Shown: positions 1-64,000 of the stretch, one piece after another | How positions within the stretch are numbered: position 1 is the stretch's first letter | How the letters are laid out: each line of letters opens with the position of its first letter | Virus record (IMG/VR): IMGVR_UViG_3300027771_001853 | Span: 124,001 to 188,000 of that record | Reading direction: 5' to 3' (one strand) | DNA: 64,000 nucleotides | Source: a virus | Translations under genes and position numbers: made by a program | The notes under the pieces: generated by a model | Databases searched by the model: none | What the model was told of the DNA's origin: nothing | The model's input: only the letters and a program-made list of their open reading frames with translations

Positions 1-706
1 CACTGACATTAAAGACGTTTAATTTTGACCTGTATGACGAGGAACCAATACTATAGACTGGTATCTGTGCAGGCATGTTGGTGGTAAAGGTGTATGCTCC
101 GTGAAAGTTTATTTCAACAAACTCCCCTTCATTTAATCCGTGTGGTGCACCACAATGAAATCTAATTAATTCTTTACCGTTTACACTAACATTTTCCACC
201 CTAAACGGTATACCGTCAGAAGCCAGAAAATTTAAAGTGGTATCACCAATTAAGTCACCGTCACTATCTATTTGGTAGGCCATTGGTTCGTCCGGAGCAC
301 ACGAATCTGGGTAACTCACATGGATATTCCAATTAGTTTTATCGGCAGAATACTCATCCATATCATCCCTTACTAAAGAAAATTCTTTGAATTGTGGGAA
401 TCCTGGCCATGGTGTTTGTGGTGGGTCATTATAATATAATTCTTGGAATATCGATGTTTGTGAGGGGTCTGACGTACCAGAGTAAGTATTATTTAACAAA
501 CTGTAAAATTTACCATACACTCTATAAATGCTAGTAGACTGTCTCTCAATGTAAAACCTTTGCGATTGAGCTACATCTACCGTCCTATCCCCTTGGATTA
601 ATTCCCTATATTGTGTCTCTAGTGGAGCATTAACTATAATGTTTTCATCCTGTGAACCAACATATTTCTTACTCCCTACTTGTATTTTTAATTTATTACT
701 ATTCAT
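1..706 (-). CDS. Partial phage structural protein (C-terminus outside window)
   Basis: Open frame on the minus strand from an ATG at 706 to the window edge, giving about 235 residues with no stop, so the 3' end is missing. It begins MNSNKLKIQVGSKKYV. The start overlaps the stop of the upstream 1144-aa gene by 8 bases (ATGAATAG), a typical coupled phage junction. No family is recognised. The composition (many Asn, Ser, Tyr, Phe; beta-type) and the position after gp25-like, gp6-like and the 1144-aa gene make a baseplate or fibre-attachment protein likely. A later T4 wedge or fibre-network position (gp7 to gp10) is possible, but that is inferred from gene order only. Confidence 0.6.
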   Translation of the reverse strand, partial: MNSNKLKIQVGSKKYVGSQDENIIVNAPLETQYRELIQGDRTVDVAQSQRFYIERQSTSIYRVYGKFYSLLNNTYSGTSDPSQTSIFQELYYNDPPQTPWPGFPQFKEFSLVRDDMDEYSADKTNWNIHVSYPDSCAPDEPMAYQIDSDGDLIGDTTLNFLASDGIPFRVENVSVNGKELIRFHCGAPHGLNEGEFVEINFHGAYTFTTNMPAQIPVYSIGSSSYRSKLNVFNVS

Positions 707-3700
707 CTGTAACCGGTAAATAACGTCTTCTTAGATTATCATAAGCACTTGCACCTCTTCTTAAACCAAAATAGTATTGGTGAAAATGACTTAGTCTATA
801 TTCATTTACCGATGTGTTAGCTGTGAAACCCATATATATGGGGTCAACACCTTGAACAGCAAAATTTCCTGGTTGGCTGAAATCTCCGAATATCTGGGTC
901 ACATTCCAATTATTATCCCAATCACCATAACCTCCTGTACCTGGAAGTTTCCATTGGTAGTACGGTATAGTTTGTGATTTAAGGTACCCTTCCGGTGGGC
1001 CTAGTAAACAATCCCTTAAACTTGGGTTATTTTGTATAAGATTAAATCGTGACCTTCTTTCGGTTACGTGATTACCAGCATTACCTATTAAGTCGAAACC
1101 ATAAGGGACACCACTTGTTGTACCTATAGAGTAGAATGGGTTAGATGGGTTTTCTTGTGGGTTTTCAAATGGAGCGTTACCAAATTCACAATTTTGTGCT
1201 ATTAATTGTGTAATATCACCATCCAATAATCTATTTTTTCTATTGTTACCTGAACCACCCCATATAGGTGAAGGGCCAAACCATCTATTTATATTAGTAA
1301 ATTGTAATTGCCAAAAATCCAGTTTATTTAATTTCCAATTAAATGTATGTTCTATAATTTCAGAAAAGTCTTGGTGGCTACTCGTTCTTATTTCTTCTAA
1401 TAAATAACATTCTGTGTCCCCAGTTAAACATTCTAGACAGTCATTTGTAGCACAAAAAGTTAAAGGACCTAGTTCCACAATTGTTGTTGGGAATAATATT
1501 CTACTTTCTACTATACCACCATTGGTTTTTTGGAACCCGTCGAAAGGTCCATCTAAAGCGGTAAGTAAACTGGTTGAGGATAACATCTCTGCTGGGGTAG
1601 AACGGTAGTAATATGTCCCTCCAGATACTGGTAAAGTAGGGTCTTTCCATATTAAAGAATCACAATATTCTTCGGTTGGGAGACCGTTACTCATATACCT
1701 ATTATTTTTAAAATTAAAGTGGTATAAACTACCTCTTAACCATGTATTAGATAATGTTCCGTTTGGGACTCCTTGACATAACCCATCATAAATATTTCTT
1801 CTTACTCTCCACTCATTTATAGCAAAGAATAATCTAGTCAAATTAGTCATTAATGTTATCATCATTACAATCTTCCCAGCCATAATACCGTAATAAGCCG
1901 TTTGCCATCCAACAGCTGCGGTAAACGGAATAAAAGCTAACGCAGTACATACTACTAAGTAAGCAAACATTGTGTTAACTACACTAGAGGGACCATCACC
2001 ACACATAAAACTATAACACCCTCTAGGTTTTAAAGATTCACCAAGTACACTATTACCATACTGATTCATCCATGAACTTTGGTCATTAAACCCCCACCCT
2101 TGGTCGACGTAAGGGTCGTTGTCTCTTAAAGAAACAACACCACTACAATCTGGTGCATCAACAGTATCATCACCTGTTTCAAATGCCTCATCAGCCATTT
2201 CACCACCAGTATTGAATATGTCGGCAATTATATCTGTTAAAAACCCTACAATCCCTGGTGTTTTAAAAGTATAAAAATCACCACAACTACATGATTCACA
2301 TTCTGGGTAATTCACTAAAGGTAAGTTCCATCTAGTGTTATTTATCACAGCCTGAATCATAATAAAGTTTAAGTTATTAATAACAAATTGTAAGGCTGTC
2401 CATATAATCATTAACGCAAGATTAACGATAGAAGAAACGGCCGCAGCTAAACCTACAACTACAGTCCCAGCCGCATAACTAGCAATTTGTGATAACCCAG
2501 TTAAGATGTCATTCATGTATACCGTAAAAGCGTTATAATAAACAAAGAATACGGTGAAAAAGCTAAAAAATATTGTAACCCCTTGTGCTATGGTTTGGAA
2601 TTGGATGACTGTAAATAAGTAAGTACCACCCCTAAAAGCATCATTAGCTGGTATTTCGTTAGTTGCGTCAGTACATTTAGACTCTATAGATGGGTTTATA
2701 CTTTTTATACCTAAAAATTTCCACCTATTATAATTTCCACCCCCTCTCCATCTATCTATAAAACCACTAACGGTATATACTTTATCGGAATAAAATTCAT
2801 AAAAATAGTCTTTACCTGTAGCTACAACACCAGTTTGCCAGGCGGCGGGTGGTGAACCACAATAATCGTCTATATTATCACTAAAAGCGTAAGAACATCC
2901 GTGTACTTTAGATGATGGGTCAGCAGTTGAGCTAAGTCCCGCCACATTATATTCATGAATGTTAGGTACTAAATATTTCGCTTTTCTTTTACCCCCCACT
3001 GAAGAACTATCAAGACCAATTCTGAATCGGTATTTCCCTCTAGTTGGGATTCCTACGGAATCATCTAAGGAGATAATTTCATCACCAAATTCATTAGTTA
3101 TTATATAATCTAAGTTCATGGGTACTTGTACAGTAAATGCCCCACCACTATCTATAACTTTAGCTGTACCTTCTAAATTAAAATATTCTAAATGTGGTTT
3201 ACCGTCTTCTAACCCAGTAACTGGGTCTTTTCTATTAAAAATAGTAAATCTTACCGATTCTATAGTACCAGGTCCTGTAGTTAAAGAACACATTTCACCT
3301 TGATACCTACTTACTGCACCATTTACGTTTACAGAAGCAGCATTATCATCACTAAATATGGCCCCCATCAAAGTAGATGTAGGTTGTATTTCAACCCCAG
3401 AATCTCTTAAGTCAAAATCAACTCTAGTAATCCCTATATTACATAAATCTTTACTACCCCAAAACGGTGTAATTTCAATAGATTTTTCTTGTATAATAAC
3501 TTGTGGTAAAGTATCTAGGTTTGACGATGCCTTAAACTCCGAATAACTTTTAAATTTATCTGGAGACACTCCTTTTACGATAAAATCGATAGGTTTCATT
3601 GAATGACACCCTATATCACCCACATCCACAGAAAGATGTATTTTTTGTACACCAAGTGGGAGGCCCCATATCATGTAATCACCACTTTTATTTGTTTTAA

Positions 3701-4133
3701 CGGTAAACTTGTAGTATTTGTCATACACCTCTAATAATAGAGGGTCTAGTAAGAACTGTTCTTCTGTTGGTAGGCTTCCTGTTGGTGTATGGCAATTACC
3801 TTGTTTAGCTGAACTAAGTAAGTTATATCTATAACCTAAACCATTCTTATCTGTAGTCTCTTTGTAAGGGTATAATTCTGCAATTAGTGGGTCTGCAGTG
3901 TCTATATCCGATAAAGGGATAAAAATAGCTACTTTAGCGTTTGGGATACCGTACCCACCATTTGCGAGTACCCTACCAACTACAACACCAAAATCAGCAC
4001 ATAGTCTTGAGTATACCTCAGACTGTGTTAGTTTAAGACTTAGAATTTCTAATAAATCAAAATCTTGCTCTAATGTAACATTTATATTTTGGTCAACACC
4101 AGGTGTTGTTCTAATTCTATGGCTTTTCTGCAT
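699..4133 (-). CDS. Large virion/baseplate-region protein with hydrophobic segments
   Basis: 1144 residues. The N-terminal part (about 45-190) looks like a beta-sandwich of the carboxypeptidase-regulatory kind (GDYMIWGLPLGVQKIHL), a fold common in virion proteins. Unusually for a tail protein it has long hydrophobic stretches at about 505-540, 548-595 and 718-772, enough for several membrane spans, separated by a Cys-rich piece (ECESCSCGDF, about 611-620) and an acidic linker. It follows the gp6-like gene, the place gp7 holds in T4 (1032 aa), but no sequence similarity to gp7 can be claimed. It could be a baseplate protein that contacts or enters the host membrane on infection. A TATTTAT element lies 15 bases upstream. 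The exact function is unknown. Confidence 0.7.
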   Translation of the reverse strand: MQKSHRIRTTPGVDQNINVTLEQDFDLLEILSLKLTQSEVYSRLCADFGVVVGRVLANGGYGIPNAKVAIFIPLSDIDTADPLIAELYPYKETTDKNGLGYRYNLLSSAKQGNCHTPTGSLPTEEQFLLDPLLLEVYDKYYKFTVKTNKSGDYMIWGLPLGVQKIHLSVDVGDIGCHSMKPIDFIVKGVSPDKFKSYSEFKASSNLDTLPQVIIQEKSIEITPFWGSKDLCNIGITRVDFDLRDSGVEIQPTSTLMGAIFSDDNAASVNVNGAVSRYQGEMCSLTTGPGTIESVRFTIFNRKDPVTGLEDGKPHLEYFNLEGTAKVIDSGGAFTVQVPMNLDYIITNEFGDEIISLDDSVGIPTRGKYRFRIGLDSSSVGGKRKAKYLVPNIHEYNVAGLSSTADPSSKVHGCSYAFSDNIDDYCGSPPAAWQTGVVATGKDYFYEFYSDKVYTVSGFIDRWRGGGNYNRWKFLGIKSINPSIESKCTDATNEIPANDAFRGGTYLFTVIQFQTIAQGVTIFFSFFTVFFVYYNAFTVYMNDILTGLSQIASYAAGTVVVGLAAAVSSIVNLALMIIWTALQFVINNLNFIMIQAVINNTRWNLPLVNYPECESCSCGDFYTFKTPGIVGFLTDIIADIFNTGGEMADEAFETGDDTVDAPDCSGVVSLRDNDPYVDQGWGFNDQSSWMNQYGNSVLGESLKPRGCYSFMCGDGPSSVVNTMFAYLVVCTALAFIPFTAAVGWQTAYYGIMAGKIVMMITLMTNLTRLFFAINEWRVRRNIYDGLCQGVPNGTLSNTWLRGSLYHFNFKNNRYMSNGLPTEEYCDSLIWKDPTLPVSGGTYYYRSTPAEMLSSTSLLTALDGPFDGFQKTNGGIVESRILFPTTIVELGPLTFCATNDCLECLTGDTECYLLEEIRTSSHQDFSEIIEHTFNWKLNKLDFWQLQFTNINRWFGPSPIWGGSGNNRKNRLLDGDITQLIAQNCEFGNAPFENPQENPSNPFYSIGTTSGVPYGFDLIGNAGNHVTERRSRFNLIQNNPSLRDCLLGPPEGYLKSQTIPYYQWKLPGTGGYGDWDNNWNVTQIFGDFSQPGNFAVQGVDPIYMGFTANTSVNEYRLSHFHQYYFGLRRGASAYDNLRRRYLPVTDE

Positions 4134-4148
4134 ACAAAGTCTTTCCTG

Positions 4149-4155
4149 ATAAATA
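4149..4155 (-). promoter_or_regulatory. TATTTAT element, candidate late promoter
   Basis: Coding-strand context AAACTATTTATCAGG, 15 bases before the start of the 1144-aa gene. It falls in the 74-base gap after the gp6-like stop. Confidence 0.45.
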
Positions 4156-4207
4156 GTTTATGTCTTAGAATCAAAATTAAATTAAAGCCTACCTATGTAA
4201 ACTATTA

Positions 4208-6049
4208 TTACGATATATTAGTTTGGTCGGCGTTTTTTAATCTAACTACTATGTCTTTGTCTGGATATCTAACTTGGAAAGTTTGATTTGGTTGGGCAAA
4301 TATGGTCTGGTCTATTAAACTAATTTGTCTAGTTGTCGCATTAGAGTAAGGTTGTGAGACTTGTCCATCCGAATATTGACCACCTAATTCATTATATAAT
4401 TCTATTTCAATTATATTAATTACCCCATCTAATTGTGCCAATTCTTTACTTAATTCACCAAGAAAAATGTCTTGACCTAACTCTCTTTTACTCGGTACAA
4501 AGAAATCCGCTGTAGTATTAATCACATTAGTCACTATTTGACCTTGGTTAAACCCTTTATCTGTGTATAAGTAAATTTCTAACCTTAGGTCTATAACTTC
4601 AGCAGAACCCACAGATATATAATCGTTTAACATCCTATAATCAGATAAATAATTAGCTACGTTTTGAGATAGGACACTGGGAACACTAGAAGTTAGTGCC
4701 CCTTCTGGAGTATAAGATAATAACTTAACCAATACTTTATTTTCTTCCTCTACAACCCCCACCTTTGCTGGAGCTCCGAATTCACTAGGCATTTTTCTTA
4801 TCTGGGCGATGTAATCATTAATTGTTACTGCTCTATTTTGTGCTGCAAAATTAAAGGAAACATAATTTCTAACTTCTTCTATGGAAGGCATACTAGCTCC
4901 ACCAATAGCTGCTGTTATATTCGTTACCTTTAAGGAGTTATCTACTGAGTTATTGATATTACCGTTAGGACCATTTAATGAAAAATTATACAACCCTAAT
5001 GTATTAATAACGTTATTACCTAAATTAGTGTTTTTTCCACCACCTACCCTATATTGTATAAAAAGGGTGGTATTAGCTTTAGGTGCTAACCCTAAAGATA
5101 GGTTGTCCATGTATTTGTTTAAATCTAGGTTATAACCAGTCTGATTCATAAAATCATCTAGCGTTGATTGGTTAGAGGATAATCCACCACCAAAAGTTAA
5201 GTAGAAAAAACCTTCTGGTGTATATTCTGTCATATAACGATTATCGGTGGTTATATATTTCCCTACCTTTATACCCGCTTTACCCGTAGGTTTAGTGGAA
5301 TCAACTATAAAAACTTTATCATCTACTAACGCATCCACTTTATACCATTTATTAGGTGATGATATAAATTCACTTGGGTTTGGTAGTGCTTGGACATTAT
5401 TACCGTCTTTTTGTATCACACTAACAACACCAAGAACATTTCTTTCTGGTAAATAAACTTTTAAAAACGGTTTAACGTCAGTATCGGTAATTACCCTTTT
5501 AAATACCTTTGTAACACCATTTACCACAACTTCTCTCTTAGTTAAGGTATAATCTACAATATTCCCGTTTGAGTCGAAATTGGGGACTTTTGTTCTGTTT
5601 GGGAACCCACTTGAGTCGTATGGTGAAGCAAAATTAACATCACTTGCTGTTTCAAAAACCTGTCCAGCCCCCTTACATTGTGCACCTCTTTGTAGGGTAC
5701 CCAAATACCTTGCATCTTCTTTATCACCCCTTACTGGGACATTTATACTAAAGTCCACTACCGACACTGAAGGTCGATTACCTGGTATTTTTAAACCGTA
5801 GGTTCTTGCTATATTATAAAGAGAACTTCTTTCTTGAGCAAATTGTAGAACGGTTTCTTGGACACTTCTATCGATATGATAATGTAAGTTATCCGCTACC
5901 GCAGCATTTAAATCTAAAAATACAGAAAATAATGAAGCGTCGTTAGCGTTTTGAATTAAATCAGGGTAATAGTCGTTTGTGTACCTTAATAGTTCGTTCC
6001 TTAACCCTAAAAAATCTCTTTCAGTGTATGATATTTTTTTCTCTGCCAT
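4208..6049 (-). CDS. Baseplate wedge protein, T4 gp6-like
   Basis: 613 residues, close to T4 gp6 (660 aa). The N-terminus (YTERDFLGLRNELLRY, then NDASLFSVFLDLNAAVADNL) is typical of the gp6/baseplate-J family of T4-like phages. The region around 390-420 (SMPSIEEVRNYVSFNFAAQN, AVTINDYIAQI) matches the baseplate-J core, in which a chain is threaded through periodic beta structure. In T4, gp6 dimers bind gp25 and gp53 and form the inner wedge ring of the baseplate. Here the gene follows the gp25-like gene with one base between them, the common order in T4-like phages, which supports the assignment. Translation is probably coupled. Confidence 0.88.
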   Translation of the reverse strand: MAEKKISYTERDFLGLRNELLRYTNDYYPDLIQNANDASLFSVFLDLNAAVADNLHYHIDRSVQETVLQFAQERSSLYNIARTYGLKIPGNRPSVSVVDFSINVPVRGDKEDARYLGTLQRGAQCKGAGQVFETASDVNFASPYDSSGFPNRTKVPNFDSNGNIVDYTLTKREVVVNGVTKVFKRVITDTDVKPFLKVYLPERNVLGVVSVIQKDGNNVQALPNPSEFISSPNKWYKVDALVDDKVFIVDSTKPTGKAGIKVGKYITTDNRYMTEYTPEGFFYLTFGGGLSSNQSTLDDFMNQTGYNLDLNKYMDNLSLGLAPKANTTLFIQYRVGGGKNTNLGNNVINTLGLYNFSLNGPNGNINNSVDNSLKVTNITAAIGGASMPSIEEVRNYVSFNFAAQNRAVTINDYIAQIRKMPSEFGAPAKVGVVEEENKVLVKLLSYTPEGALTSSVPSVLSQNVANYLSDYRMLNDYISVGSAEVIDLRLEIYLYTDKGFNQGQIVTNVINTTADFFVPSKRELGQDIFLGELSKELAQLDGVINIIEIELYNELGGQYSDGQVSQPYSNATTRQISLIDQTIFAQPNQTFQVRYPDKDIVVRLKNADQTNIS

Positions 6050-6050
6050 C

Positions 6051-6509
6051 TTATAAATTTATTATTATGAAATCTCTGGTTTCAAATGCACTCTCTGTTA
6101 TTGTAAACTCTATTAATACCTTCGCGGTGTATTCATCAGTACCAGCACCAGCTACCCTATACACCCTATCATCGTTAGTTGTAACTAAAGTCCCTTCAGT
6201 ATCTTCCGCTTCCGCTGCGTGAGTAATTGTTATTTTATCTATTTTTAAATTAGGGATGTATTTTTGAACAGAATCTCTAATTTCAGCTTCTATAGCATCA
6301 AAGGTACGACCATCCATAGGTTCAAAAATGAATTGGTATAGCCTTGTACCAAAATCAGGAAGAAAATACCTTGTACCTTTTCTAGTTAACAATAAATGTA
6401 TAAAATCAGCTCGTATTTCTGCCGCTGGAGATTCTGTCATATCCATATAGTACCCCTTCGCACTATCACGAAAAGGAAAATTTATACCAAATGTACCGTT
6501 AGTTGCCAT
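6051..6509 (-). CDS. Baseplate wedge protein, gp25/GpW-like
   Basis: 152 residues, the usual length for gp25. The signature is clear: GINFPFRDSAKGYY near the N-terminus, then EIRADFIHLLLTRKGTRYFLP with the family motif of a Leu-rich helix followed by R-G-x-R-x-x-x-P-D-F-G, then the FEPMDG segment. gp25 joins the wedge to the sheath and helps start sheath polymerisation. This family is sometimes annotated as lysozyme, but no catalytic motif is seen. It leads the wedge cluster and is preceded 13 bases upstream by a TATTTAT element. Confidence 0.9.
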   Translation of the reverse strand: MATNGTFGINFPFRDSAKGYYMDMTESPAAEIRADFIHLLLTRKGTRYFLPDFGTRLYQFIFEPMDGRTFDAIEAEIRDSVQKYIPNLKIDKITITHAAEAEDTEGTLVTTNDDRVYRVAGAGTDEYTAKVLIEFTITESAFETRDFIIINL

Positions 6510-6522
6510 AGTTTATTTTATT

Positions 6523-6529
6523 ATAAATA
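6523..6529 (-). promoter_or_regulatory. TATTTAT element, candidate late promoter
   Basis: Coding-strand context AAGGTATTTATAATA, between the stop of the DUF5522-like gene and the start of the gp25-like gene (13-base gap to ATG). It would separate the wedge genes from the replication genes upstream. Confidence 0.5.
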
Positions 6530-6539
6530 CCTTAAAGGT

Positions 6540-6770
6540 TTATTCTTTATCTTTATAAGTTCCTATACCTTCCCTTAATTGTGTATTCATTTTTTGGTTG
6601 GGTGGTGAAAAAGGACAATGTCTACACCCACTACCACAACAAGTACCTCTTTTCACATGGTATTGTTCCGTCATTATAACATCTCCGTTTTCTAAATAAT
6701 AATCTTTTTTTGTTTCTAGAAAACAAAACTGGTGATATGAATTTGTTATCAAATCGTCACTTCTTTTCAT
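6540..6770 (-). CDS. Small Cys-rich protein, DUF5522-like
   Basis: 76 residues. The core YHVKRGTCCGSGCRHCPF matches the R-G-x-C-C-G-x-G-C-R-H-C-P-[YF] hallmark of DUF5522, a short family of unknown function common in Bacteroidota chromosomes. The four clustered Cys plus His suggest metal binding. The gene overlaps the end of the Zn-ribbon gene by 14 bases and is last in the reductase/replication run. It was probably acquired from a host. The biochemical role is not known, so any link to the ribonucleotide reductase rests on position only. Confidence 0.75.
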   Translation of the reverse strand: MKRSDDLITNSYHQFCFLETKKDYYLENGDVIMTEQYHVKRGTCCGSGCRHCPFSPPNQKMNTQLREGIGTYKDKE

Positions 6771-6972
6771 CTTTTATCTCCTTTATTCCTTCTTTGTACC
6801 CACAATGAGGACATATTAATAAATTAGGTACCTTTTCTTTGTTTTTTGGTACGTCTTTAGAAAAGAAATGGTAGTCAGCTATTGACCACCATTTACTACA
6901 TTCACCACAGTTAAAGTGATATAATGTTTCTTTACTATATTTGTGTTTCACCAATTTCTTTTGTAGAACCAT
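6757..6972 (-). CDS. Small zinc-ribbon protein
   Basis: 71 residues with two Cys pairs, FNCGEC near residue 22 and ICPHCG near residue 54, spaced as in a zinc ribbon. The tail is highly charged (KEGIKEIKDEKK). The start overlaps the 3' end of the reductase gene by 38 bases and the stop overlaps the DUF5522-like gene, so the three are one transcription unit. Such ribbons may bind nucleic acid or protein; nothing more specific can be said. Confidence 0.65.
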   Translation of the reverse strand: MVLQKKLVKHKYSKETLYHFNCGECSKWWSIADYHFFSKDVPKNKEKVPNLLICPHCGYKEGIKEIKDEKK

Positions 6973-8854
6973 CTTTACTCAATTCTTTTAAATCAACATC
7001 AATTTCACAACTACCACCTGCACAAGCTAATTCACCAGATAAATCAGTATTATCGTCTAATTCAACAACTCTAGATAAATCTATATCAATTAATGTTTTC
7101 AACATCTCTTTATATTTCTCTTCGGTTATATCTTCGAATGGTGCTTGTATATAAGAACCTCCATCATAAGGTAATACCGATAAACCATTGTAGTGTTTTC
7201 TATTGGCCCACATCCATTCTCCTGCCAAATCCCATTCGTCTTCCTTTAATGATATGGTAGCCGATACATTGTGAGAATTAGAACCTTTTCTATGTCCTGA
7301 CCTTACCCATTCAGTAGCGACTTTTTTTACTCTTTCTAATAAATCAAATGGTGATTCAGTTCTTAGTATGGAATTTTTTGGTGCTTTTTGTGGTATACTA
7401 ATGACTGCTGTGTCATGTGGTCTAAAGTAATCATCCTCTAGAAGTTCTGGGTGATTAATGTTTAAGTAAGAATAAATAGCTTCATTTTTACCCACCCTAA
7501 CTCTTCGAATATAATGTTCGTTATGCCATGCATGAATACCAGATGATGTACCTAATGTTAATGATGTTGTTCCTGCAGGTTTAACTGTTGTGGTTCTTGC
7601 TGCCTGATTTATCCCTAATAACTTAGACACTCTTGTGTTTTCTCTCTTAACCAAACTTGCGGCTTTTTTCATATCATACTTTAATACTTTACCAGAACCA
7701 ATACCCGTCATTGATACACCAATTAAAGCCTCTTTTTCTGTTGTTTCTCTCCACACGTCTCTTAGATAATGAAATTCAGTATACCCTGCTTGTAGTGTAC
7801 CGATAAATGCTGCTGTTTTTACTCTCTCATTTAGGTCTTCTTGGGATTCAATATTTGAGACATTAACTTCACATAGGTTACAGAATTGGTATGGTCTTAA
7901 GGCAATTTCACAACATGGGTTTGTTCCCCAATCTTTGTCATTGTTTAAATAAATTCCAGGTTCCCCTGCTCCAGATAATTCAACCCTCTTCCATAACTCC
8001 ATAAAGAATTCTTTAGTGATTTTATGTCTCATTAAACAAGCTGAGTTGTTTGCTCTACCTCTTTGTGGGTTAAGTTCCCACCAATTACCTGATTTACAAC
8101 CAATCATTGAGTCGTCATCAGCTGAGAATAAACTAATTAGTGCGGCTCTCCTAATACCACCAGCTAATACAGCATCTGCTATATAACAAATAATGTCATG
8201 AACTTCTAATGTAGATAACCTATCCCCATTTTCTTTTTGGGATAGTGTACCTTCAATCTTAACCAGACATTCTTTTAGTGGTTGTGGTCCTGGTGCTTTA
8301 CCTCCTGAGGTAATTAATCTAGCTCCTTTTGGTCTTACGTCCGAATAATCAAATTCTATTTTACTACCACCACCATTCATATATGATTTCATTAAAACTT
8401 TAATTGCGTCTGCCCACCCTTCAATAGAGTCCCCAATCAAAAATCTTCTTTTTTTCTTTGGGTACGGTTTTTGAATTACTGGTAATTTTAATACGTGATG
8501 TCTTTGTACTGAATAACCTACCCCTGTACCACCTAACAATAAGAACATTGTTTCTGAAAATGAATCCACGTGGTCTATAGGTAGATAAGCACAGTTATAA
8601 ATTCTGTTTGGGGATATCTCAATTGGTTTACCACCGAATTGCATACTCCTCATTGATGGTAGAACTTTTTTATTATATACCAATTTATATTTTTCTTCGA
8701 TATCATCCACTAGGTGTGGGTATCTTTTTATATGCATATTTTTATTACGTGTTACCAATTCTTCCCATGTCTCTCTTCTATTTAACTCCGGGATGTACTT
8801 CGCATACTTCATATAAACAGTGATGTCTGATAAAATTTTATTTGATACTTCCAT
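6935..8854 (-). CDS. nrdJ: Adenosylcobalamin-dependent (class II) ribonucleoside-triphosphate reductase
   Basis: 639 residues, a compact monomeric RTPR type. It makes deoxynucleotides from ribonucleotides using a B12-generated thiyl radical, without oxygen or a second subunit. Key cysteines are visible: C88 (RIYNCAY) and C325 (FCNL) as the redox pair, C314 (TNPCCEIAL) as the thiyl site, with the same 11-residue spacing to C325 as C408/C419 of the Lactobacillus enzyme. A C-terminal shuttle pair C611/C616 (LACAGGSCEI) matches C731/C736. TTVKPAGTTSLTLGTSSGIH is the conserved phosphate/substrate loop. It is about 100 residues shorter than the Lactobacillus enzyme. Its place in the replication cluster fits precursor supply for phage DNA. 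It needs host cobalamin. Confidence 0.93.
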   Translation of the reverse strand: MEVSNKILSDITVYMKYAKYIPELNRRETWEELVTRNKNMHIKRYPHLVDDIEEKYKLVYNKKVLPSMRSMQFGGKPIEISPNRIYNCAYLPIDHVDSFSETMFLLLGGTGVGYSVQRHHVLKLPVIQKPYPKKKRRFLIGDSIEGWADAIKVLMKSYMNGGGSKIEFDYSDVRPKGARLITSGGKAPGPQPLKECLVKIEGTLSQKENGDRLSTLEVHDIICYIADAVLAGGIRRAALISLFSADDDSMIGCKSGNWWELNPQRGRANNSACLMRHKITKEFFMELWKRVELSGAGEPGIYLNNDKDWGTNPCCEIALRPYQFCNLCEVNVSNIESQEDLNERVKTAAFIGTLQAGYTEFHYLRDVWRETTEKEALIGVSMTGIGSGKVLKYDMKKAASLVKRENTRVSKLLGINQAARTTTVKPAGTTSLTLGTSSGIHAWHNEHYIRRVRVGKNEAIYSYLNINHPELLEDDYFRPHDTAVISIPQKAPKNSILRTESPFDLLERVKKVATEWVRSGHRKGSNSHNVSATISLKEDEWDLAGEWMWANRKHYNGLSVLPYDGGSYIQAPFEDITEEKYKEMLKTLIDIDLSRVVELDDNTDLSGELACAGGSCEIDVDLKELSKDGSTKEIGETQI

Positions 8855-8859
8855 ATATT

Positions 8860-10248
8860 TTAACTTTTATTTTTATTAATTATTTGTTCTCTTCTCTGTA
8901 GAGCCTGAGAGACCCTATCTCTATTTCTTTGTTCCTTATCCTCTTCTACACCTAGGAAAGTTTGTGATTGTGCGGTATCTATTTCCAAAAACTCGTTATC
9001 AAACTTACAGTTTTCAAATACGATACCGTCTTGACCTATCCTTGACTTAGTTATTGCAATAGTCGCTAACCCTAATTCTTTTTGTTGTAATGTCTTAGCA
9101 ATAGATATGATTACGTGACCAACTTGTGCTTTTTTTATCGACCCACCCATCATATCTGTCGTTACAACATCAGAACCTATAGAAGTTCTATTTCCTTGTG
9201 CTGCTGTCCAACCCACCATATCCATTTCTGTGCACATAGTTTCGAACTGTCTCATAACTGCCCCCTCACCTTTCCATTCATTTTCAAAACTTTTACTAGG
9301 TATAACACAATCTATATAATCTAAAACTATCACATCAAATTTATTACCTTCTGATACTAATTTTCTTATTTTATTTTTTATGTTATTCATTGTAATACTA
9401 TCTGATGGTAATTTTTCCAATATTAACCTACCTTTTGTCCTACTTTTATCTAATAGTTCTAAAACCTCTTCTTTTTTTGCTGATTGTTGTTTTGATGGTA
9501 TTTTCGTCCAACAAGTTATATGTTTACGTTGTATAATTTTAGGGTTATCTTCAAAAAATATTTGTAATACATTATACCCAGCATTATAAGCTTCATTAGC
9601 TATTTTAGTTAACATTGTTGTTTTACCAACCCCGGTTGGTGCTAAAAAAACACCTATTTCACCTTTAGCTAAACCACCATCTAATAAATTATCTATACCA
9701 GTTATTCCTGTCGGTACTGGGTGTCTAAAATCTTCTTGTAGTGCCTCATCTAACTTAGAAAACACATCCATAGCTCCTTCACCATCCTCACCTACCTGAA
9801 TGGCATCCCTTATATACTCTTCACATTTATCATAGGATTCGAAATCCCCCTTCTCTAAAATTTTATTAACTTTTTTAATAGCTTTTTTTAATTCTTGTTG
9901 TTTACAGAATTTAAGAGATTTTTCTTGTACCCATAAATGGTCTTCATATGATATTTTTTTAATTTCCACCAACATATCAAATATATTTCTTTGTGCCATT
10001 TCAGAAGTCACTTCTATTCTAGTGATTTGGTCTAAAGCCTCGAAAGAAGGTGTGGTTTGATACTTCTCATAGTATTCTTTTACCATCTGCATAATCAATC
10101 TATAATATTGATTATCAAAATAGCGAGAATCTATAACATCGAGAATTATCGCTGCAAATTTTTTGTCGGTTATTATTTGATTAATTAGTTTGAGTTGGAA
10201 GTTATTTCCTAGGTATCCAAAATTTTCATTAGTAGTAGTCATGTGCAT
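8860..10248 (-). CDS. Replicative DNA helicase, DnaB/gp41-like
   Basis: 462 residues, the length of T4 gp41 (475). The N-terminal helical domain (about 1-150) is followed by a RecA-type ATPase domain: GITGIDNLLDGGLAKGEIGV, Walker A APTGVGKTT at 203-211 (K209), Walker B ending in D310 (FDVIVLDYIDCV). The later MMGGSIKKAQVGHVIISIAK segment is typical of the gp41 family. It would form the hexameric 5'-3' helicase at the phage fork. ATG at 10248 and a second in-frame ATG at 10242 are both possible starts. No separate primase is seen in the window. A TATTTAT element lies 14 bases upstream. Confidence 0.9.
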   Translation of the reverse strand: MHMTTTNENFGYLGNNFQLKLINQIITDKKFAAIILDVIDSRYFDNQYYRLIMQMVKEYYEKYQTTPSFEALDQITRIEVTSEMAQRNIFDMLVEIKKISYEDHLWVQEKSLKFCKQQELKKAIKKVNKILEKGDFESYDKCEEYIRDAIQVGEDGEGAMDVFSKLDEALQEDFRHPVPTGITGIDNLLDGGLAKGEIGVFLAPTGVGKTTMLTKIANEAYNAGYNVLQIFFEDNPKIIQRKHITCWTKIPSKQQSAKKEEVLELLDKSRTKGRLILEKLPSDSITMNNIKNKIRKLVSEGNKFDVIVLDYIDCVIPSKSFENEWKGEGAVMRQFETMCTEMDMVGWTAAQGNRTSIGSDVVTTDMMGGSIKKAQVGHVIISIAKTLQQKELGLATIAITKSRIGQDGIVFENCKFDNEFLEIDTAQSQTFLGVEEDKEQRNRDRVSQALQRREQIINKNKS

Positions 10249-10262
10249 CTTTTAGTGTAACA

Positions 10263-10269
10263 ATAAATA
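10263..10269 (-). promoter_or_regulatory. TATTTAT element, candidate late promoter
   Basis: Coding-strand context AAACTATTTATTGTT, 14 bases before the first helicase ATG. This is the only site of the set that leads directly into replication genes. Confidence 0.4.
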
Positions 10270-10291
10270 GTTTTAGTATGTGTATTCTCTG

Positions 10292-10750
10292 CTAATAATA
10301 GCTAAGTTGTTTACGTGACAAAGTGTCCGATAACTCATTCAAGATTCTAGGTATGATAGGTCTAATGTCCACAGTATATCTTACCTTGGGTGGGTATATC
10401 CCTGCAGGTAAAATTCTGTGGTATACCTCGTTTCCATTTAGCTTTAAAATAAGATGAAATTTTTCATCCCATAATGTAGGTTTATCAACAATAGTCAGTT
10501 TGTCATCAGATTCTTTCTTAAACCGATAAGGGTTATATTCGTCATAAAGTCTGTCAATAGACTTATTTATGAGCTCTTCTTCTAGCCCGCTTGATATGTC
10601 ACACATGGTATCATGCACATCAATACTGTCCATTGTTTTTGAGTTATATTTCCTAACATTGAAGTATCTTTGACAAATAATGTTGTCGTCAATGGTTAAT
10701 AGAAACTCAAATTTTGTTATATCTTTTAAATTATCATTCTTAATTTTCAT
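10292..10750 (-). CDS. Unknown protein in replication cluster
   Basis: 152 residues, no family recognised. It contains two similar strand-rich halves: FEFLLTIDDNIICQRYFNVR near residue 14 and FHLILKLNGNEVYHRILPAG near residue 97. Both have the pattern hydrophobic strand, turn, strand ending in R-x-[FI], followed by a Tyr-containing segment and an [I/V]D[VI] motif (SIDVHDTM and TVDIRPII). This suggests an internal duplication. It sits between helicase and exonuclease, with 8 bases to the latter, so it may belong to the replication machinery, but no activity can be assigned. Confidence 0.6.
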   Translation of the reverse strand: MKIKNDNLKDITKFEFLLTIDDNIICQRYFNVRKYNSKTMDSIDVHDTMCDISSGLEEELINKSIDRLYDEYNPYRFKKESDDKLTIVDKPTLWDEKFHLILKLNGNEVYHRILPAGIYPPKVRYTVDIRPIIPRILNELSDTLSRKQLSYY

Positions 10751-10758
10751 AGCATTGT

Positions 10759-11766
10759 TTATTTTAATTTTTTATATTTTTTCTTTTCTGTTCTTCCTAA
10801 TATTATAAAAGGTTGTAAGTATTCTGACCAACCATCGTCTTTTTTTGGTAGAAACCTAAATAACCCATCTTCCATCATTAATTTCATAACGTTTTTCCAG
10901 TGTCTCCCTGTTGGGTCCAGTGGTGAGTTAATCAATTCGTCTATTTCCTTCTTACTTTCTTCTTTTAGTATAGGTTTTTTTAAATCTATTAATTTAGTCC
11001 CCATAGAATAAAAATCCAAACCAAACTCACCTTCTCTACTTTTACCATTAAGGATGTTATTAGCTATAACATTCTTAGGAGATTCATTAATAATTTCCTT
11101 ACTAATATCAAAAATATAATCAAAATTAATGTATTCTTCTACAACTTTTGGAAACATTTTTAATAAAGTTTTTTCACCTAACTTTTCTATACCACCAAAA
11201 TTATCTGAACTATCACCTACCAAAATTTTAACTAAAGGTATATTACATGGTGGTACAGAAATATGTCTTAAAGGTATTTTATCTTTATATGTTAGTTCAG
11301 TTTTTGTAGACGCAAGATACACTTTCACATCTTCCGATATTAATTGTGTTAAATCTTTATCTACAGTATAAATTGTCTTTTTTTCTTCTGGGGAGTTTTG
11401 ACAATAGTACGCTATACAGTCATCTGCTTCCGCATATTCATACTCTCCTTGTCTTATAAATAAATCTTCTAGGTATTCTTTAACTCTGTTGTGTTGGTAT
11501 TGGAAGGATTCACTATCTTCTCTGACCATATCCCGTTTTCTCCCAACTTTATAAGGTGGGTACAGTTCTCTTCGTTTAACATTGTGTTTTTGTCCATCCC
11601 AAAAAACAACAACCTTATCGTATCCATCATCTATCAAACTTTTTTTAATTGTGTTGACAAAATGAAAGATAGCCCCCACATGTTGTTCGTCATTGTAAAA
11701 GTTTTTTACACCATGGAACCCTATTTTAAATAGGGAATTTCCGTCAATAATAAGAGTGTGTATCAC
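10759..11766 (-). CDS. 5'-3' exonuclease / RNase H, T4 Rnh-like (FEN family)
   Basis: 335 residues, similar to T4 RNase H (305 aa). Metal-binding acidic residues of the PIN/FEN fold are present: D8 (LIIDGNS), D57 (VVFWDGQ), E113/D115/D116 (YAEADDCIAYY), D136/D138 (YTVDKDL), and D185/D188 (ILVGDSSDN) followed by the helix-three-turn-helix (GGIEKLGEKTLLKMFP). It probably removes RNA primers and flaps from lagging-strand DNA. The frame starts with GTG at 11766, needed to include the conserved IIDGNS strand; no ATG is better placed. It is followed closely by the unknown 152-aa gene and preceded by UvsX. Confidence 0.88.
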   Translation of the reverse strand: MIHTLIIDGNSLFKIGFHGVKNFYNDEQHVGAIFHFVNTIKKSLIDDGYDKVVVFWDGQKHNVKRRELYPPYKVGRKRDMVREDSESFQYQHNRVKEYLEDLFIRQGEYEYAEADDCIAYYCQNSPEEKKTIYTVDKDLTQLISEDVKVYLASTKTELTYKDKIPLRHISVPPCNIPLVKILVGDSSDNFGGIEKLGEKTLLKMFPKVVEEYINFDYIFDISKEIINESPKNVIANNILNGKSREGEFGLDFYSMGTKLIDLKKPILKEESKKEIDELINSPLDPTGRHWKNVMKLMMEDGLFRFLPKKDDGWSEYLQPFIILGRTEKKKYKKLK

Positions 11767-11796
11767 TGGTAATTTTTTATAGGTTAAACAACATTT

Positions 11797-12792
11797 TTAG
11801 TACAACTCTCCAGTCTCTTCATCAGAGATGTTGAATCCACCTTCACTACCTATAATCCTATTCCAATATGAGGAATTTTGTTCTTTATACGTATCAATAG
11901 ATTCCTTTTCGTCTTTTTTGTCTCTACCTTTTAAAAACCCGTGTGCTACTATTAAAATCTTACCATCGTCGTATCCTAACCCATTAACGTGGTTTTTCAT
12001 AACAGAAACTTTACTTCTAGTAGCAAATTTAATCTTTCTTTTTTCTTTTGTGGCCGTTATTTTCCCTATACCAGCGTTTTTTTGATTCCCAAATAGGAAA
12101 ACTAGAGTTGAGTTTAACCAAAGAGCTTCACCTCCTTTAGCTTTTATTTTTGGTTGACCGAATGGGTTGTCTGGTAGTTCAACCCAGGGTTGATTTACTA
12201 CCACTAGTGTGTTCATGTATTTCGCACTTTCCTTTCTACTCCCTGAAATTCTTTGGTTAATCCCCATGCCCACTTTATCAGCTAATGCGGCCGCGTTATG
12301 CATTTTCCCACCTTTACCTTCAAAAGTCATTTGACAAGGTACAGAACCAACAGAATCCCATAAAAACAATAAGTCGTATTCTAACTCACCTTTAAGTTGA
12401 GCGTCGATAAGTTCGTTAATATAGTCGGTAATCTGTTCTATGTATTGGAAGTCGTTATTAAAGAGGAAAAATCCGTCCCATTCCCCAGTCTCAGTTTTTT
12501 CACAATCTAGACCCATTAATTTAGCGTGGTCGAAATCCCATTTTTGTTCAGTGATTAAAAAAACTGGTAATATGTTTTTTTTCTGGGCATCAACAGCTGT
12601 TTTAACTAATGCTGTGGTCTTACCAGTATCACTATGTCCTAACATCATATTGATGTGCCCCATAGCCGGACCGGGTAATCCGGTCGCGTCTATAAAGGCT
12701 TCACCCAAATCAAAAAACCTATCTGCTTTGTATATTGCTTTCTTAGAAAACTTTTGTTTAATCTCTGAAAAATTCTTTTTCTTTATTGCCAT
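11797..12792 (-). CDS. UvsX/RecA-like recombinase
   Basis: 331 residues with a RecA core. Walker A GHSDTGKT at 52-59 (K58), Walker B at about 141-146 (LLFLWDSV), a NQPWVEL segment in the position of the RecA switch glutamine, and KGGEALWLNSTLVFLF near 215. It would coat ssDNA and drive strand invasion for recombination-dependent replication, as UvsX does in T4. The gene sits directly downstream of the gp32-like SSB gene (9 bases), the natural partner. Length and motif set fit UvsX better than full-size host RecA, since no RecA C-terminal domain is obvious. Confidence 0.88.
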   Translation of the reverse strand: MAIKKKNFSEIKQKFSKKAIYKADRFFDLGEAFIDATGLPGPAMGHINMMLGHSDTGKTTALVKTAVDAQKKNILPVFLITEQKWDFDHAKLMGLDCEKTETGEWDGFFLFNNDFQYIEQITDYINELIDAQLKGELEYDLLFLWDSVGSVPCQMTFEGKGGKMHNAAALADKVGMGINQRISGSRKESAKYMNTLVVVNQPWVELPDNPFGQPKIKAKGGEALWLNSTLVFLFGNQKNAGIGKITATKEKRKIKFATRSKVSVMKNHVNGLGYDDGKILIVAHGFLKGRDKKDEKESIDTYKEQNSSYWNRIIGSEGGFNISDEETGELY

Positions 12793-12801
12793 ATCTTTTT
12801 A

Positions 12802-13671
12802 TTAAAATGGTAAATCCTCATCTTGTGGGGAATTACTTTGTGGGTCCGTAATTTCTTTTTCTGTTTCTGTTTGTTTTGTATCAGTATTCATCTCTGTTTG
12901 TTCTGAGCCTGAATACACATATTTTTTAAGTTCACTATCCCACTCTGGTGTTTCACCTTTTGAGATAGCTTCTAAGTACTCTACAGTTTTCTGTGCGTAA
13001 ACATCTTTCCAAACTTCGTCATTACCTAACCACTCTTCCCTTGAAGTCGCGTCATCACTTAATGTTGATGGGTCTTCTGTCATAATAGTACTTACTGACG
13101 TATATGTTACACCGTTTGGTGATTTAACTTGTTTAAGGATTAGTGTGATGTCTCTACCTTCTTTTTGGTCTGTAATATCACCCCTTTTTTGGAATAGTGG
13201 TACTAGTTTATCCATAATACCGTCACCTTTATAATTGTGTTTAAATCTCCAGAATTTAACACCATCTTCTTCATTTTGTCTATCTACAACTTTAACTATG
13301 TAAAACTTTCTAGACCTGTATTGTCTAGCTAAATCTTTATCTTGTGCATTACCAGTAAGTTTTAAAGCCTCTTCAACATCATTTAAAGGACTTCTATCTC
13401 CAGTAGGTGACCCATCTGCGTTTTTACCTGGGTCGTATAATTTTTGCCATCTTCCTTGAATTTGAACTTCATGGAACCACACTTCTTTAAATGGTGATGA
13501 CCCGTCTTTTGTCGGTAGAATTCTTACTTGTTTTTCACCATCTTTTTGTCCTTTAGGTAGGAAAGCGGCAAAGTATTTTTTTAATCTATCTTCGTTACTC
13601 ACAAATTTCTTTTGTGTGTTTGGTGTCTGGTTTTTCTCGTACTGGTTAAGGATTGCGTCTAAGCTACTCAT
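12802..13671 (-). CDS. ssDNA-binding protein, T4 gp32-like, with SSB-type tip
   Basis: 289 residues (T4 gp32 has 301). The core EKQVRILP, then FKEVWFHEVQIQGRWQKLYD, RKFYIVKVVDRQ and VKFWRFKHNYKG is the gp32 OB-fold pattern of marine T4-like phages; the T4 zinc Cys/His cluster is not evident. The C-terminal tail is acidic and ends DEDLPF, like the protein-recruiting tip of bacterial SSB (DDLPF in many Bacteroidota). It is the first gene of the recombination/replication set, preceded by a 120-base gap that contains the upstream operon's terminator. Confidence 0.88.
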   Translation of the reverse strand: MSSLDAILNQYEKNQTPNTQKKFVSNEDRLKKYFAAFLPKGQKDGEKQVRILPTKDGSSPFKEVWFHEVQIQGRWQKLYDPGKNADGSPTGDRSPLNDVEEALKLTGNAQDKDLARQYRSRKFYIVKVVDRQNEEDGVKFWRFKHNYKGDGIMDKLVPLFQKRGDITDQKEGRDITLILKQVKSPNGVTYTSVSTIMTEDPSTLSDDATSREEWLGNDEVWKDVYAQKTVEYLEAISKGETPEWDSELKKYVYSGSEQTEMNTDTKQTETEKEITDPQSNSPQDEDLPF

Positions 13672-13737
13672 AATTTTGTTTTTTTTTAATTAGTTAATTT
13701 TATATTCGAATTTTTATTTAAAATATAGACAAAAAAA

Positions 13738-13762
13738 AAGACGAGGTAAAGTCCCCGTCCAA
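13738..13762 (-). terminator. Rho-independent terminator downstream of the 257-aa acidic gene
   Basis: On the minus strand a 7-bp stem (GACGGGG with CCTCGTC, one G-U pair) closes a 6-base loop and is followed by nine T residues. It lies 30 bases past the stop of the acidic-protein gene and before the SSB gene, so it insulates the tail operon from the replication operon. Confidence 0.8.
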
Positions 13763-13791
13763 TTATTTTAAATTATTTTTTGTCGAGAATA

Positions 13792-14565
13792 TTATCTAAA
13801 CACTTTTAACTTTCTTTCATAATCGTTTTCATTAGTTTCTTCTTTCTCTGGACCATCTAAACTAGCTTCTATTTCAGCGTCATTATAATTTTCTACGTCT
13901 TCTTGTGTTAAAACATACTCATTTTTTCCTGACTTTTCCATCTCTGGCTTTTTTTCTGCAAAAAAGTCATCTGGTGTTTGGTTAAATGGCCCACTATCCA
14001 ATGACCTCATTTCTAATCTTTCTTTTGGGGTTGGGGGTCTTAGTGATTCAATTTGACCTTCAAGGGCTTCTATATTAGCCATAACTTGGTCCATATCACC
14101 TAATTTAGATTCTAAGTTATCTAATTTAGACAATAAACTATCGATTTTTCCACTTTGTTTATCTATCCCCTCAGATGCTTTACCAGCCTTATCACTTGCT
14201 TCTTTCGCTGTATCCACAATATCAGTAACATCCACTTCTTCGGTACCACCGGAATCGTCAGTAGTTTCAGTCTCCATTTCTTCATCACCACCTTCAACAT
14301 CCATATCCATGTCCATGTCCATTTCTTCGTCACCACCAGGTACTTCTACCGATGACATCTCTAAGTCATCTCCACCTTCAGTATCTTCTAAATCCATATC
14401 TTCTTCAGGAGCATCAGTTTCTTGTTCACCTAATTCAGTTTTACCCCAAGGGTTTGCCGCGGCAAAACCTAAAGTCATTTCGTCTAGGTTGTTTACGTAC
14501 CCACCTATCTCATTAAACCTTTTAATTTCTTCTGTTAAAATTTTATCTACTTTCATATTAGCCAT
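13792..14565 (-). CDS. Acidic low-complexity phage protein
   Basis: 257 residues. The N-terminus (MANMKVDKILTEEIKRFNEI) is basic/amphipathic. Residues about 45-115 are extremely acidic, with DMDMDMD and GGDEEM repeats. Residues 118-180 form a heptad-like coiled coil (DKAGKASEGIDKQSGKI, LLSKLDNLESKLGDM). No family is recognised. The composition resembles scaffold or internal head proteins, and the 396-aa protein at 32607 has the same character. It overlaps the preceding small gene by 8 bases and is followed by a terminator. Confidence 0.6.
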   Translation of the reverse strand: MANMKVDKILTEEIKRFNEIGGYVNNLDEMTLGFAAANPWGKTELGEQETDAPEEDMDLEDTEGGDDLEMSSVEVPGGDEEMDMDMDMDVEGGDEEMETETTDDSGGTEEVDVTDIVDTAKEASDKAGKASEGIDKQSGKIDSLLSKLDNLESKLGDMDQVMANIEALEGQIESLRPPTPKERLEMRSLDSGPFNQTPDDFFAEKKPEMEKSGKNEYVLTQEDVENYNDAEIEASLDGPEKEETNENDYERKLKVFR

Positions 14566-14764
14566 TTAAAAGAGTCCTACCATCTTCTGTTATCATTGTT
14601 TTATTAACCTTTTCTACTAAGCCATCTTTAGTTTTGATTGTGTGACATTCCCCTGTCTCCAAATCACAAACTTCAGTCATACCATTACCTAGGTTGGTTT
14701 CTTTAATTCTTCTTTTCTCGTTACCAAGAAAATTGTTTAATGTGTTTTCTAATTTTTCTGACAT
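14558..14764 (-). CDS. Small unknown phage protein
   Basis: 68 residues, no family. An amphipathic N-terminal helix (LENTLNNFLGNEKRRIKE) is followed by short beta repeats of the form NGMTEVCDLETGECHTIKT and DGLVEKVNKT. It overlaps the acidic-protein gene and has a TATTTAT element 14 bases upstream, so it probably leads a two-gene unit ending at the 13738 terminator. Confidence 0.55.
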   Translation of the reverse strand: MSEKLENTLNNFLGNEKRRIKETNLGNGMTEVCDLETGECHTIKTKDGLVEKVNKTMITEDGRTLLNG

Positions 14765-14778
14765 AATTGCTTTTTATT

Positions 14779-14785
14779 ATAAATA
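14779..14785 (-). promoter_or_regulatory. TATTTAT element, candidate late promoter
   Basis: Coding-strand context GTATATTTATAATA, 14 bases before the 68-aa gene and just after the stop of the 2205-aa baseplate gene. Confidence 0.5.
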
Positions 14786-14804
14786 TACAGTTATTAAACA
14801 AATG

Positions 14805-17800
14805 TTAAGTTATATCTCTTCTATTTTCCCATGTGAAATCCCCATCCTTATAAAACACTGGTTTTGGACTGTTAACGGTCCATCCACCCATAAAAGGTAA
14901 ATAGGTAAATCCGTTATCGGTGTAAAACGACGTAGCTTCCGTCTCATTTAAAGGATTCCCTTTTGCGTCTATTTTCATACTACTATCACCGTAACTTGTT
15001 GTCCAACTAACAGCCGCTGACATATATTCCATAATTTTATTTTGTAAATCAGTACCGAAATTACCATTTAAAGCGTCAGGTACTTTAAAACACGGACATC
15101 TTTTACTAGCGAATTGGTTATGACCATAAATTACTTTCTTTAAATAACTTACTGGTATTGGATTCGTATCAGCTTGTTTGTGTTCTTGGTCAGTATCATC
15201 CGGGAAAAATATCCTTAGAGTTGAACCTGACTCGTCCCTCAATAACCCCGGCATTGCTTGGCCATACACAACAATTAAAATCCTAGATTTAAATAAAAGA
15301 TAAACTAATAGATTAACTAAAGACTCTTTCTGGGCTGTAGTAGCATAAGGGTTAGTACCAGTAGGTGTGGAATCGTATGTACCTTTTTTTGCACAATTCG
15401 CTACCATTGATATCCCATAACTTATACTATTTTTACCTCTAGTGTGTGCCCCTACCTTATCTGAAGGTCTTCCCGCCATAATAACTCCGTCTGGTTGACT
15501 ACCTCCGGTCCCTCTAGATATTAGGTAGTGATAACCTATCCCCGAGAAACCTCGATTTATATGTTGTCGGTTTATCTCTATAACCGGATTAGGTCCATAA
15601 TCTTCTCCCGCTGTAACATGTACAACTATCATTCTAATAGAACCGTTTGGTCCTGGTTTACTTGAACTTGTAAACCCTGGTGGGTCAGTGTATTTTGTAC
15701 CTTCAGGGTTAAATCCACCTTGTGACCTCTCTATCTCTCTCTTTTTCTTAACTCTATTTAGGTAACTTTTGTTAACTCTAGCAACTAGGTTTGAAATGTC
15801 TGGTAATTTATAGAAAGGTGACCTTACCCCCTCAAAACTAGTATTCATATCATTAGGTGTAATACTATGTGTTACTTTTGTTATTAGATATGGACCATTA
15901 AACATTGGTACATGTCTTAACATAAAATACATTGTTGGTTGTATGGTAGCATTACCCATAGCTTCTACTTTACACGTATAAGACCTACTTCTATATACAT
16001 TAAATAAACTAGTACCTTGTGTTGCTATATCTCTACCACTCTGAGAATCTGCGATTTGTTGTGTTAGTGAAAAAGTTTCCGAGGTATTTTGGAAGTCTGC
16101 TTGGTCCAAACTTATTCCTTTAAACATGTTTTGATTCTCCAAACCAAAATCCACAGCAAAAGCTACAACTTTATTACATTTCCCAGGATTGTCACACACA
16201 TTAAATAAAGGGTTATCAGCTGTACGACCTAATAAGAAAGAATCAGTCTTATATCTATATTGGTCTGTTTGCATATCTGGATGTTGTGACCTTTCACCAA
16301 CATACATACAAATAAATTTAGGTCCAGTATCTACCGTATCAACCTCTAAGTGTGTCCCAAATAAACTATTAGCTTCCTCAGTACTAGTAAATCTAGATAA
16401 GGCTTCATTATTTACTGTTTGGGTACCGTAAAAATTAATATAGGTCGGTAGTGGTAGGAATAAGAAATAATTACTATCTAGTAAGGAACCTAATAAGTTA
16501 TAGAATGAGGCACCAGCATTTTCGGGGTTAGTGAAAGACTTTAATGCGTACACATCCATTATGGCTGTGGACCCAATATCTCTATTAGCCCTATCTAAAA
16601 ACATAAAGTCTTCAAAAATAGTTTTATTTTGTACATCAGTACCGGAAATCCATTTATTGTTTAGTGTCTGGAATTGTAGATATAATTCTAATTTTTGTTC
16701 ATCACTCTCCAACATACTTTGAAATTCCCCAACTTTTTCTTCTGGTGTGTCAGGCATTACTTCTTTTACCTTCAAAAAAGTCTCTTCCAGCATTTGTATT
16801 TGTCCTTGGTATAGGTCATCTAATCCAGTACTAAGGTAACCAATAAATTCTGTTCTAGTTATGGGACCATTTAAAGTAACATATGTGATATATTGTCTTA
16901 TAATGGTATACAACCTTTCTATATTAGGTGTTGAGAATTCAACGTCCATAACCCTAAAGAAATCAAACACATACGAACCAGTATCCGAATATTTTAAAAA
17001 GTCGTCACTAAAGAAACCTAGTTTAGTCCTTAAAGCTCTAAACTCTAAAGTGTTACTTGTTTCTGATGCTGCTAATGTAATATCTGGTGGTAAATTATAA
17101 CCATACGTACCAAAATCATAATAATCTGTTTCACCAACAAAAGACCTTAGACTTAGTAAATCTAGTTGGTTTGGGTTGGATAGTCTTAGGGCGACATTTA
17201 TCCCTAAAAATAACTTTAACTTTTCATGTAGTTTCTTGGTTTGTGCATTAGCTAATTGTTTACCAAAATCAGTACTATTATTACTAGGTGCACCTACCCT
17301 ATCTTTCTCTAATATAATAAAACTCCTCATTAGTGACTGGAAGTTTTTTATATCCCCAGACCCAAAGTTACCATATGGTGTCGTAATCGTAGTACCACTA
17401 TTTGGGTTACCAGGATTAAGACCAGCCATATTATTATTAAATTTACTAGAAGATGATGAGAAGTTTAAGAAGTATTCTTCAAAATTATCTAATATGTTAT
17501 CATCAAATATGTCAAATATTTCTTCTATAGTGTCATAACATTCGTTATCGTTTTCACAAAATAATATATCAAAATCATCTTGTGAATTATGCTTTGTGTC
17601 TATTTTTTTAATATATCTATCTGGTGGTGGAAAACTAGTCTCATTATGCTCGAAGAACCCATAAGGTGATAATCCCCACGCGAATCTAGTTGCTCCATTA
17701 TGGGTAGATTTCGACCCATATATTTCTTTTTTTAATGTACCTACGGAATCAAAAAACTCATTTTTAGTTTGAGCGTATTTTAATCCTCCAGTTGAGGGGT

Positions 17801-20800
17801 ATAGTAGGTATGAGGATGAGTGCCCAGAATACAGACTATCTTTTTCCATATCGTAGTAACTATACCAAAACGAACAACTCATATCTCTTTGTGGGTTACT
17901 GGTATCAAAACCAGGATTGGCTAGTATGGTAACACCATCACTTCTTTTAACATTTAATAAGTCATTGTTAATGTAAAAATCTATTTCTGGACTTGTGTAA
18001 TTAGTACTAAATAATAAAGAACCCGTTACGAAGTAATTGGTTAGATTTATCATTTCTGGATAAAACCCTAAATCTATTTTTTCAAAATTACCACCTATAG
18101 GTCTTTCTGAACTGAACAATATTTGTGTTCCACCATTACCTAGACTTAGTGTGTATTGGTGTGATAGTTGTGGTGCTACACTATTAGGGTTAAAGGCTTT
18201 TGCTGCGTCGAAATCTTTCCATACACTAGTTAAAGTATCCGTACCAAAATTAACATGTTGTTTGTATCTATGCCATAATGCACCATACTTTAGAATCCAC
18301 GCATATGGTATTCTGTGTACAGCTGCTAGTTGATTTAGGTTAGCGAAGGCATAATCACCGTAAGTGATTTTTCTGTCATTAATAATATTAACATCATCTA
18401 TAGATTCTAATAATTTTTCTCTAGTTGTCGGTACTGGTAATGAATTTACAAATAAGAAAGCTGCATTTTTGTACGCATATGGCGAGTCATTCATTTCGTT
18501 TATAGTACCCTCTTTTATAGCATTTGTAAAATAAGGAGTATTCAACATAGAAGCTATTTGTGTACCCAATCTAGAAAACTCTGTTTCCACACCTGGTGAA
18601 TCAGTTTCTGGGACACCAGCACCTATCTTATAAGTTATCTTTCCTTCAGTTAAGAACCTCAACTGATTTTTACCCTTTGTGGTATTACCCAATGTGTTCC
18701 ACCCTAAAACAGTATCTTTATAGTATTTCGGCCAATTAGCGTATAACCCTGGGGTTATCAATTCATTACGTCTACTTATTAGACTGGTCCAATTTTTAAA
18801 GAAATTATCAGTATAATATGTGGAGTTTTGTGTTTTGTTACCGTCTATTTTTAATTGTGTATCTGTGAAAAAACCATACTTATTAAACTCTGTATCTATA
18901 TCTATATTTTTATCTATGTTATAAAACTCTTGGTAACTTGGTTTAACATACCCTGATTGTGCTTCACAATTTGCTAAATTATTCTTTATCCAATCACCTA
19001 CCGCTACTTGTGGGTCTAGTGGGTAAACAAAAGGATACGTATCGTATATTTGTTTATCGTTTCTAATTTTAGGTTTAGATATAAACTTTTTTATTAGTGT
19101 CAAAGAATCATCTTCTTTTACTCTATTCCTGTACTTTTTAAAATCATCAATCGAAGTTATACTAAAATTCCTCTCCAAAATCTCCTCCCTAATGTAAGGT
19201 GTACTGTAGTTATTCCTCACCAATAAAGGCCAATTTGTTAATGGTGATATTTCTCTTAGGTAATCTAGAAATGTTTGGTAATCGAAATTTTGGTTTTTTA
19301 ATTTTTCTTGTAAATTATAACTAGTGGTGGATAGTTTGGATATATTGACCGACTCTAAACCCCCTAAAGCTCTCATAGTTAAAAGTGAAGAGTCTGAAGC
19401 TAGTCTTGTGTTAATACCACTAAAGAAAGAACACATTACAGACCTATCATATATCTCATACATAAACGGTGCTTGTGATATATTATCATAAAAATTCTCG
19501 TCTAACCCATACCCTATAGCTGTAACAGGTCCATAACCTGAAGATTCACCACTTTCTTGGTCTAACCCAAGATTTGGTGTTTTGCCCCTTAGGGTTGAAG
19601 CTCGTAAATATTCTTCGACAAACCCGACCTCTGGCCACTTTTCAAATTTATAAGCTTCGGTTTGTCTAATAACACTTCTAGCTGCGGGATATGTTAAAAC
19701 AAAATCTTGTCCCCCATTTTCATTTTCTTGCCTAACGTAATAACTAGGCCATGGATACACAAAATTATCTTTAGGTAGTATAGGTTCCACACTAGTGGTA
19801 CCCATAGTATTAACAACTTCTAACCTTTTTTTATCATCCCTAACAGACATAGAATCCGTATGTACATCATCCATAAGTCTAAGGAATGTATCTACAGACG
19901 CACATAACATCCCAAAAACATTTCTTATGGTTGGGGAAAAACCTAGGCCTTTATCACTTTCCACTATAGCGTTTATTCTTTTAGAAACGTCCTTTTCTAA
20001 AGATTGTCTTTTTTTATTAAATTCTTCATAGATGTTAGCTAATTTTTCATCAAAACTATTAGGGTCCAAAGTAAATAAAAAATATTCTACGTTCTCTGGA
20101 GCACCATCAATAGTGTCCGCACCTAAAAATATATCCTCAAAACTTATATCCACATCTATTTTTAATGTTTGTTTCTTACCATCAATGTTAACTTTTTTAC
20201 CTATCCCAAATGTAGCGTTTTTTTCTAGTCTCCCGACGCCTTCACTTATAATAGTTTTTAGTTCATCTAACGAGTCTTTTCTTTTTTGTGGGTCTTCACC
20301 TATTTTATCTTTCCAAGTATAGTAGAGAGCACCTGTACCAATACTAGTGTAGTTTGGTGGTTCGGTTGTAGCCATATTTCTATAACTCCAACTAGCTGGA
20401 CCGATTATTCTAGCTCTTAAGGAGTCAATATGTGCTTCATAAGATTTTACGTCGTCTAATGAGTCCATCTCAACATCATCTAACCCTTCTTCTATCGCTT
20501 TCTCTAAAGAGTCTATCCTTTGTACTAATTCCGATATTGTAAGTTCTGGTAGAGCGTCAGGTAATATATCTTTTCTTTTATATATCTGATATATTTCTTT
20601 CATTGTTTGGTAACCTCTTGTACTAACCAAACTCTTTTTATTTTCATCATCCTCAGACGCAAAATCATATGTTCTAGAGTACATATAAGGAGCGTTTAAA
20701 ATCTCTGCCGCTGTAATATCAGATAAAAGAGCGTAAGTCCTACCTACAAAATTACAGGTAACTTTATAATTTCCACTTCCTGGGTCAAAACTAGCATTAA

Positions 20801-21422
20801 ATTTATGCATCATTAGTTGATAGGTCACTGCCTTACCATAAAAACCCTTAATAGTTAATAAAAATAAAGGGTAAGGCATATGGAAAAATACAGAGTATGG
20901 TGAGTTAGCACCTTGTTCGAATAAGGTTTTACCTCTAACATCAACAAAATTAATAGTGACAGTTGGTATCCATGCAGAATTCATACTAATTTGTATGCTT
21001 TCTATACCAAATGAACCAGTATCTAATTTATTATCAATCTGTACTCTTGGTACCTGTTGTTGGGTATTTGGGTCTGTGGTGTTAACTACTTTCTGTTGGT
21101 TGACTTCTGGGTTGGTGAATTGTTCTGTCCAATCACTGGTCATGTATTGTCTAGGTTGTCCTGCTTTTTGTTCACGTAAAAAACTAACTTCCCCATCAAA
21201 TAAATCCACAAATGATTCCGCTTGTACCGCATCACCAACTATAATTTTACTTCTAGGTACTATCTTAGCTCTTAAATTAGCGTAGATAACCAAATTTTCG
21301 TGTCGAGCAAGGCGTGCCTCAGGCTTACCATCCTTAACAACCTTATTGGGGTCACATAGTATTATATTATTCTCGTTAAACTCAACAAGAATATTTTCCG
21401 AATTAATTATTTCATCTGCCAT
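14805..21422 (-). CDS. Giant baseplate protein with C-terminal N-acetylmuramoyl-L-alanine amidase
   Basis: 2205 residues. Most of it is a beta-rich structural protein without a recognised family; an early segment (about 130-250, with IQISMNSAWIPTVTINFVDV and LFLLTIKGFYGK) resembles hub-type proteins. The C-terminus (about 1925-2130) is an amidase_2/PGRP domain: zinc ligands H1935 (VVHVTAGED), H2101 and C2109 (GHNQFASKRCPC), with the same 8-residue His-Cys spacing as T7 lysozyme, plus H1993 (GAHTRGKNSISYG). It would cut the peptidoglycan stem peptide during injection. Its start overlaps the gp53-like gene by 11 bases. In T4 the lysozyme is in gp5; here an amidase appears to play that part, fused to a very long chain. 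Confidence 0.85.
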   Translation of the reverse strand: MADEIINSENILVEFNENNIILCDPNKVVKDGKPEARLARHENLVIYANLRAKIVPRSKIIVGDAVQAESFVDLFDGEVSFLREQKAGQPRQYMTSDWTEQFTNPEVNQQKVVNTTDPNTQQQVPRVQIDNKLDTGSFGIESIQISMNSAWIPTVTINFVDVRGKTLFEQGANSPYSVFFHMPYPLFLLTIKGFYGKAVTYQLMMHKFNASFDPGSGNYKVTCNFVGRTYALLSDITAAEILNAPYMYSRTYDFASEDDENKKSLVSTRGYQTMKEIYQIYKRKDILPDALPELTISELVQRIDSLEKAIEEGLDDVEMDSLDDVKSYEAHIDSLRARIIGPASWSYRNMATTEPPNYTSIGTGALYYTWKDKIGEDPQKRKDSLDELKTIISEGVGRLEKNATFGIGKKVNIDGKKQTLKIDVDISFEDIFLGADTIDGAPENVEYFLFTLDPNSFDEKLANIYEEFNKKRQSLEKDVSKRINAIVESDKGLGFSPTIRNVFGMLCASVDTFLRLMDDVHTDSMSVRDDKKRLEVVNTMGTTSVEPILPKDNFVYPWPSYYVRQENENGGQDFVLTYPAARSVIRQTEAYKFEKWPEVGFVEEYLRASTLRGKTPNLGLDQESGESSGYGPVTAIGYGLDENFYDNISQAPFMYEIYDRSVMCSFFSGINTRLASDSSLLTMRALGGLESVNISKLSTTSYNLQEKLKNQNFDYQTFLDYLREISPLTNWPLLVRNNYSTPYIREEILERNFSITSIDDFKKYRNRVKEDDSLTLIKKFISKPKIRNDKQIYDTYPFVYPLDPQVAVGDWIKNNLANCEAQSGYVKPSYQEFYNIDKNIDIDTEFNKYGFFTDTQLKIDGNKTQNSTYYTDNFFKNWTSLISRRNELITPGLYANWPKYYKDTVLGWNTLGNTTKGKNQLRFLTEGKITYKIGAGVPETDSPGVETEFSRLGTQIASMLNTPYFTNAIKEGTINEMNDSPYAYKNAAFLFVNSLPVPTTREKLLESIDDVNIINDRKITYGDYAFANLNQLAAVHRIPYAWILKYGALWHRYKQHVNFGTDTLTSVWKDFDAAKAFNPNSVAPQLSHQYTLSLGNGGTQILFSSERPIGGNFEKIDLGFYPEMINLTNYFVTGSLLFSTNYTSPEIDFYINNDLLNVKRSDGVTILANPGFDTSNPQRDMSCSFWYSYYDMEKDSLYSGHSSSYLLYPSTGGLKYAQTKNEFFDSVGTLKKEIYGSKSTHNGATRFAWGLSPYGFFEHNETSFPPPDRYIKKIDTKHNSQDDFDILFCENDNECYDTIEEIFDIFDDNILDNFEEYFLNFSSSSSKFNNNMAGLNPGNPNSGTTITTPYGNFGSGDIKNFQSLMRSFIILEKDRVGAPSNNSTDFGKQLANAQTKKLHEKLKLFLGINVALRLSNPNQLDLLSLRSFVGETDYYDFGTYGYNLPPDITLAASETSNTLEFRALRTKLGFFSDDFLKYSDTGSYVFDFFRVMDVEFSTPNIERLYTIIRQYITYVTLNGPITRTEFIGYLSTGLDDLYQGQIQMLEETFLKVKEVMPDTPEEKVGEFQSMLESDEQKLELYLQFQTLNNKWISGTDVQNKTIFEDFMFLDRANRDIGSTAIMDVYALKSFTNPENAGASFYNLLGSLLDSNYFLFLPLPTYINFYGTQTVNNEALSRFTSTEEANSLFGTHLEVDTVDTGPKFICMYVGERSQHPDMQTDQYRYKTDSFLLGRTADNPLFNVCDNPGKCNKVVAFAVDFGLENQNMFKGISLDQADFQNTSETFSLTQQIADSQSGRDIATQGTSLFNVYRSRSYTCKVEAMGNATIQPTMYFMLRHVPMFNGPYLITKVTHSITPNDMNTSFEGVRSPFYKLPDISNLVARVNKSYLNRVKKKREIERSQGGFNPEGTKYTDPPGFTSSSKPGPNGSIRMIVVHVTAGEDYGPNPVIEINRQHINRGFSGIGYHYLISRGTGGSQPDGVIMAGRPSDKVGAHTRGKNSISYGISMVANCAKKGTYDSTPTGTNPYATTAQKESLVNLLVYLLFKSRILIVVYGQAMPGLLRDESGSTLRIFFPDDTDQEHKQADTNPIPVSYLKKVIYGHNQFASKRCPCFKVPDALNGNFGTDLQNKIMEYMSAAVSWTTSYGDSSMKIDAKGNPLNETEATSFYTDNGFTYLPFMGGWTVNSPKPVFYKDGDFTWENRRDIT

Positions 21423-21732
21423 AAAAGAAGAAGTGGTTTTCGACTGCCTGCTTATAGTCTTGTAAAGAAGCTACTAGAGGATAAGGAATAATCAATATTC
21501 TTCCGTCAGGAATATTCCACTCTAACCCACCGTATGTAGGGTTAGCTGCCATTATCAACCAACCAAAGTATGGGGAACCGTAATATTCTTCACTAAATTT
21601 ATCCATTCTACTTTTTCCCATTTTATATATAACCTTCTTATCGGTAGTTTTAGATGGTAAAGTAACAAATGGCACTGTTTGTGATTGTCCATTGATGGAA
21701 AATTGTGCGTATCTATTGTAGTATTGTGACAT
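21412..21732 (-). CDS. gp53/LysM-like baseplate wedge protein
   Basis: 106 residues. The central part (KVIYKMGKSRMDKFSEEYYG, then FGWLIMAANPTYG and ILIIPYPL) has the LysM-like pattern of gp53/tail-protein-X: a short strand, a helix beginning with the binding of a small repeat, Asn-Pro turn and final I-x-I-P strand. T4 gp53 joins neighbouring wedges. It lies between the two giant baseplate genes and overlaps both, pointing to coupled translation. It is shorter than T4 gp53 (196 aa), so the exact equivalence is uncertain. Confidence 0.65.
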   Translation of the reverse strand: MSQYYNRYAQFSINGQSQTVPFVTLPSKTTDKKVIYKMGKSRMDKFSEEYYGSPYFGWLIMAANPTYGGLEWNIPDGRILIIPYPLVASLQDYKQAVENHFFFYGR

Positions 21733-24700
21733 TATGGTATATATTTAAAGTTAAAATTATCAGTTGTAGTTTGATTCTCTTCCGCTATTTTTGTTATAGA
21801 TTCTTCACAAGAAGGACTACTGGTAGTTCCATAATTAAATTTATGTTTAGCATCTTCAGCTATTTTCGCTAATTCTGAAGACTCGTCAGGTGTTGTTAAT
21901 CCGTTTGGTACTTTATTGTCTGATGTCACAAATCTATCTTTTAAATTCTTTTCAAATAATTCTAATTGGTCAAACCAATATTTTTCTTGTTTAGGGTATT
22001 CTGTAGACCATAACAGTATCTGACTATCCCAAACATTACCTGACTGTACTTTATCTTTTATAGCTTCCCACACACTATCATCCATATCTACTGCCCAATT
22101 ACCGTCATCACCAAAATACTCACTAGGTGTAATGTCTGTGTCTACTAATTTTTTTCCTATAGTAAGATATAACCCACCAACCGAAGAAAGTGAAGACGAC
22201 CAGTGAAAATCTGGTGAAGTTACCCAAGATGTTGGACTTTGGTAGTTTCCTTCTTTAAGAAACTCTACTGGAGCATAACACTGTGGTGGGTCATCAGAAC
22301 ATAACCCTATTACCCCATTTAATGTGTCTGTGAAGTAATTCATTAAATTAGCTAAAAGTTTATAGTCGTGTCCTAATTCACAATCTGTACTGGTTTGGTT
22401 ACTTGTACTAAACACATCTGTAGTTCCAGATAGTTTATATGATGTGTGGCTACCGTCATTGATAAACCCATCACATAAATTATTAACAGTATTTATTTTA
22501 TCTACTAATTTAGTGTACTCTACTTGTGCCTCATTAATCTTGTATGCACTAGAGTCTAAGTCAAGAATAACACTATCTCTAATTTCTTCTACCTGTTCTT
22601 TTAATAATCGTCTTAACTTTCTTTTTTTACTATTACTAGGAGAAACCTCATTAATGTATGTTGTCTGTATTATAGTACCATCACCTTTTATCGTATCAAG
22701 AACCTCATCGAATAAATTGTTACCTCGTTCTTCCCCCATAATCTTACCTATCAATTTCCCATTAAAAGGTGTTAGTGTAGCGGAACCTGAACTACAATCT
22801 ATACAATCGTAATTACCTGTCACATATTCTCTTTGAGCGAACATTAACTGAACCACACCATACCCGTGGGTCCTTTGTATCATTTTTATCTCATTTATGA
22901 CAGTACTGATGTATCCACCAGCTTTACTAACCATATCGTTAAACACTAGATTATATTCTATGTCACCAGTTTCACCACTAGTGGTTAGGGTTGGGTTCAT
23001 TTTATTACCTATTGGTTGACCATCATTAGGTGTAGTATCTTCATCGGCCACGGCTTCCTGTTCCTCCTCTAATCCATTACCTTGGGTACCTAGATTATCA
23101 TATAAATCCTGTAAGAAAGCTTTTTCATCTGGGTCACTGTCGAAAACAGTAAATTGAGCTCTATCATCAAAGGTTTCTGTATTTGCGTAGTAGTTGAATG
23201 ATAGGGCGTTTTGTAGTCTTTCTACCGGTTGTTTAAGTCCTTGACCCCCAATATATTTAAAGTTCATACTTACATTAGCAATCATTGGTTGAACCCCTAT
23301 ACCTTCTGGGTTTAAATCCCAAACTAGTGGGTCATAACTAATTGATACATTATCTATAATAATTTTAGTATTATAAAAATCACCAATTCTAAGTACACAT
23401 ACTGGTGGTGCACCAAAAGCTGTATTAGATGCTTGTTGATTGGAGGATACGTTATCGTCACTCCCCTTTACTGGTATTGTTTTACCTGGTCTTAAACATT
23501 GTTGTAAAAATGTCAATCTAGTATTAAGACCTTCTGGTGTGGTAGAGTGAAAAGCTGGTGAAAAATACTTTAATTTTTCTTTCATACTCGCAAAAGCTAT
23601 CTCATCTTCACCTCTTATCATTTTAAAATAAGAACATTCATCCACACCTAACACTTGTTTAGTTATTTTTCTACGAAGATTACCCGGTACTTTGTCTTTG
23701 GTTATAGTTGGTCTATATGTAGGTCTCTTTGTTGGTTTTTTTGTTATTGTTACCTTACGTTCAATTTTAATTGTTTCTACGTGTACTCTTCTACAGTAGG
23801 CCGCGTTAATAGAATATACTGAATCTGGTAATGATAAATCAGCTGTACAATTAATTCCGTTTATATTAATCTCTTCTCCTGAAGCTTGGGACTCTGGAAA
23901 CCTTAAATCCGCTTTATCATATGCTTTTCGGAATGGGAACTTACCACCTAGTTGGTAGGCTAGTAACATTTTCCTAACCGAATCTATCCTTCTTTTGGAT
24001 AAGTCCACATTATAATCTTTAGTGTTAGGGGAACTTGCACTCCCAATAAAAGATATATCCACCGTAAACTCACCACTAGATAACACTTCCTCCAATTTAA
24101 CCATTAGTTCTGGGAAATTAACATTATACTCTTCTGTTGCTTCAGTAAAGAATGCTTGTAATGCCTCCTGTTTTTGTGTATCTGGTTGTTTTTGATAATA
24201 TACCTTAAGTGTTCCGACATTTCTATCATCTCCAAGATAACTCCCCCATTTGGAACCACCTGCTTCAGCTAAGCTACTATAAGGTACTGTAGATGTCGTT
24301 CTACGGGTACCTGGGTCTGGGTAATCGTTCTCGAAATAAAAACTAAGATTATCATAAGCTGATAAATCCGGTATTTGACTTCCACTATCTTCTGTAAAAG
24401 TTTCTGGTTGTCCTTCTTGAAAGGCCACGAACTCCAGTTCTTCTTTTATCGGTGGGTTTTGGTTTATTATTGTTAGTATGGTTTCCAACTCTGTTCTATC
24501 AAAATCCGGGTAAGTCCTAGATAAATCAAAAATATCATATTCGTAACATCCAGCAAAAAACGAATTAAGAACCTCATTTTCTTGTTCTGTCGTTAACCCA
24601 CCTAATTCTTTATCCACTATTCTGTTTAATACTGAAGGGTGGTCAACAACCACTTTAAATCTAAGATTTCCAATCCTTTCAGTATAGTTGTAAGTGTATA

Positions 24701-26699
24701 TAGGTTCTGGTCTACCTAAGAAGTTATTAGATGACCAACTAATTGAACTATTATCATCAATCGCGATATCATAAGGTGGGAACCACATTACCCTACCACC
24801 ATTAGGCCCTCTTTCACACACAGCTAAATCACTATACGATAAACCTGGGTCGTTAGATGTTCTCCATGCTAAATTTTCTAAAGAGAACATATATTTTTTT
24901 ACATGTGATACACCCCCATCTTGTGGGTTATTGATTATGTTGGTTGAGTCTTCGTCGTTGTAAGGAGCTATATTTAAATTATATGGACTGTCTAAGACCG
25001 AATAACTTTCTTTTCTAATGTTTTGTTGTGTCTTTTGTAACCTATCGTATGTGTAAAATGGTGTGTCCTTAGTGAATATTCTACAGTATTCCGCTCCTTT
25101 ATAAGAACCATTACTGTCTACGTATTTTCTTACCCTTGACCCTTTAGTTAATTCTTTATACCCATCATTAAAAACTTTAGATACTTGGTCTATGGCGTGC
25201 CCAACATGCCCTAAGCGGGCCCCACCAACTTCAGGTACAGATTCGACCAATCTTTGTGTAACGTCTAAAATACTACCAGGTCTAAATAACTTATCAGTAC
25301 CTGACCTAGAATTATTATATTGGTCATCTGGTAAAGCGTAACTCCTAAAATCCGGATTATTATCTACTTCTTCACCAGCGGATGCACCATTAGGTCCTAC
25401 CGTTTGTCCTGGTCTTGGGTTTTTATCCTTACCGTACCAAGTCCAACCGGCAGATACACCACCCCCATCAGCGATAGCTTTTCCAGCCAAACCAAAATTA
25501 TGGGTTCTCCATGCCTCATTACCATCAAAATTTTCAAACTCTTTAGCTAATGCGTCAGGTCCATATACTGGAGTATTAATTAATTCCCCAAATTCGTTTT
25601 GTGGTAAAGCTTCGTTTGGTCCTGGTATATTTTTTGGGTCATTCTTTCTCGTCCCAACATAGTATTGTCCTTGTGGTGGTTGAGTACCTAGAACTGATTT
25701 TACTACCCCAACACCTACTTGTACCAACCTACCTAGAGAGGTAGAAGCTTCCATTGTTGCGGATTTCCTATATTCAGGTTTATATTTGTTGTATGTTAAA
25801 TTACGAAACATCACCGACTTTTGTCCACTACCCGTAAAATCTATAAGTCTGTCACTCATAGTTAACGGTACCACTGGTCTACGTTGTACCCCTATTACGT
25901 TACCTACTAGTGCTGTTGCATCTTGCCAAATTTTACCCATTAAAGATTGGGCTTCAGGTCTAACGTTTCTCCCTTGTTGTGGGTTAGCTTCTTGACCAAA
26001 GAATTGTCCTGGTATTATAGATACCGGTAAATACAACCCTTGTAGTCTAGCTACAAAATCCAAACCCTTACCCACTAACGTTCTAGGCATCGTGAGTTTC
26101 CATTGTTTTTCTACTAGACTTTCTCTACCTGATAATATACTAACAGCAGCAAACGGGTCTTGGAAGGCATCTAAGACATTAAGTCTACCTACTGTTTCAG
26201 CATAAAGTTCTTGAGATACTCTAGCGTTGTAAGCCTTTTTTAGTTCTCTAGCTGCTAATTGTGCTAGTTGACTATCGTCATCAATTCCAGGTAATAAAGC
26301 TGTGTTTAATTGTCCTTCAGAGTTAACACCTAACAATATACCCATTACGGTATATGTGTTACAATAAAAACCAGAAAAATATGGATAAGCCATTCTTTTA
26401 TCCACTTCCAACCTAATAACATTAATGTCTATACTGTCCTCATAACCACCTGGTGGTCCATACCTATTATCTAGATACCTCTTTTCTATGAATGGAGCCG
26501 CCATTTCTTCAGCGGATAACTGGTTGACTACTTGAAACTCATTTTGTTTACTTAACCTATAGGAGTTTTCACCAAATTGTATTGGTAACGTATCTGAAAC
26601 TTCATATGGACTAGGCAAATTTTTAGTTAAAAGTGTTTCTCTTAACTGATTAGTTGCTATAAAGGATAAAGATGATGCGTCTCTTGGTGCAAGTGCCAT
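21732..26699 (-). CDS. Large baseplate-region protein with internal OmpA-like domain
   Basis: 1655 residues. The function of most of the chain is unknown. Residues about 820-970 resemble an OmpA C-terminal, peptidoglycan-binding domain: LKVYYQKQ strand, a helix with EVLSSG, then VDISFIGSASSPNTKDYN and LSKRRIDSVRKML, the family pattern I-x-G-x-[TA]-[SD] ... YN-x-x-L-S-x-x-R-x-x-x-V. An OmpA fold in a phage baseplate could anchor to peptidoglycan before the amidase of the next gene acts. The extreme C-terminus holds long helices. The stop overlaps the start of the gp53-like gene by 3 bases, and a TATTTAT element lies 17 bases upstream. Confidence 0.75.
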   Translation of the reverse strand: MALAPRDASSLSFIATNQLRETLLTKNLPSPYEVSDTLPIQFGENSYRLSKQNEFQVVNQLSAEEMAAPFIEKRYLDNRYGPPGGYEDSIDINVIRLEVDKRMAYPYFSGFYCNTYTVMGILLGVNSEGQLNTALLPGIDDDSQLAQLAARELKKAYNARVSQELYAETVGRLNVLDAFQDPFAAVSILSGRESLVEKQWKLTMPRTLVGKGLDFVARLQGLYLPVSIIPGQFFGQEANPQQGRNVRPEAQSLMGKIWQDATALVGNVIGVQRRPVVPLTMSDRLIDFTGSGQKSVMFRNLTYNKYKPEYRKSATMEASTSLGRLVQVGVGVVKSVLGTQPPQGQYYVGTRKNDPKNIPGPNEALPQNEFGELINTPVYGPDALAKEFENFDGNEAWRTHNFGLAGKAIADGGGVSAGWTWYGKDKNPRPGQTVGPNGASAGEEVDNNPDFRSYALPDDQYNNSRSGTDKLFRPGSILDVTQRLVESVPEVGGARLGHVGHAIDQVSKVFNDGYKELTKGSRVRKYVDSNGSYKGAEYCRIFTKDTPFYTYDRLQKTQQNIRKESYSVLDSPYNLNIAPYNDEDSTNIINNPQDGGVSHVKKYMFSLENLAWRTSNDPGLSYSDLAVCERGPNGGRVMWFPPYDIAIDDNSSISWSSNNFLGRPEPIYTYNYTERIGNLRFKVVVDHPSVLNRIVDKELGGLTTEQENEVLNSFFAGCYEYDIFDLSRTYPDFDRTELETILTIINQNPPIKEELEFVAFQEGQPETFTEDSGSQIPDLSAYDNLSFYFENDYPDPGTRRTTSTVPYSSLAEAGGSKWGSYLGDDRNVGTLKVYYQKQPDTQKQEALQAFFTEATEEYNVNFPELMVKLEEVLSSGEFTVDISFIGSASSPNTKDYNVDLSKRRIDSVRKMLLAYQLGGKFPFRKAYDKADLRFPESQASGEEININGINCTADLSLPDSVYSINAAYCRRVHVETIKIERKVTITKKPTKRPTYRPTITKDKVPGNLRRKITKQVLGVDECSYFKMIRGEDEIAFASMKEKLKYFSPAFHSTTPEGLNTRLTFLQQCLRPGKTIPVKGSDDNVSSNQQASNTAFGAPPVCVLRIGDFYNTKIIIDNVSISYDPLVWDLNPEGIGVQPMIANVSMNFKYIGGQGLKQPVERLQNALSFNYYANTETFDDRAQFTVFDSDPDEKAFLQDLYDNLGTQGNGLEEEQEAVADEDTTPNDGQPIGNKMNPTLTTSGETGDIEYNLVFNDMVSKAGGYISTVINEIKMIQRTHGYGVVQLMFAQREYVTGNYDCIDCSSGSATLTPFNGKLIGKIMGEERGNNLFDEVLDTIKGDGTIIQTTYINEVSPSNSKKRKLRRLLKEQVEEIRDSVILDLDSSAYKINEAQVEYTKLVDKINTVNNLCDGFINDGSHTSYKLSGTTDVFSTSNQTSTDCELGHDYKLLANLMNYFTDTLNGVIGLCSDDPPQCYAPVEFLKEGNYQSPTSWVTSPDFHWSSSLSSVGGLYLTIGKKLVDTDITPSEYFGDDGNWAVDMDDSVWEAIKDKVQSGNVWDSQILLWSTEYPKQEKYWFDQLELFEKNLKDRFVTSDNKVPNGLTTPDESSELAKIAEDAKHKFNYGTTSSPSCEESITKIAEENQTTTDNFNFKYIP

Positions 26700-26716
26700 A
26701 TATTTTTTCTTTTTAC

Positions 26717-26723
26717 ATAAATA
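26717..26723 (-). promoter_or_regulatory. TATTTAT element, candidate late promoter
   Basis: Coding-strand context AAAACTATTTATGTA, 17 bases before the 1655-aa gene. It overlaps the end of a perfect 8-bp inverted repeat (ATAGTTTT/AAAACTAT, 26721-26742). Confidence 0.5.
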
Positions 26724-26742
26724 GTTTTGTATATAAAACTAT
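26721..26742. repeat. Perfect 8-bp inverted repeat in tail intergenic gap
   Basis: ATAGTTTT, six bases GTATAT, then AAAACTAT. It is AT-only in the stem except one G-C pair per arm and lacks a T-run, so it is a weak terminator at best. It overlaps the promoter-like element and could be an operator. Confidence 0.4.
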
Positions 26743-26754
26743 AACATATAAAGG

Positions 26755-28860
26755 TTATGTTGTGGTACCATAGTTTGCGAATGCGTTGCCCCCTTGTGAT
26801 ATCCTTTCTCCCACTTGTGACATTAACCACATTTGGAATTGGTTTTCCCCCATAATTTCTTGTAGTTTCTGTGCTGTAACGTCAGTAGTTATCCCCTTCA
26901 TATCTAATACCGCCCTACCTGTCATATTTAAATTAATATCTATTGGTCCCGTCTTTTGTACTGTTTGGTTATTGGTGTTATTAAACGTGTTAACGGCACT
27001 ATTAACTTCGGTCATTGCTGGCATAGCTCGGAAATTTTGTTCTTTAACTCCAACTACTAAATCATTTGCTGCGAATTTCTCAAATGAACCTGGTCGAGAT
27101 ATAAAATCTTGTGCAATCGGTGCACCACCAGTATTTGTCCCCAGTAATAGTTCTTGTATGACACCATTTAGTAAAGGTAAATCGGTAAGTAATCCCTCTT
27201 CTAAACTTGTCCCTACTTTTTCTAAGTTTTTTGCCAATCTTGTAAATTGTTTTAACATTTCTTCTTCGTTACCACTGATTACAGCCTCAGCGACTCCAGC
27301 ACCTGCCCTTCCAATAGTTGTGGCTAATTCTTTCATTATAGGACCACCTATCGCTTTTTCAACTGTACTTAACATCCCGTCTATGTAACCTCTCATCTCA
27401 CTTCCCTCACCCATAGCACCTAAAGTAACACCACCTATCATAGCTTTAGTGTTGTTAGCTATTTTTTCTTGTTGTGATAACTGACTAATAGCTATATCTT
27501 GTGTGGTCATCCCCTGTTGGTCTTGTAGTTTCCTTAAAGCCTCTAATTCTGATTTTGTGTCTATATCCTGAAGTGCTATTTCCCCTATTTCTGGTAAGTC
27601 AATCATGAATTTACCACCTTTCATTTGGGACATATTGGCAGCAAATTCTTTTAGGTCTTCTCCAGATTTGGGGTCAATAAGTTCTATCCCACCCATTTGT
27701 TTCATGGCCATGGTATGGGATTTAGATTTCTTCGCTGCTGTAACAAAATCTTCCAGACTCATACCTAACTGGTCTGCCATTGCTTTCATCCTTCTTAACT
27801 CTGTTGAGGAAATATCAAATTCTCCTGTCTCATTATTAAACATGACACTAGCTTCGGCAGCACCTACTATCGCGTCTTGTAAACCACCTATATCATTTGT
27901 AGCTAGATACATTAATCTAAATGGGTCAGTTAAATCACCCATAGCTCCACCCATAATTTGGAAATTAGCTGCCATATCTATTGCAGCTTCAGGGTCAAAT
28001 AAATCTGTCGCCATTTTACTTATTTGACTCATATCGAAATGTAATCGTTGAGCTTGTGCAGCCATTCTTGTAAACCCTTGTACACCATCTCTAAACTTAA
28101 AGGTATTTGCCATTTTTAAGTTACCAGCAACACTACCCATAAATTTACTTACGTTAAGACCCATACCTCTAGCGACCTTAGACATTTCTTCAATCTGACC
28201 AGTGGCACCTTCTACACCGATACCCATTATGTCAAATTGTTTAACTAAAGAACTTAAATCTGAAGAAGACATATCTAAACCTACCCTTAAAGCGTCTAGA
28301 CTAGCCATAGCTTTTGGTGATATCTGGAACGCTCTACCCATATCGGAAGATAAGGCTCCCATTGTTTTTGCTAAATCTTCTGAAGTACTTCCCCACTTTA
28401 ATGTCTCTAATTCCGCTTGCATTAGGTCAGCGGTCATCATTTTTGTAGCAACACCGGTAGTGTTAATCTGTTCTATGATGTATTCTCTAGTATCAGCTTC
28501 TTTTTGTAAGAAATCAAAAGCCTCTTGGGCTAAAGCCAACATAGCTGTTCCAGGGTCAGCATTTTGTAACGCATTAAGTGCGTCCTTATAATTTTTAATG
28601 GCCTCGGTTCCTGATTTGAAATTTCTTTCAGCAAACGTCCATAGTTTGGATTGTTCTTTAGTGGATTCGGTAATAGAAGCGTTAAGGTCATCGACACCCT
28701 TATTACCCTTAGCGATTTCCGTCTGGGTTTCTTTTATTTGCTTTTGTAACTTCTTGTATTCAGATGTATTGGCGGCGGTATTGGCCAATATCTCATTTTG
28801 GTGATTTAGAAAATCTGATGCTGAACCGTACGTATTACCATCGGGTGCTGTATATGCCAT
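26755..28860 (-). CDS. Tail tape measure protein
   Basis: 701 residues, mostly helical, with the usual tape-measure layout. An N-terminal coiled coil (YKKLQKQIKETQTEIAKG) is followed by a long Ala/Met/Gly-rich helical body (MGALSSDMGRAFQISPKAMA, FDIMGIGVEGATGQIEEM), a hydrophobic region around 470-540 and an extended C-terminus. At about 1.5 Angstrom per residue it would set a tail of roughly 105 nm, similar to T4 (inference). Position between the large baseplate genes and the gp26/tube genes agrees. A TATTTAT element lies 20 bases upstream. Confidence 0.85.
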   Translation of the reverse strand: MAYTAPDGNTYGSASDFLNHQNEILANTAANTSEYKKLQKQIKETQTEIAKGNKGVDDLNASITESTKEQSKLWTFAERNFKSGTEAIKNYKDALNALQNADPGTAMLALAQEAFDFLQKEADTREYIIEQINTTGVATKMMTADLMQAELETLKWGSTSEDLAKTMGALSSDMGRAFQISPKAMASLDALRVGLDMSSSDLSSLVKQFDIMGIGVEGATGQIEEMSKVARGMGLNVSKFMGSVAGNLKMANTFKFRDGVQGFTRMAAQAQRLHFDMSQISKMATDLFDPEAAIDMAANFQIMGGAMGDLTDPFRLMYLATNDIGGLQDAIVGAAEASVMFNNETGEFDISSTELRRMKAMADQLGMSLEDFVTAAKKSKSHTMAMKQMGGIELIDPKSGEDLKEFAANMSQMKGGKFMIDLPEIGEIALQDIDTKSELEALRKLQDQQGMTTQDIAISQLSQQEKIANNTKAMIGGVTLGAMGEGSEMRGYIDGMLSTVEKAIGGPIMKELATTIGRAGAGVAEAVISGNEEEMLKQFTRLAKNLEKVGTSLEEGLLTDLPLLNGVIQELLLGTNTGGAPIAQDFISRPGSFEKFAANDLVVGVKEQNFRAMPAMTEVNSAVNTFNNTNNQTVQKTGPIDINLNMTGRAVLDMKGITTDVTAQKLQEIMGENQFQMWLMSQVGERISQGGNAFANYGTTT

Positions 28861-28880
28861 AAGTCAAATGTTTATATACT

Positions 28881-28887
28881 ATAAATA
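28881..28887 (-). promoter_or_regulatory. TATTTAT element, candidate late promoter
   Basis: Coding-strand context AAGTATTTATAGTA, 20 bases before the tape-measure ATG. It lies over the 3' end region of the small gene upstream (stop at 28889). Confidence 0.5.
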
Positions 28888-28888
28888 C

Positions 28889-29047
28889 TTATTTTTTGTT
28901 TTTGGATTTTTCTATGTTTTGTTGACGCTTTTGGAATTCTTCTAGCAGTTTTTCAACATAGAATCTCCTTTCAAAAACAGGCATTTTCATAATGTCACTG
29001 TGGGAAAAATTGGCGTGTCTGACGAGATAGTAAATCTCTTCGAGCAT
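28889..29047 (-). CDS. Small baseplate-hub assembly protein (gp51-position)
   Basis: 52 residues from the ATG at 29047. This start is chosen because a good Shine-Dalgarno (AGGAGAGG) ends two bases before it and overlaps the TAG stop of the gp26-like gene, while the frame stays open further upstream to 29116 inside that gene. The product is a helical, charged protein (LEEIYYLVRHANFSHSDIMK, FERRFYVEKLLEEFQKR). In T4-like phages a short gene of this look follows gp26 and is taken as hub assembly chaperone; that identity is by position and pattern. Ribosomal frameshifting from gp26 is an alternative but not needed. Confidence 0.65.
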   Translation of the reverse strand: MLEEIYYLVRHANFSHSDIMKMPVFERRFYVEKLLEEFQKRQQNIEKSKNKK

Positions 29048-29054
29048 ACCTCTC

Positions 29055-29810
29055 CTATAATCCGAAGAAAGGACGAAAAAAGGCAGTCCCAAACTGTAGC
29101 TTGGTCTTAACCACACTACCGGACGGTGTTTTTACAGGAATTTCTAAATCTAAACCTGGTTCTGTCTTTGTTATATATTTTCTTAACTCTTGGGAATCTC
29201 TAATAGGCATAGAAGGAATCATTGTAGATATTTTTTCCCTATCTCTCATACCGTCTAGTTCAGTTATAGATAATTCTAAAAATTTAGTTTTTACTGGAGC
29301 GTACTCCAACCCTTTGTAGGCTTTTTCTAAATCCGCGAGTTCTCCAACTTCCTTACCAGTTAATAGTTTAAATTTTACCTTTTTATTGGAAACCGGTAAC
29401 GCAAAACTAAATTCACCATTGTCATCAGGTACAGTATCTATTTTTTTAAAATCTAAAGAAGATAGGTCCACTGTTGTAGGGAATTCTTTTTTTGTTCCTG
29501 GGTCTATTAAGTTAATATCGTATTCCGGACCGTAAGCTGTATTTCTTAAAAACACTAAGATAGCTTCTTTATCACACTCTAACAAGGTATCAACGTTAAT
29601 ATCCCTATCAACTATCTTAGTTCTTATAAGTGTATCTATTAATCTACCAGAATTAATAATATTAGGACTAGTTAATATATTTTCGTCTGAAGCGGTCAAA
29701 TAAGTAACCTTAACACTACTTTTATTAGTAGCGTAGAAAAGTCCCCTTGATGGAAGTTCTACAACATCATAAGGGACTTGTGGTTCATATGTAGGCATTG
29801 TGCTATCCAT
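29055..29810 (-). CDS. Baseplate hub protein, T4 gp26-like
   Basis: 251 residues (T4 gp26 is 208). The N-terminus has the family pattern VELPSRGLFY, then VKVTYLTASDENILTSPN, RLIDTLIRTKIVDRDI and LLECDKEAILVFLRNTAYG. The remainder is beta-rich, with KFKLLTGKEVGEL near residue 150. gp26 is needed for hub assembly in T4; in related phages the family acts as a tail-assembly factor. The stop overlaps the ribosome site of the small downstream gene. No TATTTAT element precedes it; it is probably transcribed with the tail tube gene 55 bases upstream. Confidence 0.8.
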   Translation of the reverse strand: MDSTMPTYEPQVPYDVVELPSRGLFYATNKSSVKVTYLTASDENILTSPNIINSGRLIDTLIRTKIVDRDINVDTLLECDKEAILVFLRNTAYGPEYDINLIDPGTKKEFPTTVDLSSLDFKKIDTVPDDNGEFSFALPVSNKKVKFKLLTGKEVGELADLEKAYKGLEYAPVKTKFLELSITELDGMRDREKISTMIPSMPIRDSQELRKYITKTEPGLDLEIPVKTPSGSVVKTKLQFGTAFFRPFFGL

Positions 29811-29865
29811 TTATTACTTTCTTTAACACTAACATACTATGTATTTTGTAATTGTCAACAATATA

Positions 29866-30354
29866 TTAGTAAACTAATATACATCTGTCTGGTCTTAGTG
29901 TTGCTGTAATATCAGCAATACCATCATTACTATAATCTAAATCATTAAAGTTAACATCCGTTAAGAAACACCCTTGTAGTATCCATTTTTCAACAACAAC
30001 ACCTGTAGGGTCTAACATTTCTAGGTCACAATCTTTTTTGTACCCAGCTGCGTAACCCATTCTACCAGTTACTGACTCGGCATGTAATCTAACCCACTCC
30101 ATTAAAGCTTGTGAAGCAGAAGGACCGATTGGGTCCCTGAATGTAACATTTATAGTATTCCAGACAAATCTACCCCCAACATACGTAGAAGTATTAAGGA
30201 AAGGTATCTCCACTGCATTAACTGTAACTTGTGGTCTAGTAGTCGTAGAAACGTACCACTCGTTAATACCAAGTGATGACGGGAATCTCATAATAAACCT
30301 ATTCTTCTTTTTTGGTTCGTAAGGAATAGGCATTTTCATCAATAAATCGGCCAT
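29866..30354 (-). CDS. Tail tube protein, gp19-like
   Basis: 162 residues, the standard size of T4 gp19 (163). It has the conserved tube pattern: KKNRFIMRFPSSLGI strand, RPQVTVNAVEIPFLN, NTINVTFRDPIGPSASQALM with the family's V-T-F-R-D, then a helix (EWVRLHAESVTGRMGYA) and final strands KWILQGCFLTDVNFNDLDY. It would polymerise as hexameric rings around the tape measure inside the sheath. A TATTTAT element is 38 bases upstream. Confidence 0.9.
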   Translation of the reverse strand: MADLLMKMPIPYEPKKKNRFIMRFPSSLGINEWYVSTTTRPQVTVNAVEIPFLNTSTYVGGRFVWNTINVTFRDPIGPSASQALMEWVRLHAESVTGRMGYAAGYKKDCDLEMLDPTGVVVEKWILQGCFLTDVNFNDLDYSNDGIADITATLRPDRCILVY

Positions 30355-30392
30355 TGTCTAATTTTTTTTTTTAATTTAATCTTTTATTACCT

Positions 30393-30399
30393 ATAAATA
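30393..30399 (-). promoter_or_regulatory. TATTTAT element, candidate late promoter
   Basis: Coding-strand context TGTATATTTATAGG, 38 bases before the tail-tube ATG, which leaves room for a short untranslated leader before this highly expressed gene. Confidence 0.55.
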
Positions 30400-30427
30400 T
30401 ACATTAATAGTATTTTTTCCACTAATT

Positions 30428-31117
30428 CTACTTAGCTGTCATAACATAAAGCTTATTTTTTTCTTCATCAGGTAAATGTCTCTTCATTTCCTTTATAGCT
30501 TTTATATTCTTTATGTCGTCATCTATAAATATTATCTGGTCAAATGTGTCTAGTAGCGTTTTAACCACCTCCGCTTTTTTCTCATAGTCTGTACCCCCAC
30601 CTAACTCCTTAACTCTTTCAATATCATTTATGGCAAATACCAAATCTCTCGATAATTTATCACCAATTTTTATTAACTCACCATTTTTATTTTTATACAT
30701 TAAAAATTCTTTTAAACCCTCAAAAACAGTGTCTTCCATCCCTCTAGCAGTCAAAATACCTAACTTATAACCCCTAGTTAACAAATCATCCATAATCTCT
30801 AAATTAGCTACTATTGGTTTTCCTGTGGTTATTGAGTTCTTTATAGAGTCTACGTCTTCAAAATCTCTATAATCATAATACTGTCTAGTTTCTGAACTAA
30901 CGTCTTCTTTAGCGTACTCATGTGGTGTTAAGGATACTTCTTCCTCGTCAGTAGGTAATTGTCTATATATGTAAATGCCTTGTGCGGTCACTAAAGTATC
31001 GTCCACATCTAATAATATCAATCTATTAACTGAAGCTATTTCACTTAGATTTTTTTTATTTTTAATATTTTCTACTAAAAATAACAATTGTTTGTTATTA
31101 ATTACTATGTTTTTCAT
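30428..31117 (-). CDS. HAD-family phosphatase
   Basis: 229 residues. HAD motifs are clear: motif I DVDDT at 37-41 (nucleophile D37, acid D39), motif II T123 (ILTARG), motif III likely a Lys in the 165-185 helix, motif IV DDD at 199-201 (IIFIDDD). This pattern is shared by acid-phosphatase-like HADs and the 3'-phosphatase half of polynucleotide kinase (T4 PseT), but no kinase domain is present, so the substrate is open. A 30-residue N-terminal extension precedes the fold. It faces the plus-strand cassette; a TATTTAT element ends only 5 bases before the ATG. Confidence 0.8.
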   Translation of the reverse strand: MKNIVINNKQLLFLVENIKNKKNLSEIASVNRLILLDVDDTLVTAQGIYIYRQLPTDEEEVSLTPHEYAKEDVSSETRQYYDYRDFEDVDSIKNSITTGKPIVANLEIMDDLLTRGYKLGILTARGMEDTVFEGLKEFLMYKNKNGELIKIGDKLSRDLVFAINDIERVKELGGGTDYEKKAEVVKTLLDTFDQIIFIDDDIKNIKAIKEMKRHLPDEEKNKLYVMTAK

Positions 31118-31122
31118 CCCCT

Positions 31123-31129
31123 ATAAATA
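31123..31129 (-). promoter_or_regulatory. TATTTAT element, candidate late promoter (possibly leaderless)
   Basis: Coding-strand context GGTATATTTATAGGGG directly followed by the ATG of the HAD gene. If the start of transcription is 5-6 bases past the element, the mRNA begins at the AUG. Confidence 0.4.
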
Positions 31130-31142
31130 TACCAAATATAAG

Positions 31143-31173
31143 TTGTGTATTAAATAAAAATTTATTATCTTTG
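31143..31173 (+). promoter_or_regulatory. Bacteroidota-type promoter for the secreted-protein cassette
   Basis: TTG at 31143-31145, a 20-base spacer, and TATCTTTG at 31166-31173, a full match to the Bacteroidota -7 consensus TAnnTTTG with the expected distance to the -33 TTG. Transcription would start near 31178, about 25 bases before the ATG at 31204. Confidence 0.8.
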
Positions 31174-31203
31174 TAGTATTAACTAACTAAACCCACAAAT
31201 AAC

Positions 31204-32211
31204 ATGAAAAAACTATTATCACTACTTATTCTCTTACTTTCCTTTAATACCTTAGTTAAATCACAATTTTCCCCCAACCCGATGGTAACCACGGTAACGA
31301 TAAATAATAGTGTTACCTGTGTTGGTTTGGCGGATGGTAAAGTTACTGTTTATTCGACATATGGTGGTGGTGGTGGTTACCATTACACATTAGAAAGATG
31401 GATGGACTCTACCTTCGGTTGGGTACCTTTAGGACAGAGTCCTTTAAGTACTTTGAACCCTAATGGTAGTTTTACTATGAATTTCACATACGATACTGTT
31501 GTTTTTACAAACTTAGGTGGGGACACAAGTGGATTAACCCATTACAGGGTAATAACACACGACAACTATTGGCCTGGGGTATTTGTATCTAATAACGACA
31601 CCAATTATTTTGACATATATGATTTTACTTTAGTTAATAATCTACCCGTTGGACCTCCACCATCACCATATCAATCACATTACGACTGGTGGGTCGACAC
31701 AACTGGTATGTACCCACCTAATACGATTTTATTCGATTCTTGGAACACCAACACTTACAACCCAGATTGGGACCCGTTTGGGTGTTGGACCGTCTGGATT
31801 ATTAAAGACCCAGTTAATGGTACTTTAATTGATAGTTGTTTATCTATTGGTGGGTGTGGGGGTTACTGGTACACATGGCCTACAACTGGACTCTACTTTG
31901 AAGTCTGTGTGGTAACATGTGGTTACTATATTGATTGGTCTTGTGTATACGATTCTACCGGAATTATGATTACTCCACCACAATATTTCACTAGAGATAC
32001 TTTTTGTCTAACTGTTGGTGTGGGTGGTGTCACGAGTATAGTAGAAGACCAGTCGGAAGAGTCTACTGAGTACAACCCTAATATTTATTTTAATGGAGAG
32101 ACTATCCATGACTTATTAGGTAGGAGATATAATTGTTCTTACTTTGACCTACCTAGAGGTACCTACATAATAAAAAGAAATGAGGAAGTGTGGAAAATTC
32201 ACAAAATTTAG
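31204..32211 (+). CDS. Secreted protein with signal peptide and T9SS-like C-terminal domain
   Basis: 335 residues. The N-terminus MKKLLSLLILLLSFNTLVKS is a classic signal peptide, with likely cleavage before QFSPN. Residues about 30-70 (VTCVGLADGKVTVYSTYGGG, YHYTLERW) match the pattern of SprB-type repeats of Bacteroidota surface proteins. The middle is Trp/Tyr/Cys-rich. The end (IHDLLGRR, then FDLPRGTYIIKRNEEVWKIH) resembles the type A sorting domain of type IX secretion cargo (LLGQ...LP.GIYII...KI.K). The product should be exported to the periplasm and then the cell surface or medium. It is on the opposite strand to its neighbours, has a host promoter, and so looks like a gene for changing the infected host. 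The exact activity is unknown. Confidence 0.8.
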   Translation: MKKLLSLLILLLSFNTLVKSQFSPNPMVTTVTINNSVTCVGLADGKVTVYSTYGGGGGYHYTLERWMDSTFGWVPLGQSPLSTLNPNGSFTMNFTYDTVVFTNLGGDTSGLTHYRVITHDNYWPGVFVSNNDTNYFDIYDFTLVNNLPVGPPPSPYQSHYDWWVDTTGMYPPNTILFDSWNTNTYNPDWDPFGCWTVWIIKDPVNGTLIDSCLSIGGCGGYWYTWPTTGLYFEVCVVTCGYYIDWSCVYDSTGIMITPPQYFTRDTFCLTVGVGGVTSIVEDQSEESTEYNPNIYFNGETIHDLLGRRYNCSYFDLPRGTYIIKRNEEVWKIHKI

Positions 32212-32269
32212 TAACCTAACACCAAAAAGTAACGTATAATATAATATAACCCTTAAAACATAAAAAAAA

Positions 32270-32560
32270 ATGGACTACTTAATAGGATACATCATCATCT
32301 CAATACTTCTAATGATTGTTTTTATCGAAATGAATAAAAATGAACTATATCAAGACATGTGTGACATAAACACAAGATATAACAATAGGTTATTAGAACT
32401 AGTAAAAAATGGAGAATTAACTAATTCTAGATATGAAAGAATGTGTAGAAAGGTAGGGTCTGGTTTTAATCTATATGTGGTCGTACATTTTATAAAAGCC
32501 CCCTTCTTTGCTCCAATGATTTTTATCCTATTTCTATATAACGGCGGAAAACTTCTTTAA
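32270..32560 (+). CDS. Small membrane protein
   Basis: 96 residues with two predicted membrane spans, about 3-20 (LIGYIIISILLMIVFIEM) and about 70-90 (VVVHFIKAPFFAPMIFILF), flanking a charged helical segment with several Arg/Lys/Glu. It follows the secreted protein by 58 bases and ends just before a terminator, so the two form one cassette. Size and two-span layout allow a holin, but nothing else supports lysis, and a role with the secreted protein is equally possible. Confidence 0.6.
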   Translation: MDYLIGYIIISILLMIVFIEMNKNELYQDMCDINTRYNNRLLELVKNGELTNSRYERMCRKVGSGFNLYVVVHFIKAPFFAPMIFILFLYNGGKLL

Positions 32561-32561
32561 A

Positions 32562-32590
32562 AAAAAAAGACCCATAAGGGTCTTTTTTAT
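32562..32590. terminator. Bidirectional Rho-independent terminator
   Basis: An A-run, GACCC, loop ATAA, GGGTC, then a T-run: stem AAAAGACCC/GGGTCTTTT. It works on both strands and separates the plus-strand cassette from the convergent 396-aa gene, whose stop is 17 bases away. Confidence 0.85.
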
Positions 32591-32606
32591 TATAACTATA
32601 TTTTTT

Positions 32607-33797
32607 TTATGTTCGTGCTCCTGAATTATCTGTAGCTCCGTCATCTCCAGAAGGTAATCCTTCTTCTTCGTCTTCTACATCCATTTCAGTTCCTTCCATA
32701 TTCATGTCCATATCAACCTCGTAAAACTCAGCACTATTTCCATGTTCTTCATAAAATTCTCCACCATCAACGGCTCTTTTTAAACCAGCTTCACTTTCTG
32801 GAGAAGCGTATTCCATACCCTCACCTTCGTCATCTGAGATACCAGTCCCTAACTCTTCATCGTCTTCACCTAGACCAATTTTATCACTCGCTTTACTAGC
32901 TAAAGCTGTACCAAAGGCTGTACCAACTGCATTTCCAACTACTCTTTGCCATTGTTCACTCATTAGTTTTATTTCTTTTTCTACAGATTCGGACATTCCT
33001 TTAGCTGCTTTCTTCATAGATTCTTTTTTGTTACCATCACCATCTAAGTCTAAGTAATCTGGTTTAGGTTTTTTACCTTCTTCCATATCTTCTTCCATAC
33101 CGTCCATATCTTCGTCATGCATTCCATACATTTCTCCCATATCTTCATCAGAACCATCATCTACCATAGACTCTAACATTTCATCATTGTCCATATAACC
33201 CGTTTCATGTTCAGGATAAGGTATGTCTTGTAGAATATCTGAGTCTGGTCTTACACCTCTTTGGTCTTTTCCAGCACCCATAAGTTCTGCAGTCTTTGTC
33301 ATAAAATTAGAAAGTTTTACTATACTATTTTCTAGTTTTTGTTTTGTTGATGGGTCTTTAATATATTCCCACGCTTTTTTAACATGGTTAATTATATTTT
33401 CTATACCTTCTCCAGCTGCAACTCCAGGGTCTCTATTGTATTGTCCTTGCTCTAAAAGTGTGATTTTTTCAGTTTTTATAGCTTCACTAATTAAACTGTA
33501 AGCTTCATTCACTATTTCATCTAATTCGTCTTCTTCTTCTAGACTCAAAACAATTGTGTCATCAACCATTTCTTCACCATCATTGTCTCCACCTTCCATT
33601 CCGTTAGGGTCCATCATCATACCATCTAAATTAGCAAAACCTTCTGGACCACCTAAACATTGTTCCATTAATCTTTCAAATTGTGATTCAGTTACAACAA
33701 TATTTTGTGGTAAGTCGGAGAACGTTTTTTCACCTTCTTGTAATTTTCCACTAGTTTTTTCTACAATTTCCTCTTTTGAGTACTTAAAATCTTTCAT
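32607..33797 (-). CDS. Acidic phage protein with DLDGDG motif, possible scaffold/internal protein
   Basis: 396 residues, strongly acidic, with methionine-rich DED/EEDM tracts. Residues 243-266 (KPKPDYLDLDGDGNKKES, then MKKAAK) carry an EF-hand-like D-x-D-x-D-G loop; the same short sequence style occurs in marine T4-like phage head/scaffold-type proteins. Residues 90-180 are helical with a hydrophobic face. No firm family. It follows the sheath gene after a terminator and has its own TATTTAT element 20 bases upstream. It resembles the 257-aa acidic protein at 13792 in style but not in alignable sequence. Confidence 0.6.
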   Translation of the reverse strand: MKDFKYSKEEIVEKTSGKLQEGEKTFSDLPQNIVVTESQFERLMEQCLGGPEGFANLDGMMMDPNGMEGGDNDGEEMVDDTIVLSLEEEDELDEIVNEAYSLISEAIKTEKITLLEQGQYNRDPGVAAGEGIENIINHVKKAWEYIKDPSTKQKLENSIVKLSNFMTKTAELMGAGKDQRGVRPDSDILQDIPYPEHETGYMDNDEMLESMVDDGSDEDMGEMYGMHDEDMDGMEEDMEEGKKPKPDYLDLDGDGNKKESMKKAAKGMSESVEKEIKLMSEQWQRVVGNAVGTAFGTALASKASDKIGLGEDDEELGTGISDDEGEGMEYASPESEAGLKRAVDGGEFYEEHGNSAEFYEVDMDMNMEGTEMDVEDEEEGLPSGDDGATDNSGART

Positions 33798-33817
33798 AAT
33801 TTCTTTTTTGTTTACAA

Positions 33818-33824
33818 ATAAATA
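33818..33824 (-). promoter_or_regulatory. TATTTAT element, candidate late promoter
   Basis: Coding-strand context TTTATATTTATTTG, 20 bases before the 396-aa gene and directly after the sheath terminator, which makes an independent promoter likely here. Confidence 0.55.
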
Positions 33825-33833
33825 TAAATTAAT

Positions 33834-33863
33834 AAGAAAGAGGGCCTAAGCCCTACTTTCTTT
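33834..33863 (-). terminator. Terminator downstream of the tail sheath gene
   Basis: On the minus strand GAAAG, a bulged T, AGGGC, loop TTAG, GCCCT, CTTTC, then TTATTAATTT. It starts directly at the sheath stop codon. The plus-strand side is also followed by T-rich sequence. Confidence 0.75.
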
Positions 33864-36800
33864 TATATATCTTCAAAGTTAGCACCTGTTGGTGTTATTA
33901 AGAATTCTATGTCTATAAATTCTAATGACCTTGTTGGTTTGATATATATTTTACCTGATAGGGTATTTTGGTCTATCAATGATGGGTCATCCGAAAGTAC
34001 AACTCTAAAGTCCGTTAATCCCCTTTCTCTTCTTATAGAGTCTAAAATTGGGTTAACTAAATCTAGGAATTCGTTTCTTACTTGTTCGTCATTTTGTTCG
34101 AATAGTAATCTAACAGCTACTGCCGATATTAATTTTCTAGCTTGTAGTAACAATCTTCTAACATTAATTCTATCTAAAGCTGATTCTCTAACTTGTAGTG
34201 TTTTATTACCCCAAATTATAGTACCCACATCAGAATAAGTAGCGATTGGATTGATTCTACCTTTGTATAATATGTCTCTCTCGTCTAAAGTCAATTTCTT
34301 TCTAGCTTTAACCGCGTTTACTATACCTCTTGTATAACCTGCCGATGCGAACCATGGGAAGGCTATATTATCTGTTAATGCTATATTCCTCATTACGTCA
34401 TACGTTGGTGGGAGATATAACTGAACATTATTATCATTATCCCTAAGTTGTACCCAAGGATAGTAAGTTGCTGTATAGTTTGAATCTATCCCTGTAGCGT
34501 CTAGATTATCTACAGCTTCTTGTGGTTGTACAATATTAGTTACATTAAACGTATTAGCGTTCATACTATAGTCTGGTGTTGTAGTAACATATAACGAATC
34601 TGCTCTATCAGCTTCTATCATTTCTATAGTTTCTTCAACTAAGTTACTATGGTTAATGTAGTCAATACCTGGTGTAGCGAATACATTTATGTTCACAGCT
34701 TCTGGGTTTTGGAATGTATTGATAGCGTCTAAATAAGCGTAGTAATCTGTATTCGCTGCATCTGTTCCTCTAGTTCTAAATATACCCCAACCTGAAGCGT
34801 TTGGATATTGTGACGTTGAACATGCCCCGTAGTTCCATCCACTTTGTGACAACATGTAAGTGTCTTCATTACTTCTTGTTTTTCTGTATATATCCCATCC
34901 ATCAAACCCACCATATGGTAAGAACGTGAATTTACGTGAGAATAAGTTATAGTATGGATGGTTTGACTGTGTAGGTTCTGTAGCTAAAGAAGCGTTACCA
35001 ACTTCAAACATCGATGTTCCAGTTATACTTGCTGGAGCTGGAGAAGTGAATTTAACAACTGTTGCTCCACTATCCATATGATAACCTTTACAAAGCATCG
35101 ACCAATCATTTAATGTCTGGTTTGTACATAGATTACCGTTAGCTGGCATCGGTTTACCTTTATATTGTAAGAAGTCACTATCTATCCCCATATTATCTGA
35201 GAACCCAAGATATATCCTTCTAAACTTATCACCTGAACTATATGTTGGTGCTGCAAATGGTGGGTCCTGAACTAATTCACCTGGTTGGTCGTAGTGGGTT
35301 TTATATATCGGACAAACACCATCACAACCATTAGCTCTAGTTATGTAACCTTTAAACCCTTCTGGTACCGCGTTCCATCTAGTATCATCATCTTCATGAT
35401 AGTCAGCTACTTGTAACATAATGTACCTACTAAGAAGTTCGTACTCCCCATTAGATGTACCTACTCTTTTAGCCACATAAGAGTTAAGTGTTGGGTTCAT
35501 ACTACAACGTGTGTATTTTTCTAATACTATCGGGTTTGCGTCTGTGTCATAGAAATCACGAACTTGTATATCAAACTCTCTTCTTTCTAGACTTATATTA
35601 ATTATAGATATTTTAACTGTTGTGTTAGCTGCGTCACCATCAGGTATTGTAATAACTCTAAATAGGTCATACACATTTGTACCCCTTAATTCAGAAACAA
35701 CATATGGTGTAGCTGGTGTTTGGAATTCTTCTAAGTAGTACCCCATAGAGTTGGAACCACCTTCTTGTACTGATGGTGAAAACAATGCCTCACATCTTAT
35801 TCCTTTAATCTTACCTTGATTATAACTGTGTGTTAACCAATTTGGGTATATTTCTTCAACAAAAATTGGGACTTCTTTTCTATCTTTATCAAAAGGAGCT
35901 CTACCTAACACTCTTGGTAGGTAATCAGCGTTTCCTTGACCCATAGAAACTTTAAAAGCAAAATTAGTTCCATCATCATTCATAACATCCAAACCAAACG
36001 AAGCGAATGGGTTAGATTGTGATGCGTTATATGTACCACCTGTACAATTATACGTTACACCTGTACTAGAGATACCTGGACTTCCAGCTCCACCACCATA
36101 TTTTGGGTGTGCCCAAGCAGCGTTTGTAGGTACTTCATATACTGGACCACCAGAATCTAGACTACTAAGACCACGAGACCTTAAGGTCGCTACTGTCTTT
36201 CCATCAAAATCTTTAAATGAATGTCCAGAGAATGCACATGTTGAGAACTGTACTGTACCTGAGAATATACCTGTTGAACCAGACCAACTACCATCAGTCA
36301 TTCCGGAAACAGACATATTAAACCCTATACCGTCGTAATTACTATCCGAATTATAATTAAATAACCCGTATAACCATGGTTCGGATGCTGTTGAACACCA
36401 ATCGTCACAGTTAGTACTAAGAGCGTTCTGAGCAGTAACACCACTATAGTAAGGACTCATACCACCACCTTGGAATACTTCTTCTAAACTATCACCTGAT
36501 GATGTACAACCAAAAGTGTAAGAGGCTGTAGCAGCACTAACGAATTTATCGTATTGGGGTGTACCCGGTAAATTAATTGGTTGGTTTGGATAATTTGCTG
36601 GGTCACCAGATACTGAAGGGTCGAAACCTCCTGGGTGACTAGCTTCACTACATAACTCATCAAAGAAAGCAGTTATTTCTTTTCTTAATGATGTTGCTCC
36701 CCCATCAGCTAATGGTATGTTATTATCTATACTTCTAGCGATTAGATTCGTAGAATAGTCTCCAGCTGTTGAAGACCCACCACTAAACATCCATAACCAT

Positions 36801-37270
36801 TCATTTATACCAGTATAAATTTTACCGTCACTTAATCCTACCACTGTACATGGTGAACCTGAAAGTACAAATGAAACCGAACTAGCTGAACATGTTAGAC
36901 CAGTTACTGAATTACAATCTACAGCCCCTTGTGTACATAATTGCCACGCTGGACCTGCATCATAACCAGTGTAACCCAATACCCTAGTTACGAATAACTG
37001 GTTGGATTGGGTTAGATAACTCTTTGCTATGTAAGGTAACTCATACTTTGGGAATGTTGTGTCCACATACTTTTCAGCACTTGTAGCACCAAAATAAGAT
37101 GAGAACTCACTCCAATTAGTTATAAAAATAGGTTCAAAAGCTGGACCTCTTAAAGTCTCACCTGCTAAACCTAATGTTGTTACACCAACACTCTGTGCTA
37201 CGAATGTTAAGTCTTTTTCCGAGGTATACACACCTGGAGATACGAATACTCTATTACTGTTACTTGCCAT
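33863..37270 (-). CDS. Tail sheath protein, gp18-like, enlarged
   Basis: 1135 residues against 659 in T4. The N-terminus (FVSPGVYTSEKDLTFVAQSV, then TTLGLAGETLRGPAFEP and YIAKSYLTQSNQLFVTRVLG) and the C-terminus (RRLLLQARKLISAVAVRLLF, GLTDFRVVLSDD, GKIYIKPTRSLEFIDIEFLI) are the conserved sheath regions that form the contractile inner mesh. Between them lie several hundred extra residues rich in Gly, Ser, Asn and Cys, probably domains projecting from the sheath surface. It starts a transcription unit divergent from the small plus-strand gene and ends in a strong terminator. Confidence 0.92.
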   Translation of the reverse strand: MASNSNRVFVSPGVYTSEKDLTFVAQSVGVTTLGLAGETLRGPAFEPIFITNWSEFSSYFGATSAEKYVDTTFPKYELPYIAKSYLTQSNQLFVTRVLGYTGYDAGPAWQLCTQGAVDCNSVTGLTCSASSVSFVLSGSPCTVVGLSDGKIYTGINEWLWMFSGGSSTAGDYSTNLIARSIDNNIPLADGGATSLRKEITAFFDELCSEASHPGGFDPSVSGDPANYPNQPINLPGTPQYDKFVSAATASYTFGCTSSGDSLEEVFQGGGMSPYYSGVTAQNALSTNCDDWCSTASEPWLYGLFNYNSDSNYDGIGFNMSVSGMTDGSWSGSTGIFSGTVQFSTCAFSGHSFKDFDGKTVATLRSRGLSSLDSGGPVYEVPTNAAWAHPKYGGGAGSPGISSTGVTYNCTGGTYNASQSNPFASFGLDVMNDDGTNFAFKVSMGQGNADYLPRVLGRAPFDKDRKEVPIFVEEIYPNWLTHSYNQGKIKGIRCEALFSPSVQEGGSNSMGYYLEEFQTPATPYVVSELRGTNVYDLFRVITIPDGDAANTTVKISIINISLERREFDIQVRDFYDTDANPIVLEKYTRCSMNPTLNSYVAKRVGTSNGEYELLSRYIMLQVADYHEDDDTRWNAVPEGFKGYITRANGCDGVCPIYKTHYDQPGELVQDPPFAAPTYSSGDKFRRIYLGFSDNMGIDSDFLQYKGKPMPANGNLCTNQTLNDWSMLCKGYHMDSGATVVKFTSPAPASITGTSMFEVGNASLATEPTQSNHPYYNLFSRKFTFLPYGGFDGWDIYRKTRSNEDTYMLSQSGWNYGACSTSQYPNASGWGIFRTRGTDAANTDYYAYLDAINTFQNPEAVNINVFATPGIDYINHSNLVEETIEMIEADRADSLYVTTTPDYSMNANTFNVTNIVQPQEAVDNLDATGIDSNYTATYYPWVQLRDNDNNVQLYLPPTYDVMRNIALTDNIAFPWFASAGYTRGIVNAVKARKKLTLDERDILYKGRINPIATYSDVGTIIWGNKTLQVRESALDRINVRRLLLQARKLISAVAVRLLFEQNDEQVRNEFLDLVNPILDSIRRERGLTDFRVVLSDDPSLIDQNTLSGKIYIKPTRSLEFIDIEFLITPTGANFEDI

Positions 37271-37300
37271 TTAATTTGTTTTTTGTCTAAAAATTTAATT

Positions 37301-37350
37301 CTACTTTAGATAAATATTGAACAAAATTCAAAAAAACCGTCTTAAAGTAG
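37301..37350. repeat. Nested inverted repeats around the sheath promoter
   Basis: Outer arms CTACTTTA (37301-37308) and TAAAGTAG (37343-37350) enclose inner arms TTGAA (37317-37321) and TTCAA (37327-37331). The TATTTAT element of the sheath gene (37310-37316) sits inside. The arrangement between two divergent genes, one coding a ribbon-helix-helix-like protein, suggests an operator. Confidence 0.45.
37310..37316 (-). promoter_or_regulatory. TATTTAT element, candidate late promoter of the sheath gene
   Basis: Coding-strand context TTCAATATTTATCTAA, 39 bases before the sheath ATG, inside a nested inverted repeat. Confidence 0.55.
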
Positions 37351-37404
37351 GATAATATCTAATAAGTGGGAATTAAATAATACTTTTTTCATACTTATTA
37401 AAAA

Positions 37405-37572
37405 ATGTTAGATTTGAAGACGATAAGAACAAAAAATATTAAAATAAAACCTAGGGTTCACAAGCTCCTAAAAGAGTATTGTGATAAACACGGTCTAAAG
37501 ATGTTTGCTTTTGTAGAAAAACTCATATCTGAAAAATGTGAACAAAAAAAAGATGTATACGGAGATTATTAG
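37405..37572 (+). CDS. Small ribbon-helix-helix-like protein
   Basis: 55 residues, MLDLKTIRTKNIKIKPRVHK then LLKEYCDKHGLKMFAFVEKL. A basic beta strand (KIKPRV), helix (HKLLKEYCDKHG) and second helix (FAFVEKLISEKC) fit the ribbon-helix-helix (Arc/MetJ-type) DNA-binding fold. The frame is short but the residue pattern is clearly protein-like. It is the only plus-strand gene between the sheath and neck genes, divergent from the sheath; its stop overlaps the stop of the convergent 364-aa gene by 3 bases. It may regulate the divergent region. Confidence 0.7.
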   Translation: MLDLKTIRTKNIKIKPRVHKLLKEYCDKHGLKMFAFVEKLISEKCEQKKDVYGDY

Positions 37573-38663
37573 TCTAAAGTGACTTTAAGTCTCTGTAAAG
37601 CATCTTCCGTAATATCACTTTTAGTTATGTCCATTTGTAGTAAATCACCAGAATTTATATATAATGGTAAACTAACCCCTATTTGAGCACCACCTTGTGG
37701 TTTAATAAAAACATTGTTTATTACACCTATGTTTGAGGCCTCATCTATGTCTATTTTACAAGTAAAATCAAATAAGTAATAAGCCGTAGTTATATTATCA
37801 CCAAAACTCAACCCAATATATATTGTTTTTGGGTTATCACTTTCTGGGACTTTGTGTTTTTCTCCCTTATGTACTTTTGTGTTTACCTCAAATAATGTCA
37901 ATGTACGACTGATTGCTGGACTTATTTCAAACTCATCTTCATCTATCAAAAATCCCTGCATTTGGAATTGGTAGGTTTGACTGTAGAATTTTCTACTTTC
38001 TAAGTCTGTTAGTTGGGAACTGTCTGTTATATTTTCCAATACTATCGGGATGTAGTGCCCTTTAACAAAAGTGTAGGCTTGTCGTGAAGTGAACCTTTGC
38101 ATAACAACCCTGTTAAATAAATTAACTTCTCTCATCCTATTACAAATAACTCTTACGTCGTAAACAATATCTACAGGTACCGGTTGTGGTATCTTATACA
38201 AATCCATCCCTTTTCTTTGTCCGTCCCATGTTGGGACTTTTGCGTAATGAAATTGTTTACGATTAGGTATGGTGTACTTTAATGAAGGATTACTACCAAA
38301 ATTAACATCTGGTCTTCTAACTACCGATATAAAAGGTAACTTAATATTTTTATCTAAATCAGAAAATTTCCAAGTCTGTGTAAATTCACCCCATCTTTGA
38401 GCTGTTAGAATCCTGTCTATTACTGGTATCTCTTTACCATTGATTGTCGACTCTAATTTATCTTTAACGAATTCTAACATCCCTAAATCTAAATCTTCGT
38501 GTAACACACTTTTTGGTAAGAAAGTACCGTCATCTTGTATAAACTCTGCTAATTGTTGTCTTCTTTTTGGCGTAGTTCTACCATCATACCCATGAGGGTA
38601 TTCGTTTTGTCCCTTAACTGTCGGGTACGGATTTAATGTTTTTTTAACTTTTTTTGGTAACAT
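37569..38663 (-). CDS. Tail completion / sheath stabiliser, gp15-like
   Basis: 364 residues from the ATG at 38663. This start is chosen because AAAGGA lies just upstream and the longer open frame would run far into the preceding gene. The core (VPVDIVYDVRVICNRMREVN, LFNRVVMQRFTSRQAY, then GHYIPIVLENITDSSQL and FQMQGFLIDEDEFEISPAIS) has the look of gp15-type tail terminator proteins, in which subunits cap the tube and sheath. The link to gp15 is from pattern and from its position next to neck and sheath genes, so medium confidence. T4 gp15 is 272 aa. Confidence 0.6.
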   Translation of the reverse strand: MLPKKVKKTLNPYPTVKGQNEYPHGYDGRTTPKRRQQLAEFIQDDGTFLPKSVLHEDLDLGMLEFVKDKLESTINGKEIPVIDRILTAQRWGEFTQTWKFSDLDKNIKLPFISVVRRPDVNFGSNPSLKYTIPNRKQFHYAKVPTWDGQRKGMDLYKIPQPVPVDIVYDVRVICNRMREVNLFNRVVMQRFTSRQAYTFVKGHYIPIVLENITDSSQLTDLESRKFYSQTYQFQMQGFLIDEDEFEISPAISRTLTLFEVNTKVHKGEKHKVPESDNPKTIYIGLSFGDNITTAYYLFDFTCKIDIDEASNIGVINNVFIKPQGGAQIGVSLPLYINSGDLLQMDITKSDITEDALQRLKVTLD

Positions 38664-38664
38664 A

Positions 38665-39183
38665 TTATATTCCTTTAAATTCGTTTTCTGATACTGGGGT
38701 ACAAATAATACTTCTAAAAAAAGCTTTATACCCACCCATAGTATGTGCATTATCATTTTGTATTCTACCATCATCCGCCACCACAAAATATCTCACCCTA
38801 TCTTCTTTTTCTGGATAACCCACATAATCACCATAACTAATATTGATGGACAATTCTTTTAAATGTTTATCATAAACAGAGAATGTTAAATTTCCGGATT
38901 CTTTATACTCCACTAAACCATCCGCGTATGAAGTGTTTTTAGGTGTATCAATCTTTAGGGACCCCACATTAAACTCTACAGGTGGAAAAAACCTTATTTC
39001 CTCTGGTCCTGATTCAGCATACACAGCATCAACATCACTCTTTTTTCTATCAACCCTAAACAACACTAAAGTAAAATTTAAATCACCATCAACATATTCT
39101 TTACCCATATCGATATTAATATCAAAATCTTCTTTAGAAAAAAACTTGTTTAATCTTTTAATTGGTATTTTCTTTTGTTCCAT
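38665..39183 (-). CDS. Neck protein, possibly gp14-like
   Basis: 172 residues, mainly beta. It has the C-terminal motif YPEKEDRVRYFVVADDGRI, then AHTMGGYKAFFRSIICTPV, which I associate with gp14-type neck proteins of T4-like phages, though T4 gp14 is longer (256 aa). The stop is one base before the start of the gp15-like gene, which agrees with a head-tail connection pair. A TATTTAT element is 19 bases upstream. Alternative: a different tail completion protein. Confidence 0.5.
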   Translation of the reverse strand: MEQKKIPIKRLNKFFSKEDFDINIDMGKEYVDGDLNFTLVLFRVDRKKSDVDAVYAESGPEEIRFFPPVEFNVGSLKIDTPKNTSYADGLVEYKESGNLTFSVYDKHLKELSINISYGDYVGYPEKEDRVRYFVVADDGRIQNDNAHTMGGYKAFFRSIICTPVSENEFKGI

Positions 39184-39202
39184 AATTAAATTTATCTATA
39201 TT

Positions 39203-39209
39203 ATAAATA
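39203..39209 (-). promoter_or_regulatory. TATTTAT element, candidate late promoter
   Basis: Coding-strand context AAACTATTTATAATA, 19 bases before the neck gene, in the 61-base divergent gap shared with the SNF2 helicase promoter. Confidence 0.5.
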
Positions 39210-39210
39210 G

Positions 39211-39241
39211 TTTGTTTTTTAGTCTTGATTAGTTATACTTG
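39211..39241 (+). promoter_or_regulatory. Bacteroidota-type promoter of the SNF2 helicase gene
   Basis: TTTG, a 19-base spacer, then TATACTTG at 39234-39241, one mismatch to TAnnTTTG. It ends three bases before the ATG at 39245, so transcription may begin at or next to the start codon. Confidence 0.6.
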
Positions 39242-39244
39242 GAT

Positions 39245-40999
39245 ATGTCTATAGATAGTAATATACCGGAACATAAAGCGCTAGCTATTTTAAAGGAGTA
39301 TAGTGGTGCTAATAACTACATCTTACAGATGAAGAAAAACCTTTTTACCTATAGTAGATGGAAGATGGGGACAGGTCAAAGAGATTACATACTTACCCAC
39401 CACGAAACAACACCAAAAGTAGCGAAAAAATGGGTAGAGATAGATTCTTATTTTGGTGAGCAGTTACAAGAAACCAGACTACTAACATACAAACCAAAAG
39501 AATTATACATAGAAAAACTTCTAACTCAAACAGATAAAGCTTACCACGTATATGGTAAAGTGTTTTCAGCTGACACACTAAATTGTTTATGGGTACCTAA
39601 ATCACAAATAGTTTCAGACACATCAAAACCTATAGATGTGGATTATGAACCATTTAAACATAGAGAACCTTTTATACACCAAAAAGAAGCTATAGAAAAA
39701 CTAGTAGCGAATGAAAAATATATCCTAGCTGACGATATGGGTCTTGGTAAAACAACTTCAGCTGTAATCGCCTCTATAGTTAAAGAATTTAAAAAAATAT
39801 TAGTAATATGTCCAGCTTCATTAAAAATTAACTGGGAAAGGGAGATTAGGAACTACAGTGATGATTCAATATCACTGGTTGAGGGTAAGAAATGGCAGTC
39901 ATCAAAATACATAATAATAAATTATGACATATTAAAAAACTTTCACTCTATACCTAAAAAAGATGAGGTAGTTACGAGTCAGATATTGGAAGAAGATTTT
40001 GATTTAATCATAATAGATGAAGCCCACTACATTTCTAATGGAAAAGCTCAAAGAAGTAAAATAGTTAATGATATTTGTAAAAAAGTACAACACGTATGGT
40101 TACTTAGTGGTACACCTATGACATCAAGACCAATTAATTACTATAACTTACTAAAAATAGTAGGCAGTAGGGTTTCCGCAAACTGGCGTTCTTATGTACT
40201 AAGGTACTGTGAAGGTAGACAATTTAGAGCTCACGGTGGTAGAAAAATATGGAACGTTAATGGGGCCTCTAATCTAGAAGAATTAAGAGATAGGACCAAT
40301 AATAAAGTATTAAGAAGATTAAAGGAAGATGTGTTAGATTTACCAGACAAAATTATAACACCAATATATCTAGATTTAAAATCTAAAGATTATGAAAAGG
40401 AGGTCGGTGAGTATCTGGATTGGAATACCAGAACTTCTAACCAAAGTATAACCGTTCATTTATCTAAATTAACAAAAATTAGACAAATACTAGCTTGGAA
40501 CAAATTAGACTATACCTGTGAACTTATTGACCAAGCTATAGAGCAAGAAAAAAAAGTAATTGTTTTTTGTAACTTTACTGACCCTTTACTGGAATTAGGT
40601 AGGAGGTATGAAAAAAATTCTGTCCTTTTATACGGACAAATGAGTAAAGAAGATAGACAAAAAAGTGTAGATTCTTTCCAAACTGACCCAAACACCCAAA
40701 TATTCATATCCAACATTAAAGCTGGTGGGGTGGGTATTACTTTGACAGCTGCTGAAGCGGTAATAATGAATGATTTATCATTTGTTCCTTCTGACCATTC
40801 CCAAGCAGAAGATAGAGCATTTAGGATAGGCCAAAAAAAGAATGTTTCTTGTTTTTACCCAATATTTGATAATACGATAGAGAGGGTAATTTATAATATT
40901 CTCGCAAACAAAAAACGAGTAATAGATACGGTTATGGGTGACAATATACCCGAAGAAGACATATTTACTGAGATACTATCGGAAATCCAAACACTTTAG
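39245..40999 (+). CDS. SNF2-family helicase (SMARCAL1-like)
   Basis: 584 residues from the ATG at 39245; a TTG six bases earlier also opens the frame but lies inside the promoter. Superfamily 2 motifs: I DDMGLGKT at 163-170, Ia (LVICPASL), II DEAH at 258-261, III (WLLSGTPMTSRP), IV-VI (VIVFCNF, SNIKAGGVGITLTAAEAVI, SQAEDRAFRIGQKKNV). The R-x-G-Q end is typical for SNF2 proteins. SMARCAL1-type enzymes anneal DNA and remodel forks, so the likely role is in phage replication or recombination, comparable to UvsW. It is the first gene of the plus-strand unit. Confidence 0.88.
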   Translation: MSIDSNIPEHKALAILKEYSGANNYILQMKKNLFTYSRWKMGTGQRDYILTHHETTPKVAKKWVEIDSYFGEQLQETRLLTYKPKELYIEKLLTQTDKAYHVYGKVFSADTLNCLWVPKSQIVSDTSKPIDVDYEPFKHREPFIHQKEAIEKLVANEKYILADDMGLGKTTSAVIASIVKEFKKILVICPASLKINWEREIRNYSDDSISLVEGKKWQSSKYIIINYDILKNFHSIPKKDEVVTSQILEEDFDLIIIDEAHYISNGKAQRSKIVNDICKKVQHVWLLSGTPMTSRPINYYNLLKIVGSRVSANWRSYVLRYCEGRQFRAHGGRKIWNVNGASNLEELRDRTNNKVLRRLKEDVLDLPDKIITPIYLDLKSKDYEKEVGEYLDWNTRTSNQSITVHLSKLTKIRQILAWNKLDYTCELIDQAIEQEKKVIVFCNFTDPLLELGRRYEKNSVLLYGQMSKEDRQKSVDSFQTDPNTQIFISNIKAGGVGITLTAAEAVIMNDLSFVPSDHSQAEDRAFRIGQKKNVSCFYPIFDNTIERVIYNILANKKRVIDTVMGDNIPEEDIFTEILSEIQTL

Positions 41000-41000
41000 A

Positions 41001-41007
41001 TATTTAT
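41001..41007 (+). promoter_or_regulatory. TATTTAT element on the plus strand, candidate late promoter
   Basis: TAGATATTTATTAG, beginning one base after the helicase stop codon and ending 15 bases before the plus-strand neck gene. It shows that the element follows the gene's strand. Confidence 0.55.
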
Positions 41008-41022
41008 TAGTAAACAACTAAT

Positions 41023-42141
41023 ATGGCTAATATCGATAGTACAGCAAGAAATAGATTATATACCCAAGCAAAGCATTTATTAGGTGCTCCTATAAGGGGT
41101 ATTGAATTGGAGGAGGAGATGATGGACACTCTACTAGATTTATCTATTTTAGATTATGGGATGTATGTACAGGATTGGTTGATAGAAAATCAATGGGCTG
41201 GGGTAGCTGGTATTAATGTTAGTGAAGTAGATTTAGCTTCGGCATTCCTAACCAGAAGTTTAGATTTTGAAACCTCATTTACTTACGCGTATTCTAAGAT
41301 AGCTGGTTTACAGGCTGGGGGACCGTGGGAATTAAAAAAAGATTTTGTTATGTTATCTCCAGGACAACAAATTTACCAAATACCAAAATGTAGAGAAGTG
41401 AATGAAGTTTTATGGTTTGCTAGGGCCGAACTTGATAGTATGATGATTGACCCGTTTCTTGGTGGGTTTGGTGGAATGGGTGGTATTGGTCAAGGTGGTG
41501 GAATGGGTGGAGCCCAGATGGGTGTTATGGGGTCTTATTATATGATGCCAGCTTTCGATATCCTATTAAGGATGGGTGACCGTAACCTTAAAAATCGTTT
41601 AATCGGTGGTGACTTAACTTATAGAATAACAGCAGGACCTGAAGGTACTAAATTTTTACATCTATATTCCACTCCAGGTGGTAGATTTGATTTCGGTAAT
41701 ATGGAAAGAAACCAATCTAAGGTTTGGTATTGGTATTATGAAACTTGTACTGATAGAGATAACTGTTTAAGTGACAATCCTGATGTGGTGAGATTACCTT
41801 CTGATGTACCTATTGATGACATACAATGGAATGAGTTAAATGCTCCAGCTAGAGCATGGGTAAGACGTTACTTCTTTGCGATGTGTAAAGAAACACTTGG
41901 TAGGGTTAGGGGTAAGTACCAGGGTGCTTTAAAGGTACCTGACGCTGATTTAACCATGGATTGGGACACATTACTTACTGAAGCTAAGGATGAGAAATCA
42001 AAATTAATTGAGGAGCTTATGGCAAGATTAGAAAGATTACGTAATGACAAGATGTTGGAACGTAAGGCTTCAGAAGCTGAAAATTTAAATAAATCTCTCG
42101 GGTACAGACCTATGAATCCGGGAAGTATATACGTGATATAA
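41023..42141 (+). CDS. Neck protein, probably gp13-like
   Basis: 372 residues. The N-terminus is helical (MANIDSTARNRLYTQAKHLL). The middle has a Gly/Met-rich loop (about 145-170). The C-terminal part (APARAWVRRYFFAMCKETLG, then KVPDADLTMDWDTLL and IEELMARLERL, KASEAENLNKSLGYRP) has the pattern I know from gp13-type neck proteins of marine T4-like phages, which close the head after DNA filling. T4 gp13 is 309 aa. The stop overlaps the next ATG by one base (TAATG). It is separated from the gp14/gp15-like genes by the divergent helicase gene. Confidence 0.6.
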   Translation: MANIDSTARNRLYTQAKHLLGAPIRGIELEEEMMDTLLDLSILDYGMYVQDWLIENQWAGVAGINVSEVDLASAFLTRSLDFETSFTYAYSKIAGLQAGGPWELKKDFVMLSPGQQIYQIPKCREVNEVLWFARAELDSMMIDPFLGGFGGMGGIGQGGGMGGAQMGVMGSYYMMPAFDILLRMGDRNLKNRLIGGDLTYRITAGPEGTKFLHLYSTPGGRFDFGNMERNQSKVWYWYYETCTDRDNCLSDNPDVVRLPSDVPIDDIQWNELNAPARAWVRRYFFAMCKETLGRVRGKYQGALKVPDADLTMDWDTLLTEAKDEKSKLIEELMARLERLRNDKMLERKASEAENLNKSLGYRPMNPGSIYVI

Positions 42142-43010
42142 TGGCATTCAGAACAAAAGCAGATTTTTCAAGACAAATATACCAAAGATGTGGTACAACC
42201 GCTATCATGTCAGGGTCCACCTATATGGGTGATAATTTAAGTGTGGGTTATTTTAGTGGTGAAACTTATAATTTTAGTGTAACCGAAACAACAAGTGGAT
42301 TAACTGAGGTAGCTGGTATCCATACAGGTGTAACCACAGTACTCGCTGTTAATATGGCCCCGGTACTAAGTGGTAGGTCTTCAATACAAATAAACCCAAC
42401 ATCGGTAAGGACTGGTACAGCTCAAGACGATATGACACTAGAAAGTAATGGTGATGTTAGAATTACTGTGTCTTCTAGAAGGTTTAAAACTAACATAGAA
42501 CCACACACTTTTTCTAATTTAGATAATTTATTATTATTAGAACCTAAGCTTTTCAATTACAAACAAACAGGTGAGGAGGACTTTGGGTATATTGCGGAAG
42601 AGGTGGAGGACCTAGGTCTTAAAGATTTTGTAAGTTATGAATTAGATGGGGTAACACCTAGAAACGTAAAATACAAATATCTAGCTATAGGACTTATAGA
42701 GTTACTAAAAAAAGATGTTATTAATTTTAACCAAAATAAGGTTACTAAAGTTATTAGTGGGGAACATACTTCTGAAGGTGAAGACTATATTATAACCAAA
42801 GGAAGTGGTGCCACAATATTGTTAGATGATAAGAAAAATGGTAGGATTTACATAAAATCCATGACCACTACCATGGTAAAACCTTTAAGTGGTTTAATCG
42901 ACGAAAAATGGTCGGAGATTGAATTAGGTGAGGAGAGTAGTGTAGAACTGGTTCACCATGAAAATAACTGGTATATTTTATCTTCTGACGGAATTAAGGA
43001 GTCTAATTAG
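42141..43010 (+). CDS. Tail fibre/virion protein with S74 intramolecular chaperone
   Basis: 289 residues. A short beta stalk (1-105) is followed by an endosialidase-type chaperone domain: S112-R-R-F-K116 (family S-[D/x]-x-R-x-K, where cleavage falls before the Ser), NIEPHTFSNLDNLLLLEPKL, then FGYIAEEVEDLGL and VKYKYLAIGLIELLKK. In characterised examples this domain trims itself off after helping a trimer fold. Here it lies internally, with about 100 further beta-rich residues after it, so cleavage would release a larger tail piece. It is translationally coupled to the neck gene and its end overlaps the convergent DNA polymerase gene. Confidence 0.75.
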   Translation: MAFRTKADFSRQIYQRCGTTAIMSGSTYMGDNLSVGYFSGETYNFSVTETTSGLTEVAGIHTGVTTVLAVNMAPVLSGRSSIQINPTSVRTGTAQDDMTLESNGDVRITVSSRRFKTNIEPHTFSNLDNLLLLEPKLFNYKQTGEEDFGYIAEEVEDLGLKDFVSYELDGVTPRNVKYKYLAIGLIELLKKDVINFNQNKVTKVISGEHTSEGEDYIITKGSGATILLDDKKNGRIYIKSMTTTMVKPLSGLIDEKWSEIELGEESSVELVHHENNWYILSSDGIKESN

Positions 43011-45711
43011 TTATTACTTCTAAGAACGAGTCTTCAGACAACCCCATCTTATCCCAAAATATTTTTTCTTCTTTAGAGACACTCATTACCTCTTCGAACG
43101 TATCTTGGTCAAACTCTCTTCTAGGTATACCTTTTATTAATTCACATTGTTTACTAGTAAAAAATTGTCTATCTTCTGGTTTTTTAACTAATAAAGATTC
43201 TCTAACATCAGGGTGAAAAACAACTAATAATGGTTCCACTCTTTTATTAAATACATTAATGTATCTAGCTATGTTATACTCCCCCGTCAATTCAGGATTT
43301 TTATCTAATTCGTCTTTATCTATCAAATAACACCTTAATAAAATTTCTACACTACCATCTTTAGCTTTTTTTCTTTGTACGTCACCATGAGACATAGCTG
43401 TACCATTATTTATATAATAGATTGTTTGTCCTAAATCTACCTGTACATTTTCTCTAATAACTAATTCCATGTGTGCTTGTCTAGACATAGGGTTTCCAGA
43501 CTTAGTAACCTGTAAACACCTTTTTTTATAATCTGGTATTTTTAATTTAATTCTAGCTTTATTGGCTATTTTAATTAATGGTATCTGTTTATTGTATATT
43601 TTTTCAAAATGTTCATAATAATATTCTATAAAATCTTGACCTTTACCAGCTAAAAGTAACCTTAAACCTTTATCTATAAACTCTTCCAAATACCCTTGTA
43701 GTTTTTTAGATTTTATGGAATTACCTGTCAACTTTACACCACCAGTATCCGTTAATAATGCGTAATTTTTTCTCGCTACATTTATAGCTGCTGGCCAAAC
43801 ACCGTCAGTGTCTAACCCCATTTCGTCTTTCATAAATAAATCATTATACTCAGCTACATGTGCCTCGGTACCCAAATATTCTTTATCTTTCACTACAAGT
43901 TCATTTAACCCCTTCCCTACATATTTTAATTCCGATACGTTATCTGGTGCTGAAAAATTCACACCATCCGTATCCAACACTAATGGTTCGTAACCTCTGT
44001 CATCAAAAAATTTAATCATATGTCTTAGGTATTGTCTACCAGTACATGTGATTTTTTCACCCATATCCATATCACCCCAAGGGAAGACCTGTGGTGCTGA
44101 CAATGAACCAAACATAGAGTTAATAAAGATTTTTATTGGTAGTTGTTTAGCTCCAAACGATTTCGATAGTTTTGGGTCACTCTTGTAGTGTTTTGATGCC
44201 AAATTTTTATACATGATACGAGTATCTCTAAAATATTTTAACATCCCTTTCATAGCCCCCGTAACATCACATTCTGGAAAAACATCGTGAACTAATTGTA
44301 TGGAGGGGTATAGAGAACTAAAATCTAATTTAAGTACGTTAACCGCGTAACCAACCTTTAACAATCTAGATAAACCACCAACAAAAGGTCTTTTTTCTTT
44401 TTTCTTAGGGATAGCCAAACCTTTACCGTACGACCAAGTTAACATTAACATTTTCCATAATGTCGCTGTACCCATTGTAGATACCCTTTCATATGTTGTT
44501 GGTACTAGTCCAGCTAATAAAAATGAAGCCTGGTTATATTCGGCATCAACAACTTGGGTTTCCCACAAATCATCCATAAGGTACCTTTCTACGATATATT
44601 CACCATTAACTCTTTTATATTTATCAGGAAATCTCATTTGTAGATTTTCCAATCCTGGTGTGTCAATATCTTTATACACCCCAGTTTCTGGGTTTAAATA
44701 AAATTCTTTATTTTCTCTGTATGTCGAAGCAATCTTATCCCCTTCTAGATAAATCCTGTTAGGTTTACTAGCTCCAATATATTCTGTTATATACTTTAGT
44801 CCCCAACTTTTTATGTCTGAATTAATGGTTTGAGCTCTCCTTACCGAATGTGCTACATCAATACTATTGTACCCCCATATTTTTATTTGGTTATAATCTT
44901 CTACTTCAGCTCCTAATTTTAACATCCCTGATTTAATCGATATAGGGGTATTTGGGTTTAATGTTTTTGCTATTTTTTTTATGTCTAGACCTAGAATCTC
45001 AGCTCTTTCGAATATCCAATTCCAGTCAAAGTTGGATGAGTTGTACCCACCTATTATTGAGGGTTTTAGTTTGTCTATAGTATCAAAAAATTCTATGATT
45101 CCTTTTCTTTCACTTTCATCGTCAATGGCTTCCACAACCTTTTCAAACCCTCTATTATCCTTCATACCGAACATAAAGATTCTACCATCTTTAGGGTCTA
45201 AAGATGTTGTTTCTAAATCAAATATAAACCTATGTACTTCATCATAATCACTAAAGCCTTTAAATAATCTTTTTTGTTTTTGTATAAGGTATTGTTCTAC
45301 TGGTGTTAGTAATGTTATTGAATCTCTATTTTCCTTTGCCCAAGGGTCCACACCACCTTGTTTAAAAAATGAGACTAAATCCCTATATGTCTTTGTGGAT
45401 TTAACTAAAAATGTAAGTCCTTGTTCTAACCTTTCGTTCCCATGGGTATCCAACTTCTCAATAACTATTCCATATTTGGATATGGCCTCTTTTTGTTGTT
45501 GTTTGTTACCCCTATAAAAATTCTTATCTTTTAAGTCACCAACCCAACAAAACGGGATAAAGGTATCTGAAATTATTTTCTTACCGTGTTCAGGGTCTTC
45601 TATTACTTTATAGATTTTATTGGTTCTCCAACCATACTCTACAGCGACAATATACTTTTCAGGGTCTTTACCTTGTAAAAATTCTTCTATTTCTTTTGGT
45701 GTGGGATTCAT
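43003..45711 (-). CDS. DNA polymerase, family B, T4 gp43-like
   Basis: 902 residues (T4 gp43 is 898). The 3'-5' exonuclease has D165/E167 (FIFDLETTSLD) and YNSSNFDWNWIFERA. Polymerase motif A D463 (LKLDFSSLYPSIQ), motif B near 520-535 (KQLPIKIFINSMFGSL), motif C D580/D582 (VLDTDGVNF). Motif C has Gly where most family B enzymes have Ser (DTDS). It replicates the phage genome with the helicase, SSB and exonuclease coded elsewhere in the window. Its 3' end overlaps the convergent fibre gene by 8 bases. A promoter of host type lies upstream. Confidence 0.93.
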   Translation of the reverse strand: MNPTPKEIEEFLQGKDPEKYIVAVEYGWRTNKIYKVIEDPEHGKKIISDTFIPFCWVGDLKDKNFYRGNKQQQKEAISKYGIVIEKLDTHGNERLEQGLTFLVKSTKTYRDLVSFFKQGGVDPWAKENRDSITLLTPVEQYLIQKQKRLFKGFSDYDEVHRFIFDLETTSLDPKDGRIFMFGMKDNRGFEKVVEAIDDESERKGIIEFFDTIDKLKPSIIGGYNSSNFDWNWIFERAEILGLDIKKIAKTLNPNTPISIKSGMLKLGAEVEDYNQIKIWGYNSIDVAHSVRRAQTINSDIKSWGLKYITEYIGASKPNRIYLEGDKIASTYRENKEFYLNPETGVYKDIDTPGLENLQMRFPDKYKRVNGEYIVERYLMDDLWETQVVDAEYNQASFLLAGLVPTTYERVSTMGTATLWKMLMLTWSYGKGLAIPKKKEKRPFVGGLSRLLKVGYAVNVLKLDFSSLYPSIQLVHDVFPECDVTGAMKGMLKYFRDTRIMYKNLASKHYKSDPKLSKSFGAKQLPIKIFINSMFGSLSAPQVFPWGDMDMGEKITCTGRQYLRHMIKFFDDRGYEPLVLDTDGVNFSAPDNVSELKYVGKGLNELVVKDKEYLGTEAHVAEYNDLFMKDEMGLDTDGVWPAAINVARKNYALLTDTGGVKLTGNSIKSKKLQGYLEEFIDKGLRLLLAGKGQDFIEYYYEHFEKIYNKQIPLIKIANKARIKLKIPDYKKRCLQVTKSGNPMSRQAHMELVIRENVQVDLGQTIYYINNGTAMSHGDVQRKKAKDGSVEILLRCYLIDKDELDKNPELTGEYNIARYINVFNKRVEPLLVVFHPDVRESLLVKKPEDRQFFTSKQCELIKGIPRREFDQDTFEEVMSVSKEEKIFWDKMGLSEDSFLEVITN

Positions 45712-45735
45712 ATTTGGTTATTTCATTATACTCAG

Positions 45736-45766
45736 TAAGTATAACACAATAACTTCAATACGTCAA
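45736..45766 (-). promoter_or_regulatory. Host-type promoter of the DNA polymerase gene
   Basis: On the minus strand TTGACG (45761-45766), 17 bases, TATACT (45738-45743), close to the sigma-70 consensus; read the Bacteroidota way it is TTG, 20 bases, TATACTTA. It starts directly after the preceding gene's stop and leaves about a 20-base leader to the ATG at 45711. Confidence 0.65.
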
Positions 45767-46153
45767 TTAACAGGAGCAGTTGCTTTCCACAAAACTATCA
45801 TTAATATTAATAAACAAATCGTCCCTTACCGGAACTATTAATTCTGAACAATCTTCTATAAATTTAATAGCGAACTGTCCTTGGTACCTACCTGTAAATT
45901 CTGTGTCACTAGATTGCCATCTATAGTAAATGTAATACTCTGGTGGGTCTGTTTCATGTATAGTAGTTTTAGCGACTATTCCTGCAGCTTTATTTAAAAG
46001 TACATAAGCTCCATTCTCAACATCCCTCATTGAAAAACGAATATCAGCATTCGCTAATTTATCATGAAAGTGTTTAAAGTCACTTCTCCCATCCTGAATC
46101 AATTGCATCTTCAGTATCGGTTCATTACTATTTTTTCTTACAAAAAATTCCAT
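45767..46153 (-). CDS. Small tail/fibre-attachment protein (BppU-like fold)
   Basis: 128 residues. Pattern of an N-terminal BppU-type beta domain: DIRFSMRDVENGAYVLLNKA, IYYRWQSSDTEFTGRYQGQF and IKFIEDCSELIVPVRDD, as in upper-baseplate proteins that hold receptor-binding proteins. It ends in Cys-Ser-Cys. One base separates it from the stop of the 510-aa fibre gene upstream. It is the last gene of the fibre cluster before the polymerase. Confidence 0.5.
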   Translation of the reverse strand: MEFFVRKNSNEPILKMQLIQDGRSDFKHFHDKLANADIRFSMRDVENGAYVLLNKAAGIVAKTTIHETDPPEYYIYYRWQSSDTEFTGRYQGQFAIKFIEDCSELIVPVRDDLFININDSFVESNCSC

Positions 46154-46154
46154 T

Positions 46155-47687
46155 TTAGAATGAGCTTAAGGCTGTTCTTTTCCAACCAGCCTGTGTTTTA
46201 ACATATATATAATCTTCGGTCCAACTTATACTTCCTATTGGTGACGTAGGATGGTCATTAGTATACGTTACATTCACAGGATAGGTAATACAAAATAAAG
46301 GTGTTGATGGGTATCCATCTGTTGTTATCTTTACCATACCATTAGGTTGAGTAGGGCTCGGACTGTTAACGGTCATTACAATTACCCCAGCATTCATGCT
46401 AAGAGAGCTTGTTGGATTCCAGGGCGAAGTCTTTCCAATCTGTATATTATCTGCTTTAATCGCAAACTGACTAATATTACTTGTTGGTGGAAGTAACGGA
46501 TAACCTCCCCCTATAGAAATATACCCTCCATTTGTACAAGGTAAAATATCTTGTGTTGATAATTGACATGTTTGTGTAGTTGCTGTCATACCAGTTGACG
46601 ATACCCAAGTAGTCATTCCCGTATTACCACTATAATCACAACAACAATTTTGTGTAAATTGATACGAGGTAGCCCCTGAACAATTAGCACCGAATGCTGC
46701 TATTTGGTCTGCGTAAGCGTTATAACTACCACCTTCTCCTGAGAAAGTTGTTGAACCCCAACATCCAAATGTAGCTAATGGATTGTAATTTATTGCGACC
46801 GTATCTGTACAACCTGAAATACCAAATGTAGCTCCTGTTGTTGTTCCTGTTGAAGCACTGTATTGACAACAATTGTTATAAGCCCAACTCCATTGGTTAC
46901 CTGGGCCGTAACTATAACCACCACAATCAGCAAGTGCAAATGGATTATAATTAAGAGCTGTATTATCTGTACAACCAGTTACTTGTACTGTATTTCCAGT
47001 CATAGTATATGGTCCTGGGTCAATTGTCATCTCTCGGATGGCTTGTTCTCCTATAGCAAAACCAACTTTACTTACTACCTCCCAAACTTGTGGTGGGTTC
47101 GCTTGTTGGTCTCTCATACCATCATAAATCCCTGGGAAACAATTAGAACAACTAGTTGTGTGTTCACCTGCTCTAACACTTCCCTCTACTCCTGGATTTT
47201 CTGATGACCAGTGAGTTAATAAACACTTATAATAAGTTCCTACCTTCGCACCATAATTCCATTTGTTGGTTGAGACATCTTCAGCGTAAACAATATCACC
47301 TACAACATATCTGGTAGCTGAAGCCCATGTAACACCTGAATACAACTTCTGACCTTTGAATTGTTTTTCGTATGTCATCCCACTCCACGTTAATGTCATA
47401 CTAATCCCAGAAGTCATTCCAGAATTTGTAGCTCCAGTCATTTTTATATAACCACCTTTAATTTGTGTTACTTTTTTATCAGAATTATCTGTTAAGTCTT
47501 CTATCTTAACACCATCACTATTGTTAGCCATTGTCATGGTTCTAACATTTGTACCATCAGATGTTCTAAAATAGAGTTGGTCTAACCCATTATCGTTACC
47601 ATTACCCACAAACATTGTAAGTTGGCTGGCCTGACTCGGTGTTGTAATTCCGCTAAACGCTTCTTTTGTAAATTTAATTGCTCCCAT
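46155..47687 (-). CDS. Cys/Gly-rich tail fibre protein with degenerate GCTD repeats
   Basis: 510 residues. N-terminal part (MGAIKFTKEAFSGITTPSQA, NGNDNGLDQLYFRTSDGTNV) resembles attachment regions of phage fibres. Residues about 234-330 hold two imperfect repeats of the type GCTDNTALNYNPFALADC, followed by NNCCQYSASTG. The GCTD...NYNP...A motif is widespread in marine Bacteroidota surface proteins and in the 636-aa gene of this window. The C-terminus (WTEDYIYVKTQAGWKRTAL) is a usual fibre end. Confidence 0.65.
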   Translation of the reverse strand: MGAIKFTKEAFSGITTPSQASQLTMFVGNGNDNGLDQLYFRTSDGTNVRTMTMANNSDGVKIEDLTDNSDKKVTQIKGGYIKMTGATNSGMTSGISMTLTWSGMTYEKQFKGQKLYSGVTWASATRYVVGDIVYAEDVSTNKWNYGAKVGTYYKCLLTHWSSENPGVEGSVRAGEHTTSCSNCFPGIYDGMRDQQANPPQVWEVVSKVGFAIGEQAIREMTIDPGPYTMTGNTVQVTGCTDNTALNYNPFALADCGGYSYGPGNQWSWAYNNCCQYSASTGTTTGATFGISGCTDTVAINYNPLATFGCWGSTTFSGEGGSYNAYADQIAAFGANCSGATSYQFTQNCCCDYSGNTGMTTWVSSTGMTATTQTCQLSTQDILPCTNGGYISIGGGYPLLPPTSNISQFAIKADNIQIGKTSPWNPTSSLSMNAGVIVMTVNSPSPTQPNGMVKITTDGYPSTPLFCITYPVNVTYTNDHPTSPIGSISWTEDYIYVKTQAGWKRTALSSF

Positions 47688-47726
47688 ATGTCCTTTATAT
47701 ATTAAATATCATTTAATTGTGTCTTT

Positions 47727-48425
47727 TTACCAAGCTATCTGGTCTAAATATGCTCCCGCACCTAATACTAGTACTCCCGCTCCCACATCAAAAGCTCCAA
47801 CTAGACTTGTATTATGTGTTAGTATGTTATTTTTTGGTATTTCCATAATATCCCCTGATTCCAGAGAATACTTATAATTTCCTTGATTTATAGCTACTTT
47901 ACCAATATCGTGTAACTTATCAATAGCAGCTTCTATATTACCTGTTTGGTACCCTGTCGCTGCTGAAACAGTACCATTGACTGTGACTGTGTACCTATTT
48001 GCCCCGGTTAAAGTATCAACAACAAATGTTGATGCTGATAAACTACTTCTAACTTCAAATCTACCCCTACTAGCGTTTAGATGGTAAAAATTATTAGTAT
48101 TCCCTATGTTAAACTCACCACTTCTATCAATCCCAAATTGTAAATTATGTGTAGTACCAGTAAAATCGTTAGACCATACACTAAAGGCTCTATTATTTCC
48201 ACTATCAACAGATGACCTAATAGTCACAGGAATACCAACACCAGTACTACCAGTTGTGATTGGGTAGGTTTGTGTTTGGGACTCACTTAGATTAGCGTAT
48301 ATTGGTTCTAAAAAATACACTTGACCGGTTTCTGTCCCTCCGGATGTAGGCAAATATAAACCATTCAGACTTTTAAAAGCCTGATTCAAATATTTTACAC
48401 TAACTAAAGAAGAAGTACGTATCAT
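47727..48425 (-). CDS. Tail fibre-like protein
   Basis: 232 residues. Repetitive short strands (FNIGNTNNFYHLNASRGRFE, ASTFVVDTLTGANRYTVTV) as in trimeric fibres, followed by a helical stalk (NIEAAIDKLHDIGKVAINQ) and a Gly/Ala/Val-rich tip (VGAFDVGAGVLVLGAGAYLD) that may be membrane- or receptor-contacting. It lies 12 bases downstream of the 249-aa fibre gene. Confidence 0.6.
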   Translation of the reverse strand: MIRTSSLVSVKYLNQAFKSLNGLYLPTSGGTETGQVYFLEPIYANLSESQTQTYPITTGSTGVGIPVTIRSSVDSGNNRAFSVWSNDFTGTTHNLQFGIDRSGEFNIGNTNNFYHLNASRGRFEVRSSLSASTFVVDTLTGANRYTVTVNGTVSAATGYQTGNIEAAIDKLHDIGKVAINQGNYKYSLESGDIMEIPKNNILTHNTSLVGAFDVGAGVLVLGAGAYLDQIAW

Positions 48426-48437
48426 TATTATTTATTA

Positions 48438-49187
48438 TTAACTAGATGTTATTGTCTCCCAAGATGCCGAAGTTTTAATCATTAATTTACCGTTACCGGT
48501 ACCACCATCTGTTGCATAAACAACCATCCCCGCTGTTGGGCCTACTATTGAGTTCATTTGAGCCGTAGTCATTCTAGGTACTGACATTCCTTTTGTTGTA
48601 GACGAAACATCCAGTATACTAGTAACTCCAGGTGATGATGTCCCTATACCGACACTGTCGTTAGCGGCATCAACATAAAACGTATCATTACTGTTTATAG
48701 TTCTAATGACAAAATCTATATCTAAATTATCTTTATTAGCTTCTATCGCTGTTGTTGTAAGAGTTAGGTGTGTTTTATTACCAGCAGAAAAATTAATAGA
48801 ATTAGTGGAAAAAGCTATTTTAGTATCAGTATCACCCAAATGTACGATATCATTTTGGACGTATATCCCTTTACCAAATGTAGCGTATTCAGCGAATCTT
48901 GATGTCGCACTAACCGCTAAATTATCACTAGAACTATTACCTATGGTAACATTCCCATTAAAATCAACATTACCAGCAAATGGTAATCCAGCTGAATTTG
49001 TTATATCATCTTCTATTAACCATTGACCTGCACGTTTTAACGTACCATTATCAAGTTTAAGTGTTATATGGTCATTATAGTCTATTCCTGATACTACGTC
49101 AAACCCTACCATTATAGTAGCGTTGCCACTAGGTGGTGTTGTTATACCACTAGGGTCTTCTTTTTTGATTCTAATAATTGCTGGCAT
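48438..49187 (-). CDS. Tail fibre protein with Bacteroidota-type collagen/leaf repeats
   Basis: 249 residues. The N-terminus (MPAIIRIKKEDPSGITTP) resembles that of the 510-aa fibre (both carry a K-x-x-x-SGITTP motif), suggesting a shared attachment signal. C-terminal part VGIGTSSPGVTSILDVSSTT, then GMSVPRMTTAQMNSIVG is the well-known pattern of Bacteroidota phage fibres and surface proteins. It is beta-helical and presumably trimeric. Confidence 0.7.
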   Translation of the reverse strand: MPAIIRIKKEDPSGITTPPSGNATIMVGFDVVSGIDYNDHITLKLDNGTLKRAGQWLIEDDITNSAGLPFAGNVDFNGNVTIGNSSSDNLAVSATSRFAEYATFGKGIYVQNDIVHLGDTDTKIAFSTNSINFSAGNKTHLTLTTTAIEANKDNLDIDFVIRTINSNDTFYVDAANDSVGIGTSSPGVTSILDVSSTTKGMSVPRMTTAQMNSIVGPTAGMVVYATDGGTGNGKLMIKTSASWETITSS

Positions 49188-49206
49188 TTTTTCTTATTTT
49201 TATTTT

Positions 49207-49497
49207 TTATACAAAGTCTGTTCCGTAAAGTACTAGTTCACCATCTATACCTAAAGTACCACCTTGATTTATATATTCATCCGCATGAAATGTTTGCATG
49301 TTTTCAAAGATGCAATAGGTGTCCCCAACTTTGAGTGGGGATGGGTGAGCTCCTAGACTTAACATTTTTAGTAAGTCTTTAGTTCCCGCTACAGTGTGAC
49401 ATAACTGAGTTAACGTCACGCTAGAATAGAAAGTAGTTGGTAGGGGTATGTCCCCACCTTGGAAAACTTCTATTATATTTTTACAATTACAACTCAT
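49207..49497 (-). CDS. Small tail-associated protein
   Basis: 96 residues, no family. It begins MSCNCKNIIEVFQGGDIPLP; the Cys-x-Cys start and Gly-rich strands fit the fibre cluster. The start codon shares one base with the stop of the 1051-aa gene (coupled translation). Confidence 0.55.
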   Translation of the reverse strand: MSCNCKNIIEVFQGGDIPLPTTFYSSVTLTQLCHTVAGTKDLLKMLSLGAHPSPLKVGDTYCIFENMQTFHADEYINQGGTLGIDGELVLYGTDFV

Positions 49498-52400
49498 TAC
49501 TTATATAGGTTACCTATTAATGTAGCACTCGCTTTTTTATTGGTGTCTACTCTATTAATAATTATTTGCACTATATCGTTTGGCCCAACGCAGAACGGTA
49601 AAGTTTCTACTATAACATCAGTAATTACCGAATTGGGGTATCTCTTGATGGTAAATGCACTTACATTGTCCACTAAAATCGATTTAAATTTAATACCTTC
49701 ATGCTTCGTAACGTCTATATAAGTGTCAAATCCATCAAAATCTAAGACTGTTGTTGGTACTGGAAAGTTTAACATTACGTCAACAGAATCACCTTCAGTA
49801 TAGTATACCGCTCTTCCTTGGTTACACGGTGTTTCACCACACTGACAGTCTATAAGACCATATCTATCTTTTTCTACTAAGAAATTATGTTGTATTTCAT
49901 CCACACCTAAAGGTTTTAAATAATACCTAAACTGTGATATTGCCCCCATAAATGTCCCTGCAAAATTTTCTGTTATACAATCTACCTCGGAATCCACAAT
50001 TATATCACAACCATCACAACCATCAAACCTAAAAGATTCTAATAAACCTTGTGAACCACCACCCCAACTAATATTAAATGGTACCCCAACTTGTAATTGA
50101 TTTGCTGTATTAAGTTGTCTTGGTATCACTTCTTCAAAATTTCTATCCACGAAAACTGGTCTACCATTAACATAAATTGTTAATGTACCCATTCTAAATT
50201 TCTTTTCCTGTACCCATTTTTTTGTAAAATTTAAATAGGTAGGTAGTTCTATATCATTATACCCAAATACCGAATCTACTCCAGGTATCGGTTCGTGTAT
50301 TAAATCATTTACACCACCTTTATTTTCTAAATCACAACAATCCCAACAATAGTCTCTTTCAAATACAGCACTAACGTAAAGCCAAGGTGCTTCTGTTTGT
50401 CCGGTAAAATCACATATAATATCATCACTAAAACGATTTACTACAGTACATGCTGTTATGTAGGTAAAAGCTGTACCACAATTAGGGTTACCAGAACCTA
50501 CTTTATATGGGTGACCACATCTATCGTAATGTATTGTTTCGTCGGTAGTTCCCGTAACAACACAACCACCAGAGAAATATAAAGCCCTATATCCCACCCT
50601 ATAACCTGTTTCACAATCACCACTTAACATTAGAGCAAAATTATTACTACAACAATCAACATAGTAAGGGTACGTTGAAGCTGAAACACAATCTTCATGT
50701 ACGTTCCCACAGTTATCAGTATGGGTACTACATCCCGCAGTTTGTAGTGTTATAGAATCACCGGAACAAGACGGTTCACAAGTTTCTATACAATTTTCTC
50801 CAGAATAGGGTATCCTAAATTTATTCTCAGCTCTTGTACCCATATAAAAGAATATCCCTTTATTTTCTGGGAACAAATCATTTAATGTGTACCCATCACA
50901 TATATTATTACACCTAGGCCTAATAATGGTTTCCACCGTCCATCCACACTCCACTCTTGTTGGTAGTACCTCATATGGGTAACCTTGTAATTTGTAGAAT
51001 CCTTGATAGAACCCACCATTTAATTCATTATAATAACCTTCACAACTACCAGTAGCACTAGTTATACTGTAATTAATATTATAACTACTATAACCAGTAA
51101 CTGGTTTTAATTTTAAACGACAGTCATAATCGTACGGACTATGTGTTAATCCACTTGGTAGTATGGACCATATATTCATTACGTCATTAGCTGTCCTTGC
51201 ACTTTGTGTTACCACATGCACTGTAACGTCAGATTCATAATAACTACAAGTTGTAGTTTCTGTAACTGGTGAAGTTGTTGTGGTTGTAAATGGTGGCCAA
51301 GCGGTTGTTGTCGTTGTTGTTTCCCCTATCCATCCTTGGTCACAATGAGTACAAGAACTAAATACACCAGCAATTATGGTAGCTTGGCTACCTCCCCAAC
51401 CGGTTGTCCCACTAATTACCCTATAACAATCCGTAGAACAGTCAGGCCATCCCGACTCTAAACGATAATAGCTGTCAGCGGATAATGTTATGTCTAAACA
51501 AGATGAACCCGTTAGAACGACTGTAATCGTCCCACCTGTACTTACACATGGTTCTACCTTATACAATAATTTACATGTTGTTGTAGTTGTGGTTGTTGGT
51601 ACTAATGTGGTAGAACTTGTTGTTGTGGTGAGGTGGGGGTTGTATGTCGTGGTTGTAGTTGTTGGACACAAATCCGAACACACCCCACTAGATGTAGGGT
51701 CACAGCACCCACTAAAAGGACCATTAATCACCAACCCTTGGATGTTAGAACCTATAGTTTGCCCACAACCACTAATAATTTGTCTACAGTGTTCTATACC
51801 ATTAGAGTTTGGTGGTGATAAGACCTCGTAATAACTCCCACCTAATAGTGTGGATGCTGATAAAATCTGGTCAAATTGTACGACATTACCGTTCGCTGAA
51901 CAATTTCTCATCGTATAACAATATCCTGTTATCGGAGGTGAGGTTGTTGTGGTTGTTGTTACCGCTGACCATGGCATTGTTGTACATCCAGAACTTAAGG
52001 ACATAAACGTACTAGCTGTACCCCCAGTAAAATCGGTAACAGTTAATTTGACCCTTGATGGTCCTTTGTAAGTTTGTGCGTATGTATTATCAAAAAATCC
52101 GTACACGGTATCCCCTGTACCAACAAATTGGTATGATTGACCACTGTAACCACCCCAAGAATCACTAGAAGTGTATGCGGTACCAAATGTAGCTAGATTA
52201 AAAGTAGTTCCAGTATATGGGTAAGCTTGTTGTTCCCATTCGTAAGTATATGGTCCGGTACCACCACTTGTAACCCCAGATAACGTGTGGGTAAACGCGG
52301 AACCATTAGTATACTCACAGGCCTTTAACCAATGCATGGTACGTATTGCGTGGTCAAATTGGGAGTGTGCTGGTTGACCGAACCTAAGTGTATTCCAATT

Positions 52401-52652
52401 TGCCGCGGAAACATATAGTCCACCATCACCTCCAGTATCACCAGACATTTTTATTGTATCACCAATAAAGTAATATCCTTCATCGAAAAATGGTGGTTGG
52501 TACCCAAATGCGTTACTAGCATTATTGTAAATATAAGTCAGTGAACCCCCTGGTTGTAGTGGGTTTTCTTGGTCTGATGCCCATATAGCCCCCGGATTAC
52601 AGTAATCTGGATTAGCATATAGTGAAACATGTACGTTACCTGTATAGGCCAT
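49497..52652 (-). CDS. Modular receptor-binding/tail protein with SprB-like, Cys-rich and LamG-like parts
   Basis: 1051 residues. About 115-215: PKD/SprB-like domain (SGGTGPYTYEWEQQ, VKLTVTDFTGGTAS). About 235-470: two Cys-rich modules (CYTMRNCSANG...HCRQIISGC; YKVEPCVSTGG...CYRVISG) separated by poly-Thr linkers. About 570-925: beta region like a LamG/concanavalin fold (WTVETIIRP, FRMGTLTIYVNGRPVF, then FAGTFMGAISQFRYYLKPLG), typical for carbohydrate binding. The end is a beta domain without hit. It is a candidate adhesion protein. It is preceded by a glycosyltransferase gene. Confidence 0.7.
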   Translation of the reverse strand: MAYTGNVHVSLYANPDYCNPGAIWASDQENPLQPGGSLTYIYNNASNAFGYQPPFFDEGYYFIGDTIKMSGDTGGDGGLYVSAANWNTLRFGQPAHSQFDHAIRTMHWLKACEYTNGSAFTHTLSGVTSGGTGPYTYEWEQQAYPYTGTTFNLATFGTAYTSSDSWGGYSGQSYQFVGTGDTVYGFFDNTYAQTYKGPSRVKLTVTDFTGGTASTFMSLSSGCTTMPWSAVTTTTTTSPPITGYCYTMRNCSANGNVVQFDQILSASTLLGGSYYEVLSPPNSNGIEHCRQIISGCGQTIGSNIQGLVINGPFSGCCDPTSSGVCSDLCPTTTTTTYNPHLTTTTSSTTLVPTTTTTTTCKLLYKVEPCVSTGGTITVVLTGSSCLDITLSADSYYRLESGWPDCSTDCYRVISGTTGWGGSQATIIAGVFSSCTHCDQGWIGETTTTTTAWPPFTTTTTSPVTETTTCSYYESDVTVHVVTQSARTANDVMNIWSILPSGLTHSPYDYDCRLKLKPVTGYSSYNINYSITSATGSCEGYYNELNGGFYQGFYKLQGYPYEVLPTRVECGWTVETIIRPRCNNICDGYTLNDLFPENKGIFFYMGTRAENKFRIPYSGENCIETCEPSCSGDSITLQTAGCSTHTDNCGNVHEDCVSASTYPYYVDCCSNNFALMLSGDCETGYRVGYRALYFSGGCVVTGTTDETIHYDRCGHPYKVGSGNPNCGTAFTYITACTVVNRFSDDIICDFTGQTEAPWLYVSAVFERDYCWDCCDLENKGGVNDLIHEPIPGVDSVFGYNDIELPTYLNFTKKWVQEKKFRMGTLTIYVNGRPVFVDRNFEEVIPRQLNTANQLQVGVPFNISWGGGSQGLLESFRFDGCDGCDIIVDSEVDCITENFAGTFMGAISQFRYYLKPLGVDEIQHNFLVEKDRYGLIDCQCGETPCNQGRAVYYTEGDSVDVMLNFPVPTTVLDFDGFDTYIDVTKHEGIKFKSILVDNVSAFTIKRYPNSVITDVIVETLPFCVGPNDIVQIIINRVDTNKKASATLIGNLYK

Positions 52653-52673
52653 AAAGTAATTATTTATTTATAT

Positions 52674-52680
52674 ATAAATA
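52674..52680 (-). promoter_or_regulatory. TATTTAT element, candidate late promoter
   Basis: Coding-strand context TGATTATTTATATA, 21 bases before the 1051-aa gene; it is within an AT-rich inverted repeat and starts two bases after the glycosyltransferase stop. Confidence 0.45.
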
Positions 52681-52681
52681 A

Positions 52682-53653
52682 TCAGTAAGGTCGTTTCGAC
52701 TCAACGAATCGCTTTATTTCTTCTACATATTTTATTGCACCGAAATCTGGTGAGTAATTTTGGAACTTTTCTGGGTTATTTTTGTACTCTGTGAATGGAC
52801 ATTTATTAATAAATTCACCCTTATAAAACTTTTCTCCTTTCATCTCATCTAGTATTCCAGCTAAATGAAATATGTTTTTTTCTTCATATCTAGAAACTGG
52901 GTCAGTGGCCCAACTAAAAGCCAATTCAGGGTGTAAAGCTGTTTCTTTTTCAAAATACCACATATTCCATAATATGGACCACATTTCCGCAGTCCAGAAT
53001 TGTATGTGAGCGGGAATTGGGTGTTTGTCCCCAAACTTCTTAGTAGCGTCATATATCCTATTACAATCAATATCTACCTTATGCCAAAAATGATAATCAG
53101 TATCCTTTATAAGATATTGTGCTCCCCCAGATTTACTATTATTTTGTTTTATTACATCCACTGATACACCAACCTTATCTGCCATATCTTCCAATAATTC
53201 GATATCACCTAGTTGTGGGTGCTGTGATTTATACCTATCACAACAACCTTTTATGTAATTATAATCTATGTAACCAGGACATTCAGAAACATAACTTATA
53301 TCATCAAGTAACATTGACCCAAAATCCGGTAGTTTCCTAAATAAAATATCTGAATCAGTTAAGAATATACACTTACCATCTTGTGGGTATTCCTTTAAAT
53401 AGTGTTTTACTAAGTGTGGTTTAATACTTGGGATGTACGACCTATTTGTTCTAGTATCTTTATAAAAATGAATATTATCAGGGTAGTCTCTTAGTAACTT
53501 TTTTAACCCTTCACTTGGTTCTTGAGCTCCATTCATTAAACCAAATATAGCTCTACATTTTTTAATAATCCCAAATTTCTCAAAATTAAAGAATAACATT
53601 CTTATTTGCCAATGAAAGTATGGTACGTCTGGTTGTGCACAGATAAAAATCAT
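52682..53653 (-). CDS. Glycosyltransferase with DxD motif (candidate virion O-glycosyltransferase)
   Basis: 323 residues. The pattern GKCIFLTDSDILF gives a DxD-type site D100/D102, preceded by a Rossmann-like beginning (MIFICAQPDVPYFHW) and followed by SGGAQYLIKD at 175-184, as in nucleotide-sugar transferases of the serine/hydroxyproline glycosyltransferase kind. HLAG (about 275) may be a further conserved site. No signal peptide, so cytoplasmic. It lies between two fibre genes whose products have many poly-Thr linkers, which would be natural acceptors. Stop codon is TGA. The sugar and acceptor are unproven. Confidence 0.65.
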   Translation of the reverse strand: MIFICAQPDVPYFHWQIRMLFFNFEKFGIIKKCRAIFGLMNGAQEPSEGLKKLLRDYPDNIHFYKDTRTNRSYIPSIKPHLVKHYLKEYPQDGKCIFLTDSDILFRKLPDFGSMLLDDISYVSECPGYIDYNYIKGCCDRYKSQHPQLGDIELLEDMADKVGVSVDVIKQNNSKSGGAQYLIKDTDYHFWHKVDIDCNRIYDATKKFGDKHPIPAHIQFWTAEMWSILWNMWYFEKETALHPELAFSWATDPVSRYEEKNIFHLAGILDEMKGEKFYKGEFINKCPFTEYKNNPEKFQNYSPDFGAIKYVEEIKRFVESKRPY

Positions 53654-53704
53654 ATATATTTTTTATATAAAATTAAATTGTTTTTACCTATAGTAAATGG
53701 ATTA

Positions 53705-55627
53705 TCAAATAGAAGAATTACATGACGCACAATCCGTGTAAGAAGCGTCTATAGTGTGTTGTATAGGTCTGGTAGTACTTCCTGCATTATAGTAACACTT
53801 GTCATTAACTTTTATATAATTAGATGAGGTAGGAGCTACCACTAAAGAACCATCCCATGAAGAAATGTTTAATTTAGATTCTACCTCATCTATACGATTG
53901 GCAATACCAATAAACCCATTAGGCCAAATACTATTTATATCTCCAGATGAAGCTCCACAACACATATACCTTGGGTAATTACCAGCAAAATTAATTCCGA
54001 CTATTTTTAATGCTCCACCTACACAACATAAAATCGCTGCACCGGAATCACCTCCGACACCAGGAGATGGGTCACCATCACCAGCTGATTTGAATAATAT
54101 TTGTTGGTCGTACATAAAATTAGGGTTACCTAATTTTATATTAGCAGCATTAACTGTTATTATTACTACGTCAGGATAACTCACACTTAAGATGTTACCA
54201 CTACTTCTACCTACTTTATAAACATAACTCCCCACCAACCCATTTACTTCTGCTGTTGTAGCGTGTTGGTATGGTCCCCAAGCTAGACCTAATATAGTTG
54301 TTGTTGGCTCTTCTGTTAATTCTATAAGTGCAGCGTCTACTTTATTTTGTGTGTAGTTATAACATAGTGGGTGGAATCTTTTCACTGAACCCATCTGTAC
54401 TCCCGCACTTGAATTTCCATTATCAGGATAACTAGGTTGTTGTGTTACGTACCCTGTTGACCAATTTGCTCCTTGTAACCCACCATTAGCAGTTGCACCA
54501 GCGGCAGAACCACAATCTATACCAGGATAATTAATTGGGTCCGCGTTTAGCCCAGCTGAAGCAAAATTATAACCTATAACATGATTATTAGTCACACCAA
54601 CTATTTTATCATCGGTATTATCGTAGGCTAACCACCCTAAAGTACCACTACCCGAACCACCCATAGATGGTGGGACTAAGGTTGTACCAATACTAACACC
54701 ACCAGGAATAGCTCTTTGGTTACTACTAGGTGTATAATAAGCGACACCATGGTCTGAACACGCAGGAACACTAATAGATGTTATATTACCACTGCAATAA
54801 CCTAGATTACCTGGACCATAATTAGGACTACATTGTGTACTTTCAGCTAGTATTAAAGCTTTATCATACACACATGTAGAATGTAATACTATCTCACTTG
54901 AAGTTGATATATCTGTTGGGATACCTCCTAGTTCTGACGGCAATAATTCACTATTACTTAATTCACTTAGGTTTTTCTTTTCTATTACATTTAAAGTAAT
55001 ACAATAAATTTCAGTATCCACATTATTTGTAATTTTTCGTCCCACGTACATAGATGTTAGACCTGTGGAAGTGAATGTACCAGAATATTTGTTTACCACA
55101 TAATCATGATAGGATTGGTGTTCAATTCCGTTAGAGTCGGTATAACCAGAATATATAGGGTCACTAGATATTGTGGCTCCTTTAACTCTGACTGTTGGTT
55201 GGACGTTTATAGTCATTTGTATTCTACCACCACCCCCTACGATTGATGGTGTTATAATATTTCCAGGTGTACACCCACTTTGACCATCACATGGTCTAAA
55301 TAATGTAGAAGTTGTTGGTGGTGAGTATGTTGTTGTCGTTGTGGTACCTGGTTGTGTTGTAGTTGTCGTAGTAGCTGGAGCTGCGGTTGTGGTCGTAGTA
55401 GTAGTAAAACAAGTATCGATTATCAAATCAGAACAGCTTGTACATCCAGAAGCATCTATTATTTGTAATCCGTATGTACCACAACATGCTGTAAAATACA
55501 CACAATCGTAATTTGTTGTAGCTACATTATTACACCCAGTTTCACATCCTTGGTTACAAAGACTTACACTATAAGGTGATACCCCACCACCCATACTAAT
55601 TGTTATACCTGTTAAATTACATGCCAT
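53705..55627 (-). CDS. Tail protein with embedded trypsin-like serine protease
   Basis: 640 residues. About 1-75: SprB-like Cys-rich domain (GGGVSPYSVSLCNQGC, then YGLQIIDASGC), followed by poly-Thr linkers (about 75-110). About 330-580: chymotrypsin-fold domain with H349 (VTNNHVIGY), D431 (KVDAALIEL) and S528 (VGGDSGAAIL), all three catalytic residues present. The C-terminus is a short beta tail. It may cleave host surface proteins, or process the fibre itself. A TATTTAT element sits 8 bases upstream. Confidence 0.82.
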   Translation of the reverse strand: MACNLTGITISMGGGVSPYSVSLCNQGCETGCNNVATTNYDCVYFTACCGTYGLQIIDASGCTSCSDLIIDTCFTTTTTTTAAPATTTTTTQPGTTTTTTYSPPTTSTLFRPCDGQSGCTPGNIITPSIVGGGGRIQMTINVQPTVRVKGATISSDPIYSGYTDSNGIEHQSYHDYVVNKYSGTFTSTGLTSMYVGRKITNNVDTEIYCITLNVIEKKNLSELSNSELLPSELGGIPTDISTSSEIVLHSTCVYDKALILAESTQCSPNYGPGNLGYCSGNITSISVPACSDHGVAYYTPSSNQRAIPGGVSIGTTLVPPSMGGSGSGTLGWLAYDNTDDKIVGVTNNHVIGYNFASAGLNADPINYPGIDCGSAAGATANGGLQGANWSTGYVTQQPSYPDNGNSSAGVQMGSVKRFHPLCYNYTQNKVDAALIELTEEPTTTILGLAWGPYQHATTAEVNGLVGSYVYKVGRSSGNILSVSYPDVVIITVNAANIKLGNPNFMYDQQILFKSAGDGDPSPGVGGDSGAAILCCVGGALKIVGINFAGNYPRYMCCGASSGDINSIWPNGFIGIANRIDEVESKLNISSWDGSLVVAPTSSNYIKVNDKCYYNAGSTTRPIQHTIDASYTDCASCNSSI

Positions 55628-55635
55628 ATCTTTAT

Positions 55636-55642
55636 ATAAATA
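55636..55642 (-). promoter_or_regulatory. TATTTAT element, candidate late promoter
   Basis: Coding-strand context AAAGTATTTATATA, 8 bases before the protease-fibre ATG, which would give a nearly leaderless message. Confidence 0.45.
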
Positions 55643-55659
55643 CTTTAATTAATCTTATT

Positions 55660-57570
55660 TTACAAACAACTCCCATCATCTAAATTAGCTCCAGGATAAT
55701 AATTCGATGCTCCAGGAGGACCTATCGGTGAATTATATGAAGGTGCATTTGGCCCACCCATTGGACACAACCCATATACACCAAAGAACCCACCAGTACA
55801 AGTATCACCAACAAGTGGGTCTGGTGCTATACCGGTCGTACAACAACCACCATCCATACAACCATAAATAAAAGCTATACAAGAACCGTCCTCACAAGTA
55901 GCTGATGGGTCATAATTGAATGAGGTAGCGTCTGTACATCCAAATACACATACTGTTGTAGTGGTTGTCACTATAGCACCACAACAAGAAGTATCCCCAA
56001 CATTCCCATTCCATTGCAAAGTATTAATATTCATTTGTAATGCACCAGCACAATCAATATAAAGCCCATTTATCATAGTGGGTAACGATGGTGGTGGTAC
56101 ACCTATTTCTCCAGTGAAATTATAATTAGCACCATTTGGGTCTAAACAATTACAATAACCAAAACAAGTTCCTAAATCTATTTGAGCACCAGCATAGTAG
56201 TTATATGCTTCACAACCAGGGTAAGGTGACGTAAACCAACCAGTGGGGTTAGTACAACTGCCCGCATTTGGACAATTTGTCCCTACACAATTTCCACCAT
56301 CCATACAACCGTATACAAGTGCTACACATGAACCATCATCACATATCGCATTTGGGTCATAGTTACATGCTTGACTATCTGTACAACCGTCAGGTAAAAT
56401 ACATGAACCATCATCAATAATTGCGGTTGGGTCATAGTTACATGCTGTTGGGTCTGTACAACCGTATATACTTGACGTGGTTGAGGTTGTGGTACAAAGA
56501 CATAAATCACCATTCATCCCAGTATCAACCGGTTGTCCAGCTGGTGGTGGTAAGGTTGGTGGGAACCATTGGTATATATCCCCGACTTGGTTACATTCAT
56601 ATTGTGTCAGACAAAGATTACAACCATCAATAGCTCCTGGTTGGGTGGACCACACTGGTGGGGACAAAGTAATTAAAGGAGAACCACTACATGGTGGACC
56701 AATTAGTTTATAACATTCTTGTAACCCAGTACCATTTAAATTATTCCATGATTGAGCCAAAAACACCGTTCCTGGAACCATACCAGATATGATAGCCGTC
56801 CAATCATACGGGAAGTTCACTTCTACTCTATAGATTGAACCGTCACAACACTTTTCCACACACCAATATGGGTTAGGTGGTTGTGTTGTTAGGGTTGTAG
56901 TGGTACACACATCACCAGGTGGAATAGTACAGCTCTTACACGTTACCGGGGTAGGGTTTATAAGTGTACCGTCAGCTTCAGCACATACATAATTCGCTGT
57001 AAATTCTATAATCTCCCAACAAGCTCTATAGTGAGTAATACTACCATCGAAAAAGCTAACATAAGTCACATCCAATTCTAAGATTGTACCAATAGGGTAT
57101 GACCATACTATAGCATATAAGGTTGGTCCACCTGTTGCTGTTGCCATAAATTCTAGTGTCCCAAATTGTGGACACATTTTTACACCCCTATTTACCACTA
57201 TTGTTGTTGTGGTTGTTGTAGTTTGGTTGCATCCATCACAACATCTACAATATAAAGAAACCTCCGAATCACAAGGTGGACCTGGTGTTGAAGAGGTACA
57301 GTATTGACATATCGCGTCTCTGGCTGATGGTAATAGACTTAACCAATAAGAGTAATTACATGGTTCACCTTGGTCTAAACCACCACAACAAGAGTCTAAG
57401 TTACTTGTACCCGGTTGGTTGGCATTGTTACAACAAGACGTATTATCTTGACACAATTGTTGTGTAGCATAAATTGTATTATTAATTGGAGCTATCCCAA
57501 AGACACAACACGGATAAGGTGTTTGTATTGGGTTAGCTAAAGTTAATTCTGTGGGACAGTACCAAGACAT
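55660..57570 (-). CDS. Cys-rich modular tail protein with GCTD...DGSC repeats
   Basis: 636 residues with exceptionally high Cys. Around 370-427 two repeats of GCTDPTACNYDPTA...DDGSC stand back to back, and a third lies about 542-573 (GCTDATSFNYDPSATCEDGS). Similar GCMDGG segments follow the second and third. The rest includes Cys-rich modules (CVEKCCDGSIYRVEVNF, LQECYKLIGPPC) like those of the 1977-aa gene, joined by shorter Thr linkers. It ends in a degenerate repeat. This gene follows the 1977-aa gene in the same direction. Probably a fibre or surface decoration. Confidence 0.65.
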   Translation of the reverse strand: MSWYCPTELTLANPIQTPYPCCVFGIAPINNTIYATQQLCQDNTSCCNNANQPGTSNLDSCCGGLDQGEPCNYSYWLSLLPSARDAICQYCTSSTPGPPCDSEVSLYCRCCDGCNQTTTTTTTIVVNRGVKMCPQFGTLEFMATATGGPTLYAIVWSYPIGTILELDVTYVSFFDGSITHYRACWEIIEFTANYVCAEADGTLINPTPVTCKSCTIPPGDVCTTTTLTTQPPNPYWCVEKCCDGSIYRVEVNFPYDWTAIISGMVPGTVFLAQSWNNLNGTGLQECYKLIGPPCSGSPLITLSPPVWSTQPGAIDGCNLCLTQYECNQVGDIYQWFPPTLPPPAGQPVDTGMNGDLCLCTTTSTTSSIYGCTDPTACNYDPTAIIDDGSCILPDGCTDSQACNYDPNAICDDGSCVALVYGCMDGGNCVGTNCPNAGSCTNPTGWFTSPYPGCEAYNYYAGAQIDLGTCFGYCNCLDPNGANYNFTGEIGVPPPSLPTMINGLYIDCAGALQMNINTLQWNGNVGDTSCCGAIVTTTTTVCVFGCTDATSFNYDPSATCEDGSCIAFIYGCMDGGCCTTGIAPDPLVGDTCTGGFFGVYGLCPMGGPNAPSYNSPIGPPGASNYYPGANLDDGSCL

Positions 57571-57597
57571 ATTTTTATATTATTTTATTCATTAGTG

Positions 57598-57604
57598 ATA
57601 AATA
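57598..57604 (-). promoter_or_regulatory. TATTTAT element, candidate late promoter
   Basis: Coding-strand context AAACTATTTATCAC, 27 bases before the 636-aa gene, overlapping the gap after the 1977-aa stop. Confidence 0.5.
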
Positions 57605-57606
57605 GT

Positions 57607-60600
57607 TTAGAACGGTAGACTTTGGCAGCTAGCTGGAATTGGCACCAACAACCCAGCATTACATTCAGTACAATTTGCCCATGTTTGGTTTAACGTAGTA
57701 TACCCGTCTGTATCTAGGTATGACATAGAGGTAGGTATAACTTGGTAACATTGTGATTGTAATGCGCTACCACCTACCGGTAATAAGATTAATTCTATTA
57801 CCGTACCAACCACAAATGAAGTTAATAAATTTTCTAAATTACTCCCCGTAGTAGGTTTATATTCCTGGTAATAAAGAGTACCTAGTTTTGGACAACACGC
57901 TCTAATTAAAAGATTACTAGATACTGGTTCAGTTGTGGTGGTTGTGGTACCTGGACAACATCCCTCTGCTAACTCAGTATAACCATGACCTGGTGGGTTA
58001 TAACTGATTAAATGGGCACTTAACTGGCTACAAGAATGGGGAGAAGGGTTACAGATAGTAACAAAACTATTAACGTTAACTAAAGTAGTAGCATTACCTA
58101 TAACCTCCACACAAAGAATTTTATCTCCAACCACAGGAATATTGAAGGTACCCGCAAAGGTATCTCCCACATTCAGTCCTTGGATGTATGTTAGTAGTGA
58201 CCCTGTTGCGGTATAGTGTTTATATGGTGCACAACACATTCTAATACCTAATACCACTGCAACTGATGTGGTTGTGGTGGTATTACCTAAACAACAGTCT
58301 GGGTCTGAAGCTGCACCCCAAACCCATAGTGGTGGGTTAGGTACGGTCTGGAGTGATGAACCAGCACTTATTGAACTAGAAGTTACATATATAGGATAAA
58401 TGTCTTTGTCTTGGGTAACACCATAAATGTTTTGGTTATAACAATATAACCCAAAGGTTACAACCCCACCCATATTAACCGTACCTAATAGAACACCAGT
58501 ATTCAAATCATAATAAGCTAATTCACTTCCTGTACTAGTTGCTAAAGCGACTATTAATGTATTACTCCCCGCTAAGTATAATATATCCCCCTGAACAACA
58601 TCACTCCCTGTTAAAGCTATAGAACTAGATAGTACAGCTGTATTGGTGGTTATATCTATGCTACATATATCCCCCATACATGGTGTAGCGTTCCAAGAAC
58701 TACCCCCAATTAAAGTAGTAGAATCTATAGCCGTTAAACCATTACCTATTTGAGCTGGAGTCGTAATCTCTCTGTTCCATGTAACATTACAAGTAACGGG
58801 GTCTATAATATATTCTTGAATTTTTATACTATAATATACCCATATTAGATTACCATACCTTGCTATATCTGCACTATAGCCTAGATTTTGTGTCGCTGTA
58901 AATAATAAATTAGTCTGATTTGTCGTATGGTTATAATTGTAAATGCCTGGTGGATTTGAACCATCTACAAATAATACACCACAAGAATCACATAGAGCTG
59001 TGGTTGTGGTGGTTGTTGTTGGTGACGTGGTGGTTGTGGTAGTTGGGCAACAAGTACCTAAATTATTATTACCAAGGAAAGCATCTAACTCGATACAGTC
59101 ATTCTGCATTGAGTATCCTACCGCGGTATCAACTATAAGACCACTAGGGTTAGTTATGATATTCCAACAAAGATTAGGTGTAGTTACCGAAGCACTACTT
59201 AAACTACCATAAAAGGCTTGGCCTATATTGTAACTTTGAATAAACGCTAATAGGTTACCTGTGACCACATACTGAGTAAAAGGGTAACAACATTCTTCTA
59301 GCCCTAACAAACTTGATGAGGTTGTGGTTGTGGTAGCTGGACAACAACCATTTAAAAGGTCTGGGAAACCATAACCGTTGTAAAGTTGTGTGTTACCATT
59401 TAAATCAGTACAGTCATTTGAGTATACCGTAGGACTAAAAAGCCATTCAAACTGACCCGTTTGTACTTGAGGGGAAGATAAAGGTATATTCATATCCATC
59501 TCCATACAAGCTGTAAGGTCCGTCCCATTAGGTAATGTTATTGTCATTACAAAAGCTCTAGTAAATGGTGGAAGACTATAGTCTATAAGGTTATAAAGTG
59601 AACTATTATAAATTACCTCATATTCCGTATAAGGGTCACAACACAATTTAAGACCAACTAAAGCACTAGTAGTTGTAGTTGTTGTTGGTGGTGAGTATGT
59701 TGTTGTTTCACAACATGGTGTAGCGTTCGCTGATACCAGACAATCTGGTTCGTATTGGTAAATACAGTTAGGTCCTGAACTACAGGGTTGACAAAAACAA
59801 TTAACCGTACAAAGACACAAACGTCCAGCCCAAGATAACATATCGTTAGGTGCATTATTGTGCATTTTTCCTATCACTTGACTCCAGTGGTCACTATAAA
59901 GAAAATCTTGAGGCCATGAATTAGTTGTGTTTATTACATTTAACGCGTCTATTAACATTTCCCAATGAGCGTTAATTGTTACTGGTCCTGATAAAAAATA
60001 TGACCCATTTGATGCGGATGAAACAAAACCGTTAATTTTATAATAATACCCGTCACCATTATATAAAGAACCAGTATTTTCACATATGTAACTTTGACCG
60101 ACAACAATACTAGGGTTTATAAAGAAATAGTTATCGAAGATTTCACTAGTTCCGTATGTAGCAACCAAGTAATCTGTATATATTTGATTATTAGTGTATT
60201 GTCCATTAACTGTCGTAATACCAGGTGGTGTAAGTTCAGTATCACTGCTATCACAACCTATCGCGTCTACACCTGGAACTGGTGTAAGTGACGAAACACA
60301 TTCCCACCACTGTGTTGTAGTTGTTGTTACTGAACATTGAAAGTACCATGGTGATTGAGCAATCCAACTTAAACAGGTAACACAGTTAGGTTGACCTGTT
60401 GTCCAATCGGCGGGTGGGAGTGGTGGTGTTGTAAAACCACCCGTAAGTATTACCCAACTTGGGCAAGAGGTATCTATAATTTTAAAGCAAGAAGTGAAGA
60501 CAACCCCTGCAGGGTCCGATACTGTCAACGCAAGAACCGTTTGTCCTGGAGTGTAAGCAGCATTTGCTATTATAACATATAAAGGACTACCCAATGTGAC

Positions 60601-63540
60601 CGTATATTGGTTGTATGGTGAACAACAATCTTCTAACCCCAGTCTGTCACAAATAATTGTTGTTGTGGTTGTTGTTACTGGTAGACAACATGGGTTTCCT
60701 TGAGCTGCTACATCACATAACACGTAACTACTATAGACACAATTTAATGCAGGTGGTACACAGGGTTGACAAAAACAAGGGTTAAAGCAACCACATTCTA
60801 CAACATTTATTAATAACGTATCTCCAGCGGCATTGTTAGTCATTCTTACAATAACTTGGTCCCAAGTATCTGACGTTACGAAATCTTGAGCCCATCCATT
60901 AGTTTGGTTTATACCGTTTAGAATCGTTATAAGCATAGCCCAAGTAGATAATGTGGTTGTTTGACCTGAGAAGACGTAGGAAATATTAGCATTACTTAAT
61001 TGTATCTCACCCACCTTTTCATGTCTACCTAAACCACTATACAACAAACTTAAATTTTCACAACCAGCTAGTGATAGTGTGGCTGTTGGGTTTATATAGT
61101 GATAGAACATGTATAGTGCTGCAGCACCAAAATTCTGGGTAATATGGTTAACAGCCTCAACTCTATTTTGGTATGGTGTATTTCCACCATTAATCCCGGC
61201 TGGTATAACGTATGTTGTTGGGAATTGGTCCCCACACCAGTTTGCGTCTATACCGGGTACAAGTGGTGGTGGTGTAATACATTCGTGCCAATCATCTGGA
61301 GGACAACACCCTAATTCCATACCTGGAAAATAATACGTTCCTGCCACTATAGCGATATTAAAATCAATACAACCCATATCGGTAGTAGGTGATAACCACA
61401 AAAACCCATTATTTATTACATTTATGGGTGATGGATTATTGATTACTTCAGCACAAGTTTGTATTACCGAACCGTCAGGTAAAGTCAACTCGAATATATG
61501 AGCACTACCAATACTAAGCCCTTGTATTAAACTATATAAGAAATTACCACTAGGGATAATATATTGGTCATAAGGTGGACAACAAAGTTCCACACCTATC
61601 GCTAGTGTCGTAGTTGTGGTTGTTGTTGGTCCTGGTGTTGTGGAAGTTGTTGTTACTGGTTGACAACATGGTATTGCGTTAGCAGCGATATCACAAATAC
61701 TAAAATCATTAAATATACAAGGTGTGACCCCAGGTGTGAAACATGGTTGACAAAAACAAGGTGGTTGGTTACATGTACAAGGTCCCCCATAGGTATTCCA
61801 TGACTCCGACATGTTATTTGACTCCTGTTGTATTAACATAACAACCGTGAATCTAGAATCGATATAAGTAAAAACTCCTGGTGTGATACTATTAAGATAA
61901 TCTATAAACGATTGCCAGTTGTTGATGGCACCACTACCGACATAAAGCACATTTGCAGCGTTAGTTATAATATGTGTAGCTTTACTATAACCCATACCTC
62001 CCTGTGCGTATGGGTTTGTTGATGGAACAGACACACATTGGTTTGCCAAGGTATTCGGTGGAGTACCGGTTTCATGATAAAAGCTGCCCCAGGTTACATT
62101 AATGGGGATATTCCCATTTATTTGTTCATCCATTAAATATTCACACGCTCCAATAATGGAGATAGAAGCATGTGGTTTTAGGGTTAAACTATCACAGGAG
62201 GAACCATTAGTGATAGTTGCTAATGGTGGTGTTATGCATTCGTACCACACTGTAGTTGTAGTTGTTGTTAGTGGTCCGGTAGTGGTTGTTGTGGTTGGGG
62301 TACTAGTAGTGGTTGTGGTTGTTTGACCAGGTAACGTGGTGGACGTGGTTGTTTGCCCTGGACAACAAGGTATACCATTAGCTGATATAAGTGCTATAGA
62401 TAACGCATTACAACCTAGCATATTTATTAGTCCGTTTGATGTTAGGTCCGATTGGGTCTCCACCATATTAGCGACAGGTATACCAACAATAGGGTTACAT
62501 AATGGTTTCCAACATTCATTTTGTACTATCCCACCTGACACTAATAAGTTTGGTATTTGGAAGGCATAATTATCATCACAATTAAGTGAATTAAGTAATA
62601 GTAATAAATTACCTGTGGCCCCATATTGTACTGGTACACCAGTACCCACACAACAACTTTCTATCCCACATGTCACACAAGGGTCACCAGTAGTTGTAGT
62701 GGTACAACAATTATAACATGTGGTTGTAGTTGTGGTTATAGGAGCTACTGTTGTGGTAGTAGTTGTTAGGGGTTGTATTCCAGTTGTAGTGATAGTGATA
62801 ATAGGGCACTGTTGACAATCGACAACACTACCAAGTAGTCCTCTTGTTGGTGGTGTTCCAAAAGTGTTTCCACACTGTCCTCCAACATACCCAGTATGCC
62901 AATCACCACTACCCGGATTATTACTTACATCTATATCATAACTGGTTGGTCTGGGACTGTCACCCTCATAGTACATACATGTACCATCAGATAATTGAAT
63001 AACATCACCCTGACTTATAGGCCCTATAGCAGCAGTTAACTGGTTATGGAATGCCTGATTATTTGTATCAGTATTTGGTAAAAAACATGAACCTAAAGGC
63101 GGGGCCCCTGGTGTAGGAACTACTGGTACTGGATTAAAAGCGAGTGAATTATCACAATAACGCCAAGAATGATTGAGTCCGAAAACGGATGGTTGGGTTT
63201 CACACGCATCACAATCACCATATGGTTCAATAAACCAACCAGAATTTTGTAAAGAATGACCACCAAGATATTCAACATGTATAGCTTCTGGTGTTGCGAA
63301 GTCCCCTATATACTCAAAACAAGTCCAAAATTGTGGATATGGAGTTGAGTATAGTCTAATAAAGTCCCCAGGTACTATTTGATGCCCTGCACTTTGTTGG
63401 TAATAATAATTCTGAAAATGTTCATTGTTAGCTATTGTATTTCCTGGAGGCGAACCGGATTTACCAATATTACAATCGAAAGGGACTGGTACACTAAAAG
63501 GTTCGCTAGTAAAACAAGCTCTATATTTTTTATATCCCAT
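57607..63540 (-). CDS. Giant modular fibre protein with Cys-rich modules and poly-Thr linkers
   Basis: 1977 residues. After an N-terminal region (1-240), at least seven copies of an about 95-aa module A (LELCCPPYDQY..., mid Cys, end GCCP) and three of an about 210-aa module B (W[YHW]EC start, CFCQPC and final CC) are strung together: A at about 297, 647, 967, 1295, 1412, 1760, 1877; B at about 430, 750, 1077. Runs of 5-7 Thr link most modules. Residues about 1520-1750 (GLYCYNQNIYGVTQ, LIWVYYSIKIQEY) look like a beta-propeller. It starts a unit with its own TATTTAT element. It is probably a long side fibre; binding target unknown. Confidence 0.75.
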   Translation of the reverse strand: MGYKKYRACFTSEPFSVPVPFDCNIGKSGSPPGNTIANNEHFQNYYYQQSAGHQIVPGDFIRLYSTPYPQFWTCFEYIGDFATPEAIHVEYLGGHSLQNSGWFIEPYGDCDACETQPSVFGLNHSWRYCDNSLAFNPVPVVPTPGAPPLGSCFLPNTDTNNQAFHNQLTAAIGPISQGDVIQLSDGTCMYYEGDSPRPTSYDIDVSNNPGSGDWHTGYVGGQCGNTFGTPPTRGLLGSVVDCQQCPIITITTTGIQPLTTTTTTVAPITTTTTTCYNCCTTTTTGDPCVTCGIESCCVGTGVPVQYGATGNLLLLLNSLNCDDNYAFQIPNLLVSGGIVQNECWKPLCNPIVGIPVANMVETQSDLTSNGLINMLGCNALSIALISANGIPCCPGQTTTSTTLPGQTTTTTTSTPTTTTTTGPLTTTTTTVWYECITPPLATITNGSSCDSLTLKPHASISIIGACEYLMDEQINGNIPINVTWGSFYHETGTPPNTLANQCVSVPSTNPYAQGGMGYSKATHIITNAANVLYVGSGAINNWQSFIDYLNSITPGVFTYIDSRFTVVMLIQQESNNMSESWNTYGGPCTCNQPPCFCQPCFTPGVTPCIFNDFSICDIAANAIPCCQPVTTTSTTPGPTTTTTTTLAIGVELCCPPYDQYIIPSGNFLYSLIQGLSIGSAHIFELTLPDGSVIQTCAEVINNPSPINVINNGFLWLSPTTDMGCIDFNIAIVAGTYYFPGMELGCCPPDDWHECITPPPLVPGIDANWCGDQFPTTYVIPAGINGGNTPYQNRVEAVNHITQNFGAAALYMFYHYINPTATLSLAGCENLSLLYSGLGRHEKVGEIQLSNANISYVFSGQTTTLSTWAMLITILNGINQTNGWAQDFVTSDTWDQVIVRMTNNAAGDTLLINVVECGCFNPCFCQPCVPPALNCVYSSYVLCDVAAQGNPCCLPVTTTTTTIICDRLGLEDCCSPYNQYTVTLGSPLYVIIANAAYTPGQTVLALTVSDPAGVVFTSCFKIIDTSCPSWVILTGGFTTPPLPPADWTTGQPNCVTCLSWIAQSPWYFQCSVTTTTTQWWECVSSLTPVPGVDAIGCDSSDTELTPPGITTVNGQYTNNQIYTDYLVATYGTSEIFDNYFFINPSIVVGQSYICENTGSLYNGDGYYYKINGFVSSASNGSYFLSGPVTINAHWEMLIDALNVINTTNSWPQDFLYSDHWSQVIGKMHNNAPNDMLSWAGRLCLCTVNCFCQPCSSGPNCIYQYEPDCLVSANATPCCETTTYSPPTTTTTTSALVGLKLCCDPYTEYEVIYNSSLYNLIDYSLPPFTRAFVMTITLPNGTDLTACMEMDMNIPLSSPQVQTGQFEWLFSPTVYSNDCTDLNGNTQLYNGYGFPDLLNGCCPATTTTTSSSLLGLEECCYPFTQYVVTGNLLAFIQSYNIGQAFYGSLSSASVTTPNLCWNIITNPSGLIVDTAVGYSMQNDCIELDAFLGNNNLGTCCPTTTTTTSPTTTTTTTALCDSCGVLFVDGSNPPGIYNYNHTTNQTNLLFTATQNLGYSADIARYGNLIWVYYSIKIQEYIIDPVTCNVTWNREITTPAQIGNGLTAIDSTTLIGGSSWNATPCMGDICSIDITTNTAVLSSSIALTGSDVVQGDILYLAGSNTLIVALATSTGSELAYYDLNTGVLLGTVNMGGVVTFGLYCYNQNIYGVTQDKDIYPIYVTSSSISAGSSLQTVPNPPLWVWGAASDPDCCLGNTTTTTSVAVVLGIRMCCAPYKHYTATGSLLTYIQGLNVGDTFAGTFNIPVVGDKILCVEVIGNATTLVNVNSFVTICNPSPHSCSQLSAHLISYNPPGHGYTELAEGCCPGTTTTTTEPVSSNLLIRACCPKLGTLYYQEYKPTTGSNLENLLTSFVVGTVIELILLPVGGSALQSQCYQVIPTSMSYLDTDGYTTLNQTWANCTECNAGLLVPIPASCQSLPF
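58980..59050. repeat. GT-rich low-complexity tract coding poly-Thr linker
   Basis: Plus-strand GTT/GTG/GTA triplets, read as Thr codons on the coding strand (two runs, TTTTTT and TTTTTTT). Similar tracts occur near 51250-51660, 55310-55400, 61610-61660, 62250-62350, 62690-62770 and 63590-63620. These dispersed near-identical stretches could recombine. Confidence 0.7.
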
Positions 63541-63556
63541 AGTTTATTATTTAACA

Positions 63557-63563
63557 ATAAATA
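63557..63563 (-). promoter_or_regulatory. TATTTAT element, candidate late promoter
   Basis: Coding-strand context TGGGTATTTATTG, 16 bases before the 1977-aa gene and after the stop of the partial gene. Confidence 0.5.
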
Positions 63564-63575
63564 CCCACATCATGA

Positions 63576-64000
63576 TTAAATAGGCGTACATGTAGTTGTC
63601 GTTGTTACTGGACAACATGGTATCCTTAGTGTCGGGTCTTGGTTCTGATAAGGTAACCAAGCTTGGAGACCAGCACACGGTGTTGGTGCTGGTGGTGATA
63701 GTAGTACGGCCCCTGTCACTGTTGGTCCGGTTGGGCTATTTATTATTCTTGCACAAACCGGTACACCACTGATAATAAATAAGTGTGAGGAACCTAAACT
63801 TAAACCATTTATATCAGTAAGTAGTGTTCCAATTGCTACGTATTGTTGGAATACTCCGTTCGTATCAGAACAACACTCTTCCAAACCTCTACCAGTTACA
63901 TTTACAGTTGTTGTTGTTGTGGTTGGGCAACACCCGACTGATTGTCCTTTGTCTTCACATGTGTCACACTGGTCTGTCAACCCGGCTGGCCAAATAGGGA
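63576..64000 (-). CDS. Partial fibre protein, module A C-terminus (N-terminus outside window)
   Basis: About 141 residues in frame to the window edge with no start codon other than a TTG at 63980; upstream codons (PIWPAG...) are open, so the gene continues past the window. It contains one complete module A (GRGLEECCSDTNG, QQYVAIGTLLTDINGLSLGS, CCP) bounded by poly-Thr runs (CCPTTTTTT and CCPVTTTTTCTPI at the end), the same as the modules in the 1977-aa gene. It is therefore most likely the end of a further modular fibre gene. Confidence 0.75.
   Translation of the reverse strand, partial: PIWPAGLTDQCDTCEDKGQSVGCCPTTTTTTVNVTGRGLEECCSDTNGVFQQYVAIGTLLTDINGLSLGSSHLFIISGVPVCARIINSPTGPTVTGAVLLSPPAPTPCAGLQAWLPYQNQDPTLRIPCCPVTTTTTCTPI

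Follow-up and report, generated by a model that had tools for sequence, protein, structure and literature searches.

A conserved cassette with exchangeable, putatively envelope-directed cargo set against the tail genes of a giant phage

Why should a phage carry a short transcription unit pointing against its own tail genes, and where would the products of such a unit go? The question is raised by positions 31143-32588 of the window, i.e. the 64-kb stretch analysed here, which comprises bases 124001-188000 of a virus record of 297,623 bp. A preliminary description had regarded this unit as a moron that is expressed from the host sigma factor and sends a protein to the cell surface through the host type IX secretion system (T9SS), with altered adhesion, a block to superinfection or changed gliding offered as guesses at its effect. 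Phage-family matches in the genome include a tail sheath, a tail tube, a helicase, a ribonucleotide reductase and a DNA polymerase, the sheath being similar to its counterparts in giant phages, T4-like ones among them. A host among the Bacteroidota is indicated by promoters of the host type, by T9SS signals and by a TonB-dependent receptor with Hymenobacter as its nearest match. The best plasmid matches of this receptor are from Hymenobacter at 34% identity, and a search of genome contigs recovered no close relative, placing the host only to Bacteroidota.

A plus-strand unit among minus-strand tail genes

The unit consists of a promoter, a gene for a 335-residue, putatively exported protein (C335), a gene for a 96-residue membrane protein (C96) and a terminator. 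As originally described, it runs antisense to minus-strand tail genes, with a HAD-like gene and the tail tube on one side and a gene for a 396-residue protein and the tail sheath on the other (Table 1). That the contig might be chimeric at this point was considered and rejected: a second contig agrees with it at 99.994% identity across 17 kb, which speaks against an accident of assembly, and related phages show the same gene order.

Table 1. Features of the cassette and its flanks (window positions)
Feature	Position	Strand	Basis or remark
Tail tube gene (phrog_4542)	29866..30354	-	flank
HAD-like gene	30428..31117	-	flank, divergent from the cassette; reads from a TATTTATA late-type motif
Bacteroidota-type promoter, TTG-N20-TATCTTTG	31143..31173	+	TTG 31143-31145, TATCTTTG 31166-31173
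C335, 335-aa putatively exported protein, variable passenger	31204..32211	+	ORF; homologues at the same site
Signal-peptide-like N-terminus of C335, residues 1-21 (..NTLVKSQ)	31204..31266	+	hydropathy
SprB-repeat-like segment of C335, residues 36-63, sub-threshold	31309..31392	+	PF13573
Short T9SS type A-like C-terminal module of C335, residues 298-335	32095..32208	+	alignment, motif scan
C96, 96-aa two-helix membrane protein, constant member	32270..32560	+	AlphaFold2; relatives at the same site
Bidirectional intrinsic terminator, AAAAAAGACCC-ATAA-GGGTCTTTTTT	32563..32588	both	hairpin, -14.2 kcal/mol
396-aa protein gene	32607..33797	-	flank, convergent with the cassette
Tail sheath gene (phrog_23)	33863..37270	-	flank

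The promoter ends 30 nt before the ATG of C335. Across the genome the full pattern TTG-N17-23-TAnnTTTG stands upstream of 10 of 278 genes, C335 among them, as against 2.3 expected, and TATCTTTG occurs only twice within the window. The core precedes the cassette in all 47 related contigs (42 with TATCTTTG, 5 with TATCTTTA), and hence is not there by chance; over approximately 986 kb of related loci, counting both strands, only 73 copies of TATCTTTG are present, of which 42 lie at the cassette. Many phage genes, including the tail genes, are instead preceded by the motif TATTTATA (39 upstream regions against 6.4 expected), which is the complement of TATAAATA in T4 and probably serves this phage as a late promoter of its own. 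Throughout the genome this motif usually lies no more than 20 nt upstream of start codons, as for example at window positions 31122-31129 on the minus strand. Given that TATTTATA is absent upstream of C335, which has a full host-type promoter, we infer that the cassette is expressed early or constitutively by the host polymerase. At the far end of the cassette, hairpins equivalent to its bidirectional terminator are found in 10 of 11 loci.

The description of this unit as a moron under the host sigma factor is thus strongly supported, since promoter, antisense position and terminator are all conserved in related loci. Without need of the phage's TATTTATA-type promoters, the host RNA polymerase, carrying the housekeeping sigma factor, would initiate at the cassette's TATCTTTG promoter, and the resulting transcript, antisense to the late tail genes, would end at the terminator. 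A conserved promoter in this orientation makes early versus late expression directly testable. In a number of relatives (L112, L116, L117, L123, L131 and others), and in many cassettes of the lipoprotein type, only 4 nt separate the promoter end from the ATG (TATCTTTGTAGTATG), a spacing that suggests a leaderless, early mRNA.

A constant membrane protein and an exchangeable passenger

With the tail tube as query, at least 598 related stretches of viral DNA were recovered, the closest of which, L110, carries both C335 and C96 at the same antisense site. Searches with C335 against phage records and genome contigs and in a first viral scan returned either nothing or the protein itself, and its relatives were recovered only via the tail tube and C96. 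These homologues, in L204/L110, L205 and L206, occupy the same site at 72-74% identity. Compared with its counterpart in L110, C335 is 73% identical (dN 0.16, dS 0.84, dN/dS about 0.19), with identity of 90% in the signal-peptide-like N-terminus, 84% in the C-terminal module and 67-76% in the middle; C96 is 84% identical (dN/dS about 0.075/0.60, i.e. dN 0.075 and dS 0.60), although its identity in distant members is only 28-43%. Both proteins are under purifying selection, and C335 is conserved most at its two ends.

The family of C96 extends to 49 viral contigs. In all 47 that were analysed it lies at the same antisense site with the promoter core in place, while the gene upstream of it varies: C335 occupies this position in 4 contigs (the window's own phage among them), a lipoprotein of 190-192 residues in 22, a secreted protein of about 145 residues in 12 (7 of which also have the lipoprotein) and a secreted protein of 203 residues in 1, and 15 have no passenger at all. 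On a tail-sheath tree of 31 contigs with C96 the passenger type has switched at least 6 times. Because C96 and the promoter are fixed at the site while the upstream gene varies, C96 is, by this comparison, the core of the cassette and the exterior protein its exchangeable part, a division of roles that the preliminary description had overlooked. The passenger is exchanged or absent between related phages with the neighbouring genes undisturbed, and both sequence and conservation give the unit a promoter and terminator of its own. This pattern identifies the cassette as a real, conserved moron with exchangeable cargo predicted to be for the envelope, and we regard an autonomous envelope cassette as very likely.

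AlphaFold2 predicts C96 to be two long helices (pLDDT 83), in agreement with its earlier characterization as a small membrane protein. No match was found among known PHROG and Pfam families, including those of holins, and fold searches gave nothing above noise, holins again included. A small protein with two transmembrane helices that adjoins genes for secreted proteins or lipoproteins could conceivably be a holin or antiholin, with the lipoprotein passengers being spanin-like and the whole cassette a unit for lysis or its timing. We consider this quite improbable, given the lack of holin matches in the searches just mentioned, and given that the lipoproteins reach 190-192 residues and are missing from many relatives, that the cassette is read against the late operon from a promoter of the host type and not from the phage's TATTTATA, and that the phage encodes a lysozyme elsewhere (genome positions 52552-53160). 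In view of this promoter and of the lysozyme being encoded apart, a fixed, putative inner-membrane protein combined with a fast-changing exterior partner would fit a role in excluding other phages better than one in lysis.

C335 and the type IX signals of the phage

The N-terminus of C335 is hydrophobic and ends in VKSQ by a hydropathy scan, and residues 2-22 are helical in a low-confidence model. AlphaFold2, run on two sequences, gave a pLDDT of 34 for the protein, and its C-terminal module is too short for the full seven-stranded Ig-like fold of a T9SS C-terminal domain (CTD). The segment that had been called SprB-like shows similarity to PF13573 in C335 (E=0.011, 15.8 bits) and at the same place in its homologue (E=0.0027, 17.8 bits), but both values fall below the gathering cut-off of 28 bits, so that the segment is suggestive only. 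The SprB/RemA-type T9SS cargo of gliding Bacteroidota (PMC10202324), whose layout C335 would share, combines a signal peptide, a sorting signal at the opposite end and an SprB-like repeat, and differs from C335 in that the latter is short, phage-borne and of sub-threshold SprB similarity.

The proposed likeness of the C-terminus to a T9SS sorting domain stood in part. The C-terminus (DLLGRR...DLPRGTYII...KIHKI) is real and conserved, and carries at its extreme end a type A motif D (of the G-x-Y type) and motif E (a C-terminal lysine), as in DLPRGTYIIKRNEEVWKIHKI. TIGR04183 and TIGR04131, the models that had been put forward for it, do not match C335, and T9SS models including TIGR04183 and PF18962 likewise gave no match for C335, its homologue or the short C-termini. 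The importance of motifs D and E for T9SS sorting is documented (PMC10202324), and in the case of HBP35 the last 22 residues, which contain both, are reported to suffice for T9SS export of GFP (reviewed in PMC10202324). Other signal-peptide proteins of this phage, not otherwise related, share the module: the C-terminus of C335 aligns to that of a 432-residue signal-peptide protein with z=12.7, and the latter to the TIGR04183 domain of a 1321-residue protein with z=5.7, whereas direct alignment of C335 to this true type A C-terminus gives z=0.7, which is background. The link of C335 to a bona fide type A domain is accordingly transitive only, through the 432-residue protein. Comparison of profiles of the short and full C-termini with hhalign was not significant (probability 3%), and a PDB search with the short profile alone found no T9SS match; when true type A members are added to the profile T9SS CTDs are found, which is circular with regard to C335. 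Among 281 genes, a scan for D/E-type motifs returned 4 signal-peptide proteins and 1 other gene, compared with 17 matches in 56,200 shuffled C-termini; the pattern was written after these proteins were known, and the shuffles only bound its chance rate. The short C-terminus of a further phage protein, of 172 residues, resembles the extreme C-terminus of a leucine-rich repeat (LRR) protein of Prevotella nigrescens (43% identity, E=0.02). Since the short C-terminus of the Prevotella protein gave no match to T9SS models either, this resemblance is no independent proof that the short form acts as a T9SS signal.

That the phage as a whole equips proteins for the host T9SS is supported by the same genome, which encodes a type A cargo, the above 1321-residue protein with GCTD repeats (TIGR04183, 40-44 bits, above cut-off), and a type B cargo of 176 residues (TIGR04131, 40 bits, above cut-off; CHU_C, 49.5 bits). 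Within the clade defined by the tail tube, records of 110, 191 and 256 kb have type A or type B signals above cut-off. Two published uncultured phages, LR745206.1 (634,780 bp) and LR756502.1 (642,428 bp), together have seven type B signals, six of them above cut-off, and three type A signals, two above cut-off; four of the type B signals are in LR745206.1. A scan of viral contigs for the type B domain gave 328 matches, a number to be read in light of the fact that IMG/VR contigs can include cellular DNA. In the present genome the type A protein lies in a cluster of host-surface genes (genome positions 32099-48099), which also includes an 801-residue TonB-dependent heme-type receptor, outer-membrane-protein-like genes, a lipoprotein and a thioredoxin-like protein with the short C-terminal module.

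For C335 itself, for which the evidence is indirect (the transitive link and the motifs), we consider transport by T9SS plausible and likely but unproven, and do not file it as a member of TIGR04183. The alternative is that C335 remains periplasmic or in the outer membrane, its C-terminus being a conserved small beta domain rather than a T9SS signal, in which case the cassette could still serve in exclusion or envelope remodelling. We consider this reading somewhat unlikely: the lack of a T9SS model match, shared by the related Prevotella C-terminus, speaks for it, as does the fact that the module is missing from the majority of the alternative passengers, which are lipoproteins or small secreted proteins, most passengers in relatives having no T9SS-like end. 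It is countered by the sharing of the module with other phage signal-peptide proteins, including one that can be aligned to a bona fide type A domain, and by the clear use of T9SS signals on other proteins of this phage.

The idea that phages encode T9SS cargo is not in itself the first of its kind, having been reported once, as unique, for Cryophage (Bellas et al. 2020, PMC7468147); no later report was found in the literature searched. There too, genes for secreted proteins with T9SS sorting domains vary between phage variants, and its authors propose superinfection exclusion or competition between strains (PMC7468147). The Cryophage cargo, however, consists of genes of a variable island (endoglucanase, GH39, PA14), whereas C335 is the passenger of a fixed cassette among tail genes and its putative sorting signal, a short form, is not covered by the curated models. 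What is new here is the fixed unit of promoter, C96 and terminator with swappable cargo.

A possible role at the host envelope

As an overall explanation we favor, at roughly even odds in our judgement, that this giant, T4-like Bacteroidota phage keeps in its tail operon an envelope-modifying moron that closes the cell to rivals. C335 would pass the inner membrane via Sec by its N-terminus; the short type A-like end of the protein would then most likely deliver it to the host T9SS for placement on or outside the outer membrane, while C96 is predicted to reside in the inner membrane with its two helices. A phage-made envelope protein could block an outer-membrane receptor, for which the lipoproteins Llp of T5 and Cor offer a parallel (PMC9586334), Llp being a small phage envelope protein that jams the receptor (PMC9586334); lipoproteins are also found in many of the cassette's relatives. 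C335 differs in being no lipoprotein and in having a conserved membrane protein as its partner, and we draw the likeness by analogy, claiming no sequence relation. The exchangeable exterior protein may by the same analogy mask or alter the host surface or receptor.

A second line of analogy concerns the inner membrane. The Imm protein of T4 is a small inner-membrane exclusion protein with two membrane segments. SieA of P22 is an inner-membrane protein that excludes incoming phages (PMC10883804). No PHROG or Pfam link was found for C96, and the comparison is one of analogy only, by which the constant C96 might act at a later step, e.g. DNA entry. Jointly or in parallel, C96 and the exterior protein would leave the infected cell closed to competing phages. 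Superinfection exclusion is our best guess at the function, albeit one we hold at slightly short of even confidence. The more specific possibility of a two-layer exclusion in giant Bacteroidota phages, not described before, in which a constant C96 always made from the host-type promoter is combined with a swappable exterior protein riding the host T9SS in some lineages, is put forward tentatively.

The passenger might otherwise be an SprB-like adhesion or gliding factor that alters the movement or sticking of infected cells and thereby aids contact with new hosts. The sub-threshold SprB repeat in C335 is consistent with this, and the 642-kb phage LR756502.1 encodes a 1670-residue protein (514378-519390) with 13 SprB repeats, a PKD domain and a type B signal, resembling a gliding adhesin. 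Yet SprB similarity in C335 amounts to a single degenerate segment at most, the lipoproteins that replace it in relatives have none, and a constant inner-membrane protein is left unexplained, making this an improbable reading. If exclusion by an envelope cassette is correct, lytic giant phages of Bacteroidota would re-dress the host surface through the host's own T9SS, using a modular unit in which the exterior part is swapped and the inner-membrane part is fixed. It would also provide a concrete candidate for superinfection exclusion in this phylum, for which none was found in the literature searched, and natural short C-terminal signals for probing the minimal sequence needed by T9SS.

The genome additionally encodes a glutamine synthetase (PF00120/PF03951) and a DUF2828/DUF7788 protein, at genome positions 57191-58219 and 48483-49916. 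Many of its otherwise unrelated proteins share a similar short N-terminal peptide (of the type L-x-E/K..L..xIxKE), for example those encoded at genome positions 293431-293889, 294200-294601 and 45228-45650 and by the HAD-like gene at window positions 30428-31117, a peptide reminiscent of a virion-targeting or cleavable leader.
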